Shown here: positions 1 through 43,065 of the stretch, piece after piece
How positions within the stretch are numbered: the stretch's first letter is position 1
How the letters are laid out: each line of letters begins with the position of its first letter
Virus record (IMG/VR): IMGVR_UViG_3300036853_000165
Span: 1 to 43,065 of that record
Reading direction: 5' to 3' (one strand)
DNA: 43,065 bases
From: a virus
Made by a program: the position numbers and the translations under genes
Notes under the pieces: model-generated
The model's input: the letters and a program-made list of their open reading frames with translations, nothing else
Databases searched by the model: none
Told to the model about the DNA's origin: nothing

Positions 1-131
1 GGCGTTTCTGCGACAACCTTATCCGGCGCGGCGCTCTTTTCCACTTCGGCGAATGCCGCGCGGACTTGATCGGTGATCGAAAGATCCTCGGCTGGCTGCT
101 CGACGGCAGCGCCGGTCGCTTGATCGGTCAT
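1..131 (-). CDS. Probable scaffolding protein, N-terminal fragment
   Basis: Only the first 43 codons lie in the window; the gene runs off the left edge. It starts at ATG 131 with a Shine-Dalgarno AAGGAA just upstream, 29 bases after the preceding gene stops. The visible part is acidic and rich in Ala, Glu and Asp (begins MTDQATGAAVEQ). In P22-like podoviruses the order portal, scaffold, coat is usual, and this is the first gene of normal type after the portal and three small genes. The scaffold call therefore rests on position and composition, not on a recognised domain. It could also be another small virion-assembly protein. Confidence 0.45.
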   Translation of the reverse strand, partial: MTDQATGAAVEQPAEDLSITDQVRAAFAEVEKSAAPDKVVAET

Positions 132-160
132 GACATTCCTTGGTTATGGTGTCGTGTGCT

Positions 161-1069
161 CTAAGCCGCCTCGCGGAAGCTCTTCCCGAAAATCCGCTCC
201 ATCATGTCGTCCGCCGCTTCCTCAGCTTTCGCCCAATCAGCCGGACTGGCGAAGCCCAGGCGGTAGGAGTGGCGGACGAGCTCGGCGTTGACCGGGCTCG
301 GATAGGTCATCTGCCATTGGTAGATCGAGTGCGTCGAGAACTCATGCGGATAGGGTATCCACGAGATGTCCTTGTCCTTTGGCGCCAAGCTCAATGCTAT
401 GGCTTCATCCGATCCCGCGATGAAAGCCGCCTGCCCTGGCTGAAATGTCGCCAGCATCTGGCTTTCCTCGTTCACCACATGCTTGCGCGGGTCGACCACG
501 ATGGGCGCCGTCGCGATCATGCGTGTCAGGATGCCGCTCGGGATCGCCCAATTGATCAGTTCCGAGTGACCTGGAAATCGTGGATTCTCGCTGCGGTAGA
601 TCCACGACAGATGATGCTCGTTTTCCAGTGCTGTAGCGGTCAGCGAGTGCTTTCCAGTGGAGCGCAGACGATGCTCGGCCGTCTCGAACGTCACTCGTGG
701 AAGGTGATGGTAGATGACCGACTTTCCAGCCTTTAGATGCGCGCGGTAGGCGTCAAACGTTCCATCGCCAAAGACAACATCGGGCCAGATGGCGACGTGG
801 ACCTGTCCGCGCTCCTGAGCCACCTTGCGGCCGAGATTCCAGCAGCCGATTTGCGCCATCACGGGGCTCGACCCGGCCCTCAGTGCATGCCCCGCATCGA
901 AGGCGATCTCGGCGCTCGGAAAGATCGACCGTATCGCCGCATCCTCGCCGTGCCTGACATAGATCAGGACTTGGTCATCAGGGCCGAGATTGCGCATCAA
1001 CGACGGAGCGCCGTATTTGCGGAACACGTCGATATGCCAATCGCCCCACACAGCGAGGGTGACGAGCAT
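161..1069 (-). CDS. Hypothetical protein, possible glycosyltransferase-like fold
   Basis: 302 residues. The start ATG at 1069 overlaps the preceding stop by one base (TGATG), so it is translationally coupled to the upstream gene. The N-terminus (MLVTLAVWGDWH) is hydrophobic but does not look like a signal peptide. A central stretch around residues 94-103 reads WPDVVFGDGT, followed by an alternating hydrophobic strand. This resembles the Asp-containing sugar-nucleotide strand of GT-A-like proteins, but I could not identify the family firmly. It lies between the portal and the scaffold, where a virion or host-surface modifying enzyme would be unusual. Function is otherwise unknown. Confidence 0.75.
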   Translation of the reverse strand: MLVTLAVWGDWHIDVFRKYGAPSLMRNLGPDDQVLIYVRHGEDAAIRSIFPSAEIAFDAGHALRAGSSPVMAQIGCWNLGRKVAQERGQVHVAIWPDVVFGDGTFDAYRAHLKAGKSVIYHHLPRVTFETAEHRLRSTGKHSLTATALENEHHLSWIYRSENPRFPGHSELINWAIPSGILTRMIATAPIVVDPRKHVVNEESQMLATFQPGQAAFIAGSDEAIALSLAPKDKDISWIPYPHEFSTHSIYQWQMTYPSPVNAELVRHSYRLGFASPADWAKAEEAADDMMERIFGKSFREAA

Positions 1070-1428
1070 CAGGCGAGTGCCTTCTTCGCCTTCCGGCTCG
1101 CCCGTTTAGCCTCAGCGCGCAAGCCTTCGTCCGCCATTGCCCGCTGAATGTCGGCCTCGACCGGAGGCAATGCTATGGGGCCGCGCGGCTTCGTGACCTC
1201 GTTGCCGATCTCGATGCAGCCATGCGCCTTCAGATGCTCGCGGTGCTGGCGCCGGCCGCCGATCTCCGATCCGTCGATGACGGAGCGATACGGAGAAACA
1301 TCGCTCATCACCATGGGCGCGGCGATCTTGTCGGAGGTCTTCACATCGGCATATTTACGGGCATAATACTCCGCAGCGGGGATAAGCTCCATGCGTTGGC
1401 GACAGAATATCCAGCGTCCTCGAATCAT
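1069..1428 (-). CDS. Conserved podovirus hypothetical protein downstream of portal
   Basis: 119 residues; the ATG at 1428 overlaps the preceding stop (ATGA). The middle holds a motif typical of small proteins next to podovirus portals: PYRSVIDG, then a run with RRQHREHLKAHG and IEIGNE. The C-terminus is a Lys/Arg/Ala-rich helix ending KKALA. Proteins with this motif recur near the portal in phages of Gram-negative bacteria; their role is not known to me. Tight packing on both sides suggests coexpression with the portal. Confidence 0.8.
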   Translation of the reverse strand: MIRGRWIFCRQRMELIPAAEYYARKYADVKTSDKIAAPMVMSDVSPYRSVIDGSEIGGRRQHREHLKAHGCIEIGNEVTKPRGPIALPPVEADIQRAMADEGLRAEAKRASRKAKKALA

Positions 1429-1643
1429 GCCGCCTCCTGAATCCCCGCCGCCCTGACGAGTTGCGCGATCACGTAATCACGGAACGGCATCGCCCCGCGC
1501 GACGCCAGATTGGTCTCTTCGAACTCGGCGTAGTGGATTTCCGCAGTGACCGGTTGCCCGTGTACCTCGGCGCGCCAAACCTCGCGGCGGCCGTCGACAT
1601 CGCGCACCAGACGCTCGGCGTTGCGGACGAACTCGACGGTCAT
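1425..1643 (-). CDS. Small hypothetical protein after portal
   Basis: 72 residues with ATGA overlaps at both ends: its start overlaps the portal stop, and its stop overlaps the next start. The sequence is mixed alpha/beta without cysteines and ends in IQEAA. The stop junction contains GGAGGCGGCATGA, the same start cassette seen at several other minus-strand junctions. No family recognised. Confidence 0.72.
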   Translation of the reverse strand: MTVEFVRNAERLVRDVDGRREVWRAEVHGQPVTAEIHYAEFEETNLASRGAMPFRDYVIAQLVRAAGIQEAA

Positions 1644-4102
1644 GCCGCCGTTGTCTCCTGCAGCTTCGTGTCGTTCGCCGCCTTCTCGCGCTGCAAATCC
1701 ATGTTCGCCGCGTGTTTCTCCCGCTCGAAAGCATGCGTCTTATCGAATTTCTGCCGTTCCAGCTCGTCCTCGGCCGCCATGCGCTCACGTGCACGCGAAT
1801 GTTCCAGGTTGGCGCGGTGGATATCGACCTCTTTGGTCGCTTGGATCTTCGCCAGTTCGATTGCCGCATCGGCCTTCGCCTGCTCGGCCTTCATCGCCAT
1901 CTCGGCCTGGATCCGCTGCTGCTCGCTCATGAGGCGCGTCTGCTCGCGCTGGTTCTCGGCCTCCTGCTTGGTCGTTGCGATTTGCGTGTCGCTCTGCAGC
2001 CGCTGCGCCGCAATGGCCGCATCGGCCTGCACCTTGATCAGAGCCGGATCGGTATGCGGCGACGGCGGCGGAAGGTCGTCGAGATAATCGGCGAACTTGT
2101 CGATCGTCTCTTCCAGCGGCCTGCCGGCGCGGAAGCCGTGCACCACGAATTTCAGGATCTCGGCGATCAACGCACCGCCGGCCTTCGGCATCTGCGTGAC
2201 GAACGGGATGGCCTGTTGAAGGAGCGCGCCGATCGCCTCGACGAACTCGACACGGGCCTTCTTCTCGGCATCCTCGTCTGGCGCGATCGTCGAATCCGCC
2301 TCGATGTCCAGCCGGAAGGTGCGCAGCGCATCCTCCTTCAACAATTCGCATGCCGCCGCAAATTCCTGTGTCTTCTGCTCGACCTCCTGCTGATAGGCCG
2401 TGAACGCCGCCAGATCGGCCCGATACTTGGCCATCGGGTCGGATGGTGCCGGGGGCGTCGCTCCGCTGGCATTGGCAGGTGTAGCGCCTGCCCCCGGTTG
2501 CGACGCGGCCAGACCAGCAGGAAGGGGGGGCTGCTGAGCCGGCGCGGGCGCAACTTGTGGCTGTATGTTTTGGGCCTCCGGTGCGGCTGGAGCCGCAGTT
2601 TGTCCAACTCCGGGTTGAACAGCGCCCATTGCCTCCATTGCCATCTGTGGCGGCATCTGCGGCTGCGGGACCGGCTTCGGCAATTCCGGCAGTCCGGTGA
2701 TCTCGCTTATCGTCTTCGGGTCAAGATGCTTGGACACCACCTGCGCAGCGAGGCGGAAGAGATCACGGGCGAAACGCCCTACATCCTTCTGGCTATTCCG
2801 CACACGAACGGAGCCATATTGCGACTTGAGCTGCTGCGCGCCCAATGTCTCGTTCGGATCAGTCGAGCCCCGCATGATATCCGAGAGGCCGCTGATCTCA
2901 TAAAGCCGCTGCAGCGACTTGTCGAACTGAATGCTCAGCCGGTCGAGTACATCGGCGATGTCCTTGATCGGCAGCCACAGGATCGTGCCCTCAAGGCCGC
3001 CCTTCTGCTGCGCGAACATCGCCCAATCCTCAATCGGGATCAGCTTGTTGTCGCCCTCCGTGTCGAGAAGCTGCTGCAGCGAGGCCTTCTCGCTCGCGGC
3101 ATAGACGCCCGCCACTCTCAAAGCCCGGGTGAGCTTGTCGATGCGCCCCTGCAGGATGTCCAAGCTGTCGGCCTGGTCCTGGTACTGCACGAAATCCGGG
3201 ACCGGCAGCATCCTATCATTTGTCGTCGTAGCCAGGAGAGGCTTAGGGCAGGGCCAGAAGCCGTCGAGCTCCAACGGATCGTCCTTGGTGTCGAGCGGCT
3301 TGTCAGGATATTCCAGCGCGATCCAAACGGCTTTCTTCTCGCACTTGTCCCAGAATTCCAGGACGGTCGCCTTCTTGAACAAATCCGGCGGCATGGATTC
3401 TTTTTCCATGCCCTTCGGCGTGTAGTCGAGCGGAACCGCTCTACCGATCTCTGAGCCAAAACGATCAATGAGCTGCTTGCGCGTCATATAGGATTTGAAG
3501 CGCAACCACGGCACCTCTTCCCACCGACGTGCCGGACCCCACGCAACGTCATCCCAGAACTTGTATTCCCAGCGGATGACCTCTTTCTCAACCGGCCGAT
3601 AGGTTGCAGGCTCGACACCTTCCTCCGGCTCATCCGCGTCAGGATCAGGAACCGGGTCCCCAAAGCTCGGCTCGTAGACCACCCGGGCAATTCCCATGCC
3701 CGGCAACAAGCGATCCTCGACACAGGAGGACATGACGCTGTCGATATCATAGCGGTCACAGAGATAGGTCAGCGAGCGCTCGAGGATGGTGGCGGCGAGG
3801 CGGACAACCGATTCGTCGGTGTCGACCCATCGCGGCGCAATGTCAGGCTTTGGCGTCCTGGCGTAAAGGACCGGCTCGAGCACCTGGATATTCGCCCAGA
3901 GAACATTGAACTTCGATCCGCTGCCCTTGCGGCTCTCGTCACGGTAGCGCTTGACGATCTTGTGCGCCCGCTTGCGCCAGTCCCGCTGGTCGTCCTCGGC
4001 AAGCTTCTCCTGGCTCAGCCAATACGAGACGATATCGCTCGGCTCGGTGCCGATGTCCTTGCGCTCATCGAGAGTGCCAGCCTGAGCATTTTCGTCGGTC
4101 AT
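1640..4102 (-). CDS. Portal protein, P22-like
   Basis: 820 residues. The portal forms the dodecameric ring at the capsid vertex through which DNA is packaged and ejected. The N-terminal half (about 1-470) is portal-like: early helices with DWRKRAHKIVKRY, FNVLWANIQVLEP, and later a conserved block around SGLSDIMRGSTDPNETLGAQQLKSQ. Residues about 475-560 are a Pro/Ala/Gln-rich linker. The last 180 residues are an extremely charged, Ala/Gln/Glu/Arg-rich coiled coil, like the C-terminal barrel of P22 gp1. At 820 residues it is longer than the 725-residue P22 portal, mainly because of the linker and coiled coil. ATGA overlaps couple it to the genes on either side. Confidence 0.93.
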   Translation of the reverse strand: MTDENAQAGTLDERKDIGTEPSDIVSYWLSQEKLAEDDQRDWRKRAHKIVKRYRDESRKGSGSKFNVLWANIQVLEPVLYARTPKPDIAPRWVDTDESVVRLAATILERSLTYLCDRYDIDSVMSSCVEDRLLPGMGIARVVYEPSFGDPVPDPDADEPEEGVEPATYRPVEKEVIRWEYKFWDDVAWGPARRWEEVPWLRFKSYMTRKQLIDRFGSEIGRAVPLDYTPKGMEKESMPPDLFKKATVLEFWDKCEKKAVWIALEYPDKPLDTKDDPLELDGFWPCPKPLLATTTNDRMLPVPDFVQYQDQADSLDILQGRIDKLTRALRVAGVYAASEKASLQQLLDTEGDNKLIPIEDWAMFAQQKGGLEGTILWLPIKDIADVLDRLSIQFDKSLQRLYEISGLSDIMRGSTDPNETLGAQQLKSQYGSVRVRNSQKDVGRFARDLFRLAAQVVSKHLDPKTISEITGLPELPKPVPQPQMPPQMAMEAMGAVQPGVGQTAAPAAPEAQNIQPQVAPAPAQQPPLPAGLAASQPGAGATPANASGATPPAPSDPMAKYRADLAAFTAYQQEVEQKTQEFAAACELLKEDALRTFRLDIEADSTIAPDEDAEKKARVEFVEAIGALLQQAIPFVTQMPKAGGALIAEILKFVVHGFRAGRPLEETIDKFADYLDDLPPPSPHTDPALIKVQADAAIAAQRLQSDTQIATTKQEAENQREQTRLMSEQQRIQAEMAMKAEQAKADAAIELAKIQATKEVDIHRANLEHSRARERMAAEDELERQKFDKTHAFEREKHAANMDLQREKAANDTKLQETTAA

Positions 4103-4386
4103 GCGTTTGCCGGAACCGTCCAGCCCGCTGCTATCAGATCGGCGGCAGTCTTGAGGTTGCCCTTTTCAGGCGTAGTCATCCCCTGCTGCGAATAGAATGT
4201 CCCGTTCACGATCATCACGACCGACGTTCCGTCAGGGGGAATGAAACCGCCCAGTCCATTGACCCCACCGAGGATCGACCACCAATATTGCGTCGTGCCT
4301 TGCGGATCGCAGCCATTGGCGAGCGCCTGGGCATGCGATCGCCCCTGACCGGCGTTGATGTTGGGAAAGGTCAGATATTGCGTCAT
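4099..4386 (-). CDS. Hypothetical virion-associated protein before portal
   Basis: 95 residues, with ATGA overlaps to the upstream ConA-like gene and the downstream portal. It is rich in Gly, Thr and aromatic residues (TQYWWSILGGVNGLGGF), with no transmembrane segment or signal. It lies among structural genes between terminase and portal, so a small head or decoration component is plausible. No family recognised. Confidence 0.72.
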   Translation of the reverse strand: MTQYLTFPNINAGQGRSHAQALANGCDPQGTTQYWWSILGGVNGLGGFIPPDGTSVVMIVNGTFYSQQGMTTPEKGNLKTAADLIAAGWTVPANA

Positions 4387-5264
4387 GCTGCCACGCCAAT
4401 TCCGTACCAGTCGCCCTCGTTAACGCGGATGATGCTGCGCTGTGCTGTAGTGCGATCCGTCGCGAAGACGATCTCTTCGAAGAGATTTCCGACTGTGCTG
4501 ATCTCGTCGATCACAAGCGTGGAAGAGACAAACGCCGTCCCTACAGTCGCAACCCGAAGCGTTGGCGTGACACCGTCCTGCATCACCGTCGCGATGGTCG
4601 GGGATAGCGCGCCCTCAAGCACATGCGCCTTGCCGTCCAGATATCCACCCGGCGTTGCGCCGACCGCGCGGGGGACCTGAACGGAATTGAGACCGTTTCC
4701 CGCCATGATGAGATCGCCGGCCTGCCAATCGTTCGCAGCGCTCCCGGCGAAGAAGAACATACCCCCCGATCCGGCGAGCGCATTGGCGCGAGGGAAGACC
4801 GCTGCGGAATTGTCCGAGTGAGACGTGATCTGCGCTACGGCGAAAACGACGAAGGCCGGGTTGGCAACGATCGTCGCGCTGGTCGCGAGAGACTGCCCGG
4901 CCGTCTCGTTGAAGTTTACCGCTGGACTGCCGTTCTGCACATTCAGCAGCAATTGGGGTTGGGCCGCGGCAGTCGCCTGAAGTTTGTCAGCGCCCGCACC
5001 GCTCTGGTCGTACCATTTGGCGACGAATCCATTTCCGCCACCGACGAAGGCGCTGAAGCTTGCCACATCGAACGCCCCGCCGGAAAATCCGATATCCTGC
5101 TGGGCATTATCGCTGGAACGGCGAATGTTGACCGCCGACCCCGTATAGGCCGAACGAAGCAGGCGAAGGCTGTACGCCGCGACGGCTCCGCTGATCGTGT
5201 CGAGAATGGGCCGGGACCGTCCACCTCGTATCGGCGATATGAGGTGCCCGGCGTGACAGAGCAT
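4383..5264 (-). CDS. Arabinofuranosidase-B-like (ConA/LamG-fold) phage protein
   Basis: 293 residues. I take the ATG at 5264, which overlaps the stop of the preceding gene (TGATG); the frame is open further upstream but there runs across that gene. The N-terminal half matches the phage version of the alpha-L-arabinofuranosidase B catalytic domain: AAYSLRLLRSAYTGSAV, RRSSDNAQQDIGF and the hallmark KWYDQSGAG. The C-terminal half is beta-rich, like a concanavalin/LamG lectin. In phages this domain usually sits in tail or capsid-surface proteins and may bind or cut surface sugars; activity here is not shown. It ends GIGVAA at an ATGA junction. Confidence 0.85.
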   Translation of the reverse strand: MLCHAGHLISPIRGGRSRPILDTISGAVAAYSLRLLRSAYTGSAVNIRRSSDNAQQDIGFSGGAFDVASFSAFVGGGNGFVAKWYDQSGAGADKLQATAAAQPQLLLNVQNGSPAVNFNETAGQSLATSATIVANPAFVVFAVAQITSHSDNSAAVFPRANALAGSGGMFFFAGSAANDWQAGDLIMAGNGLNSVQVPRAVGATPGGYLDGKAHVLEGALSPTIATVMQDGVTPTLRVATVGTAFVSSTLVIDEISTVGNLFEEIVFATDRTTAQRSIIRVNEGDWYGIGVAA

Positions 5265-5587
5265 CAGAACGCCTTGACGGGCATGATCGACAGAGTTCCG
5301 CCAGCCGCGTTCTGGACGACAGAAATCTTCTGCCCCGAAAGAATCGTCTGGCCCCACAGAACGCCGGCAGGCAGGAAGAGCGAACCGGCACCGACCGTCG
5401 CAACCGGGGTGCTCCCGACCGTGTACCAGCAGTCCGCCGTCGAGCACAGGATGACGCCATTGGCCGCGATAGCAGCGGATTCCGCATGCGTCGTGAACGC
5501 CACGACCTGACCGTTCGCCCAATCCAGAACCGGCGCGAGCTGCACAGGCTGCCCGGCCAATCCGATAAGCTGCGTTGCATCCGGCAT
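5264..5587 (-). CDS. Small structural or decoration-like protein
   Basis: 107 residues. The ATG at 5587 is preferred because AGAGGA lies 6 bases upstream and it follows the terminase stop directly; an in-frame ATG at 5611 would overlap terminase and lacks such a site. The protein is small, beta-rich and low in charge (QPVQLAP, AAIAANGVILCS, NAAGGTLSI). That resembles phage head-decoration or lectin-like modules. Its position between terminase and the ConA-like protein supports a virion role. No family firmly recognised. Confidence 0.75.
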   Translation of the reverse strand: MPDATQLIGLAGQPVQLAPVLDWANGQVVAFTTHAESAAIAANGVILCSTADCWYTVGSTPVATVGAGSLFLPAGVLWGQTILSGQKISVVQNAAGGTLSIMPVKAF

Positions 5588-5588
5588 G

Positions 5589-7034
5589 TCAAATCCTCTC
5601 GCGGCGATCAATCCGCTGGCGGTCGTGTAGCTTCAGCGCATCGGCGAAGGTGGGGATGGCGTCGACCGCCAGGAGCGGCTTCGGCGCCTTGCGGGTATAG
5701 GGGCGCGACATACAGGCGTAGCGCCATTCATCGGCGCAATGGTCCTCCCCATCCGTGTCCAAGTCTTCAGCCCGAATCTTGTCGTGCTGCAACGCGGGGA
5801 TAGTTCGAATGCTGTCTGTGCACGTCGAAAAGCAAAAAATCATCGGCGCGTCGTCGCCGATCAGTCGGGCGCGCACCTGATCCCATCCGGTGATTCGGCT
5901 GTTGTCAGCCTGCATCATGACGACGCCGCGTCCCATCATGCGCTCGGCGATGGACGGGCCGCCGTCAACTTTCCAGCACGAAGGATCTGCGATACGCGCG
6001 TTGATCTTGTCGCCTCCCTCTCGAAGCTTGATACCGTCCGCAAGCTGCTCTGCCGTTAGCTTGATGCCGACATTTGGTGATGAGGAACCGTACCACTCGC
6101 GATAGCGGATCATTGCGCCCGCCGGAAAATGCCTGCCGCCTGTCAGCAGCGAGCCATCCGAAACGGCCCACCATCCGACGCTGAAAGGCTTGGCCGATCC
6201 CCAGTCCATGGACATGATGCGCGTCCAGTGCGGGGGAACGGCGAAGGGCGCGATAACGTGCTTTGCCGATGACCAACAGTCGAAATAGGCGCCCTCGATG
6301 ACACTCCAATCGCCCTCAAGCCACGCCTTGACGAGCGCTTCAGAACCAACAAGAAAAAGCCGGCTCTTGTAGCCAGGGTCCTTCGCCAGAAGAATCCGAT
6401 TGTTCTCCACTTTTGACGGGATGAACACATAGCGGTGTTCGCTTCCATCGGGGAGCGCCCGCTTCAGTATCTTCATTCCACCCGGGGCTGGATCAACATA
6501 GCGGCGCTTGATCCAATGGTGCCCAGCCCCACCAGGGTTTGCCGTCAGGATCAACTGCGTCGGCACGCCTGCCGCCGACCTCATTGCCCCATGGAGCCGA
6601 TCAATTGGCCCAGGATCCGGATAGTTTCCAGCTTCCTCAACCGCCGCATCGGTCAGGTTTTGCCCCTGATATTTCTCGGCGTCGGCGATACTCTCAAGAG
6701 GGCGAAACCGGACGCGGCCACCGCGCGCAAACCGAAATGTCTTCTTTTGGTCCTGCCACTCGGCATCAAGCGGCAAATAGATTTCCTTGGCTCTCTCGAT
6801 CAGATCGTCCTGCTGCGGCATTTCGCGGCGGAAGAATACCGCATTGAACACCGAACCGTAGATCTCCGCCTTGATTGAGTATTTTCCGAGGATGCCGTCT
6901 GTCTTCCCGCCTCCTCGAGCCCCGCCGTAAAGGATCTCGGGTATAGGGCAATCAATTAGAGCTTTTTGCGGTCCCGTTTGCGGCTGCCAGACGATTTCCG
7001 GCGCCAAATCCATAGCGATCAGCCCATTCCTCAT
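5589..7034 (-). CDS. Terminase large subunit
   Basis: 481 residues if the start is 7034; ATG 7013 (residue 8) is an alternative with AGGA about 14 bases upstream. The protein is the packaging ATPase and nuclease. Walker A is GGARGGGKT at residues 37-45. A Walker-B-like AAVEEAG lies near 130-136, and the coupling motif TANPGG at 164-169. The nuclease domain begins near MSMDWGSAKP, with Asp277 as a likely metal ligand; a later acidic cluster around GEDHCADEWRYAC could supply another. Length and motif order are normal for the family. It overlaps the small subunit by 83 bases. Confidence 0.96.
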   Translation of the reverse strand: MRNGLIAMDLAPEIVWQPQTGPQKALIDCPIPEILYGGARGGGKTDGILGKYSIKAEIYGSVFNAVFFRREMPQQDDLIERAKEIYLPLDAEWQDQKKTFRFARGGRVRFRPLESIADAEKYQGQNLTDAAVEEAGNYPDPGPIDRLHGAMRSAAGVPTQLILTANPGGAGHHWIKRRYVDPAPGGMKILKRALPDGSEHRYVFIPSKVENNRILLAKDPGYKSRLFLVGSEALVKAWLEGDWSVIEGAYFDCWSSAKHVIAPFAVPPHWTRIMSMDWGSAKPFSVGWWAVSDGSLLTGGRHFPAGAMIRYREWYGSSSPNVGIKLTAEQLADGIKLREGGDKINARIADPSCWKVDGGPSIAERMMGRGVVMMQADNSRITGWDQVRARLIGDDAPMIFCFSTCTDSIRTIPALQHDKIRAEDLDTDGEDHCADEWRYACMSRPYTRKAPKPLLAVDAIPTFADALKLHDRQRIDRRERI

Positions 7035-7344
7035 CGTTCAACGGCTCTGCACTCACGACACGCTGGCGGACCTCGGCGTCTACCTTCTGTTCAATGCTGG
7101 ATAGTCTCGGGTGAATGTAGGGCGCCGCGTCTCCCGCTAGTTTAGCCGCCACAAGAGCCGCTTCGGCATCCTTCACCGTAACGCCGTCCGGAGCCGCAAC
7201 GAGCCATTGAGCGCGCATCGCGTTTAGCATGACCTCTAGCGGCATAATGCCATTAGCCGCCGCTACGTTGGCGATCTCTCGCGACTTCTTGGTTGCAGCA
7301 CCCGGCTTTCGACCGGCGCCAGGGCGTCGGCCACCGCGCGGCAT
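6952..7344 (-). CDS. Terminase small subunit
   Basis: 130 residues. The N-terminus PRGGRRPGAGRKPG is the typical basic opening of many small terminases, which recognise the packaging site and recruit the large subunit. A helical region follows (ANGIMPLEVMLNAMRAQW). The 3' end overlaps terL by 83 bases, a common arrangement. It is the first gene after the proposed late promoter (7461-7489), with a leader of roughly 110 bases. No strong ribosome site is visible upstream; GGAAAT lies about 20 bases away. Confidence 0.9.
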   Translation of the reverse strand: MPRGGRRPGAGRKPGAATKKSREIANVAAANGIMPLEVMLNAMRAQWLVAAPDGVTVKDAEAALVAAKLAGDAAPYIHPRLSSIEQKVDAEVRQRVVSAEPLNDEEWADRYGFGAGNRLAAANGTAKSSN

Positions 7345-7413
7345 TTGATTGTTTCGATTTCCAATGATTTATTTCAGATAATGCGGGCCTTCACGGCTGC
7401 CGCAGCGTCATAT

Positions 7414-7449
7414 CTCGTGCTGACGAGGCACAGCGGGTTGATTATCCGC
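7414..7449 (-). other. Stem-loops in late leader
   Basis: Two small inverted repeats lie in the leader downstream of the late promoter. One is at 7433-7449, with GCGG and CCGC arms around a 9-base loop. The other is at 7414-7427, with CTCGT and ACGAG arms around a 4-base loop. Neither has a U-run. They could be pause or loading signals for an antiterminator, or may mean nothing. Confidence 0.3.
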
Positions 7450-7460
7450 GCTGGGATGAA

Positions 7461-7489
7461 ACTATATTTGGTAATTGTATGAGGTTCAA
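7461..7489 (-). promoter_or_regulatory. Probable late promoter
   Basis: On the minus strand TTGAAC (7489-7484) and TATAGT (7466-7461) are separated by exactly 17 bases, a near-consensus sigma70 promoter and the best in the window. It lies in the gap between the NusG-like gene and the terminases and reads into the late genes. Transcription would begin near 7455. Confidence 0.65.
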
Positions 7490-7538
7490 GACCTATTTCG
7501 GTTGCCGATCACAATAAACGGCACCTCGACGGATTCGC

Positions 7539-8060
7539 TCACGCTACCGCCTCCACATGCTCGGGGCTGATCTCGATCGTCATCGGCCGGCCGAATAATT
7601 CCAATAACAGTTCGACACGCCGCGCGCTCGATTCCTTGCACAAGCTGAGCCATCCGGTAAAGGGGCCTGCAAGGATGCGTGCCTGCTGACCTGGGAGGAT
7701 ACTGAGGGTGGCATCGGCGCCGGATGCCATGTCGAGCAGGCCGTCACCATTTGCCTCAGCCTGCAGGCTCTCCACAAAGTCCTGCGGCAGTGGTAGCGGC
7801 TTCTCTGTGCTGTGCGAGCAGAGCAGTCGTTGGACGCCTCGTGTATCTTTGATTGTCTGCCATCCGTCGATGGTATGATCAAATCCGACGAAGAGATATC
7901 CTGGGAAGAGCGGCGTCAGAGCCATCGTCATCCGGCGCGCAATCCTACGGTTCTCCTCATGGTGCGGCAAGAATACATCGAAGCCCTGGCGCTTCAACCG
8001 CATTTGTGCCGTCCATTCGTGCTGTGGATGCGTTTGAGCGACATACCACCGGTGAGTCAT
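7539..8060 (-). CDS. NusG/RfaH-like transcription antiterminator
   Basis: 173 residues, the usual size of NusG paralogues. The N-terminal NGN domain is clear: HRWYVAQTHPQHE, then RLKRQGFDVFLP, LFPGYLFVGFD and an RGVQRLLC-type strand by about residue 83. The second half carries a KOW-like region with ILPGQQARILAGPFTGW. NusG paralogues bind the RNA polymerase clamp and suppress pausing and termination. The gene is the last before the late promoter, exactly where lambda has Q, so I infer it controls late transcription. It overlaps no neighbour and is separated from the preceding gene by only 4 bases. Confidence 0.9.
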   Translation of the reverse strand: MTHRWYVAQTHPQHEWTAQMRLKRQGFDVFLPHHEENRRIARRMTMALTPLFPGYLFVGFDHTIDGWQTIKDTRGVQRLLCSHSTEKPLPLPQDFVESLQAEANGDGLLDMASGADATLSILPGQQARILAGPFTGWLSLCKESSARRVELLLELFGRPMTIEISPEHVEAVA

Positions 8061-8064
8061 GCGA

Positions 8065-8556
8065 TCAATTCTCCAATTGCGGCCACAGATGCTTTACGGT
8101 GGCAGCGATAGCGGCTCTCAACCTGGCACGGTGCTTTGCTGGCTTGCTCAAGACGCCCATTTCCTTGATAGCGTCCATGCTGGCCTGTACAGCGTAGTCG
8201 CTGGGATCGAGCGTCACGATGACCATGCCGTTGGACCGGAGGACGCGCAGGAGGGTTGCCGCGTTGATCGCCGCCCCGGATTGGATCAATAGCCAATCTA
8301 GCGAGCCCGCTACCGTCTGGATCTGGCGCTGCCCAGGCTGCCGGGCGCCGGACCAGACCTCATGCACGAGCTGGCGGATTTGCCCTGGGTTGGACACGCC
8401 GCATTCCATCATCGCGTGGACGATGGCATAGCCGAATTCATGGACGCACTGCCGAAGGTCCGGAGACATGGCGTCTGTCTCGCTCAATCCTCGCAGCGTC
8501 CGAGCGGGAAGACGATCCGGGAGACCGTCGTGGATATTGGACTGCGGAGCAATCAT
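8065..8556 (-). CDS. Hypothetical protein of early-left operon
   Basis: 163 residues from ATG 8556, which overlaps the previous stop (TGATG) and has GGGGA about 5 bases upstream; an in-frame ATG at 8580 is less likely. The protein is helical, with a conserved-looking core (HEFGYAIVHAMMECG, GQIRQLVHEVW) and a C-terminal basic helix. It has the look of a small regulatory or replication-associated protein but no family is recognised. It sits between a replication-linked gene and the NusG-like gene. Confidence 0.75.
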   Translation of the reverse strand: MIAPQSNIHDGLPDRLPARTLRGLSETDAMSPDLRQCVHEFGYAIVHAMMECGVSNPGQIRQLVHEVWSGARQPGQRQIQTVAGSLDWLLIQSGAAINAATLLRVLRSNGMVIVTLDPSDYAVQASMDAIKEMGVLSKPAKHRARLRAAIAATVKHLWPQLEN

Positions 8557-9104
8557 CACGTCCCCATCCGATCGAGCCATTCCTGGGTGCGGGGATCGTC
8601 GAGGGCCGGCAGAGGCGGCGGATCAATGGTCGCGGGTCGCGAGCGCCATTTGTCCGATCGGTCGCTAGGCATGCGCTTCACTACGATGTCTCGTAACGTC
8701 TTGATCATCTGCCCGTTTTCGTGCTCGGCAAGCTCATGCTCGGCCTCGCTGAGGTCGTTGCGCCGGATCTTCCGCCAATAAGGCCTGACGACGTCTGCTG
8801 CAGGGATGGGGCCAGGATTGTATCGCTCGCTTTCCGAGGCTCGCGGATGCATCTCCCGCCACACCCGCTCGGCCTCGTAATCGAAATCCGGATTCGCCCA
8901 AACAAGACCCGGATCGAAGGGCGGCGGCCAGCTCGCTCCAACATGCCTCCACGAAGCTCGCATGTACGCATGCCAACGCCACTGTTCCTCGTCAGTGAGG
9001 TGGGAGAATGTACTTTGGCGGAGGCGTTCGTGGTCCGCTCGGCTGAACGGGCTGTCCACTCGATACTCCGCCAGAACCGTCCGTCCGTCCGTTCGCGTGT
9101 CCAT
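8556..9104 (-). CDS. Hypothetical protein overlapping replication gene
   Basis: 182 residues. The start ATG 9104 has AAGGAAA about 6 bases upstream although it lies 113 bases inside the 3' end of the replication gene. The overlapped end of the replication gene is low-complexity, while this protein's N-terminus (SRADHERLRQ, LTDEEQWRWHAYMRASW) looks constrained. It is rich in Trp, Arg and Pro, with no recognised domain. Position suggests an accessory replication or regulatory role, but this is only a guess. Confidence 0.72.
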   Translation of the reverse strand: MDTRTDGRTVLAEYRVDSPFSRADHERLRQSTFSHLTDEEQWRWHAYMRASWRHVGASWPPPFDPGLVWANPDFDYEAERVWREMHPRASESERYNPGPIPAADVVRPYWRKIRRNDLSEAEHELAEHENGQMIKTLRDIVVKRMPSDRSDKWRSRPATIDPPPLPALDDPRTQEWLDRMGT

Positions 9105-9840
9105 TGGACTTTCCTTGGTATTTTCCCTCTTGGACCCGCAAGATCGTCTTCGGTCTTAGCGCCCAATCGAAATCCGCTCTCCACCCCCGATCGTTCTCGC
9201 CGATGCAAAAAGGAGAGCCGCGAATTGCCCGACAGTGGCCGCGCCAAAGCTCGTAGTTCCGCTCAAACTCGCTATGGAACCGTAACCGGCAAGCCTTCAG
9301 TCGATCGTCGGTTAGCTTCCGAGGCGCCTCAAGAAGGCCGCCAAGCTCCTCCCGCCATATTGCTGCGAACCTTTCGGCGACCTCCCGAGCGGGTGGAGAC
9401 GATGCGACAGCATCCGGCGCCGGAGTGGGGTTAAGGGAAAGGGGAGTGGGGTTAAGGGAAAGGGCTTGGCTAGACGCATTCTCGACCTCTACCCGCTCGG
9501 CATTAGCACTGTTCTCGCATGGTGCCGGAATGATGCTTTCCGGCTCTTTCATGTGTGGGCTCTGGTGCTTAGAGAAGTTAACTACCTGAATGTATGAAAC
9601 ATTCCCGGACTCGTAGACTTGAATAAACCCTTTGGCGGAAAGCTGAGAAAGTAGTGCTTCTACCGCTGCATCATCGTAAGGAAGGATTTCAGCTTTCAGT
9701 TTTTTGGGCCGAAAAGCCAATCTCCCTTCGCGATCGGCATGACACCAAAGACCCTGAAACAGAATTCTCGCCAGAGGCTCGCACTCGGCTAAAAGATCAT
9801 TAGTGAAAAATCCTGGCTTTATGGTGCGGGCGCGCGCCAT
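8992..9840 (-). CDS. Phage replication initiation protein (O/DnaD-like)
   Basis: 282 residues. The N-terminus MARARTIKPGFFTND...ARILFQGLW and ADREGRLAF is typical of phage replisome organisers with an N-terminal winged helix. The middle is a linker that contains two LSLNPTP repeats (about residues 130-144). The C-terminal domain has WRGHCRAIRGSPF and GWRADFDWAL, the pattern found in phage O-like and DnaD-like proteins that load the helicase. The linker DNA is a 21-bp tandem repeat that may be the origin. The end is Gly/Ser/Pro-rich and overlaps the next gene. Confidence 0.87.
   Translation of the reverse strand: MARARTIKPGFFTNDLLAECEPLARILFQGLWCHADREGRLAFRPKKLKAEILPYDDAAVEALLSQLSAKGFIQVYESGNVSYIQVVNFSKHQSPHMKEPESIIPAPCENSANAERVEVENASSQALSLNPTPLSLNPTPAPDAVASSPPAREVAERFAAIWREELGGLLEAPRKLTDDRLKACRLRFHSEFERNYELWRGHCRAIRGSPFCIGENDRGWRADFDWALRPKTILRVQEGKYQGKSNGHANGRTDGSGGVSSGQPVQPSGPRTPPPKYILPPH
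9422..9464. repeat. Two 22-bp tandem repeats inside replication gene, possible origin
   Basis: Two identical 22-base copies with a 21-base period (first 9422-9443, second 9443-9464), core GGTTAAGGGAAAGG. They encode the duplicated LSLNPTP in the linker of the initiator. Lambdoid phages keep origin iterons inside the O gene at the same kind of position, and 21 bp is two helical turns. Confidence 0.5.
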
Positions 9841-10260
9841 CTACCACGCCTCCGCTTTGACTTTTGGACGACCGGCAACGTCAAATTTGCAGCCGCCGCA
9901 CTGCATCTTCCTGACCGACAGATTGCTCGCCTCATCAGACATTCCGCCGGACTGAGTAAGCATAAACGCGAGGGCGCGGTTTACTGACCAGTCGAGATCG
10001 TCCGGTGAAATATTGAACCATTCTCCCCGCAGCCTCAGGCCACGGTCTTCGAGGGCACGATGGAGAGCGGATTCTATCTCGCTGGCGGTAATCTTAACTG
10101 GGCACAGTCGCGCGTCCCAGATTTGCCGAAACCTCAAATCATGAGGGGAAGCGCATTGAAGCATTTGCATGCGCCGACGCGGCTTAGCGGTGATCCCCAA
10201 TTTGCACGGGGATGATGGCTTTCCATCAATGATGGTCTCTATTACATAGACGTAGCTCAT
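9841..10260 (-). CDS. GIY-YIG-type nuclease (T5orf172/Mug113-like)
   Basis: 139 residues from ATG 10260, which overlaps the stop of a 12-residue micro-ORF (ATGA) and has AGAAGGCGG upstream; the longer open frame above it is not needed. The domain runs over residues 1-100: YVYVIET, CKLGITAKPRRRMQMLQ, a SPHDL strand, then ESALHRALED, RLRGEWFNIS. This is the T5orf172-type GIY-YIG fold, in which the Glu of the EWF motif region helps bind metal. A C-terminal extension holds CGGC. A shorter paralogue is at 18171-18455. Confidence 0.83.
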   Translation of the reverse strand: MSYVYVIETIIDGKPSSPCKLGITAKPRRRMQMLQCASPHDLRFRQIWDARLCPVKITASEIESALHRALEDRGLRLRGEWFNISPDDLDWSVNRALAFMLTQSGGMSDEASNLSVRKMQCGGCKFDVAGRPKVKAEAW

Positions 10261-10295
10261 GCCGCCTTCTTCATTCTCTTGCGCTTCGGAGTCAT
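10257..10295 (-). CDS. 12-residue basic micro-ORF
   Basis: Encodes MTPKRKRMKKAA. Its ATG overlaps the stop of the preceding gene (ATGA) and its stop overlaps the ATG of the GIY-YIG gene (ATGA), so ribosomes would pass through all three. The last codons contain AAGAAGGCGGC, which serves as the ribosome site for the nuclease. It may be a functional peptide or only a coupling device. Confidence 0.45.
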   Translation of the reverse strand: MTPKRKRMKKAA

Positions 10296-10528
10296 GCTGC
10301 TTCCCCTGTGTCGGGATTGCGATGCTGAAGCGCACGGCTGATCTTGATGCCAAGGTCTGTCAGCAAGAGGTCGAGGCCCTGCCCCACCTTCCCGCGGCCG
10401 ACAAAGACCAGCTCGCGTAAATGATCGTCCGCGCCGTAGACCAGAGACACGTCGAGATGATGCGCGCCCTGGCCTATATCGAGGGTCATCGAGACGGTTT
10501 CGGAGCGGAGGCGACGGGAGGACGTCAT
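10292..10528 (-). CDS. Small conserved phage protein
   Basis: 78 residues; the ATG at 10528 overlaps the stop of the ParB-like gene (ATGA). The sequence has SLVYGADDHLRELVFVGRGKVGQGLD followed by a helix ending ISRALQHR. Small proteins with a FVGRGK(V/I)G(Q/H)GLD core recur in alphaproteobacterial phages, but I know of no function. It sits in a replication and DNA-modification cluster. Confidence 0.77.
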   Translation of the reverse strand: MTSSRRLRSETVSMTLDIGQGAHHLDVSLVYGADDHLRELVFVGRGKVGQGLDLLLTDLGIKISRALQHRNPDTGEAA

Positions 10529-11406
10529 GCGCCGTCGTAGCCCTCGCGGCTGGCGCGGAGCAGGTAGCGGGATGGATCGAGGCCCTTGAGCCCCACAGTA
10601 TAGCTACGGTTCTCGCGGTGCCCCTCAAAGGCTGCTAGAGCCTTGCCGACCATATCAACCGGCGATGCCGCTACGGTGTTCTTGAGCACAACACGCGACA
10701 GTGCTTCCACCGGGTCCATAGCGCCCTCAAGCTTCTCGCCCGCGTCATCGTTATAGAGACGCCAGAACTCCGTCGCTTCCGCGCCGCTGTAGCGCCGGCA
10801 CGAGAGGAGCGCAGCCGTAATTAGCGGTCCCTTGAACCGCTGGATGCTGCAATTGAGAGAGTCGAGCCAAGTCAGCTCCTCTCTCCAAGAGCCAATCAAC
10901 TCATAGACGGTCGACTCTTCCTTCTTAGTCGCGAATCGCTGGCCGCGCGCCAAGCCATCGGCAAGCCGGAGAGCATTTGAAAGAATGCCGCGACGCAGAA
11001 GCTTTGACTTAGGACTGAATTGATGCTCGCGATAGGCACCCGCAATCTGATCGGCGCCGGTCTCGACCGCCACGGCATTGTCGAAATGCAGATAGAACTC
11101 TCGTGCGACCGCCGCGTCTCGCACAGGATAGACATCGACGAAGAGCTTAGCCGGCGGCGTTACCATGTTGCGGTGCCACGCGAGAGCGCGCGTATGTCCG
11201 TCCAGCTTCCACCGCTCGCCAGTGGGCGAAATAGCCATCGATACCCGCGCATGGATGGGCGATGGCGAAAGCAGATGCTTTGCTTTGTGAAGGTGCTTTT
11301 CGGTGTCGCGCTGACGGGGATTGTCTGGAACAGCGATCCACTCGCTCACAGACATTTCGATCGATTCGCGCTTCGGCATTTTTGCTATACTGCTGACGTT
11401 GCTCAA
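10525..11406 (-). CDS. ParB-like nuclease-domain protein
   Basis: 293 residues from a TTG start at 11406. The TTG is chosen because AAGGAG stands 6 bases before it, in the same GGAGACGATC context as other starts here; the frame is open much further upstream but that part lies inside the methyltransferase gene. The core has ERWKLDGHTRALAWHRN followed by VDVYPVRDAAVAREFYLHFDN, which resembles the ParB/Srx fold that reads a D-G-H/N-T-R motif. The C-terminal half is helical and unassigned. It is a second ParB-like gene in the operon, with no ParA. Confidence 0.72.
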   Translation of the reverse strand: MSNVSSIAKMPKRESIEMSVSEWIAVPDNPRQRDTEKHLHKAKHLLSPSPIHARVSMAISPTGERWKLDGHTRALAWHRNMVTPPAKLFVDVYPVRDAAVAREFYLHFDNAVAVETGADQIAGAYREHQFSPKSKLLRRGILSNALRLADGLARGQRFATKKEESTVYELIGSWREELTWLDSLNCSIQRFKGPLITAALLSCRRYSGAEATEFWRLYNDDAGEKLEGAMDPVEALSRVVLKNTVAASPVDMVGKALAAFEGHRENRSYTVGLKGLDPSRYLLRASREGYDGA

Positions 11407-11417
11407 GATCGTCTCCT

Positions 11418-11984
11418 TCAAATCCAACCGAGAGTTGGTTTCCCAATAAAGCCCTGTTCCCACACAAACCACGCATAGGTCGCCATGCTTCCTGTGCGCT
11501 CCTCTATCGGTTTGACCTCGCCTCGCGAGATAGGAAGACGCCACGAAAAGACCCATACGCGCGCTAAAGGACTCCGATTGAACAACACACGGCGAGAAGC
11601 CCCTTCGAGAAACTGGATGCGGACCAGAAGACAAACCTTTGCGGCGGCCAACGAGATCGCCTTGGTGGCGAATTGTTCGGCCAACTTGAACGGGGGATTC
11701 GTGACAATGTTCGGCGCGAGAGAGCGAGACTCCATGAGAAAATCCACACGGGATTGCCCGTAGCCGCGCGCCACAAGGTCCGTACTCACGACCTCATAGC
11801 CGGCTGTTTCAAGCACGCGGGACATGTCGCCGGCCCCGCAGGCTGGCTCCCAAATCGGACCATCGAATTTCTCGACAGATAGCAATGCCTCAGTCCCTTC
11901 CGGCGGCGTCGGATAAAAATCGTCCTTTTCCCGCAGTTCGCGCGGGCCGCATGCCACAAACCGTTGCGCGGCAGTCGAATTCAT
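11418..11984 (-). CDS. DNA N6-adenine methyltransferase
   Basis: 188 residues. Motif I for SAM binding is EPACGAGDM at residues 46-54, preceded by DDFYPTPPEG. The catalytic motif IV is NPPF at 96-99. The order, SAM motif before NPPF, and the compact size fit phage Dam-like enzymes. No cognate endonuclease is visible, so it is likely an orphan enzyme that protects phage DNA or marks sites for regulation. Its ATG overlaps the stop of the preceding winged-helix gene. Confidence 0.9.
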   Translation of the reverse strand: MNSTAAQRFVACGPRELREKDDFYPTPPEGTEALLSVEKFDGPIWEPACGAGDMSRVLETAGYEVVSTDLVARGYGQSRVDFLMESRSLAPNIVTNPPFKLAEQFATKAISLAAAKVCLLVRIQFLEGASRRVLFNRSPLARVWVFSWRLPISRGEVKPIEERTGSMATYAWFVWEQGFIGKPTLGWI

Positions 11985-12295
11985 TAGCTGCGCGCCCTAT
12001 ACTTAAACGCCGATCGCCCGGACCGATTGACATGCTTCTCGTCGGTAACCTTAATCAATCCTTGCTCGACGATGGCTGACAGCCGGCGGTTAACGCGCAC
12101 ATGATCGCCCCATCCGAGAATGTCGCTGATCTGCTCGGCCGCCAGAGGGATACGTTCCCGCCGCAGCGTCCGCACGATATCGGCTTCGTCTGTCTCGGCG
12201 AGACGTACCGCCTTCCGTGCCGCCTCGTGTGAGGTGACGGGATCGCTTCGCCTGGCAAGGGGACGGGCGCTCTCGAATAAATCAGGTTGGATCAT
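11984..12295 (-). CDS. Winged-helix DNA-binding protein
   Basis: 103 residues from ATG 12295 with AGGTG upstream. It carries the phage motif RRSDPVTSHEAA near residues 16-27, then a winged helix: IVRTLRRERIPLAAEQISDILGW, HVRVNRRLSAIVEQGLI and a basic wing KVTDEKHVNRSGRSAF. Such small winged-helix proteins accompany replication genes in many phages. It starts 8 bases after the ParB gene ends. Confidence 0.8.
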   Translation of the reverse strand: MIQPDLFESARPLARRSDPVTSHEAARKAVRLAETDEADIVRTLRRERIPLAAEQISDILGWGDHVRVNRRLSAIVEQGLIKVTDEKHVNRSGRSAFKYRARS

Positions 12296-12302
12296 GGAAC
12301 AC

Positions 12303-13112
12303 CTATGCGGCTTGCTGGCCCGCCAAAGGGCGCCCAACGCGCACCAGGACATTGGTGGCATGGTTGCGGGTGTCTTCGTCCGTCGAGTTCTCTGCAATGA
12401 AGCCGAGAGCGCTGACGAGCTCGTTGACCTGATCCGCCGAGAGAGGCTTGGAGACACCACGGGCAACCATGACGGCAGCGGGCGTCGCCTTCTTCTTCCC
12501 AGCGCCCTTCGCGGTGCCTACGGCCTTCCTGAGCGCCGCCGCACCCTTCTCTGGGCCGTCACTGCGGATCGTCTTGGTTGCGGTGGTGGCGGATACCTCG
12601 CCGCGGCGAACCATCTCCTGGACTTCCTGCGGGGCGCCGGCGAGGTCGAGAACGTGGCTGACCTGGCTGGCCGTCACGCCGACCTTGCGCGCGATCTCCG
12701 CTTGCTTGAGGCCGAATGCGGCGAGGCGCTTGTAGACGCCGGCCTGCTCGAGAATGGTCAGAGGCTTGCCGCTGTTCCGCGTGATCAGGGAGGCGATGCG
12801 ATCGGCGTCATTGGCATGACGGTCTTCCGAAATGCACGGCACCGTCTTGATGTCGGCCCCGTTCTTGATCGAGAGGAGCGTGGCGCGCAGTCGACACTCG
12901 CCGTCGACCAGAAGGACCTTGTCGTCTGCCAAGCGCACAGTCAGCGGCTGCAGCACGCCTTTCTCGGAGATCGAGATGGACAGGGCCTCAACATGCGCGG
13001 CGGTGTCGGCGGTCGAGAAGTCGCGCCCATTGAAGCCTTCCTCGACAACGATGGTGCGCGGGTCGATTTTAAACATGTCTGCTCGACCGGCAGCGAGATC
13101 ATAGAGACGCAT
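12303..13112 (-). CDS. ParB/Srx-domain DNA-binding protein
   Basis: 269 residues. The N-terminal ParB domain contains EKGVLQPLTVR, then GECRLRA at residues 71-77. A helix-turn-helix follows at 134-157 (GLKQAEIARKVGVTASQVSHVL). The C-terminal part is basic (GKKKATPAAV) and ends in an alpha-helical tail. Chromosomal ParB loads a CTP-dependent clamp at parS, but phage homologues without ParA more often act in transcription or replication. No parS-like palindrome was found beside it. Downstream genes follow closely. Confidence 0.9.
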   Translation of the reverse strand: MRLYDLAAGRADMFKIDPRTIVVEEGFNGRDFSTADTAAHVEALSISISEKGVLQPLTVRLADDKVLLVDGECRLRATLLSIKNGADIKTVPCISEDRHANDADRIASLITRNSGKPLTILEQAGVYKRLAAFGLKQAEIARKVGVTASQVSHVLDLAGAPQEVQEMVRRGEVSATTATKTIRSDGPEKGAAALRKAVGTAKGAGKKKATPAAVMVARGVSKPLSADQVNELVSALGFIAENSTDEDTRNHATNVLVRVGRPLAGQQAA

Positions 13113-13136
13113 GGCTACTCCCCTTCGGTTGACGGA

Positions 13137-13562
13137 TTATGCGGCGCGAGTCTTGACGATCTCGATCTTCACACCGGGATAGGCGGCTTCCACGACGCGC
13201 TGTTTCAGCCGGAAAAGAGCCGTCTCTTTTCCCTTGGCATCTTCGGTTACGCGCTGGCCATCAGAGACACGTCGGTAGCGAAAATCCGCCCGGTAGATGA
13301 AGACGTGGATGCCGTTGACCTCGACGGGATATTCCGGCTGCAGCTCCAGCTCCGCGATCTCGCCAGCCTTCTCGCGCTGGCGCAGAACGGCGAATCTGTT
13401 GGCCTCCAGGCGCGAAGGAAAGCGCGTCAGGTCAGGATGCCCGCAGGCTCGACAGCGGCCTTCCTTGAGCGCGAGATAGCCCTCGCCGTGGAATGTTTCA
13501 CAGGCGACATTGCGGCACACCCATACGGGCTTGGCACCGTATTTATGATGCCGCCCCCTCAT
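13137..13562 (-). CDS. DUF1064-family nuclease with zinc-ribbon insert
   Basis: 141 residues from ATG 13562, which overlaps the previous stop (ATGA). The family core is present: HKYGAKPV at the start, then FPSRLEANRFAVLRQREKAGEI, LQPEYPV, ADFRYR, and TEDAKGKE (a PD-(D/E)xK-like E-D-x-K strand). DUF1064 proteins are thought to be phage Holliday-junction-like endonucleases. Here a cysteine-rich insert (CRNVAC ... CRACG, residues about 16-41) stands between the first motif and the core and probably binds zinc. The insert is not part of the usual short form. Confidence 0.87.
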   Translation of the reverse strand: MRGRHHKYGAKPVWVCRNVACETFHGEGYLALKEGRCRACGHPDLTRFPSRLEANRFAVLRQREKAGEIAELELQPEYPVEVNGIHVFIYRADFRYRRVSDGQRVTEDAKGKETALFRLKQRVVEAAYPGVKIEIVKTRAA

Positions 13563-14110
13563 CGCGCACACATCTCCGCCGCACACCCGCAGCCCGACCG
13601 GGAGGGTTCCGGGTGCCTCATGAAACGAGGCTCGCTCGCTACGGCACGGGGGTCATCGGTGAATGTGTGGCCAACGAAAGCCGTGCTATCGTCAAGCGTC
13701 ATCTTACGCTCGGCGGGAGAATGGGAGCGCTTCGCCGATCTACCGTATTGGAACGCCATGATCTTCGATCGGCACGCTGGGGCGCTGCAGTACTTGAATC
13801 CAGCGTAGCGCGTTGGACCGGTCTTTCTCTCATAGGGAATCTCTCTTTGGCAGATCAAACAAAAAACGGGTTTCGGGGCCGGATAGTCGATCCCGTGACG
13901 CAGGCAGAAATAGCTCACCCGCTGAAACGAGATGCCGAACATCTCCGCGATTTGGTGGCGGGTGTGACCGCTATCGACGAGCCCGCGCACGAAGGGGATG
14001 TTCATCTTGGAAGAAAATGCGCCCTGGCTGCTCGGATGAACGACCAGGGCGCTAGGTTCCGCGTCTGTCCGGGAGGGAAGGACCGCGGTCGTATCTGTGA
14101 GGAGGGTCAT
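13559..14110 (-). CDS. HTH and zinc-finger DNA-binding protein
   Basis: 183 residues with ATGA overlaps at both ends. The N-terminal 35 residues look disordered. A helix-turn-helix follows (LVDSGHTRHQIAEMFGISFQRVSYF), then a zinc-ribbon-like region with CLICQ and a later KYCSAPAC. The C-terminus is also Cys-containing. The combination suggests a DNA-binding regulator or nuclease accessory. No named family recognised. Confidence 0.75.
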   Translation of the reverse strand: MTLLTDTTAVLPSRTDAEPSALVVHPSSQGAFSSKMNIPFVRGLVDSGHTRHQIAEMFGISFQRVSYFCLRHGIDYPAPKPVFCLICQREIPYERKTGPTRYAGFKYCSAPACRSKIMAFQYGRSAKRSHSPAERKMTLDDSTAFVGHTFTDDPRAVASEPRFMRHPEPSRSGCGCAAEMCAR

Positions 14111-14457
14111 ACACCGCTCCCCGTTTGAGAAATCTCGCGAAAGATATCGTTGGGCGCCTCGCCTTCGGCGACCGGGCGGTCGTCTTCCCCTTGCGCTTCA
14201 AGCGCGTCCCAAGTGCGCTTCACTTCATCCATGCAAAAGTGGAAGCGGGAGGACATGACGGGCATATAATGGAGCTCACGATACGCTTCGATGAAAGCGC
14301 GCTCTAGCTCCGCGATAGGGATCATCACCGAAGGCAGAGACTGCGTAGCAGGCACCGGGAGGCCGTCAGGCCGAGTAGAGCCCGACCCGTCAGGGGGCGG
14401 CCTATATTGGACGGCAAGCTGGCCACACGTCGGACACCGGAATGGTCTTTGCGTCAC
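14107..14457 (-). CDS. Small zinc-binding hypothetical protein
   Basis: 116 residues from a GTG start at 14457, which overlaps the previous stop (GTGA) and has GGGAGG upstream. The long open frame above it only shadows the GNAT-like gene. The N-terminus has CPTCG. The rest is helical (PIAELERAFIEAYRELHY, FHFCMDEVKRTWDALEAQ) with an acidic C-terminus. No family recognised. Confidence 0.72.
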   Translation of the reverse strand: MTQRPFRCPTCGQLAVQYRPPPDGSGSTRPDGLPVPATQSLPSVMIPIAELERAFIEAYRELHYMPVMSSRFHFCMDEVKRTWDALEAQGEDDRPVAEGEAPNDIFREISQTGSGV

Positions 14458-15257
14458 TGTCCCGCCTCCCTCTTTGCCCGCTCGATCTCTTCTGCTGTGG
14501 GTTGGTCCAAGCTGATCGACAAATCCGCTATGCGAGGCTGAAAGAACTGCTCTTCCACATCCTCGCGCGGCGACGTGCCGAGCCAGTAATTCCGCTCCCG
14601 CATGTCGTCGATCGCCGAGCGCATGCGAATGACGCCGGATTGGAATGTCTGAAACCCCGCGACACTCCGGCCGATCTTGAGCATGTTCTCGGCGGTCATC
14701 AGCACCACCAGCCACGACCAGCGCCATGCCGGCAGGGTCAGGGTCAACAATCGAGAGAGACGCGCCAGCGCCTTCCCGCAAGCCGTCTTGCGGTATTCCT
14801 CCGCGACATAGAACACCCCGCCCAAGCTCACGTGATTGTCGCGTATGTGCTTACCGACGCGACCAATGGGCAGACAGTGCTCGCCCTCCGGAATGCGTGA
14901 TCGGTCCTGGTAGAAAAAGCTCAGATCCCAAAGGTCAGCGTTGAGGTCCCATGTATGTCGGAGCCGCGATCCGATCATCCCCACCGGAACACCATCGATC
15001 TTGCGCACGAGCTGCAGGACGAGGGTGTTGCCTTCCCCTGCTCCCGGTTGCGCGAGGGGATCGAAGGGCGGGAACAGCGGCATCTTGGGATAGCGATGAT
15101 GGAACTCGGCGCAGGCATCGAGATTGGTCCCGACCATGACATCCAAGCCGCGCTCGTCCAGATAGTTGATCAGCGAGGGTGTGATGATCATCTCGATTAG
15201 ATCGCGGCGGTAGGGATCGAGCGGGGACAGGTCGATGACGTCGAGGAAGAGCCTCAT
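14454..15257 (-). CDS. GNAT-like acetyltransferase protein
   Basis: 267 residues, coupled to the methyltransferase by an ATGA overlap. Residues about 145-200 carry a GNAT-like pattern: SLGGVFYVAEEYRKTACGKALARLSRLL, then strands and FQTFQSGV. In the family the (Q/R)xxGxG/A loop binds acetyl-CoA; here the loop reads RKTACGKA and is imperfect. The N-terminal half is unassigned. Its neighbours, two DNA methyltransferases, make a role in modification or anti-restriction possible, but this is inference. Confidence 0.7.
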   Translation of the reverse strand: MRLFLDVIDLSPLDPYRRDLIEMIITPSLINYLDERGLDVMVGTNLDACAEFHHRYPKMPLFPPFDPLAQPGAGEGNTLVLQLVRKIDGVPVGMIGSRLRHTWDLNADLWDLSFFYQDRSRIPEGEHCLPIGRVGKHIRDNHVSLGGVFYVAEEYRKTACGKALARLSRLLTLTLPAWRWSWLVVLMTAENMLKIGRSVAGFQTFQSGVIRMRSAIDDMRERNYWLGTSPREDVEEQFFQPRIADLSISLDQPTAEEIERAKREAGQ

Positions 15258-15994
15258 GCCGCCTCCGCCGCCATAATGGCGCGACCAATCAACTCTGGGA
15301 TTTGGTAGAGAATGGAATTTCCAATGGCGTGATTTCGGTCCATCCCAAAGGCAACCCCATTAGCGTCTCGGTAAAGCTCGGATGGATTCGCCAGCCGTGT
15401 TCTCCAACCAACTCTTGCACTCTCAAGACGGTCGATCGCTTGTATCGGCCCGTCTTGTCGTGCAAGGGAATCCCGAATCCGCGGCCATCCATTGAGGCCG
15501 TGGGCGTAGGCCACAATGAACACTCGCTGTCGCATGTGTGGGGCACCCATTGAGCAGCCCGATACGACAGACCATTCCGCATCGAACCCGCTTTCGGCCA
15601 AGTCTCCGAGTACGACCCCCATACCTCGATCAAGCAACGCTGCGACGTTCTCCACGAGCACGTAGTTCGGTCGAATCTCGCGAATGAGCCGGAGGTATTC
15701 TCGCCAGAGACCAGAGCGCTCGCCGGCGAGACCTTCTCCGCTTCCAGCTCTGCTGAGGTCTTGGCATGGAAAGCCGCCGCAGATGACATTGATTGCTCCA
15801 ATGTCGGCGAGGTGTTCGCGGCCCAGATCTCGAATGTCTTCAAAGCATGGCACCTTAGGCCAGTGTTTCGCCAGAACTTGGCGGCAAAACGGATCGATTT
15901 CGCAAAATGCAACCGTCTCGAATGCTCCCGTCTTTTCTAGGCCGAGAGAGAACGCTCCAATGCCGCTGAAAAGATCAAGCACGCGATAGATCAT
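15254..15994 (-). CDS. DNA cytosine-5 methyltransferase
   Basis: 246 residues. Motifs in order: I, LDLFSGIGAFSLGLE (residues 6-20); IV, GGFPCQDLS with catalytic Cys77; VI, VENV at 114-117; VIII, APHMRQRVF at 151-159; and a C-terminal AIGNSI motif X region. The target-recognition part is short, as in compact phage enzymes. No restriction endonuclease is nearby, so it is probably an orphan protecting enzyme. ATGA overlaps join it to both neighbours, and the 3' junction has GGAGGCGGCATGA. Confidence 0.95.
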   Translation of the reverse strand: MIYRVLDLFSGIGAFSLGLEKTGAFETVAFCEIDPFCRQVLAKHWPKVPCFEDIRDLGREHLADIGAINVICGGFPCQDLSRAGSGEGLAGERSGLWREYLRLIREIRPNYVLVENVAALLDRGMGVVLGDLAESGFDAEWSVVSGCSMGAPHMRQRVFIVAYAHGLNGWPRIRDSLARQDGPIQAIDRLESARVGWRTRLANPSELYRDANGVAFGMDRNHAIGNSILYQIPELIGRAIMAAEAA

Positions 15995-17007
15995 GCCGCC
16001 ACCAACTCGACGACGCCAACCAACTGACCGTTACCCGCGGGCACGAACAGCCTGCGATAGTTCATCCGCATCTCGTAGGCCGATGCCTCGATCTCGTGCA
16101 ATGTCGGCCCCTCCAATGCATCCGTTGCTTGCTTGAATATCATTGCGTCGTAATCAGGAAAGTCCCTGCCCAATAGCGGTTTCCCGATAATCTTGTTTCG
16201 CGGTAGTCTGGATGCGCTGCCGAGATACTCGCTCGTCACCGAATTACCCCGGACGGAGAGGATCGATCCCCGCTCCATTGCTCCGCTGCCAAAGGCGACG
16301 TGGATTACGTTGTCGGGTGTCGCGTGCCAGGCCGATAGAACCTCCGCCATCTTCGGAGAGACGTGATCGAGCGACAGCCGCAGGGCCTTCCACGGCTTGG
16401 CGCGCAACGGCGGTTGTGTCAGGCGGTCCAGCGCAAGCGCGGCATCGGTTGCGGATTCGTGGACGACCTCGCCGAAGGTTCCATCAATCTCGACCACCCG
16501 GCGAACGCTCGAAACCTTGTCGGCATTCAGGATGAGCCAATCCCGGCACGACTTGGCCGAGCTGATATCGACCTTGGCGTAGTGCCAGCACGTCACCGTG
16601 CCATACGTCGATTGCTCGAGCGCCACCCATCCCCGATTCCGACAGGACATCGCGCGGAGATCGCCCGAGACATGCGGGGAGAGACCCATGCGCCTGCGGA
16701 CGAACTCGGCATGGCCTTGGGGTGCGGGATGGGATTGGCCGTCGAAAAACCAGAGAGATGCTGATGCGGGAGCCGACACTGCGATTGGAAGCGCAAAGCA
16801 ATCTGATAGAAACCCCGTGTCACCATGCGAGCGGAAGAACATCGCCAGGGCGCCGACATCCTCCGCAGACGCCTTGCGCTCGCCCCTGATCCAGCGGTCG
16901 ATAGTGTATTTCGCGCAACCAATCGCATGGGCAACCTGTTCCGGCCGCACGGGCGTATGCGGGGCGCAGCGTTTGCGCAGAGCGTCACCGATGGGATTAT
17001 CGCGCAT
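15991..17007 (-). CDS. HTH and PAS-like regulator
   Basis: 338 residues. The first 60 form a Cro/YdaS-like helix-turn-helix (PEQVAHAIGCAKYTIDRWIRGERKA). The middle is unassigned. The last 100 have a PAS-like pattern with GNSVTSEYLGSASRLPRNKIIG, FPDYDAMIFKQATDA and MNYRRLFVPAGN, as in the PAS domains of alphaproteobacterial sensory proteins. It may sense a host signal and act on phage promoters. It overlaps its upstream neighbour by 11 bases and the methyltransferase by ATGA. Confidence 0.8.
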   Translation of the reverse strand: MRDNPIGDALRKRCAPHTPVRPEQVAHAIGCAKYTIDRWIRGERKASAEDVGALAMFFRSHGDTGFLSDCFALPIAVSAPASASLWFFDGQSHPAPQGHAEFVRRRMGLSPHVSGDLRAMSCRNRGWVALEQSTYGTVTCWHYAKVDISSAKSCRDWLILNADKVSSVRRVVEIDGTFGEVVHESATDAALALDRLTQPPLRAKPWKALRLSLDHVSPKMAEVLSAWHATPDNVIHVAFGSGAMERGSILSVRGNSVTSEYLGSASRLPRNKIIGKPLLGRDFPDYDAMIFKQATDALEGPTLHEIEASAYEMRMNYRRLFVPAGNGQLVGVVELVAA

Positions 17008-17212
17008 CCGATTTCACCAACTGGTGAGACTTCGTATGCGCATTATTTGGCGAATGAGCAGGACAATAGGCGCGACCATCAACGATATGAATTTGGCGGC
17101 CCCGGAAGGTGCATGGGCGACCATCTTTACGTCTTGCGACACAGCGCAAATGCGACCGCCACGATCTCACCTCGGGAGCCTCGAGATTGTCGAAAGTGAA
17201 ATCGTCGTCCAT
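16997..17212 (-). CDS. Small zinc-binding hypothetical protein
   Basis: 71 residues from ATG 17212 with AAGGGAAG upstream; a GTG codon directly before it is an alternative. It has the pattern CVARRKDGRPC then YCPAH, a likely zinc site common in small phage proteins. It begins with an acidic stretch (MDDDFTFDN). The 3' end overlaps the HTH-PAS gene by 11 bases. Confidence 0.7.
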   Translation of the reverse strand: MDDDFTFDNLEAPEVRSWRSHLRCVARRKDGRPCTFRGRQIHIVDGRAYCPAHSPNNAHTKSHQLVKSDAR

Positions 17213-17352
17213 CACACTTCCCTTGCGATAGCGGGCGTAACCGAATGGCGGAGACCGAAGGGCTCCGGGAGCGAAGCGACTAGCACGCGGGCCCGAAGGG
17301 CATCGCTATGACGTGGTCGCAGATCGGAAGCGTGGTTGCCCGAGTACTCCAT
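17212..17352 (-). CDS. Uncertain 46-residue ORF
   Basis: Open from ATG 17352 (4 bases after the preceding stop) to TGA 17212, which overlaps the next gene's ATG. It is Arg/Ser/Ala-rich with no recognisable fold. Its tight fit between neighbours is the only support, so this stretch may be a spacer. Confidence 0.3.
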   Translation of the reverse strand: MEYSGNHASDLRPRHSDALRARVLVASLPEPFGLRHSVTPAIAREV

Positions 17353-17355
17353 CGA

Positions 17356-17469
17356 TTATCCGAACAGGTAGAGGGCCAGCATTGTCAGCGGCCCCCAGAA
17401 TGCTGCGACGAATGCAATCAGGACGACCACCAAGCGGCCAGGGTGACGTGTCTCGATACCGGGGCGCAT
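17356..17469 (-). CDS. 37-residue membrane protein
   Basis: Begins directly after the TAG of the previous gene (ATG 17469) and ends TAA at 17356. It has a basic N-terminus (MRPGIETRHPGR) and one hydrophobic helix (LVVVLIAFVAAFWGPLTML). Third in a row of three tiny membrane genes. Function unknown. Confidence 0.6.
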   Translation of the reverse strand: MRPGIETRHPGRLVVVLIAFVAAFWGPLTMLALYLFG

Positions 17470-17604
17470 CTAGAAGTGCCTCACAAGCAAGCCAGCCGCG
17501 CATCCAAGAATCAGGCTCAGCAGAATTCCGAACTTTCCAGTATCCATCACGGCATTGACGCCGAGAGCCACGCCAACAAGACAAAGCGCCAGAGCATCGA
17601 GCAT
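17470..17604 (-). CDS. 44-residue membrane protein with two hydrophobic segments
   Basis: ATG 17604 has AGGAG about 8 bases upstream. Two short hydrophobic stretches (LDALALCLVGVALGV and GILLSLILGCAAGLLV) are separated by a short polar turn with a Lys, so it could form a small hairpin in the inner membrane. It is followed without a gap by the next membrane gene. Holin-like or superinfection roles are possible but unproven. Confidence 0.65.
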   Translation of the reverse strand: MLDALALCLVGVALGVNAVMDTGKFGILLSLILGCAAGLLVRHF

Positions 17605-17607
17605 CGG

Positions 17608-17745
17608 TCAGCTCCTCGTGACGAGGGCTACGCCAATGACAGCGAACGCGGCCGCTACGGCACACCATGCCCAAAGGTGAAGATCCTCCCAGCACAGAGG
17701 GCGGCAGATGGGGGATGACTTGGGACGGGGGAGACGATCAAACAC
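17608..17745 (-). CDS. 45-residue membrane protein, GTG start
   Basis: Starts at GTG 17745, overlapping the end of the preceding gene, with GGGGGG about 7 bases upstream. The N-terminal half is polar (MFDRLPRPKSSPICRP). A Trp-rich helix follows (LHLWAWCAVAAAFAVIGVAL). It ends 3 bases before the next membrane gene. Confidence 0.55.
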   Translation of the reverse strand: MFDRLPRPKSSPICRPLCWEDLHLWAWCAVAAAFAVIGVALVTRS

Positions 17746-17935
17746 AGGTGTTCCCCCCTGTCGTGTTGAGCGGCTGACGCGGGCAGAGCGGCGCGCGGCA
17801 TGTCTGCTCGGAGGTTGGTGGGCAGATGCAACCCGACGTCGGCTTCGCCAGATTGAAGAAGCGCTCGAATTGGCACATGTAGCAAACCGAGGCTTGTGCG
17901 CCGTGAACGCATTTGACGGAGGCGTCCGTGGTCAT
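17738..17935 (-). CDS. 65-residue cysteine-rich protein
   Basis: ATG 17935 is preceded by AGGAGGGCGGC. It contains CVHG, CYMC, CIC and CRAPLC, eight cysteines in all, and is probably a zinc-binding protein. It lies between a small basic gene and the small membrane genes. No family recognised. Confidence 0.68.
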   Translation of the reverse strand: MTTDASVKCVHGAQASVCYMCQFERFFNLAKPTSGCICPPTSEQTCRAPLCPRQPLNTTGGNTCV

Positions 17936-17944
17936 GCCGCCCTC

Positions 17945-18136
17945 CTACTGGCCCGGCCAGGTCAGAGCATCAGCGCGCCCAGTGAAGACGAGCCATGTGG
18001 CGCGAAGGCGACCCCAATCTCCATAGAACGGCAAGCTCCGTGCTGGCACCCAACGCCCGTCCGGCAGTCCGCACGAAACCGATTTCGCGTCTTCGACCAC
18101 TCGGCACACGTCAATGATGTTCGGGTATTTCCTCAT
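17945..18136 (-). CDS. 63-residue hypothetical protein
   Basis: ATG 18136 overlaps the stop of a 13-residue micro-ORF (ATGA) and has GGAGGGCGGC upstream. The sequence (KYPNIIDVCRVVEDAK, DWGRLRATWLVFTGRADALTW) looks like a compact folded protein. No family recognised. Confidence 0.65.
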   Translation of the reverse strand: MRKYPNIIDVCRVVEDAKSVSCGLPDGRWVPARSLPFYGDWGRLRATWLVFTGRADALTWPGQ

Positions 18137-18174
18137 GCCGCCCTCCGACGAGACTTACCCGCTGGCTTCTTCAT
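18133..18174 (-). CDS. 13-residue basic micro-ORF
   Basis: Encodes MKKPAGKSRRRAA with ATGA overlaps to the GIY-YIG gene upstream and the 63-residue gene downstream. The last codons contain CGGAGGGCGGC, the ribosome site of the next gene. It closely resembles the micro-ORF at 10257-10295 in size, charge and -AA ending. Confidence 0.45.
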   Translation of the reverse strand: MKKPAGKSRRRAA

Positions 18175-18455
18175 GAGACACACGACAAAAGACCCGGCTC
18201 ATAGCCGGCGCGGTTTTCCAGATCCATCGTCAGCATCTCAGGTGTGAAGTGAAACCATTCATGACGCACCCTGAGATGCTTGAAGTGCTGATGCAGGCGT
18301 CGCTCAAGAAGATGGTCGCCAAGCTGGAATGTCCGGATGACTTTCAGATCGTAGGGACTGGCAGCCCGCAGCGATTCCAGCCGAATGCAGAGATTATTCG
18401 CGTACCCGATCTTCACGGGGCCATCATCGCCAGCGCGGATGAAATAGACGGCCAT
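18171..18455 (-). CDS. GIY-YIG-type nuclease (T5orf172-like), short form
   Basis: 94 residues, coupled to the Cro-like gene by TGATG. The pattern follows the T5orf172-type GIY-YIG fold: VYFIRAGDDGPVKIGYANN, RLESLRAASPYDL, LLERRLHQHFKHLRVRHEWFHFTPE. It is a shorter paralogue of the protein at 9841-10260. The location just after cro suggests early expression, perhaps for attack on host DNA or homing. Confidence 0.82.
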   Translation of the reverse strand: MAVYFIRAGDDGPVKIGYANNLCIRLESLRAASPYDLKVIRTFQLGDHLLERRLHQHFKHLRVRHEWFHFTPEMLTMDLENRAGYEPGLLSCVS

Positions 18456-18694
18456 CAGGCGGCCCTCTTCTTTCGCTTCGTGAGTGACGCCCGATACGCC
18501 GCGACCGCCTCATCGAAATCGACCGGAAGCACGAGCCCGCCGGTTTCGATAGCTGTCCGCTCCTTCACTTCGCGAGGCGCCTGGGTAATGCCGGCGACGT
18601 ACTTGCGCATGGTCTCGCGACATTCGACGCCGACCCGCTTACCCAAACGGCTAATGGAGATACCGGTCTTTTCGATATATGCTCGGAGCAACAT
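18455..18694 (-). CDS. Cro-like HTH repressor
   Basis: 79 residues from ATG 18694; a TTG at 18730 in the same frame overlaps the promoter and is unlikely. The HTH runs over residues 1-55 (RAYIEKTGISISRLGKRVGVECRETMRKY). Divergent orientation to an S24 repressor is the classic cI/cro pair, so it is the likely lytic regulator. No clear ribosome site precedes it, so the transcript may be leaderless or nearly so. It ends in a KRKKRAA tail and is the first gene of the leftward operon. Confidence 0.8.
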   Translation of the reverse strand: MLLRAYIEKTGISISRLGKRVGVECRETMRKYVAGITQAPREVKERTAIETGGLVLPVDFDEAVAAYRASLTKRKKRAA

Positions 18695-18730
18695 AGGACG
18701 AGGCGTATCAGTTTCCGTGACACCCGTCAA
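18694..18730 (-). promoter_or_regulatory. Leftward early promoter (cro side)
   Basis: On the minus strand TTGACG (18730-18725) is followed by TGTCACG (18722-18716) and CTG at 18711-18709. The same order and spacing occur in the rightward early promoter at 19522. The -10 is weak (TACGCC at the expected 17-base spacing). The transcript would begin close to the ATG at 18694. Confidence 0.55.
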
Positions 18731-18757
18731 TAGGTAATTGATTGGCGATCTTACCTA
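18731..18757. promoter_or_regulatory. Operator palindrome between cro and repressor
   Basis: Perfect inverted repeat TAGGTAA (18731-18737) and TTACCTA (18751-18757), with centres 20 bp apart, so both half-sites face the same side of the helix. It lies just upstream of the cro -35 and before the repressor start, a place to control both directions. Confidence 0.55.
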
Positions 18758-18777
18758 TCCATGCTGACTTCGTTCCC

Positions 18778-19440
18778 ATGCGGAACCGAATCAGGGAGTT
18801 GCGGACGGCCAAGCGGCTTAGTTTGCAGCAGCTCGCCGAGTTGGTGGGCACGTCACGACAGCAGATACATCGCCTCGAAACGGGCGTAACCCGCGTGACC
18901 ATCGACTGGCTGGGACGGATCGCGCCCCACCTCGGAGTCGACCCCAAAGATTTGATGGCCGAAATCGCAAGTGTTAATAGAAAGTTACCGGATGATGAAC
19001 CGGACAAGAAAGATTTTGGTATTTTTCGTACCAATCCTGTGCCTCAAATAGAGCGCACGCTGCCTGTCCTCGGACGAGCAAGAGGCGGTGCGGAAGGGGC
19101 ATTCCATATGCCAAATGAACAACTTCCCGTAGATTGGACATTCCGGCCCCCTCAACTAGAAGGCGTAACTGACGCCTACGGTGTTTTTGTTTTCAGCGAC
19201 AGTATGTATCCCAAATATTGTGAAGGTCAGACGCTCTGGGTACATCCAGGAATGCCTTGCAAGCCCGGTGACGGGGTGGTGATCATCAAGCGCAATGATG
19301 CCGCCCTAATCAAAATCCTCGTCCGCCGCACACAGCATGTGATCCGCGTTCTCCAGATCCACCCGGAAGAAGAATTCGAGATCGAGCAGAGCGACATCCG
19401 GTCGATCCACCGAATCCTAGGCGCCATCGATCCAACCTGA
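18778..19440 (+). CDS. CI-like repressor, S24/LexA-type
   Basis: 220 residues from ATG 18778. The N-terminal HTH covers residues 1-60 (LSLQQLAELVGTSRQQIHRLETG). The C-terminal S24 peptidase-like domain has the catalytic Ser142 in FSDSMYP and Lys179 in ALIKIL. A GG-containing stretch (RARGGAEGAF, 100-109) precedes it and could be the self-cleavage region. Such repressors maintain lysogeny and cleave themselves when RecA is activated. The protein is divergent to cro and is followed by an intrinsic terminator. Confidence 0.93.
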   Translation: MRNRIRELRTAKRLSLQQLAELVGTSRQQIHRLETGVTRVTIDWLGRIAPHLGVDPKDLMAEIASVNRKLPDDEPDKKDFGIFRTNPVPQIERTLPVLGRARGGAEGAFHMPNEQLPVDWTFRPPQLEGVTDAYGVFVFSDSMYPKYCEGQTLWVHPGMPCKPGDGVVIIKRNDAALIKILVRRTQHVIRVLQIHPEEEFEIEQSDIRSIHRILGAIDPT

Positions 19441-19453
19441 TTTTCCCCTCTTC

Positions 19454-19490
19454 GGCCCGCCGGTTATGACATCCCGGCGGGCCTTTTTTT
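19454..19490 (+). terminator. Intrinsic terminator after repressor
   Basis: A perfect 10-bp stem, GGCCCGCCGG (19454-19463) with CCGGCGGGCC (19474-19483), is followed directly by seven T. It separates repressor transcription from the rightward early promoter. Confidence 0.92.
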
Positions 19491-19498
19491 GTTTTCTC

Positions 19499-19548
19499 TG
19501 TCACAGTGACAAACAAACCTGTTGACACTTGTCACGTTATCTGTGACA
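19499..19548 (+). promoter_or_regulatory. Rightward early promoter with repeated TGTCAC operators
   Basis: TTGACA (19522-19527) is followed by TGTCACG (19530-19536) and GTGACA (19543-19548). A perfect 13-bp palindrome, TGTCACAGTGACA, lies upstream (19499-19511). The TTGAC, TGTCACG and CTG blocks are spaced as in the cro promoter. The -10 is weak (GACAGT at 17 bases). Confidence 0.65.
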
Positions 19549-19554
19549 GTCTCT

Positions 19555-19829
19555 CCCATCAGCTACGGGAGATCGACACATGACGTCCATCAAAATCGAC
19601 AAGCACATCCCCGCTCCGGAAGTTCACGGCAATACCCTGTATCCGTGGAATGAGATGGAAGTCGGGGACAGCTTCTTTGCGCCAGGCAAAAGCCGCCGCA
19701 CGTTTAACGGCGCGATGCGTCGCAGGATGCAGCACGGAACGGCGAAGTTCATCGTCCGAGAAATAGACGGCGGAGCGCGTGTTTGGCGCGTGGCCTAACC
19801 CCACCCCATCAGCACGGGAGACGGACATG
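19555..19829 (+). repeat. Two copies of a CCCATCAGC-ACGGGAGA start cassette
   Basis: CCCATCAGC, then ACGGGAGA, then GACA precede the ATGs of two neighbouring genes: 19555-19582 (with an extra T and C) and 19805-19829. The shared stretch includes the ribosome site GGGAG and reaches well upstream of it. Confidence 0.55.
19580..19798 (+). CDS. Small phage protein with VGDSF motif
   Basis: 72 residues, first gene of the rightward early operon, with GGGAG about 10 bases before the ATG. It carries IPAPEVHGNTLYPWNEMEVGDSFFAP, a motif common in small phage and mobile-element proteins of Proteobacteria, followed by a basic patch and RVWRVA. It may bind nucleic acid; function is unknown. Confidence 0.78.
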   Translation: MTSIKIDKHIPAPEVHGNTLYPWNEMEVGDSFFAPGKSRRTFNGAMRRRMQHGTAKFIVREIDGGARVWRVA

Positions 19830-20135
19830 GCACGGCTTACGGCATCAAAGCTCGAAACGCTCAAGAGCACGACGGCGCATTGCTCCGCGTCTGAGGGCTT
19901 CCCGGCGGACTATTTAGAGACATTTGCCGAGCCGCTGCCGAATGGGGAATGCCTCTGTTGTGGTGAGGCCGCAACGTTCACCTGGGGTATGACCCACGGC
20001 GAGGGGTTTTGCGTCAAATGCGGTTGGCCTGCTCGGCTCTATCACTTCATCAAAACCGATGGCATCGAAACGCGCATCGTCCGTCTTCTTCAATACCACC
20101 CTGACGGAATCTCTCTGAACAAGAAGTCCGCCTAA
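19827..20135 (+). CDS. Cysteine-rich hypothetical protein
   Basis: 102 residues from ATG 19827, preceded by ACGGGAGACGGAC. It contains CLCCGEA and CVKCGWPAR, a four-cysteine zinc-ribbon pattern, and a C-terminal helical stretch. No family recognised. It is probably expressed immediately after infection. Confidence 0.75.
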   Translation: MARLTASKLETLKSTTAHCSASEGFPADYLETFAEPLPNGECLCCGEAATFTWGMTHGEGFCVKCGWPARLYHFIKTDGIETRIVRLLQYHPDGISLNKKSA

Positions 20136-20142
20136 CCACCCC

Positions 20143-20724
20143 GCTTCGTGAGGGAGACGATCATGACCGCAGCTAAATCGAAACCCCGAAGGCGCTTAAC
20201 CGCTGCCGAATGGGATGTCCTCTTGGATGCGGCTAATGCCTACGAAGCCGAGCCCGCAAACTTCGAAAACGATCCTGATGACAAGCGGCTCGATGCGCTC
20301 CACAGCGCCATCGAAAAGCTCCAACAGGCTTCGTGAGGGAGACGACCACAATGTTCCCACGAGTTGAATACGAGATGTCCCAGGCCGACCTTGATGAAAT
20401 CCTCAAGGCTTGCCGCTCGGTCCCCGTCATGATGGTCGGCGGATACGCACCGTCATCTCTTCAGGAAAATGCCAATCGCGCATGGGCGCGTCTCGGCGAG
20501 AAGATGGGATTCGACAGCGAGACGGTTCGTCCCATCGACGGCAAGGGGAATCGGTTCTTTACCGCCGTTCCGAGCGAAACCGAAGCGGCCCGTCAAGAGC
20601 GACTGACTCGCGAGTCCGAAGAGAAGCGCCAGCAGGAAATCGCTCGTCTTACTGATGAGATCGCTGAGCGGCAGCGGCAACTTGGTGCACTCAAAGCCGC
20701 TCGCGTGTCTCGTGAGGGAGACGA
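20143..20724 (+). repeat. Three copies of a CGTGAGGGAGACGA start cassette
   Basis: An 18-base unit, GCTTCGTGAGGGAGACGA, stands at 20143-20160 and 20328-20345. A third copy shares CGTGAGGGAGACGA at 20711-20724. Each precedes an ATG by 2-5 bases. In the second copy the TGA of GTGAGG is the stop of the preceding gene, and the third lies in the end of the preceding gene. Confidence 0.65.
20163..20336 (+). CDS. 57-residue hypothetical protein
   Basis: Starts at ATG 20163 directly after the repeated GAGGGAGACGATC cassette. The sequence is basic at the start (AAKSKPRRRLTAAEWD) and acidic in the middle, ending in a helix. It looks like a small folded phage protein; no family recognised. Confidence 0.68.
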   Translation: MTAAKSKPRRRLTAAEWDVLLDAANAYEAEPANFENDPDDKRLDALHSAIEKLQQAS

Positions 20725-20728
20725 GTGA
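20351..20728 (+). CDS. Coiled-coil hypothetical protein
   Basis: 125 residues from ATG 20351. An N-terminal globular part (SQADLDEILKACRS, ANRAWARLGEKMGFDSETV) is followed by a charged coiled coil rich in Glu, Gln and Arg. The globular part, with its RPIDGKGNRFF strand, resembles small phage proteins of unknown role. The stop overlaps the next ATG. Confidence 0.75.
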   Translation: MFPRVEYEMSQADLDEILKACRSVPVMMVGGYAPSSLQENANRAWARLGEKMGFDSETVRPIDGKGNRFFTAVPSETEAARQERLTRESEEKRQQEIARLTDEIAERQRQLGALKAARVSREGDE

Positions 20729-21084
20729 TGACCAATACTGATGACGGGCGCGCGGATGTCGCTGACGTTGGATTGCTCGGACGCGGGATCGTGTTCACGC
20801 AATATCTGATGCCTGATGGTCGCAAGCAGCGTACCGAGATTGACCGCCCTGCAGAAATCGAAGCGCTCGCACAGCAGTTCATCGACGCTGGTGGTTGGTA
20901 CGAATCCGAGATGCTGTCGGATTTCACCACCATCAGCTTGACGGCCTGCTTCAAGGTCGACGGACAGCCGGACGATATCGAGATCGTACTGTGTCGCAAC
21001 GGACCAGAAGTTCTGGATGCTGTCGATAATCTCGTGCGCAAGTCGATCGAATGGCTCGCCAAGGCCACCAGAGACGCGTCATGA
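20728..21084 (+). CDS. Hypothetical protein
   Basis: 118 residues from ATG 20728; it overlaps the previous stop by one base (TGATG) and the next gene by ATGA. It begins with a polar stretch and has a mixed alpha/beta pattern (IVFTQYLMPDGRKQRTEI, FTTISLTACFKVDG). No family recognised. Confidence 0.72.
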   Translation: MTNTDDGRADVADVGLLGRGIVFTQYLMPDGRKQRTEIDRPAEIEALAQQFIDAGGWYESEMLSDFTTISLTACFKVDGQPDDIEIVLCRNGPEVLDAVDNLVRKSIEWLAKATRDAS

Positions 21085-21293
21085 CCGATGGTGCCCAAGC
21101 ATATTACGCCGCGATCGATGCTCTCCGTGCCGGAGGACGGTTTCCCGAGGCCCTTGAGGCCGCACGCTGTGCCATGCGTCCCGGAGGGGTGTGTGATTGG
21201 CTTGAGGCCCCCATCGCCCGATACGAGGCAACAGAAGCCTTTATCAACCATACAAGAGAGACCGCCTTCAACATGAGGAGTGCCGCAGAATGA
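21081..21293 (+). CDS. 70-residue hypothetical protein
   Basis: ATG 21081 overlaps the preceding stop (ATGA), and its own stop overlaps the next ATG. It is helical (AYYAAIDALRAGGRFPEALEA) with two cysteines. No family recognised; the strict coupling supports that it is a real gene. Confidence 0.68.
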   Translation: MTDGAQAYYAAIDALRAGGRFPEALEAARCAMRPGGVCDWLEAPIARYEATEAFINHTRETAFNMRSAAE

Positions 21294-21475
21294 CCGCCGC
21301 TCCCCGCATCGACTACTTCGCCCTCGGCACGGCACTCACTCGCAAGAGCATAGAGGAATGCCATGCAGCTCGTAGGGAGATCGAATACCTCGTTGCCATG
21401 CATGGACCTGTGGATGTCCTGAGAGCGGCGAGGAAGGGATTGGAGACTCACGCGAAGGAGAATGGCAATGGGTGA
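21290..21475 (+). CDS. 61-residue hypothetical protein
   Basis: ATGA overlap with the preceding gene; its end overlaps the next small gene by 8 bases. It contains FALGTALTRKSIEECHAAR and a helical C-terminus. No family recognised. Confidence 0.68.
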   Translation: MTAAPRIDYFALGTALTRKSIEECHAARREIEYLVAMHGPVDVLRAARKGLETHAKENGNG

Positions 21476-21608
21476 TCCCTGCATCACGGCAATTGCTTGG
21501 GCTCTGTTGTTGTGCGGCGGCGCCGGGTTTCTCGTCGGATTTGTGTGGGGATGGATACAGGCGCTCAATTTTCATGCCGGCCTATCATCTCGCAGGAGGA
21601 AATCATGA
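21468..21608 (+). CDS. 46-residue membrane protein
   Basis: Starts at ATG 21468 with GAAGGAG upstream and ends at TGA 21608, overlapping the HNH gene start (ATGA). One long hydrophobic helix (AIAWALLLCGGAGFLVGFVW) precedes a basic tail (SSRRRKS), giving a likely cytoplasmic C-terminus. Function unknown. Confidence 0.65.
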   Translation: MGDPCITAIAWALLLCGGAGFLVGFVWGWIQALNFHAGLSSRRRKS

Positions 21609-22246
21609 ACACACAACAGACCGTCCGCAAGCCGCGCATCTCAGGAGAGGTGACGCCGGAAAGGTTTGCCAAGTCTGGCGTGGTGCTTCGTCGCGTTGGG
21701 CGAGACTGTCTGGAATGTGGCTCCATCTTCGTGCGGCCTAAACAAGCCTCGGGTGGAAAATATTGCTCAATCCCCTGCGCAGTGAAGGCCCGTGTCAGAC
21801 AGAGTGCGCGGCCTATCATGGAGCGGTTTGAGGCCAATGTTTTCCCCGAGCCTAACTCGGGATGTCACCCATGGATGGGGTTCGTAAGGCCCAACGGCTA
21901 CGGCACCATTCATCTCGACAGAAAGAGGGAATACGCGCACCGCGTTTCGTGGCGGATACACCGAGGCGAAATTCCTCATGGCCTATTTGTGCTGCACAAA
22001 TGCGATGTCCGGTGCTGCGTCAATCCTGATCATCTGTTTCTCGGTACTGCCGCTGACAATGCCGCGGACATGGTCGCGAAAGGGCGAGACCGGCGGCCGC
22101 TCCCAAAATTAACGGCGTCGCAGGTCGGGGAAATCCGAGCTCGCGTTGCCGGTGGAGTAGTCCAGGCATCATTGGCGAGAGAGTACGGTGTCTCCAAGGC
22201 CACAGTTTGTTTGATCGTTTCCCGGCAAAAATGGAGTCAAGCATGA
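21605..22246 (+). CDS. HNH endonuclease with duplicated N-terminus
   Basis: 213 residues from ATG 21605 with AGGAGG upstream. An N-terminal segment (RISGEVTPERF, 11-21) resembles the neighbour at 22243. A zinc knuckle follows (C36, C39, C54, C58). The HNH_3 core is EYAHRVSWRIHRGEIPHG, VLHKCDVRCCVNPDHLFLGT, with likely metal and catalytic residues His112, His131, Asn140 and His143. A C-terminal HTH (LAREYGVSKATV, 190-201) would bind DNA. The layout resembles a free-standing homing endonuclease. Confidence 0.9.
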   Translation: MNTQQTVRKPRISGEVTPERFAKSGVVLRRVGRDCLECGSIFVRPKQASGGKYCSIPCAVKARVRQSARPIMERFEANVFPEPNSGCHPWMGFVRPNGYGTIHLDRKREYAHRVSWRIHRGEIPHGLFVLHKCDVRCCVNPDHLFLGTAADNAADMVAKGRDRRPLPKLTASQVGEIRARVAGGVVQASLAREYGVSKATVCLIVSRQKWSQA

Positions 22247-22431
22247 CCGACAACAAGACTGCCTCACGCCGAATAACGGGAGATATTACGCCCGAGCGCT
22301 TCATGCGTCTGACGCAGCATTTACGGATCAACGGCAAACCCGTCGAGAACGTCCTCGAAATGCTGCAGTCGGAGAAACGCTCCGAGCGGTTCCGGGAGAT
22401 GATCAAGACGGGCGCAGAGAGTACGCCGTGA
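22243..22431 (+). CDS. 62-residue protein resembling HNH N-terminus
   Basis: ATGA overlap with the HNH gene. It carries SRRITGDITPERFMRLTQ, very like the RKPRISGEVTPERF segment of the preceding nuclease. The remaining helical part (NVLEMLQSEKRSERF) is unique to it. It may be the ancestral gene from which the nuclease N-terminus came. Its stop overlaps a GTG start (GTGA). Confidence 0.7.
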   Translation: MTDNKTASRRITGDITPERFMRLTQHLRINGKPVENVLEMLQSEKRSERFREMIKTGAESTP

Positions 22432-22496
22432 TCACTGCACTGGAAATCTTTGCCGGCCTTGTACTGCTGGCCGCTATCTGGGGAGCGATGACATGA
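22428..22496 (+). CDS. 22-residue hydrophobic peptide
   Basis: GTG start overlapping the previous stop (GTGA) and a stop overlapping the next ATG (ATGA). The peptide is one hydrophobic helix (ITALEIFAGLVLLAAIW), long enough to cross a membrane. With both ends fixed by coupling, translation is likely. Confidence 0.5.
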   Translation: MITALEIFAGLVLLAAIWGAMT

Positions 22497-22735
22497 GACC
22501 GTATCGCCTTGAGGGACAGTGCCTCACTGCCATGGCTGCCGCCGCGACCGCTCGCGTTATCGCAGACAACACCCCTGACGGATCTATCCTGTCATACGCC
22601 GCGACCAAGGATCTGCTGTTCGCCATCGCCGATCTGGAACGCATCGTTAAACGATTCTCCGAGATCGAGCATATCCGCGAGCTGCGCGGGGCAATCGAAC
22701 GGGCGGCCAATCCGGTCCAGGCAGCCGCAGAATGA
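22493..22735 (+). CDS. 80-residue helical hypothetical protein
   Basis: ATGA overlaps at both ends. The sequence is helical and Ala-rich (TAMAAAATARVIADN, LFAIADLERIVKRFSEIEH). No family recognised; it directly precedes the Gp157-like gene. Confidence 0.7.
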   Translation: MRPYRLEGQCLTAMAAAATARVIADNTPDGSILSYAATKDLLFAIADLERIVKRFSEIEHIRELRGAIERAANPVQAAAE

Positions 22736-23247
22736 CAAACCTCGATGCCGCCGCTCGCAACAACGCCATTCTACGCGAGGAATTGCTACGCGCCTATCCC
22801 GGACTGATCGAAGACGACCAGGCATTGAGCGATACGCTCGAAGGCATCTCGGATTTCTCCGATGCCGTTGCCGCTGTCGTGCGGTCGATGGACGACGATG
22901 AAATGATGATCGTTGGCATCAAGGATCGCCAATCCGATCTGACGGCCCGTCAGCAACGCCACGAGGCCCGCATCGCATCCAAGCGCGCTGCCCTGACGCT
23001 GGCGATGGAGCGTGCCGGCGAGAAGAAGATCACGGCCCCGGACTTCACCTTGTCCCTAACTGCAGTCGCGCCAAAGGTGATCGTCACTGACGAGGGCGCG
23101 CTGCCTAAGGATTATCTCGTCCAGCCAGAACCGCCGCCGCCACGGCCAGACAAGAAGCTGATAAAGCAAGCGCTCGCCGATGGTTTCGAGGTGCCTGGCG
23201 CAACGCTTTCCAATGGGTCAACGACAATCACCATTCGCAAGAAGTAG
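22732..23247 (+). CDS. Siphovirus Gp157-family protein
   Basis: 171 residues. The C-terminal half follows the Gp157 family: RQQRHEARIASKRAALTLAMERAG, EKKITAPDFTLSLT, then LPKDYLVQPEPPPPRPDKKLIKQALADG and VPGATLSNG. The family is named after a Streptococcus thermophilus phage protein linked to phage resistance, and its position before an ssDNA-binding protein fits a role in recombination. The N-terminal half is helical. ATGA overlap with the previous gene. Confidence 0.87.
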   Translation: MTNLDAAARNNAILREELLRAYPGLIEDDQALSDTLEGISDFSDAVAAVVRSMDDDEMMIVGIKDRQSDLTARQQRHEARIASKRAALTLAMERAGEKKITAPDFTLSLTAVAPKVIVTDEGALPKDYLVQPEPPPPRPDKKLIKQALADGFEVPGATLSNGSTTITIRKK

Positions 23248-23255
23248 GAGCGACC

Positions 23256-23900
23256 ATGTACCTCCCGAAGCCCAACGAGACTGATTTCACGCCCCCGCCC
23301 GCTGGCACGCATCTGGCGACGTGCTATCGCGTGATTGATCTCGGAACGCAACTGACCGAGTTCCAGGGACAACAGAAAAAGCAGCACAAGATCATGATCT
23401 CGTGGGAACTGCCCAACGAGCCGATGGAGGATGGAACGCCCTTCTCTGTCCATCAGCGCTACACGTTCTCCATGTCGGAGAAAGCCAATCTTCGTCATCA
23501 CCTGGAAGCATGGCGCGGCAAGCCTTTCGTGGACTCTGATTTCGGCCAGGGCGGCTTTCAAATCGAGAAGATCATCGGCGCCGGGTGCATGCTGAATGTC
23601 CTGCACGCGACGAAGAACGGCAAGACCTACGCCAACATCACGGCGGTCATGTCGCTACCGAAGGGCACCAAGGCCGCTCCGCTCATCAACAAGCCGGCGT
23701 TCCTGTCGCTCGACGAGTTCGATCAATCGGCCTTCGATGGCCTCTCGCAGGGCTTGCGTGACGTGATCACGAAGTCCCCCGAGTACCAGACCATACTCGC
23801 CAAGCGCAACGGCACTTACAATGGAGCGGATACGCCGAGCGAGGACGATTACGGTCACAACCCACCCGGTCCCGATCTCGACGATGAGATTCCGTTTTAG
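23256..23900 (+). CDS. ssDNA-binding protein with SSB-like tail
   Basis: 214 residues. The first 150 residues are beta-rich with GTHLATCYRVIDLG, FQGQQKKQHKIMISWEL and YANITAVMSL, like the phage OB-fold ssDNA-binding proteins of recombination cassettes. The last eight residues are LDDEIPF-type (DLDDEIPF), very close to the tail of E. coli SSB (DFDDDIPF), which recruits RecQ, PriA, exonucleases and other host partners. It lies between the Gp157 and DUF968-like genes. A short acidic, Pro/Gly-rich linker precedes the tail. Confidence 0.88.
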   Translation: MYLPKPNETDFTPPPAGTHLATCYRVIDLGTQLTEFQGQQKKQHKIMISWELPNEPMEDGTPFSVHQRYTFSMSEKANLRHHLEAWRGKPFVDSDFGQGGFQIEKIIGAGCMLNVLHATKNGKTYANITAVMSLPKGTKAAPLINKPAFLSLDEFDQSAFDGLSQGLRDVITKSPEYQTILAKRNGTYNGADTPSEDDYGHNPPGPDLDDEIPF

Positions 23901-23903
23901 GTC

Positions 23904-24263
23904 ATGCTCCCACGCAAGAGAGAGCCTGTGAGATCGGGCATCGCCAGAGCGCCACGGCGAGAGTGGCCACGGCATCGTGCTTGGGTGCGTCGGCACGGTT
24001 GCTGCGTATGCGGGATCTTCCCATCTGGTTTTCCCATCGAGTTCGCGCACGTTCGCACGGGCACGGATGGCGGCACGGGAATCAAGCCGTCCGATTGGTG
24101 GGGAATTTCGCTGTGCTCGCATCATCACCGCGATCAGCACCTTATCGGCGAGCCGGCGTTCGAGGCCACTTATTGCATCGACATGAAAAAGCTGGCGATG
24201 GAGTTCGCGAAAACGTCGGTTGATTCAGCAATGCGCGCAGCCATGAAGGAGGCAGGACTATGA
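23904..24263 (+). CDS. HNH-type recombination protein (DUF968-like)
   Basis: 119 residues from ATG 23904. The zinc/HNH pattern is CCVCG, EFAHVRTG, then DWWGISLCSHHHRDQHLIG. The His-rich CSHHHRDQH block is typical of DUF968/HNHc_6 phage proteins, which stand near recombination genes and can replace RusA- or NinG-like resolvases. The 3' end overlaps the next ATG (ATGA). Confidence 0.85.
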   Translation: MLPRKREPVRSGIARAPRREWPRHRAWVRRHGCCVCGIFPSGFPIEFAHVRTGTDGGTGIKPSDWWGISLCSHHHRDQHLIGEPAFEATYCIDMKKLAMEFAKTSVDSAMRAAMKEAGL

Positions 24264-24844
24264 CCGACATCGCTACCCAAGCACGCTCAGTCGCCTCCCA
24301 CATGGAGGTGAAGAAGATCGCGTATCGGCAGACCAAGGACGGTGTCGTGATATCGTTCCTGGTCCATCCAAACGAGGTTGTCGATACTGTCGCCGTCGCC
24401 CCGCTTGGCACGCGCTACGTGGCCGCCCTTGTCGAGATCGGAGACAATGAAGAGCCTGTCTCCCACGAAGGTCCCGCCCCCGCCGTCCCCCACGGCCCAA
24501 GCACTGCATTGGAACGGACAACCCCAATAGCGGTGCCGGGGCGGGACACAGCGAAGAGCGAGAGGGCGAAGGCGAATTTCCGAGCGCTTCCCGAGATGAA
24601 GCAAGATGTCGTGCGGGCGGCAATGCTCATCAAGGACGAGACGTTCCAGGGATGGATTTTGGGCGCGGATTTCGACCGATTGTCTGTCAAATATCGAGAG
24701 GTCGAAACTGACAGGGACTTGAAATTTCGTCTCGGTATTACCTCTAAATCCGAGATCGGAGAAAGTCGCGATATCAACGAGCGGTGGCGCAATCTGCACA
24801 CATCGTATCTCGCAGACACGAACCAGCTTGCCGAGGTGCGCTGA
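24260..24844 (+). CDS. Hypothetical protein
   Basis: 194 residues. The N-terminal 65 residues are beta-rich (MEVKKIAYRQTKDGVVISFLVHP, AALVEIGDN). A Pro/Ala linker follows. The C-terminal half is helical, charged and lacks cysteines. It is coupled to the HNH gene by ATGA. No family recognised. Confidence 0.75.
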   Translation: MTDIATQARSVASHMEVKKIAYRQTKDGVVISFLVHPNEVVDTVAVAPLGTRYVAALVEIGDNEEPVSHEGPAPAVPHGPSTALERTTPIAVPGRDTAKSERAKANFRALPEMKQDVVRAAMLIKDETFQGWILGADFDRLSVKYREVETDRDLKFRLGITSKSEIGESRDINERWRNLHTSYLADTNQLAEVR

Positions 24845-24845
24845 G

Positions 24846-24926
24846 ATGTCGGGAGCGCCAGCGAGCGGATTGACAAAACTAGCGGTGCGCCGCGTTAGAC
24901 AACATCAAAAGGATCTAGGGTCATGA
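24846..24926 (+). CDS. 26-residue basic micro-ORF
   Basis: ATG 24846 follows the previous stop by one base, and its TGA overlaps the next ATG (ATGA). It begins MSGAPASGLTK and then has RRVRQHQK. The DNA also contains TTGACA at 24870-24875, but no good -10. It may be a real peptide or a coupling link. Confidence 0.45.
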   Translation: MSGAPASGLTKLAVRRVRQHQKDLGS

Positions 24927-25780
24927 CTCAGGACGAGAGCGCAGAGGTACGCAAGAGGCTGCGCGAGCTGCAGGCGAAAGCTTGGAATGCAGACGCCATT
25001 TTCTTCGATAAAGACGGCCGAGAAATTGGGTCTCTGGATTTGACCACGATCCTCGACTCCCTCTCCCTCCAGTCCCCGAGCGACGGAGCGTCGTTCCAAG
25101 CGCGCGTGCAGCCGTGGATGATGGCGTGTTTCGGAGCCGAGATCAGCGCCGACAAGCTGGAGCGCAACCACCGTTTCTTCGAGGAGGCGACGGAGACGGT
25201 CCAGGCCGCCGGCATGACGCGCAGTGAGGCGCACCAACTCGTGGATTACACTTTTGATCGCCCGATTGGCGAGCTTCGTCAGGAAGCCGGCGGCGCGATG
25301 GTCACCCTGGCGGCGCTATGCCTGGCGCACGGGCTCGACATGCACGAGGCCGGAGAGATCGAACTGGCGCGGGTCTGGACGAAGGTCGACGCCATCCGCG
25401 CCAAGCAAGCTGCTAAGCCGAAGCACTCGCCGCTGCCTGCGTCCCCGAGCGTACCAGTGGGGGAGGAGGACCGTGCGCGCGCTCTCGATTTCGCTCACCG
25501 TTACGGGCAGGCCAACAGCAAAGGTTGGTGCCGTATCCACGAAAACGATCTCATCAACGCGTTCCTCGAATATGGCCTATCCACCCGCACCCAAGCCCTG
25601 AGAGAGATGAGGGAACGAGCGGCGAAGGTCGCTGAGGAGAAGGCAGACCACCACGAAGCCGATCGCAACGCCAGCACTCCAGGCGATGCCAGCTACTATT
25701 TATGGGCTCGGCAATCTGCGAATCACGTCGCTGTCGCCATCCGCGCCCTCCCCCTAGACGATAAGGGGGAGCGAGCATGA
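24923..25780 (+). CDS. MazG-like NTP pyrophosphatase-domain protein
   Basis: 285 residues. Residues about 47-165 have a MazG-like pattern: FGAEISADKLERNHRFFEEATE, GMTRSEAHQLVDYTF, QEAGGAMVTLAALCLAHG, then ELARVWTKVDAIRAKQ. MazG-type enzymes hydrolyse NTPs to NMPs; the ExxE residues here could bind magnesium. The C-terminal part is helical with a coiled stretch. Phages often carry such genes, which may affect nucleotide alarmones or pools. Confidence 0.85.
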   Translation: MTQDESAEVRKRLRELQAKAWNADAIFFDKDGREIGSLDLTTILDSLSLQSPSDGASFQARVQPWMMACFGAEISADKLERNHRFFEEATETVQAAGMTRSEAHQLVDYTFDRPIGELRQEAGGAMVTLAALCLAHGLDMHEAGEIELARVWTKVDAIRAKQAAKPKHSPLPASPSVPVGEEDRARALDFAHRYGQANSKGWCRIHENDLINAFLEYGLSTRTQALREMRERAAKVAEEKADHHEADRNASTPGDASYYLWARQSANHVAVAIRALPLDDKGERA

Positions 25781-25914
25781 TCTATGCGTTCGTAGGGTTG
25801 GCATTCACCAGTGGATTGCTCGTCGGCTTTGCGCTTTGGGATGTGATCGATAGAACGAAATGGGCGGCATATCGCGCGGTCTATCGTCACGCCCGCCCCT
25901 CGGAGGACATCTGA
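25777..25914 (+). CDS. 45-residue membrane protein
   Basis: ATGA overlap with the MazG-like gene. One hydrophobic helix (YAFVGLAFTSGLLVGFALW) is followed by a basic and aromatic tail (RTKWAAYRAVYRHAR). Probably an inner-membrane protein with a cytoplasmic tail. Confidence 0.63.
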   Translation: MIYAFVGLAFTSGLLVGFALWDVIDRTKWAAYRAVYRHARPSEDI

Positions 25915-25915
25915 C

Positions 25916-26146
25916 ATGGAAGGAATCATCGCACGGCTTAGGCGCCTTATTTGTCGGCACGATTGGGAGACGCGTTACGGTGATCTCCGCGCTGATCCAG
26001 TTTATGGCCTACGAACATATCACGAGGTTTATTGGCGCTGCAGCTCGTGCGGCAAGCTCGCCACGAAGGGGTGCGCTCCCGAATTCATCGCCGCCCTCCG
26101 TGCCCGCGCCACCCCTACCACTGGTCCAGAGAGAGGACGGACGTGA
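25916..26146 (+). CDS. 76-residue zinc-binding protein
   Basis: ATG 25916 directly follows the previous stop; GGAGGAC lies just upstream. It has CRHDW near the start and CSSCGKLATKGC in the middle, typical of small phage zinc proteins. It overlaps the next ATG by one base (TGATG). Confidence 0.72.
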   Translation: MEGIIARLRRLICRHDWETRYGDLRADPVYGLRTYHEVYWRCSSCGKLATKGCAPEFIAALRARATPTTGPERGRT

Positions 26147-26331
26147 TGACGAAAGCGCAGAAGACGACGATGCGGTATGCCGGCGTCTTGGGCCTACTTT
26201 CCGAGTGCTCGGTCTACGTTCCGGAGGAAATCCGAGAGAGCATCGAACAAGCCTTCGCTGATGCTAGTGAGGATGGGTCTTTCCGTTGGTGTCGCGTTCT
26301 TGATCGCGTCGAAATCGAGGTAACCCCATGA
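26146..26331 (+). CDS. 61-residue hypothetical protein
   Basis: Starts at ATG 26146 (TGATG overlap) and ends at 26331 with an ATGA overlap. It has MRYAGVLGLLSECSVYVPEE and FRWCRVLDRVEIEV. No family recognised. Confidence 0.66.
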   Translation: MTKAQKTTMRYAGVLGLLSECSVYVPEEIRESIEQAFADASEDGSFRWCRVLDRVEIEVTP

Positions 26332-27491
26332 CCCTCCCGTCCGACCGCGAAGCAGAGCTTGAAGCGGCAATCCGACGCTACGGCCACATGCCGTTCACGG
26401 AGAAGACGCCGCACCGCGAATTGGTCAGCGAGGCCAATAAGCTTCACGGCTACCGAGACGCGCTCCTCCGCCTCCTCACCGCCGAGCGCGCCAAGAGCGA
26501 GGAGCTGCGGGCGGCGCTCGCAGAGTACGGGTGCCATCGCGCCGGCTGCGGACTTGTCCTGCATCGAAGCGAATGCACATGCGGCTTGCGGTTCACCCTC
26601 TCCTCCTCGCCCTCGCCTACCCCCGATGATACGGGCGCACTCTTGCTCGATGCGACCGAGTGGGCATCGTTCGTCGAGTTCATGAAGAACCCGCCGGCAC
26701 CGACGCCAGCCATGCGTGAGGCCGTGAAGCTCTATCGGGAATGGCAAATCGCGCAACCACCAGCGCCCTCGCCTACCCCACCCCTCAGTGTGGGCGATCC
26801 GGCTTCGCCGTCGCGTGATCGTGCTTCGCATGGAGCCGCCGATGGCGTCTCCACCCTTCGGGCTTCTCCCGCTATCGCAGGGCTGGAGCACGTCATCATC
26901 AATCTGCATTGGATGGCTCGGCGATATGCCGATGGGCGCCAGACTTACGCGCCCGGCCTGTTCAACGATTGCACCCGCTCGCTCTTGCAAATGGGCATAG
27001 AGCTTAAGGGCGGCGCAGACGGCACGATTTGGGCGCGCAATTCTCTCGGGCGGCAATATGACGATCTGACCGATGAAGAAGCCGCGCAAGGGATCGTCAC
27101 CCAACGGGACGAGACGCGAAGCGGCTCGGTCGAGCGCAGCGAGATAGAGCCCGGTCCGAAGGATGCGCCCAAGGATAGTGGCTCGCCTACCCCACTACAG
27201 GAGGCGGTGCGGGACACCGGCATTCAGGCTTTCTATGTTGGTCAGCGCGTGCGCGTCTCGGAACGATCCCAATTTTGGCACGATTGGAAGGATGCCCGGC
27301 TAGAGATCGCATCCGTCGAGCGCCGCCGACCGGGCCCGATCCTCTACGGCACTTATGACCTCGACAATCCCAGCGAAGGCATGACGACAGACTGGCGAGA
27401 AGATGATCTCTCCCGCCTCTCCCAGTCCGATGCAGAGGGGAAGAGACCGCTTGCGGGATACGGTTACAGTTTCGCACGCGACGAGGATTAG
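26328..27491 (+). CDS. Large modular hypothetical protein
   Basis: 387 residues made of separable parts. The N-terminal part is helical with a YGCHRAGCGLVLHRSECTCG zinc-like motif. It continues with LLLDATEWASFVEFMKNPPAPTPAMREAV, which resembles a DUF1778-type antitoxin helix pair. Pro-rich linkers separate the parts. Later come a GLEHVIINLHWMARRYADGRQ block and a C-terminal WHDWKDARLEIASVER region. It looks like a mosaic of phage modules. Function unknown. Confidence 0.75.
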   Translation: MTLPSDREAELEAAIRRYGHMPFTEKTPHRELVSEANKLHGYRDALLRLLTAERAKSEELRAALAEYGCHRAGCGLVLHRSECTCGLRFTLSSSPSPTPDDTGALLLDATEWASFVEFMKNPPAPTPAMREAVKLYREWQIAQPPAPSPTPPLSVGDPASPSRDRASHGAADGVSTLRASPAIAGLEHVIINLHWMARRYADGRQTYAPGLFNDCTRSLLQMGIELKGGADGTIWARNSLGRQYDDLTDEEAAQGIVTQRDETRSGSVERSEIEPGPKDAPKDSGSPTPLQEAVRDTGIQAFYVGQRVRVSERSQFWHDWKDARLEIASVERRRPGPILYGTYDLDNPSEGMTTDWREDDLSRLSQSDAEGKRPLAGYGYSFARDED

Positions 27492-27578
27492 ATTGTGTCA
27501 CTCGTTGCCACTACCACGATCTGCGTCAGGCCGCGCGAGTCCCGCGCGACATCGTGCCCATAAATTGAGAGAAAAACA

Positions 27579-27785
27579 ATGAGCAGACTTGTCGATATTG
27601 TGGTCCGAGAAGCTAGCCATCAAGCGACGATGACGTTCGAAGAATTAGTCAAGGGATGCACTCCCGATGAGCGCGAGCAATTGGCGTGGCATCTCGCAAT
27701 GCTTCGTGCGCGGCGTACATTCGATGCGCTTTCTAAGCCGTGCGCTGACGCGCTCGGCATCCGTCCCTCGGAGGTAGATTCTTAG
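27579..27785 (+). CDS. 68-residue hypothetical protein
   Basis: Starts after an 87-base gap with GAGAG before ATG 27579. It is helical (VDIVVREASHQATMTFEEL, QLAWHLAMLRARR). No family recognised. Confidence 0.65.
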   Translation: MSRLVDIVVREASHQATMTFEELVKGCTPDEREQLAWHLAMLRARRTFDALSKPCADALGIRPSEVDS

Positions 27786-27813
27786 TTGTCTTCCGCAGAG
27801 CACCGCTTTTCTT

Positions 27814-27845
27814 TTCACGCCGCGTTTCTCGCGGCATCGAGGAGC
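27814..27845 (+). repeat. Stem-loop cassette before HAD gene
   Basis: A perfect stem, GCCGCG (27820-27825) with CGCGGC (27831-27836), has a TTTCT loop and is followed by ATCGAGGAG. A close relative lies at 31997-32024. Both stand just after a stop codon preceded by TCTTAG. Confidence 0.5.
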
Positions 27846-27853
27846 ACCAAAAT

Positions 27854-28438
27854 ATGAGCAAGCCGATCCTCTGTCTCGACTTCGACGGCGTAATCCACAG
27901 CTATAGCAGCGGGTGGAAAGGTGCCGACGTGATCCCCGATCCGCCTGTTGACGGCGCGCTGCAGTTCATTCGTGAAGCACTGAAGCATTTTCGCGTCGCG
28001 ATCTTCTCCAGCAGGAGCAATCAGCCGGGCGGCCTGGATGCGATGAAGGACTATATCGCGCTCAACAGCGAGCTCGGATTTAACGATCCCATTGAAGGCC
28101 TGGAATGGCCGCTGGAGAAGCCGCCCGCGATGGTCACGATAGATGACCGAGCGCTGACCTTCGATGGCACATGGCCGCGTCTCGACGATCTGCTCAAGTT
28201 CCAGCCCTGGAACAAGCGCCCGCTCGGCGCGACAGGGCTTCATCCTGATGGCGTCCTCAATGACCACGACGAGGGCGAGCTGAAATTCGGCATTGCCCGC
28301 GACCCGGTCGACGGGCTGGTGCATGTCAACTTCGGAAAGCCGGTCGCGTGGTTCGCGTTTCCGCCGCAGGATGCAATCGGCCTTGCGCGGCTGCTCTTGA
28401 AACATGCGGGCGCGAAGAAAGTCGAGATCGAACTCTGA
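27854..28438 (+). CDS. HAD-like phosphatase with C-terminal fused domain
   Basis: 194 residues. The HAD motifs are: I, LDFDG with Asp9 and Asp11; II, FSSR with Ser52/Ser53; and IV, TIDD with Asp97/Asp98. The N-terminal 120 residues form a compact phosphatase similar to polynucleotide-kinase-type or nucleotidase HAD proteins. The C-terminal 70 residues (FGIARDPVDGLVHVNFGKPVAWFAFPP) form a separate domain that also occurs alone in small alphaproteobacterial phage proteins. GAGGAG precedes the start. Confidence 0.85.
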   Translation: MSKPILCLDFDGVIHSYSSGWKGADVIPDPPVDGALQFIREALKHFRVAIFSSRSNQPGGLDAMKDYIALNSELGFNDPIEGLEWPLEKPPAMVTIDDRALTFDGTWPRLDDLLKFQPWNKRPLGATGLHPDGVLNDHDEGELKFGIARDPVDGLVHVNFGKPVAWFAFPPQDAIGLARLLLKHAGAKKVEIEL

Positions 28439-28472
28439 CCGCGAGCGAGGTATCGAGGCCGAAGGCCACGGC

Positions 28473-28529
28473 GTGAAGCCAGCCTATCCACGCGCACGTA
28501 AGACACCACCATACCATCCCATGGGTTAG
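28473..28529 (+). CDS. Uncertain 18-residue Pro-rich ORF
   Basis: A GTG-initiated ORF in the 118-base gap between two genes encodes a Pro/Tyr/Arg-rich peptide (RARKTPPYHPMG). No convincing ribosome site precedes it and no coupling exists, so support is weak. Confidence 0.2.
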   Translation: MKPAYPRARKTPPYHPMG

Positions 28530-28556
28530 GTAGGGGCACGAGAGAGGACAACGACG

Positions 28557-29021
28557 ATGACGGAATCCAAAACATCGACCTTCACAATTCACCATGATCG
28601 ATGCAAGCCCGAGACCTGGACGGCGAAGGATGTTCTGGCGCTGGCCGAGTTTGTCAGGACCGGCAACCTCCAGACCGCCGCGCGTCTCTCCAGGCTCGGC
28701 GTCCAGCTTGTCCTGTCGGAGCACCACGAGCCGAAGGGCGGCTCGCTGGAGGAAATCGGCTGGGTCGTCAATGCCGATCCATCGCTGATCTATACTGACC
28801 TCGGCGAGGCTGTCGAGGCGGATGGCGACGAAGACATTTCGGCACTGTCCCGGGTCTACCGCAGCGCTCCCGAATACGTCGTCAAATATGCTATCGGCGA
28901 TGGCGACGGCAATGTCGAAGGCCATGAATTCGAGATTATGCGGACCCAAGGCGAAGCGGAAAAGTTCGTTGCCGATATCATGAACAATGCCGTGCCGGCG
29001 ACCGATGGAGGGGAGCGGTGA
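28557..29021 (+). CDS. Hypothetical protein
   Basis: 154 residues from ATG 28557 with GAGAGGA upstream. It has FTIHHDRCKPETWTAKDVLALAEF, then RLGVQLVLSEHHEPKGG and an acidic middle. No family recognised. Its stop overlaps a GTG start (GTGA). Confidence 0.73.
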   Translation: MTESKTSTFTIHHDRCKPETWTAKDVLALAEFVRTGNLQTAARLSRLGVQLVLSEHHEPKGGSLEEIGWVVNADPSLIYTDLGEAVEADGDEDISALSRVYRSAPEYVVKYAIGDGDGNVEGHEFEIMRTQGEAEKFVADIMNNAVPATDGGER

Positions 29022-29632
29022 GCGACCTGGGAACCGCCGCGCCAATTTTCTGCGCGAAGTGCGGACGCGAAATCGAGCTGCCGGGACAGTTCGTAATCTA
29101 TGGTCCTGACCGCTTTCATACGGGATGTCACCCTGTCTCCGCGCCCTGGCCTACGCCAACCGCTGCCGAGGCCGAGATCACCCGCCTCCGCTCCCGAGTA
29201 GCCGAGCTAGAAGCCGAGCGCAGCAACGCGGCCGACGCGGCGGATGAATTCGAGAAGCGTGTATCCGAGCTGGAGGGGGAGAACGAGCGGCTTGCCGTGC
29301 TGGCGAAAACGCACGGCGATAATTGGAATATCGCACTTGAGCAGCGCAACATACAGATCGCCCGCGCCTCTGCCGCCGAGGCCGAGGTCGCCGCCAAGCA
29401 AGATTTGCTCGATAGGGCCGACAAAATACAGGCCAGCTTAGCGGCCGAGGTAACGAAGCTGAGAGCCGCCCTCGAGCCCTTGGTCGCGCGAACGTTGGAA
29501 TACGTCGGCGAGGCCGAAATCAGCGAACAGCTCGAATGCGATGCTGAGATGCGCGCGCTCGCGCTTGCCGGCCGTGCCGCCCTCACAGTCCCCGTCCCCT
29601 CGGGGGAGAAGACGACCGCGCCGAAGGAATGA
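29018..29632 (+). CDS. Coiled-coil protein with N-terminal zinc ribbon
   Basis: 204 residues from GTG 29018. The N-terminus has CAKCGREIELPG and GCHP, a probable zinc ribbon. A long coiled coil follows (AEAEITRLRSRVAELEAER onward, with leucine/alanine heptads to about residue 150). A C-terminal acidic helix ends the protein. It resembles modular phage proteins of unknown role, possibly scaffolding-type adaptors. The last base of its TGA lies in an ATGA overlap. Confidence 0.72.
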   Translation: MSDLGTAAPIFCAKCGREIELPGQFVIYGPDRFHTGCHPVSAPWPTPTAAEAEITRLRSRVAELEAERSNAADAADEFEKRVSELEGENERLAVLAKTHGDNWNIALEQRNIQIARASAAEAEVAAKQDLLDRADKIQASLAAEVTKLRAALEPLVARTLEYVGEAEISEQLECDAEMRALALAGRAALTVPVPSGEKTTAPKE

Positions 29633-29634
29633 GT

Positions 29635-30114
29635 ATGGCAAAGTACGCTGAAAAGACGCAAGTTTCGTCCATCAAGTCGCGCCAGGAAATTGAGGCGACA
29701 TTGATGCGCTACGGCGCGACCCGCTTCGCCTACATGACGTCGGAGGACGGCGCACAGATCGGCTTCGTCATAGGCGACCGCAACATCCGGTTTAGGCTGC
29801 CGCTGCCGGATCGCCGCGGCAAGGAGTTCACGGAATACAAACGTGGGGCATGGGGGACCATTTATCAGCGCAGCGAAGATCAAGCGGCGGCGCTCTACGA
29901 GCAGGCGATCCGCCAGCGGTGGCGCGCGCTCGCCCTCGTCATCAAGGCGAAGCTGGAGGCGGTCAGCGCCGGCATCACGACGGTTGAAGACGAATTTCTG
30001 GCGCATACCGTGCTGCCGGGCGGCGAGACGGTCGGCGAGTGGATGAAGCCGCAAATCGCCCTCGCCTATCAGACGGGCGACATGCCGCTGCTGTTGACGC
30101 ACCAAGGAGGTTAG
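29635..30114 (+). CDS. Conserved alphaproteobacterial phage protein
   Basis: 159 residues. ATG 29635 is preferred over ATG 29629 because AAGGA stands 6 bases before it. It has AKYAEKTQVSSIKSRQEIEATLMRYGATRFAY, then a strand NIRFRLPLP and a C-terminal RQRWRALALVIKAKLEAV, GITTVEDEFLAHTVLPGG. The whole pattern recurs widely in phages of alphaproteobacteria, often near SSB genes, but the role is unknown to me. Confidence 0.85.
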   Translation: MAKYAEKTQVSSIKSRQEIEATLMRYGATRFAYMTSEDGAQIGFVIGDRNIRFRLPLPDRRGKEFTEYKRGAWGTIYQRSEDQAAALYEQAIRQRWRALALVIKAKLEAVSAGITTVEDEFLAHTVLPGGETVGEWMKPQIALAYQTGDMPLLLTHQGG

Positions 30115-30116
30115 TC

Positions 30117-30164
30117 GTGGTCCAGACCTATGGCAGCACACCGGAGGAAGTCCCGTCGAGATGA
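30117..30164 (+). CDS. 15-residue micro-ORF
   Basis: GTG start at 30117 with a perfect AAGGAGG 6 bases upstream, and a stop that overlaps the Xis ATG (ATGA). It encodes MVQTYGSTPEEVPSR. The strong ribosome site for so short an ORF suggests it drives coupled translation of Xis. Confidence 0.5.
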   Translation: MVQTYGSTPEEVPSR

Positions 30165-30514
30165 ACACTGAGCGCCGTAATTCGTCCGATCTGTGCGCCG
30201 AGTATGGCGTGAGCAGTCGCACGCTACGGCGCTACGTCAAGGCCGCCGGTGTCAAGCCATTGCGCGCCGGCCGGGATCTGCTGTTTGATGCTGCCGATAT
30301 TCGAGCCTTGGAAGGGTACATGCGATGCCGCTCAGCCTCGTCCCGCCCGGAAAGCGAAAGGGGAACCGATACTACCTCGTCAGGGGAGAGGTCGCCGGAC
30401 GAAGCATTGAGGTCTCTACAAAGACGACAGACGCAACGGCTGCTCAACGGTTTAAGGCCGCGCTCGAAACCCGGCTCCTCGAAAATCGTGTCCCTGACCC
30501 TGGAGAGGTCGTAA
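30161..30514 (+). CDS. Excisionase-like HTH protein
   Basis: 117 residues. The first 60 form an Xis/MerR-type winged HTH: SSDLCAEYGVSSRTLRRYVKAAG, LRAGRDLLFDAADIRALE. From residue about 55 to the end the frame runs inside the integrase gene in another reading frame (190-base overlap), and this part is Ser/Arg-rich and unlikely to fold. Xis bends attachment-site DNA to allow excision. Position directly before int fits. Confidence 0.83.
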   Translation: MNTERRNSSDLCAEYGVSSRTLRRYVKAAGVKPLRAGRDLLFDAADIRALEGYMRCRSASSRPESERGTDTTSSGERSPDEALRSLQRRQTQRLLNGLRPRSKPGSSKIVSLTLERS

Positions 30515-31359
30515 CCTTCACCCAGGCATCGGCGCTCTACATCGCCTATCGCGATCCGCGCCAAGTCGATATCGGCAGAATCGAGAGACTGAAACGAGTT
30601 CTCGGCGAGAAGCCGCTCTCCGGCATCCGGCAGGCAACTCTTATCGATGCGGCGAACCGACTTTACACCGGCCGAGCTCCGGCCACGAAGAACCGTGAGG
30701 CGCTACGTCCGGCCGCCGCGATCATGCACTATGCCGCCGAGCAGGAATATTGCGGCTGGCTACGGGTCAGGCTGTTCAAGGAGCCCCGCGCCAAGACCCG
30801 TGCGGTGAGTCAGGAGACGGCAAAGGCCATCGTCGGCAATATCCCCGCCCTCCCGACTTACAAGCGTCAGCGCAGCCCCGCATGGCTCGCCAGGGCAGAA
30901 GCGCGGCAGAAGAAAAAACGCCTCCTCCTGCTGTGGCTGTTTCGCCAGGCGCCGCGGATTTCCGATGCGCTCAAGATCCAAGGCCGCGATATCGACCTGA
31001 AAGCCCGCACCGTTCGCCGGCACATCGGCAAGACGGACGAGGAAATCACCGAAGCCCTGCACGATGAGGTCTGGGAAGCGCTGGCGAACGACCCGCCGGG
31101 ACCGGGTCCGCTCTTTCCGTGGCGCGTGCGATCGTCGGTCTATAACTGGCTCCGCCCCTACTGTCGAGCGCTCGGCATTGCGTTCACGCCACACATGGCC
31201 CGGCACAGCGTCGGGAAGTGGCTCAACGAGGACGGCGCCAGCCTCCGCCTCATCATGGACGCGCTGCACCATGCCGACCCGAAATCGTCGATCCGCTACC
31301 AGAGCACCGATATCGAGGTCATCCGCGCCGCCGGCCGCAAGCTCGGGAAGATCACATGA
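30325..31359 (+). CDS. int: Tyrosine-family integrase
   Basis: 344 residues from ATG 30325. N-terminal arm-binding and core-binding regions are followed by the catalytic domain. Active-site residues: Arg211 in PRISDAL, His290 and Arg293 in TPHMARHS, His316 and Tyr325 in SSIRYQSTD. This is the complete R-H-R-H-Y set. The enzyme recombines attP with the host tRNA site; the tRNA-like attP lies 133 bases beyond its stop. The start is embedded in the Xis frame. Confidence 0.95.
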   Translation: MPLSLVPPGKRKGNRYYLVRGEVAGRSIEVSTKTTDATAAQRFKAALETRLLENRVPDPGEVVTFTQASALYIAYRDPRQVDIGRIERLKRVLGEKPLSGIRQATLIDAANRLYTGRAPATKNREALRPAAAIMHYAAEQEYCGWLRVRLFKEPRAKTRAVSQETAKAIVGNIPALPTYKRQRSPAWLARAEARQKKKRLLLLWLFRQAPRISDALKIQGRDIDLKARTVRRHIGKTDEEITEALHDEVWEALANDPPGPGPLFPWRVRSSVYNWLRPYCRALGIAFTPHMARHSVGKWLNEDGASLRLIMDALHHADPKSSIRYQSTDIEVIRAAGRKLGKIT

Positions 31360-31491
31360 CGGAACGGGCGGCGAACATTTCCCCCATGAGAATCCCCCGG
31401 CGGGCTGTCCATTTCATGTTCTGTTCGTCCACGGCTGTCCGCTATCGGCGGGACGGAGATGCGGAAAACCCCGCAGAAAGGCTGGAAATGC
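31360..31491. other. Region between int and attP core
   Basis: 132 bases with no convincing gene. GGCTGTCC occurs twice about 30 bases apart and could be integrase arm-type sites. A weak hairpin, TGCGG and CCGCA (31460-31475), could be a short terminator. No strong signal. Confidence 0.3.
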
Positions 31492-31543
31492 TGGTGCTGC
31501 CGCTGAGGATTGAACTCAGGACCTCTCCCTTACCAAGGGAGTG
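31492..31543 (-). other. attP: attP core: 3' part of a tRNA-Thr(GGT)
   Basis: Read on the minus strand, this is the 3' part of a tRNA-Thr: anticodon stem GGGAG/CTCCC with loop TTGGTAA (anticodon GGT), variable loop, T-arm CTGAG around TTCAATC, acceptor strand CGGCAGC and a CCA end. The D-arm and 5' acceptor strand are absent. Only a partial tRNA next to int marks the phage attachment site. Confidence 0.85.
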
Positions 31544-31594
31544 GATTAGCGAGCGTTTCAGCCCTATGCAAGCATTTTCCCCTGGAGCTTCCCC

Positions 31595-31735
31595 ATGAAG
31601 CCGGTGGATAAGCTCGCTTGGTTCGCTGTAATCCTCGCCTTCGCGCTGGGCCTCGCCATGATCTTCTGGAATGATCTGATGGGACGACAGCCGGCCGAGC
31701 CGTTGGATTTCTATCTGCAATATCCGAAACAGTGA
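31595..31735 (+). CDS. 46-residue membrane protein next to attP
   Basis: ATG 31595 follows a CTGGAGC stretch about 7 bases away. One hydrophobic helix (LAWFAVILAFALGLAMIFW) is followed by a polar tail ending LQYPKQ. It is just beyond attP, so in a lysogen it would lie at the far prophage end. Function unknown. Confidence 0.63.
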   Translation: MKPVDKLAWFAVILAFALGLAMIFWNDLMGRQPAEPLDFYLQYPKQ

Positions 31736-31769
31736 TGGGGAGTGTTCCCCTATGGAAGGAGGATGAGGG

Positions 31770-31994
31770 ATGACGGAGCGAAAATATTCCGTATCCGAGA
31801 TTGATAAAATGCGCACGGCCCTGCATCAACGCGAATGGTTAGGGTCTATGGGCATGTGGACTCTTGACGAATTACATGGCAGAATCGAGGAAATGCTTCG
31901 CACTTATCTGGTCGCGGGGACAGACCCGAGCGAACTAGAGGAGAGCGCCATTGAAGCAATTCGAGCTTATCGTGAGCGCAATCCGCAGTCTTAG
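31770..31994 (+). CDS. 74-residue hypothetical protein
   Basis: GGAGGATGAGGG precedes ATG 31770. The protein has YSVSEIDKMRTAL and a helical C-terminus with EMLRTYLVAGTDPSELE. No family recognised. Confidence 0.66.
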   Translation: MTERKYSVSEIDKMRTALHQREWLGSMGMWTLDELHGRIEEMLRTYLVAGTDPSELEESAIEAIRAYRERNPQS

Positions 31995-32283
31995 CCTCAC
32001 GCCGCGCTTCCCGCGACACCGAGAAGGTGATAGGATGAAAGGGCTGCGGCGGCGTGGAAGGACACGCTCTGATGTTGAAGCCAGGGGTTGGCGGCAAGCC
32101 GCGAAAAGCGGGCCGACTTCGCTCTTAAGATTCCCCAGGGACGGTGCGCCGGGCGCTTGGGATAGCAGGGTGATCGGACCGCGCATGGCGAGATCGCTCA
32201 CTGAGCATAAATTGCCAGCCCTAGTCGGTATCAAGCCCGGCCCGCAGCTACCTCACCCTCTCAGCCGATAATGCGGCAGACCC
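31995..32283 (+). other. Mostly non-coding stretch with stem-loop cassette
   Basis: 289 bases. It begins with the cassette CACGCCGCG-CTTCC-CGCG (31997-32024), the partner of 27814-27845. A TTG-initiated open frame (31951-32271) crosses it but is Arg/Gly/Pro-rich and unconvincing. Otherwise I see no gene, RNA or promoter. Confidence 0.45.
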
Positions 32284-32442
32284 ATGGACAATTTCTCGAT
32301 AGGCACTCTTCGCCGCGCGCTCGTCCTTCTCACGAAGATTCGCGATGAGTGCAATACAATCTACCCGCGAAACGCCAAGACTGAGCCAGGATTGTTGAAG
32401 ATCGAGCAGGCATGCGAGCGCCTCCGAAAGGCAACGACATGA
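32284..32442 (+). CDS. 52-residue hypothetical protein
   Basis: ATG 32284 to TGA 32442, which overlaps the next ATG (ATGA). Helical: TLRRALVLLTKIRDECN, KIEQACERLRK. Coupling to the nuclease-like gene suggests a partner or regulator. No family recognised. Confidence 0.65.
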   Translation: MDNFSIGTLRRALVLLTKIRDECNTIYPRNAKTEPGLLKIEQACERLRKATT

Positions 32443-32762
32443 GCCGCGAACGCGTCATCACCGATCCAATCGAGAAGATCATAGCCGATGCTCTCGACGA
32501 GGCAGGCATTCCTTACATCTGCGGCGGCGATCCCGGTAACGAGGCGGGCCTGGACTTCTTTTTGCCGATTGCGCGGATCTACATCGAGTGCAAAGCCTAT
32601 GACACGCCGAGGACGGCTGGACAAATGGCACGGGCGCAGAACGTGATCGTTGTTCAAGGACGGGGCGCTGCCGACCTCTTTGCTTCAATGCTCGTGGCCG
32701 TCACCGATGAAGCGGGAAATGCAGATACCCTCCCCCGCCCAAAAACATTGAGATCAGGATGA
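32439..32762 (+). CDS. PD-(D/E)xK-like nuclease
   Basis: 107 residues. The core reads GDPGNEAGLDFFLPIARIYIECKAY, with the candidate metal residues Asp in LDF and Glu-x-Lys in ECK. This is a minimal PD-(D/E)xK/restriction-like fold. The N-terminal helix (DPIEKIIADALDEAG) and the C-terminal ARAQNVIVVQGRGAAD strand-helix fit. It could be a Holliday-junction or other structure-specific nuclease. The 3' end overlaps the opposite-strand membrane gene by 62 bases. Confidence 0.78.
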   Translation: MSRERVITDPIEKIIADALDEAGIPYICGGDPGNEAGLDFFLPIARIYIECKAYDTPRTAGQMARAQNVIVVQGRGAADLFASMLVAVTDEAGNADTLPRPKTLRSG

Positions 32763-32901
32763 GGAGCAGAATCAGGAGGACGCAGATCACGGCGATATTC
32801 TTGAACGGCTCCGGCAGTGGGAGCAAAGTCACGATATAGTAGGCTACCCCGCCGATGATGCAAAAGAAGAACAAGTAAACGAGCAGAGTGATGAGGTCCA
32901 T
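32701..32901 (-). CDS. 66-residue two-TM membrane protein
   Basis: AAGGATAT precedes ATG 32901. Two hydrophobic helices (LLVYLFFFCIIGGVAYYIV and NIAVICVLLILLLILISMF) flank the motif LPLPEPFKN, seen in small inner-membrane proteins that recur in Proteobacteria and their phages. It is the last gene on the late strand here, converging on the early operon. Confidence 0.75.
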   Translation of the reverse strand: MDLITLLVYLFFFCIIGGVAYYIVTLLPLPEPFKNIAVICVLLILLLILISMFLGGGGYLHFPLHR

Positions 32902-32946
32902 AGCATATATCCTTTAATGGGTTAACGCCAGCGTTCGGCGAATGTT

Positions 32947-34515
32947 CTACGGCCCCGCCACAACCGAGACAGGAATTGTGACCTTGCAATGCTTACCCCC
33001 CTGATTCCAGATATCCACCGACACCTTTGCGCTGCCCCGCTTAGAGCTGAAAAGGATCAGCGTGCCGAGGATGATGTTCAGCTCGGCCAGCTTGCCCTTG
33101 ACCTGCATCGCGGGAGCGCTTGAGCCTCCGACCAGCCGCCCGGCCACTGTCCTTGCCGAGAGGGTGCCGAAGGTGGTTTCGAGGTTGAGGGTCATCGTCC
33201 CGGCGTGATTGGCTGCCCAAGGGTCTACAATAACGATACCTGCCAGGAGGCAGTCTTGACCTGCTGTGCCAGAGAACGAGACCGGATGGGTCAGCGAGGG
33301 CGTCTGTGCGGCGATGGGCGGGACGACGGGAGGCACCACGACAGGCGGGATGACCACGGGCGGGATAACGACGGGCGGTGGCGCCACAACTGCCGCGGTA
33401 GCGATTTCCAGCAAGACCGGATGATCCGGCACCGTGACGGTGTAGGTCTGGAGATTGCTCGACGGGATGTGATTCCCCCCCATCGGGTCCACCAGGGCCA
33501 GCCCCTTTGCCGCCGATGCGAGGGAGAGCGTCACCGAATGCGGCGGATCGGTCTCGTTCCACACCGCGAGCAAAAACGTGCCGTCCGATTTCTGCATCAA
33601 GAGCGTCTTGTCGTTCGCCGATGAGGTCTGCAGGGTGAAATCCAGGGCGCCCGGCGTGACGGTGCCACTATCGGCCAGGAGGGCCATCAGGTTGCGGATC
33701 GCCGTGCCCTGGGGCTTGGGCGAGCCGTCTTGGTTCATCAGGCCGAAATTGCCCGAGATGTCGTTGAACAGCGCGTAGAAGTAGAGCCGGGGATTGCCGG
33801 CCTTGACAGCGTCGAGAATGCAGAACAGGACGAACCGCGCGACATCGGCGTCGCTCTTGAACTGGCTCCCGTTGAAGCCGATCTCCGTCACCATCACAGG
33901 ACGGGAGGCCGCGGCCATCTTCGCCAAGCCATTAAGGCGCGAGATCGAGGCGACACAGGACTGGCCGACATTGGGGTAGGTGTGCGCGTTGCCGAAGTCG
34001 CACCACTGCGACAGATCGCCTTGACTCGGATAGTGCCCCTCATAGAGCGGCGGCACCCAACCCGCGCCAAAGCTGATATTGGTCACGGGGAGATTGAGGG
34101 TCTTGCCGACCGCCTGCACCTTCTGCAGGAAGGCGGCCGCCAAGGAGAGGGTTGCGCCCTGGCTGACCGAGTATGCCACGTCCCACTCGTTCGGCCCCTC
34201 TACGCCCTCCAGGATGCCTTGGGCGGCCAAGGGAGCGAAGTGGTCGAGCTGGCCCTGTGCCGAGCCGGGAGAGGTCTCACCGATGAAGGCGAGGAACTTG
34301 GCCCCCGTCCCGTCCGCCACGGTCTTCCACGAGCGCGGCCCGGTCAGGTTTGACGCGGCGTTCGGACAATCGCGAAGGTGCTTGATGCCCAGATAATTGA
34401 TCGCGGCGATTGTCTTGCCGAGATCCTGATAGCCCCAATTGTTGAAGTCAATATGCGTGTTGAGGCCGACCGAATCGAAGACAGAGGCGGCGCTGATCGC
34501 GGGAATGACGGGCAT
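32947..34515 (-). CDS. Glycoside-hydrolase-like protein with Pro/Val linker
   Basis: 522 residues. Residues 1-380 look like a clan GH-A TIM barrel: GVEGPNEWD with the candidate acid/base Glu110, and MVTEIGFNG with the candidate nucleophile Glu211. About 385-415 is a Pro/Val repeat (VVIPPVVIPPVVV). The C-terminal 110 residues are beta-rich and may bind sugar or the virion. No signal peptide. It is likely a virion-associated or released depolymerase. Its position after the lysis cassette is unusual for a tail protein. Confidence 0.82.
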   Translation of the reverse strand: MPVIPAISAASVFDSVGLNTHIDFNNWGYQDLGKTIAAINYLGIKHLRDCPNAASNLTGPRSWKTVADGTGAKFLAFIGETSPGSAQGQLDHFAPLAAQGILEGVEGPNEWDVAYSVSQGATLSLAAAFLQKVQAVGKTLNLPVTNISFGAGWVPPLYEGHYPSQGDLSQWCDFGNAHTYPNVGQSCVASISRLNGLAKMAAASRPVMVTEIGFNGSQFKSDADVARFVLFCILDAVKAGNPRLYFYALFNDISGNFGLMNQDGSPKPQGTAIRNLMALLADSGTVTPGALDFTLQTSSANDKTLLMQKSDGTFLLAVWNETDPPHSVTLSLASAAKGLALVDPMGGNHIPSSNLQTYTVTVPDHPVLLEIATAAVVAPPPVVIPPVVIPPVVVPPVVPPIAAQTPSLTHPVSFSGTAGQDCLLAGIVIVDPWAANHAGTMTLNLETTFGTLSARTVAGRLVGGSSAPAMQVKGKLAELNIILGTLILFSSKRGSAKVSVDIWNQGGKHCKVTIPVSVVAGP

Positions 34516-34579
34516 GAAAATCTCCTGAGTGAGGGCTGGAAATGTTCATGACTGGAATTCCTGCGAAGGTTCGGGTAGG

Positions 34580-34608
34580 AGGGGCCGCCCCGCGATGGAG
34601 CGGCCCCT
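34580..34608 (-). terminator. GC-rich hairpin between late genes
   Basis: An 8-bp stem, AGGGGCCG (34580-34587) with CGGCCCCT (34601-34608), has a 13-base loop. There is no U-run on either strand, so termination would be weak or need other factors. Confidence 0.4.
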
Positions 34609-34613
34609 TGAGG

Positions 34614-34925
34614 CTAGGCAGCGCCGGACTGCTCAGCACCCGAGGAATGCACGTTTGGCCTGGGCGGCATCGAGGCGCGAAGCGGCGGACAGATCGATTC
34701 CGTCGTCTTGCCGCTCGAATTTTCGATGAAGGCCCGCTCGTACCAGAAGTCTACGCAGGGAACCACCGCATTGGAGGGGTCGCCCACATAGAAACACGAG
34801 TCATCGGCAGCGTCCTTTTGGTGCGCCGTGACCTGCATGGCGCACGTGGAATAGTGGTAGATGGTGAAGCTGTCCGCCGATACGATGCGAGTCCGATCGT
34901 CCATGTAGAGCTTTAGAGTAAACAT
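34614..34925 (-). CDS. Hypothetical late protein
   Basis: 103 residues from ATG 34925, with AGGAGAAGACG upstream; the frame is open further upstream but the ribosome site decides. The N-terminal half is beta-rich (FTLKLYMDDRTRIVSADSF). It contains four cysteines. No family recognised; it sits between lysis genes and the hydrolase gene. Confidence 0.72.
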   Translation of the reverse strand: MFTLKLYMDDRTRIVSADSFTIYHYSTCAMQVTAHQKDAADDSCFYVGDPSNAVVPCVDFWYERAFIENSSGKTTESICPPLRASMPPRPNVHSSGAEQSGAA

Positions 34926-34991
34926 TCGTCTTCTCCTGCTTCTGTTGCCGGGCAAGCGGCCGGCGCGCATCGGCTCTCGCCGAATCTCGTC

Positions 34992-35105
34992 TCACCATCC
35001 GAGCCATCGCAGGCCCGCACAGCCCCCGACCCCGACCGCGATATTGAGCATCCAGGCCGGGATCACATGGTTGTGCCAGAGATACCAGGGCTTCCCGCCG
35101 ATCAT
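34992..35105 (-). CDS. 37-residue Trp-rich membrane protein
   Basis: ATG 35105 overlaps the Rz1 stop (ATGA). It is Trp-rich with a hydrophobic stretch (VIPAWMLNIAVGVGGCAGL). The coupling to Rz1 supports translation. It may be part of the lysis or membrane functions. Confidence 0.55.
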   Translation of the reverse strand: MIGGKPWYLWHNHVIPAWMLNIAVGVGGCAGLRWLGW

Positions 35106-35389
35106 TGCCCGGCCACCCAGGTTCGTAGCTCGGCAAAGCGCGCGCGCCACGCGGCGCCCCATCCAGCGAGACCAAGGGTCACGGCGTCGATCTCATCACG
35201 GCTTTGTGGGGGCTGGCCTGGCACCGCTGGCGCTGGGATGTCCTCCAGCAATCCCGCCGGGGGAAGGATCTTGATGGTTCGCGTCTGGATCAGCGGAGGC
35301 GGTGCCGGCGAGGATACTCCGCACGCCGTCGAGCACAGCAATATCGCGAGCATCGGCAACGCGGCAGGCGCTCTTGGGAACCGGAACAT
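35102..35389 (-). CDS. Rz1-like outer-membrane spanin (lipoprotein)
   Basis: 95 residues. The N-terminal signal has a hydrophobic core and an STAC lipobox-like site with the lipid-accepting Cys23. The mature part is Pro-rich (PAPPPL, LPPAGL). The gene starts inside the Rz-like gene in another frame and runs past its end (194-base overlap), the usual Rz/Rz1 layout. o-spanins join with the i-spanin to fuse inner and outer membranes at the end of lysis. Confidence 0.85.
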   Translation of the reverse strand: MFRFPRAPAALPMLAILLCSTACGVSSPAPPPLIQTRTIKILPPAGLLEDIPAPAVPGQPPQSRDEIDAVTLGLAGWGAAWRARFAELRTWVAGQ

Positions 35390-35681
35390 ACTTCACCTTC
35401 TCTTTCCATTCGGTGACTGTCTTGACGATGCGTTGCTGCTGTTTCGCATCCGCGATCAATGCAGCTTCCGATGCGGCTTTGGCTTGCTCTAGTTCGGCGA
35501 GCGCCTTCACGTCATTGTCGTGCACGGCGGTCAGTTCGTTGTTGGTGGCCTGTAGTGTGGCAGCCTTCACAAGCGCTTCATCGCGATCCGATCGCAGGGA
35601 CATGACGTAGATGCCGAGGCCGATCACGGCGGCGGCGGCGAGCGCCAATCCAGCCAGTTTGAGATAACTCACTCCGAACAT
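35196..35681 (-). CDS. Rz-like inner-membrane spanin
   Basis: 161 residues. An N-terminal membrane anchor (LAGLALAAAAVIGLGIYVM) is followed by a coiled coil (EALVKAATLQATNNELTAVHDNDVK, continuing to about residue 100) and a periplasmic C-terminus. This is the i-spanin layout. TGATG overlap with the holin-like gene above; Rz1 is nested in its 3' part. Confidence 0.85.
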   Translation of the reverse strand: MFGVSYLKLAGLALAAAAVIGLGIYVMSLRSDRDEALVKAATLQATNNELTAVHDNDVKALAELEQAKAASEAALIADAKQQQRIVKTVTEWKEKVKYVPVPKSACRVADARDIAVLDGVRSILAGTASADPDANHQDPSPGGIAGGHPSASGARPAPTKP

Positions 35682-35959
35682 CAGGGCTTGGTTCCTTCCG
35701 GGAGAGGCGGTTGCGGCGCAGTCCCGCCCGTCGCCATGTCGCGAAGCTTCTTCCCCCCACCGATACCGCCGAGAACCGCCGTCGCGCCGCCGCCGAAGGT
35801 GAAGGGGGCGAACTCACGCTTGTTGATGATCACGTCCCACAGCTCGGCGGCACAGAGCGTGACCCCGATCATGAAGCCGACAAAGGCGATGCTGTCGGCA
35901 GTGCGATCGTCCGAGCTGAACATCCGGCCGAAGAAGGATTTGGGGACAAACGGTTCCAT
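35681..35959 (-). CDS. Holin candidate
   Basis: 92 residues from ATG 35959, which overlaps the endolysin stop (TGATG); the longer open frame above is a shadow of the endolysin. Two hydrophobic segments (SIAFVGFMIGVTLCAAELW and FTFGGGATAVLGGIGGG) are separated by a charged turn (NKREF). Position between endolysin and spanins fits a small holin. A Pro/Gly-rich tail ends it. A pinholin is also possible. Confidence 0.72.
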   Translation of the reverse strand: MEPFVPKSFFGRMFSSDDRTADSIAFVGFMIGVTLCAAELWDVIINKREFAPFTFGGGATAVLGGIGGGKKLRDMATGGTAPQPPLPEGTKP

Positions 35960-36447
35960 CACGCGACTTCTGGCCATGCGCCGCGCAACAGCATCTCGGC
36001 ATTGCGCTCTTCGCGCTCCGGCGCCTGTGACCGCGCGACCGTGCTGTCGAGCAGAGCATCGCTTGCCGATAGCCAGTCTCCCGTGCGGATTGCCGACAGC
36101 ATGTTCTTGAACTTCGCCAGCCCCGCCCCGCCCATCTGGTAGGCCATGTCGACGAGAACCGCTTGCCGGACGATATCGAGCTTCGACCAGCAATCCGGGC
36201 CGAGATCGAGACACGCCCGCCGCATGGCGAGGGCGATCCTGTCTGCCTTCGCCGCGTCGATCTGCGCATCCGTCCAGACGAGGCCGGGAACGATGTCGGG
36301 GCCTGTACAGCCTACGCCGATGGTTGGTGTGCCCTCGCAATGATCGCCGGCCTTCAAGATGCGGTCTGGATGGGCATCGTCATAGCAGGCGTAACGTCGC
36401 CCCTCGTTGTATTCAATGAGCTTGTCGATACTGCTGAGAATGGTCAT
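35959..36447 (-). CDS. Endolysin, T4-lysozyme-like GH24 muramidase
   Basis: 162 residues. Catalytic residues of the GH24 pattern: Glu15 in IEYNEGRR, Asp24 at the usual spacing of eight residues, and Thr42 in PTIGVG; an insert lies between the last two. Several cysteines occur. The C-terminal helices (AVLVDMAYQMGG, FKNMLSAI) are typical. It cleaves the peptidoglycan glycan strand. There is no signal, so export depends on the holin. Its start overlaps the previous stop (TAATG). Confidence 0.92.
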   Translation of the reverse strand: MTILSSIDKLIEYNEGRRYACYDDAHPDRILKAGDHCEGTPTIGVGCTGPDIVPGLVWTDAQIDAAKADRIALAMRRACLDLGPDCWSKLDIVRQAVLVDMAYQMGGAGLAKFKNMLSAIRTGDWLSASDALLDSTVARSQAPEREERNAEMLLRGAWPEVA

Positions 36448-36950
36448 TATTTCACCGGGGCAAGAGGGAGGACGGGCGCCACCGGAGCAACCGGGGCGAC
36501 GATGGCGACAGGAGCCACGGCGGCGTTGTGACCCGTGAAGAGCGAGGCGCCAGCAATGATCACTGCTATGACGCTGATCCCGAGCACGACCAATTGGCTC
36601 TGTCCGGTCCGAGCGGAATTCGCATCGCGCAGCTTCTCAATGTCTTGATAGATTTTCGTGAGATCGTCGCGTTTCACCGCGTCTTTCTGGGCCAACTCAA
36701 TGCGCTGGATATCCGCCCGCAAGCTGTTGATGACGGATTGCGGCGCGTAGGTCTGACCAAGCTCACGAAAGGTCCGGCCCCATTCGTTGCTGATCTCCTG
36801 ATTGTGCTTGAGGACGCCATCGGCGCGCAGCATCGCGTCCTTGCTGAATTCCTGGGCCTGCTTGACTTGGCCCTTGAACCCATCGACATCCGATTTCACG
36901 GTGTCTATCAGTGTCTTGACGTGCTCCAGCAATGGGACGGATTCGGTCAT
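36447..36950 (-). CDS. Membrane-anchored coiled-coil protein
   Basis: 167 residues from ATG 36950. A long charged helix (LEHVKTLIDTVKSDVDGF to about residue 110) is followed by a membrane segment (LVVLGISVIAVIIAGASLF) and an Ala/Pro/Val tail with repeated VAPVAP. The C-terminal anchor would leave the coiled coil in the cytoplasm or periplasm depending on topology. It precedes the endolysin and may regulate lysis. Confidence 0.72.
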   Translation of the reverse strand: MTESVPLLEHVKTLIDTVKSDVDGFKGQVKQAQEFSKDAMLRADGVLKHNQEISNEWGRTFRELGQTYAPQSVINSLRADIQRIELAQKDAVKRDDLTKIYQDIEKLRDANSARTGQSQLVVLGISVIAVIIAGASLFTGHNAAVAPVAIVAPVAPVAPVLPLAPVK

Positions 36951-36960
36951 CTGTGCGCTT

Positions 36961-37227
36961 TCAATTCGGGATTGTGACTTCGCTGCGCCGCCCAAGCGAT
37001 TGCTCGACGCGGTCCATCGACCTCGCAATGGCGCTGATCTTCTCTTCGATGACATAGAGCCGGCGGTCGGTGGATTTGTTCTCCGCGACGAACTGCTCCA
37101 CCGCTGAAAGGCGGCTGGCAAAGCTCGATGCGTACCAGATCCCGATTCCAGCGTGCGCCATCAAAGCCCCGATGAGCACGATGGGAACGCGCCTGTCCAA
37201 GTGCCAACTCTCGCGCGGCTCGCTCAT
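36961..37227 (-). CDS. Small membrane coiled-coil protein
   Basis: 88 residues from ATG 37227, which overlaps the previous stop (ATGA). An N-terminal helix (PIVLIGALMAHAGIGIWYA) is followed by a coiled coil (LSAVEQFVAENKSTDRRLYVIEEK onward). It is similar in layout to many phage lysis-cassette proteins near endolysins. Function unknown; antiholin is one option. Confidence 0.7.
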   Translation of the reverse strand: MSEPRESWHLDRRVPIVLIGALMAHAGIGIWYASSFASRLSAVEQFVAENKSTDRRLYVIEEKISAIARSMDRVEQSLGRRSEVTIPN

Positions 37228-37664
37228 ACTTCCGGCTCGCGAACGAGGCACATAACGCCATAGGCTTTGCGCCAGCAGGCAACCAGGGCGCCGACCTTGT
37301 TGACCGTGCGGTCGAGAATCCTGCTACGAGGGACCGCAACCCAGGCATTTGGCGCATCGACACCGTAGGTCCTGTCATCGACATAGATTTCATAATCGTC
37401 GCCGATGATGCGATATTGCGGCTTGCGGCAATCTGACATGGAGCAACAGCCGACCCCGCTGCCTGGCTGCTTCAATCCCTGATACCACTCCGCAGTTTCG
37501 GGATCGACCGGACCAACCGGCGGATCGGCGAAGGCCGGAAACGCCACCGCGAGGCTGAGAAGCAGCACCGCCGGTATGAGCTTGCTCACATGACATGCAC
37601 CGAAAAACCTTGTTAACCTGCCCTTGCCTGCGGGCAAGGCGGGATGGTGAACGCGCGTAACCAT
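37224..37664 (-). CDS. Secreted cysteine-rich protein of lysis cassette
   Basis: 146 residues from ATG 37664 (GAGGAG 11 bases upstream); GTG 37589 would give a shorter N-terminus. A signal peptide (LIPAVLLLSLAVAFPAFA, then DPP) directs it out. The mature part has GCCSMSDC, then VDAPNAWVAVPRSRIL and ACWRKAYGVMCLV, a pattern found in periplasmic proteins of alphaproteobacteria. It may be a periplasmic lysis accessory. Confidence 0.72.
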   Translation of the reverse strand: MVTRVHHPALPAGKGRLTRFFGACHVSKLIPAVLLLSLAVAFPAFADPPVGPVDPETAEWYQGLKQPGSGVGCCSMSDCRKPQYRIIGDDYEIYVDDRTYGVDAPNAWVAVPRSRILDRTVNKVGALVACWRKAYGVMCLVREPEV

Positions 37665-37685
37665 TGCAGAGTGACTCCTCTGTAG

Positions 37686-37708
37686 TTGACGGGTGTCTCA
37701 CCACCCGT
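37686..37708 (+). promoter_or_regulatory. Promoter/operator-like site before methyltransferase
   Basis: TTGACGGGTGTC (37686-37697) is identical to the start of the cro promoter. ACGGGTG (37689-37695) and CACCCGT (37702-37708) form a 7-bp inverted repeat across it. No clear -10 follows. It lies 31 bases before the methyltransferase start. Confidence 0.4.
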
Positions 37709-37738
37709 TGACCCCGCCGAAACGGGCTCGCTCACACG

Positions 37739-38743
37739 ATGATCAAGCAGTTATTGTGCTATACGAAGAAGCTCAACAAAGCGGGTGCCAGAATGCTGTC
37801 GATCGCCAACTACGATGCCGCCGAAGCCGCCGCCATTGTTCTGGCATCCTATCCGGCCATCCGCGCATTCCGGCCGGTCGCATTCTCACAGGTAAATTTC
37901 CCGACCCGCGTGCGCGAAGAGCAGGAACTGATCCGCTACGCCGATGTTATGCACGAATTGGCGGATCGCGATCTCTGGTATCGCCGGACACCGTATTCGG
38001 CCATCGAGAGAACCTTGATGATGGGGGTTTCCAATGACATCGAGGCGCTGACGATCAGGCAATTCGGCACCGCCATTCGTCCTTTCATGTGTCTCTTTCC
38101 ACCCATTCCCCTCTTGCGCGCGATCAACGCCCTTGCCGGCGACCAGCGACCGTCCGTTCTCGAGATCGGCCCCGGCTCCGGGACGCTGGGCGCCTACCTG
38201 ATCAAATCGGGTTTCCCCTATTGGGCTACCGACAATACGCAAGCTCTCTATCTCTGGCAGAATCGCCTTTTCGGTCATCTTGCGGGCGACGCGTTCGCTG
38301 ATCTCGTCACCGACCCCGTCCCGTCAAAAACCACGCTTATTCCCTGGTGGCGCTTTGCCGAGATGTTCCGCGGTCCTCCGGCAATGGACATCATCGTTTG
38401 CGATGCCGCCCTCGGCGAAATGGACACCTTCGCGGTTCACTACATCGCGAGGATCGCCGCCGAGATGCTGAAGGGATCGAAAATAGGAGCGATTTTGTTC
38501 TCCAACATCGGCGAGCCCAGGATCAGCACGCCGTTTTATATTCAGCAGCTATTCTTCAAATTCGGCTTCTCCGAGCAGAGGATCGGATCGATTACAGCCT
38601 TCTCGTTGAAGCAACTCCCGCCGATCGAGATGGTTCCGATTGACGGAGAGACGTTTCAAACAGCTGAGACGTTTCTGCCGATCAGCCCCACGAAGCTCTT
38701 GCCGAGTTACGAGTTTTTCGATTTCATACGACTTCATCAATGA
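37739..38743 (+). CDS. SAM-dependent methyltransferase-like moron
   Basis: 334 residues on the plus strand, opposite to its late neighbours. It carries a SAM-binding motif, VLEIGPGSGTLGAYLI (residues 140-155), then FPYWATDNTQALYLW, and DIIVCDAALGEMD. The fold resembles putative sugar or polyketide-type methyltransferases; the target is unknown. Met19 (37793) is an alternative start. Flanked by operator-like DNA and convergent late genes, it looks like a moron expressed in the lysogen, perhaps to alter the host surface. Confidence 0.83.
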   Translation: MIKQLLCYTKKLNKAGARMLSIANYDAAEAAAIVLASYPAIRAFRPVAFSQVNFPTRVREEQELIRYADVMHELADRDLWYRRTPYSAIERTLMMGVSNDIEALTIRQFGTAIRPFMCLFPPIPLLRAINALAGDQRPSVLEIGPGSGTLGAYLIKSGFPYWATDNTQALYLWQNRLFGHLAGDAFADLVTDPVPSKTTLIPWWRFAEMFRGPPAMDIIVCDAALGEMDTFAVHYIARIAAEMLKGSKIGAILFSNIGEPRISTPFYIQQLFFKFGFSEQRIGSITAFSLKQLPPIEMVPIDGETFQTAETFLPISPTKLLPSYEFFDFIRLHQ

Positions 38744-38757
38744 AGCGGAGGATTGAA

Positions 38758-38970
38758 ATGACTTCACCGATTCCTGCCGTCTGCTCGCGCTGCGGCCGAG
38801 AACTCACCGATCTTTCGGTCGGCGGACACGATTCGCATGTCAATCCCGGAGCCGGCCCTCTCGAAACCGCGTCGTGTTGGGGGAAGCTGGAAACCGCGAT
38901 GGCGACTAGTTCGCTACTGCCCCGGTCTCCAAGGTCCCCGCCACGTTCCCAGGCAGAAACGGGTCTGTAA
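38758..38970 (+). CDS. Small zinc-ribbon protein
   Basis: 70 residues from ATG 38758 with GAGGATTGAA upstream, 14 bases after the methyltransferase. The N-terminus has CSRCGRELTDLSVGG and CWGKL. The last 25 residues are Ser/Pro/Arg-rich and lie opposite the end of the spike gene (65-base overlap), so the real protein may be shorter in effect. Probably cotranscribed with the methyltransferase. Confidence 0.55.
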   Translation: MTSPIPAVCSRCGRELTDLSVGGHDSHVNPGAGPLETASCWGKLETAMATSSLLPRSPRSPPRSQAETGL

Positions 38971-39883
38971 AGTGACCGGCCGTTTCCAGCGAGGCATTGC
39001 GCAGACCGGCGAATTTCTTGCCTGTTGACGGCCCCTGAAAGCTGACGAACCCGTTCATGGCATAGATCGAGCTTGAACTGTCGAAGACGAAGAAAGCGCC
39101 CTGCCAACAAGGGGCGTTGCTGACCGTCACGCCGACGACTGCCGAGCCGCCCGAGCCCGCATGATCATAGATCACGCTCGATCCCTCTGCGGTCGCCATG
39201 TGCGCCCAGGCCGGACCGCCAATCTCGTAATTCCCCGATACGATGACGGTGGACTGAAACCCGATAGCCAGATGCGAGGCGCCGGAGCCCGCCGGCAATC
39301 CGCCATACCCAAAGAAGATGTTGGAGAAATCGAGGAACGACCTAAACACGTCGATGCAGTCGATTCCCGAAGACGACGTGTCGATGACAAACCCGGAGAT
39401 CTTCAAAGCCGCGCCGTCGGTCAGCGACAATCCAGGACCAGCCACGGGCTGGATAATTGCCCGGCCGCTCGCGACGCTGACTGGACCCGTTATATCGCCC
39501 TGCAGCGTAAAGGGGAGATATTTCCCGACCGGCCATCCCGGGAGAAGAGGATTTGCCGTCATCAGTCCGAGCGTGCCGGCCTGCCCGATCAATCGCCCCG
39601 AGATACTCGCGCCTCCGTAGATGAATGCCTGATTGGGCGCCCCAACGGCGAGCTGGATCGTCGGTTTGTATTTGTTTCGGAAATCGTAGTCGGAATAGAG
39701 CACGTCGAAGGCATGTTGCAGGGTTGCCCATGGCGCCGCCTTCGTGCCGTCTCCGGTCACATCGGAAGCCGCCGGAATAGTAACCTGAACGCCATCGCCC
39801 CATGAGCCTGTCGTCGGTACTGTCGTCGGTGCAACATAGACAGTAAGATCGGCGCCGGGATCTATACGTTGAGAAAAGGTCAT
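38906..39883 (-). CDS. Tail spike or fibre protein, beta-helix-like
   Basis: 325 residues. The N-terminus (TVYVAPTT...APWATLQHAFDVLYSDYDF) is the kind found before right-handed beta-helix spikes that use periodic pectate-lyase-like rungs. The centre has repeated SGFVID, LDFSNIFFGYGG, ASHLAIGFQSTVIVSG rungs. The end is Gly/Ser/Thr-rich. It likely binds or cleaves host surface sugars. It stands next to the other fibre gene. Confidence 0.82.
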   Translation of the reverse strand: MTFSQRIDPGADLTVYVAPTTVPTTGSWGDGVQVTIPAASDVTGDGTKAAPWATLQHAFDVLYSDYDFRNKYKPTIQLAVGAPNQAFIYGGASISGRLIGQAGTLGLMTANPLLPGWPVGKYLPFTLQGDITGPVSVASGRAIIQPVAGPGLSLTDGAALKISGFVIDTSSSGIDCIDVFRSFLDFSNIFFGYGGLPAGSGASHLAIGFQSTVIVSGNYEIGGPAWAHMATAEGSSVIYDHAGSGGSAVVGVTVSNAPCWQGAFFVFDSSSSIYAMNGFVSFQGPSTGKKFAGLRNASLETAGHFTDPFLPGNVAGTLETGAVAN

Positions 39884-39895
39884 TTTATTCCTCTA

Positions 39896-40819
39896 TTAGG
39901 CTATTCTAACGGCAGTGATGTAGCTATCCTTTGAAGATCCTGAGAGATTGAATTTGATCTTTCCGTTAGTGGAAGAGGTATCTTCTACCGAAATACGCAG
40001 ATTCCCCGCAGGAGATGTCATAAAGCCTGACATTGCCACCGAAAGCACCGCCGAAGCAGATGCACTGGCAAAGGTGGTGGAGATTATTGTCGTCCCATCC
40101 CATAATTTGAATATATAGTTGGCCGCACCACTGGTATCTTGAACGGCAACTGACCCGCAGACGAACCAAGTCCCCGATGTTCCTTGAGCGACGCTCGGGC
40201 CATCGAAAAAAGTACCGGTATTGCTGAGATTCACATCTCCGCTGAGAAAATTGCTGATCGGTGTGGTGATGATAAATCCGGCCGGGTTGAGCAGTTCCCA
40301 CCGTGTATTGGCGAGATCGTAGCGAAGCTCCAGAATGGCATTCGCCCCGGGAATGTCCCCGACGAGAAGGGCTTGCCCGCCTCGCTTCGTGATCGTCCGC
40401 GCCGTCAGGCTGTTCGGCGAGAAAGTCGGCGTCGTGGTGGTATTTGCCGCAGTCGCCCTGACATAGCAGAGCTGACCATCGACAAGGACCGTGAGCGCCG
40501 GAGAATATCCCGCCGTGATCGCGTCAGACGTTCCGCCGCCGGCAACGAAATAGAGGACGCCATCCTGCACCTGGCCGAGATTCGGCACGTCGGATCGCGC
40601 ATTCGGAACCTGTGTCGTGCCATAACCGGTAATTTTGAACGCGGCAAACGGGATGTTTGCCGTCAGGGTTTGCGTGCCGTCTTTCAACATGCAAGTCGAA
40701 AGGCCTGTCGCGAAGCCGTCGTCTTCGGCATCGAACCGCGAGGCGGTGATGTCGATATTGGCGTTCTTGTCGTTGACCCAATTGTACAGGCGAGTAAAAA
40801 CGCCATTGACGAAAGACAT
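39896..40819 (-). CDS. Tail fibre protein
   Basis: 307 residues. The N-terminus (FVNGVFTRLYNWVNDKNANIDITASRFDAEDDGFATGLS) is the virion-attachment motif common in phage fibres, followed by ANIPFAAFKITGYG. The C-terminal half is beta-rich and Ser/Thr/Gly-rich (SGTWFVCGSVAVQD, ASASAVLSVAMSG), like a receptor-binding lectin. Only 12 bases separate it from the spike gene. Confidence 0.88.
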   Translation of the reverse strand: MSFVNGVFTRLYNWVNDKNANIDITASRFDAEDDGFATGLSTCMLKDGTQTLTANIPFAAFKITGYGTTQVPNARSDVPNLGQVQDGVLYFVAGGGTSDAITAGYSPALTVLVDGQLCYVRATAANTTTTPTFSPNSLTARTITKRGGQALLVGDIPGANAILELRYDLANTRWELLNPAGFIITTPISNFLSGDVNLSNTGTFFDGPSVAQGTSGTWFVCGSVAVQDTSGAANYIFKLWDGTTIISTTFASASASAVLSVAMSGFMTSPAGNLRISVEDTSSTNGKIKFNLSGSSKDSYITAVRIA

Positions 40820-40832
40820 TGTTAATCTCCAT

Positions 40833-40851
40833 TCGCGCCATTGCGGCGCGA
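40833..40851. other. Perfect stem-loop between fibre gene and plus-strand gene
   Basis: TCGCGCC (40833-40839) with GGCGCGA (40845-40851) and a 5-base loop. No U-run follows on either strand. It separates the fibre gene from the membrane moron. Confidence 0.4.
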
Positions 40852-40874
40852 GGCGAGAGGGATTAGGTTGAGGG

Positions 40875-41156
40875 ATGCGGTGGAATTACACGAAGACGCT
40901 GCTGATCCTTGCGATCGGCGCCTCGGTTGTTCGTTATCTCGCGGCTATTGTCGTCGGCTCAGACCCATGGAGCGAGCAGGCTGCCGGAGGAGGGCCTATA
41001 GCCGGTCTGATCTACTTGGTTTTGCTTGGTCCGCTCTTCGTGCTATTCGATGTCGTCGGCTGGCTCAAGGAGCGGCGGGCGGCGCGAAATCGCGGGGCGT
41101 CCGCAGCGAGCTCAACCCAACCCCGCCCATCTCAAGGATCTGTCCGGCGAGCGTGA
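40875..41156 (+). CDS. Two-TM membrane protein, possible moron
   Basis: 93 residues on the plus strand, opposite its late neighbours. Two hydrophobic segments (LLILAIGASVVRYLAAIVV and GLIYLVLLGPLFVLFDVVGW) are followed by a basic tail. The last 92 bases overlap the 3' end of the ejection-protein gene on the other strand. Membrane morons often give superinfection exclusion; no direct evidence here. Confidence 0.6.
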   Translation: MRWNYTKTLLILAIGASVVRYLAAIVVGSDPWSEQAAGGGPIAGLIYLVLLGPLFVLFDVVGWLKERRAARNRGASAASSTQPRPSQGSVRRA

Positions 41157-43065
41157 CGGCCTTCTCGCTGGTCGGCGAGAGCATGGCAAGTTGCTTCAAC
41201 TTTCCCGCGGCATCGCCGCTTAGGAGCGTCTGAGCCAGCGCTATGCGCTTCTCCGGCGCCCTGAGCGCCGCCAGACCCTCCATCGCAAGCTCCGGGAGAT
41301 GAAGCCATGACCCGGGACTGACCACCGTGGCGGCGACCCGGGCGCCCTTGCTGATCATCTTGCCGGCATCGCTGCTCATCGCGGCAGAGTCCGTCGCTGT
41401 CGGCGAGCCCTCCGGCAATCCCTTGGCCGAGGCCTGGACGACCTCCATTAGCTTCTCGATGCCCTCGGCGCGACCGTCCGGCCCAAGCGCGGCGCGGACG
41501 ATATTGGCTTGGCGCGGGTCCTGCCAGATCCCCTTATAGAGCTTGGCCGATACGTTCCCCGCATCCCCCGCTTGGGTTAGCGCGGTATCGAGCTTGTCGG
41601 AGAGCCAATTGGCAAAGCCGGCGTTCCACTCACCCTGTTTCCCCGCCACGCCGAAATTGACCCGCATCCGGCCGACCTCTTCCGGCGTCAGATTCCCAGC
41701 ATCGAACATGCGGCGCACGATGGCGACGCGGTCCATTGGCTGGGCGTCTTTCAACGTATTGAGGATACCGAGGCCGCCATCGAGCATGGTCTTGACCGTG
41801 TCGCTGGCGGAGCCGTATTGCAATCGGGCGGCGAGATAGTCGGGGTTGGCTTTGTCGAGGACGGAAAGCAGTTCCCGCTTAGTATCGGCGACGGCCTTTC
41901 CATAGGTATTGAGGCGCCCAAGATCGTTTGTGTTCGCCTCGATCTCGCCATCAAGCCCTTGCTTGATGTAGTCCCAAGACCGCCAGTCGGGCGCGATCTC
42001 ACTTTTGACCAATTTGCCGTTCTCATAGGTCGGAACCTTGATACTATATCCCTTCTCTGCCGCCAGTTCTTGGGCGCGACCGATAGCACGCACCATCGAG
42101 GGGCGCTCCATGAGGGAGCCGACCGCCTCATTCCAGAAGGGTCCCTTTGGGACGATATTCCCGTCCGCATCGGGCGCGCCATCGAGCGCACGGGTATAGG
42201 CTTCCTTCGCTTGTGCCGCCCGGGCATTCAACGCATCGCTGACGACTTTGTCGGCGCCCTCGCGGAACTGCCCGATGGCTGCCTCGCCCGGAGGAGCCGG
42301 ACTGATCTTGGCGATCTCGTCGCGCATCGCGGCGGGAATTTGCTCCTGCCGTTGCGTCTTCTGGAAATCGTAAATCTGGTCGGCCGTCTCGGGATAGCGC
42401 GATAGCTGCCGTTCGGTCGCCTGGACGCTGCGCAAGCCAGTCGACTGTCCGGCCGAGAGATTGACACCCCGGCGTGCGGCTTCGCTTTCCAGCGCCGCCG
42501 CCGCGGCTTGCGTGGCTGGGTCCATGGCCGCCGTGCGGTCATAGGCCGAAACAGCCAAAGGATTGCTGTTGAGCGCCTTGATGGCGCCGACGCCGGCCGC
42601 TTGCCCGACCCCGGCGAGCGCACCTTGCCCGGCTGAATTGAGATAGTCGATATGCAACGGCTCACCCGCCAGCCATTTGTCGAGCGCCTGGCGTCCGACA
42701 TCCACCGCTGCGGCTGTTCCCGCCGCCGCCGGAATGCTTGCGCCCGTGGGGCCAACGAGCGCCCCCGCCGCCGCTCCGGCGGCACCCGGGATCGTGGGTC
42801 CGGCCTCCTTCGCCGCGAAATCGCCCGCCCGAGTGAAGGCATCCAAAGGTCCCGTTGCCCCCGATACCGATGGCGTTTCACGGGCATAATTTCCCTGCGG
42901 ATCGGCATAGACGATATGGCCGTTGACGACGCCGTAGCGTTTCACCGCTTCCGTGATCGGCAGATTGGGGAAGCGCGCCGCAGCGAAACGGGAAATCTGA
43001 TCGTTCTCGCCCGGCGCAAGACCTGCGCGTAGATTCGTCCAGAAACCCGCACCGGCCAAGGGCGT
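41065..43065 (-). CDS. DNA ejection/injection protein, C-terminal part
   Basis: At least 667 codons; the frame is open to the right edge, so the true start lies outside the window. The N-terminal visible part (FAAARFPNLPITEAVKRYGV, VYADPQGNYARETP) and the Ala/Gly-rich hydrophobic stretch (PGAAGAAAGALVGPTGA) are typical of podovirus ejection proteins that enter the host envelope with the DNA. A long helical, charged middle follows. It lies just before the fibre genes. Confidence 0.78.
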   Translation of the reverse strand, partial: TPLAGAGFWTNLRAGLAPGENDQISRFAAARFPNLPITEAVKRYGVVNGHIVYADPQGNYARETPSVSGATGPLDAFTRAGDFAAKEAGPTIPGAAGAAAGALVGPTGASIPAAAGTAAAVDVGRQALDKWLAGEPLHIDYLNSAGQGALAGVGQAAGVGAIKALNSNPLAVSAYDRTAAMDPATQAAAAALESEAARRGVNLSAGQSTGLRSVQATERQLSRYPETADQIYDFQKTQRQEQIPAAMRDEIAKISPAPPGEAAIGQFREGADKVVSDALNARAAQAKEAYTRALDGAPDADGNIVPKGPFWNEAVGSLMERPSMVRAIGRAQELAAEKGYSIKVPTYENGKLVKSEIAPDWRSWDYIKQGLDGEIEANTNDLGRLNTYGKAVADTKRELLSVLDKANPDYLAARLQYGSASDTVKTMLDGGLGILNTLKDAQPMDRVAIVRRMFDAGNLTPEEVGRMRVNFGVAGKQGEWNAGFANWLSDKLDTALTQAGDAGNVSAKLYKGIWQDPRQANIVRAALGPDGRAEGIEKLMEVVQASAKGLPEGSPTATDSAAMSSDAGKMISKGARVAATVVSPGSWLHLPELAMEGLAALRAPEKRIALAQTLLSGDAAGKLKQLAMLSPTSEKAVTLAGQILEMGGVGLSSLRTPRDFAPPAAP

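Follow-up and report, generated by a model that had tools for sequence, protein, structure and literature searches.

How a phage that carries no Q homologue commits its transcription to the late genes is the question raised by this locus; to our knowledge, how the late genes are controlled has yet to be explained for most temperate phages of this kind. We analysed a window of 43,065 nucleotides, i.e., the whole stretch of the IMG/VR virus record IMGVR_UViG_3300036853_000165, in which a paralogue of NusG and RfaH is encoded exactly where the early genes give way to the late ones. We consider it somewhat more probable than the contrary that this gene encodes a phage processive antiterminator of the NusG/RfaH family, standing in lambda's Q place and carrying early transcripts into the late genes. 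This reading is built on the gene order, an ops element, the residues of the DNA-binding pocket, and the predicted NGN fold. The locus comprises the following features:

7539 to 8060, minus strand: NusG/RfaH paralogue, 173 aa, with NGN and KOW domains (Pfam NusG, phrog_6386, NCBIfam RfaH, AlphaFold model).
7540 to 7551, minus strand: exact ops element GGCGGTAGCGTG, in the last nusG codons and including the TG of the stop codon (all 12 bases match; expectation for the window 0.01).
7345 to 7538, minus strand: intergenic gap of 194 nt between nusG and terS, delimited by the ORF coverage of the minus strand.
6952 to 7344, minus strand: small ORF in the terminase-small position (phrog_15261).
5589 to 7034, minus strand: terminase large subunit, the first clear late gene (phrog_2, 6e-35).

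The nusG gene closes a gap-free block of early genes on the minus strand, to which the replication-initiation gene (8992-9840) also belongs, and is the last gene ahead of the terminase; like lambda Q, it thus lies between early and late genes. Downstream come the gap, the phrog_15261 ORF, TerL, and a portal gene, and a member of the phrog_15261 family also follows nusG in the contig L172. The gap (7538-7345) is the sole non-coding stretch of at least 30 nt between 17,010 and 1,000 of the minus strand (around 16 kb). The preliminary description of this DNA had announced a full-length NusG paralogue as the last gene of its operon, followed by terminases, and both statements held. The full-length ORF of 173 aa matches Pfam NusG (3.4e-21) and ends the gap-free block, and the ORF in the terminase-small position is followed by TerL. 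Further into the late region, an ORF at 4383-5522 matches both an arabinofuranosidase catalytic domain (9e-9) and a family of virion structural proteins.

We then asked what kind of NusG protein this is. It belongs to the NusG/Spt5 superfamily, since NGN and KOW domains are recovered by Pfam, AlphaFold, and Foldseek, and it falls into phrog_6386, annotated "transcription antiterminator". The AlphaFold model (pLDDT 89.5) retrieves both NusG and RfaH in Foldseek, and its NGN domain superposes on ops-bound RfaH with 1.5 A over 99 columns. RfaH is autoinhibited by a C-terminal domain in an alpha-helical state; the KOW domain here is modelled as a beta-barrel with no helical hairpin, a single prediction with which fold switching would be compatible. 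Among the NCBIfam models, RfaH (TIGR01955) scores best with 91.2 bits, under its cut-off of 144.5; the cut-offs of housekeeping NusG (TIGR00922, 45.5 vs 135.7 bits) and LoaP (NF033641, 49.3 vs 125 bits) are missed as well, and none of the curated cut-offs for NusG, RfaH, UpxY, and LoaP is reached. Hence, although the RfaH model scores best, "works like RfaH" is a stronger claim for this protein than "is RfaH". The paralogue keeps the RfaH pocket residues R23, Q24, T72, R73, G74, and V75. Of the four side chains by which RfaH contacts ops (K10, H20, R23, and R73), R23 and R73 are the same, while K10 is replaced by H and H20 by R. No Q-family protein was found at the locus, all matching models being of the NusG family.

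The element GGCGGTAGCGTG at 7551-7540 is identical to the E. coli ops element used by RfaH and, as for RfaH, stands at the presumed target operon. Loose matches (up to two mismatches) occur in the window at chance level (6 vs 5.1), so that only the exact match counts. At the same place, L002, an IMG/VR contig, has 11 of the 12 bases, with the mismatch at A7; RfaH reads G4, G5, and T6 specifically, and A7 is not among these bases (PMC5995543). L002, whose NusG is 80% identical, is the sole close relative found: scans of genome collections and a megablast against phages gave none, and other viral scans gave L002 only. For an independent test of ops, viral contigs were searched by the protein motif PLFPGYxFV alone, which yielded 98 contigs with a NusG homologue encoded at every motif locus analysed. 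Around the nusG stop of 78 non-redundant regions, the ops core GCGGTAGC ranks first of all 8-mers, being present in 7 regions, the window among them, vs 18 of 3120 background windows (p 5.6e-7, or around 0.04 once multiplied by all 65,536 8-mers). It is strand-specific, never occurring on the reverse strand around these stops. The cores accompany the pocket residue Q24 (6/17 vs 1/61, p 0.0003), together with a basic or polar side chain at residues 10 and 20, and for the Q24-type proteins all of 200 shuffled motifs match less well than ops. Terminase genes follow at five of the seven ops-core loci (the window, L131, L124, L172, and L173), L121 and L146 being undecidable. A hairpin just 5' of ops, convincing by eye as a paired pause signal, was discarded as not above controls (p 0.76).

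Several of these contigs show features of their own. L019 and L020, with fully RfaH-like pocket residues (HIHRQTRGV and HRHRQTRGV), carry GCGGTAGC in the 5' part of nusG, around 440 nt upstream of the stop and in the same codons, so that their ops signal may lie at the opposite end of the gene. L133 and L164 have RfaH-like genes (pocket residues KINRQTYGI) with no terminase found downstream, a nucleotidyltransferase gene following in L133; the two genes may be regulators of the ordinary kind, acting on surface operons. In L124, a single ORF (7911-9845) joins a portal-family protein to an Acb1 (anti-CBASS) domain at the C-terminus.

Does the position of the gene recur beyond this phage? Among phages with annotation, phi3LM21, phi2LM21, Mesorhizobium P1, and Nostoc JY10 have nusG closing the early genes ahead of the terminase block, and it has the same position in Bradyrhizobium ppBjS10J-1, where the annotations are hypothetical only. 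In Rivra, PPF1, and Microcystis yong2, nusG lies near the end of the record and the terminase at its start. An extra gene, e.g., an HNH nuclease, sometimes sits between the two. This comparison left out unannotated Listeria, Staphylococcus, and Enterococcus records, and the Microcystis "phage" MaAM05 (MW495066.1, L011) was discarded because it looks bacterial (secE-nusG-rplK-rplA and metabolic genes). Among the loci found by the NusG motif alone, terL lies downstream in 45 of 65 decidable cases, a recount made since the first TerL search had missed terL or portal at several loci; it was not found in the other 20, where TerL detection is limited. At the loci of the RNA element described below, the order is nusG then terminase in 58/58 decidable cases. 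The position recurs at 30-35% protein identity and beside different terminases. Judging from these gene orders, the layout with a NusG paralogue before the terminase is general.

In the rhizobial phages, the gap 3' of nusG also holds conserved sequence. Using a DNA pattern of its core and no protein information, we searched 2.9 million viral contigs of IMG/VR and obtained 97 contigs, i.e., 102 loci with five phage records, of which three may serve as examples:

L003, 8622 to 8685: two-helix RNA, then intrinsic terminator.
L009, 6735 to 6798: two-helix RNA, then intrinsic terminator.
L008, 8559 to 8622: two-helix RNA, then intrinsic terminator.

The element always lies just 3' of the phage NusG paralogue. 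Wherever enough sequence precedes the element, a NusG-like ORF in the same orientation stops 91-151 nt before it, the remaining loci being cut off less than 300 nt away; in 51 of 52 loci, terL begins no more than 3 kb downstream. The two helices are borne out by the alignment: 96.4% of cells pair vs 92.4% in shuffles, double changes number 57 vs 19, and slid versions of the helices pair at most at 53%. The covariance model R1 finds the element in phage P1, which is outside its training set (E 1e-12). A scan with Rfam matched no family around the element or in the window, a tRNA elsewhere being the sole match. An intrinsic terminator starts 8-21 nt past the core in 87/101 loci vs 3.4% of control stretches. 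One strand of the outer stem, CAGGGC, has an alternative partner in the invariant GCUAUG, which makes a structural switch possible. This arrangement of RNA and terminator in the sister phages provides direct evidence, by comparison, for putative antitermination at the early/late boundary.

The boundary of the window is, by this comparison, of another type. R1 has no match in the window, whose leader was thus rejected as a member of the rhizobial family, and none in the gap of L002, where a chance-level match falls outside the gap only. Conversely, no ops core is found in the rhizobial group. Terminators show no real excess after nusG at the NusG-motif loci (8/99 vs 4% of controls), and the window has no clear one. 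Its gap is structured as follows:

7396 to 7499, minus strand: conserved non-coding island of around 100 bp, made of a promoter-like site and a leader (78-79% identity to L002; flanks 31% and 41%).
7461 to 7489, minus strand: promoter-like TTGAAC-17-TATAGT of uncertain use (score 9/12; conserved in L002).
7430 to 7452, minus strand: hairpin CAGCG-C-GG / loop / CC-CGCTG (same fold in L002; stability not above shuffles).
7405 to 7429, minus strand: possible small pseudoknot between the loop CGTCA (7424-7420) and TGACG (7409-7405), speculative, with both segments kept in the two sequences (window and L002).
7382 to 7402, minus strand: GC-rich hairpin GCGG..CCGC with a T-poor tail, a weak terminator at most (L002 has a different hairpin in the same place).

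Between the window and L002, DNA identity is 76% in nusG, 31% in the 49 nt after its stop, 79% in the promoter-like site, 78% over the next 65 nt, 41% over the next 51 nt, and 50% in terS. The island, extending from just before the -35 through CTGCGG, has therefore been held while both its sides drift, which favours a functional role for the gap. Beside it, TerL is mosaic: from 5589-7034 of the window to 6957-8408 of L002, the N-terminal half is dissimilar and the C-terminal half has around 78% DNA identity. nusG and the adjoining island are conserved next to this mosaic gene.

We propose the following course of events. RNA polymerase, having transcribed the early block, would pause at ops, where the paralogue would bind the exposed non-template strand as RfaH does. 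It would thereby displace the host NusG and render the polymerase resistant to pausing and to Rho, so that transcription would cross the structured gap and enter the long late operon. Since the protein has to be produced from the early transcript beforehand, a timed early-to-late switch would result. In the rhizobial relatives, the same job would be done with another docking signal, a structured RNA with an intrinsic terminator immediately behind it. The candidate signals, ops in the window and several other phages and structured RNA with a terminator in the rhizobial ones, suggest modification of the transcripts that come in from the early operon, and not fresh initiation at a late promoter. 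Four points go against an RfaH-like action: K10 and H20 are replaced, the ops of the window overlaps codons, the full ops is absent from most other Q24-type phages, and nusG of the window has no clear terminator behind it. Moreover, the scheme gives no purpose to a conserved promoter-like site that lies downstream of ops, since transcripts starting there could not use an ops lying upstream of them.

The preliminary description had instead seen here the lambda layout of Q, PR', and late genes, with the strongest promoter of the window directly after nusG, then small stem-loops, and the NusG paralogue as a possible late antiterminator; neither ops nor the RNA element figures in it. In the corresponding reading, the late promoter at 7489-7461 would start a structured leader on which the paralogue is loaded, ops being coincidental or vestigial. 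The TTGAAC and TATAGT boxes spaced by 17 bp are indeed present, inside the only large gap, and L002 retains the site, its spacing, and part of its spacer, but not the flanks. However, its rank as strongest promoter was not confirmed: our scan, which covered the first 20 kb and then 20,001-40,000, found a site at 1340 on the plus strand scoring 10/12, above the 9/12 of this one, and the first 20 kb hold 6 such sites vs 5.7 +/- 2.3 in shuffles. The counterpart in L002 (TTGAAC-17-TATGGT) reaches only 8/12. Such a site is found in 1 of the 78 NusG-type regions, the window itself, vs 2.6% by chance, and in 0 of 91 RNA-element loci vs 1.4%, which rules out this promoter as a general late signal. We hence regard the scheme as rather unlikely. 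Of the lambda likeness, the position stands, and the putative role of late antiterminator is well supported, on comparative grounds, by the recurring layout; a late promoter after the gene is not general, even if the site is conserved in L002.

The stem-loops lead to another reading, in which the leader RNA (hairpin and possible pseudoknot), and not ops, loads the protein in the manner of LoaP, for which a hairpin provides the precedent (PMC12691694), so that 7499-7396 would be an RNA family of its own. It would account for the conserved island, and sister phages have their RNA element equally far from nusG. The stem-loops are there, but shuffled sequence folds just as well (z -0.1 to -1.2), and no compensating base changes are seen in the 7430-7452 hairpin between the window and L002, the only two sequences at hand. 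R1 has no match there, and the protein scores as RfaH, not as LoaP. We deem this improbable. The chances are equally slim that the paralogue modifies host or phage transcription in general, e.g., by relieving Rho silencing or displacing the host NusG, with an incidental place. NusG-family proteins can bind any elongating polymerase, and the 20/65 loci where terL was not found (with limited detection) would fit; on the other hand, the position recurs at 30-35% identity beside different terminases, and the boundary signals match the protein type.

The protein kind itself has been encountered before. An antiterminator, with NusG unmentioned, was reported to end the early region of phiLM21-like prophages in 2025 (PMC12429752), rfaH-like genes on prophages are mentioned in passing in an evolutionary study (PMC7593976), and a study of Helicobacter prophages compares a NusG-like gene to lambda N (PMC11321410). 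Within open-access papers, we came across nothing that links phage NusG to ops, describes the RNA element or the terminator, or recognises the Q position as general. The use as a Q substitute with two boundary signals appears to be new. That many phage lineages use their own NusG/RfaH paralogues as a late switch replacing Q, docking on ops or on structured RNA with an intrinsic terminator, has in our estimation a little less than an even chance. If true, RfaH-type regulation and ops may draw on one phage gene pool, and RfaH biology would be widened from virulence and capsule operons to viruses. A paralogue with a recognisable cis signal would offer an answer that can be tested in a large group of phages, including rhizobial ones with named hosts, and as protein and signal adjoin, recruitment is open to a two-part reporter dissection. 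A candidate RNA family of 97 contigs, absent from Rfam and with a clear protein partner, is added.

Compared with known systems, the window shares with lambda Q and PR' the position at the early/late boundary and the presumed job, and differs from them by an unrelated protein family, the lack of a recurring late promoter, and other docking signals. Among the phage "antiterminator" annotations, it joins those of phrog_6386. GafZ of the Caulobacter gene transfer agent, reported to act with the host NusA, NusG, and NusE through a proposed element inside the promoter, brings about antitermination across a long, phage-like gene cluster of an alphaproteobacterium (PMC11150451); unlike our protein, it is a separate factor and no paralogue of NusG. 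LoaP, at the dfn and mln operons of Bacillus velezensis, combines a NusG paralogue, a leader RNA element, and then an intrinsic terminator (PMC12691694). The rhizobial sister group shares these three components, here in the Q position, with a different RNA structure and a phage setting before the terminase, while the window protein, at 49 bits, stays far from the LoaP cut-off of 125. From E. coli RfaH, the paralogue departs in being phage-encoded, in adjoining its presumed single target with ops in its own 3' end, in the H and R that replace K10 and H20, in missing the TIGR01955 cut-off, and in the modelled beta-barrel KOW with no helical hairpin. With RfaH and its ops it nevertheless has in common the two-domain family, the NGN fold, six pocket residues, the identical 12-nt element, and, as the expected target, a long operon.
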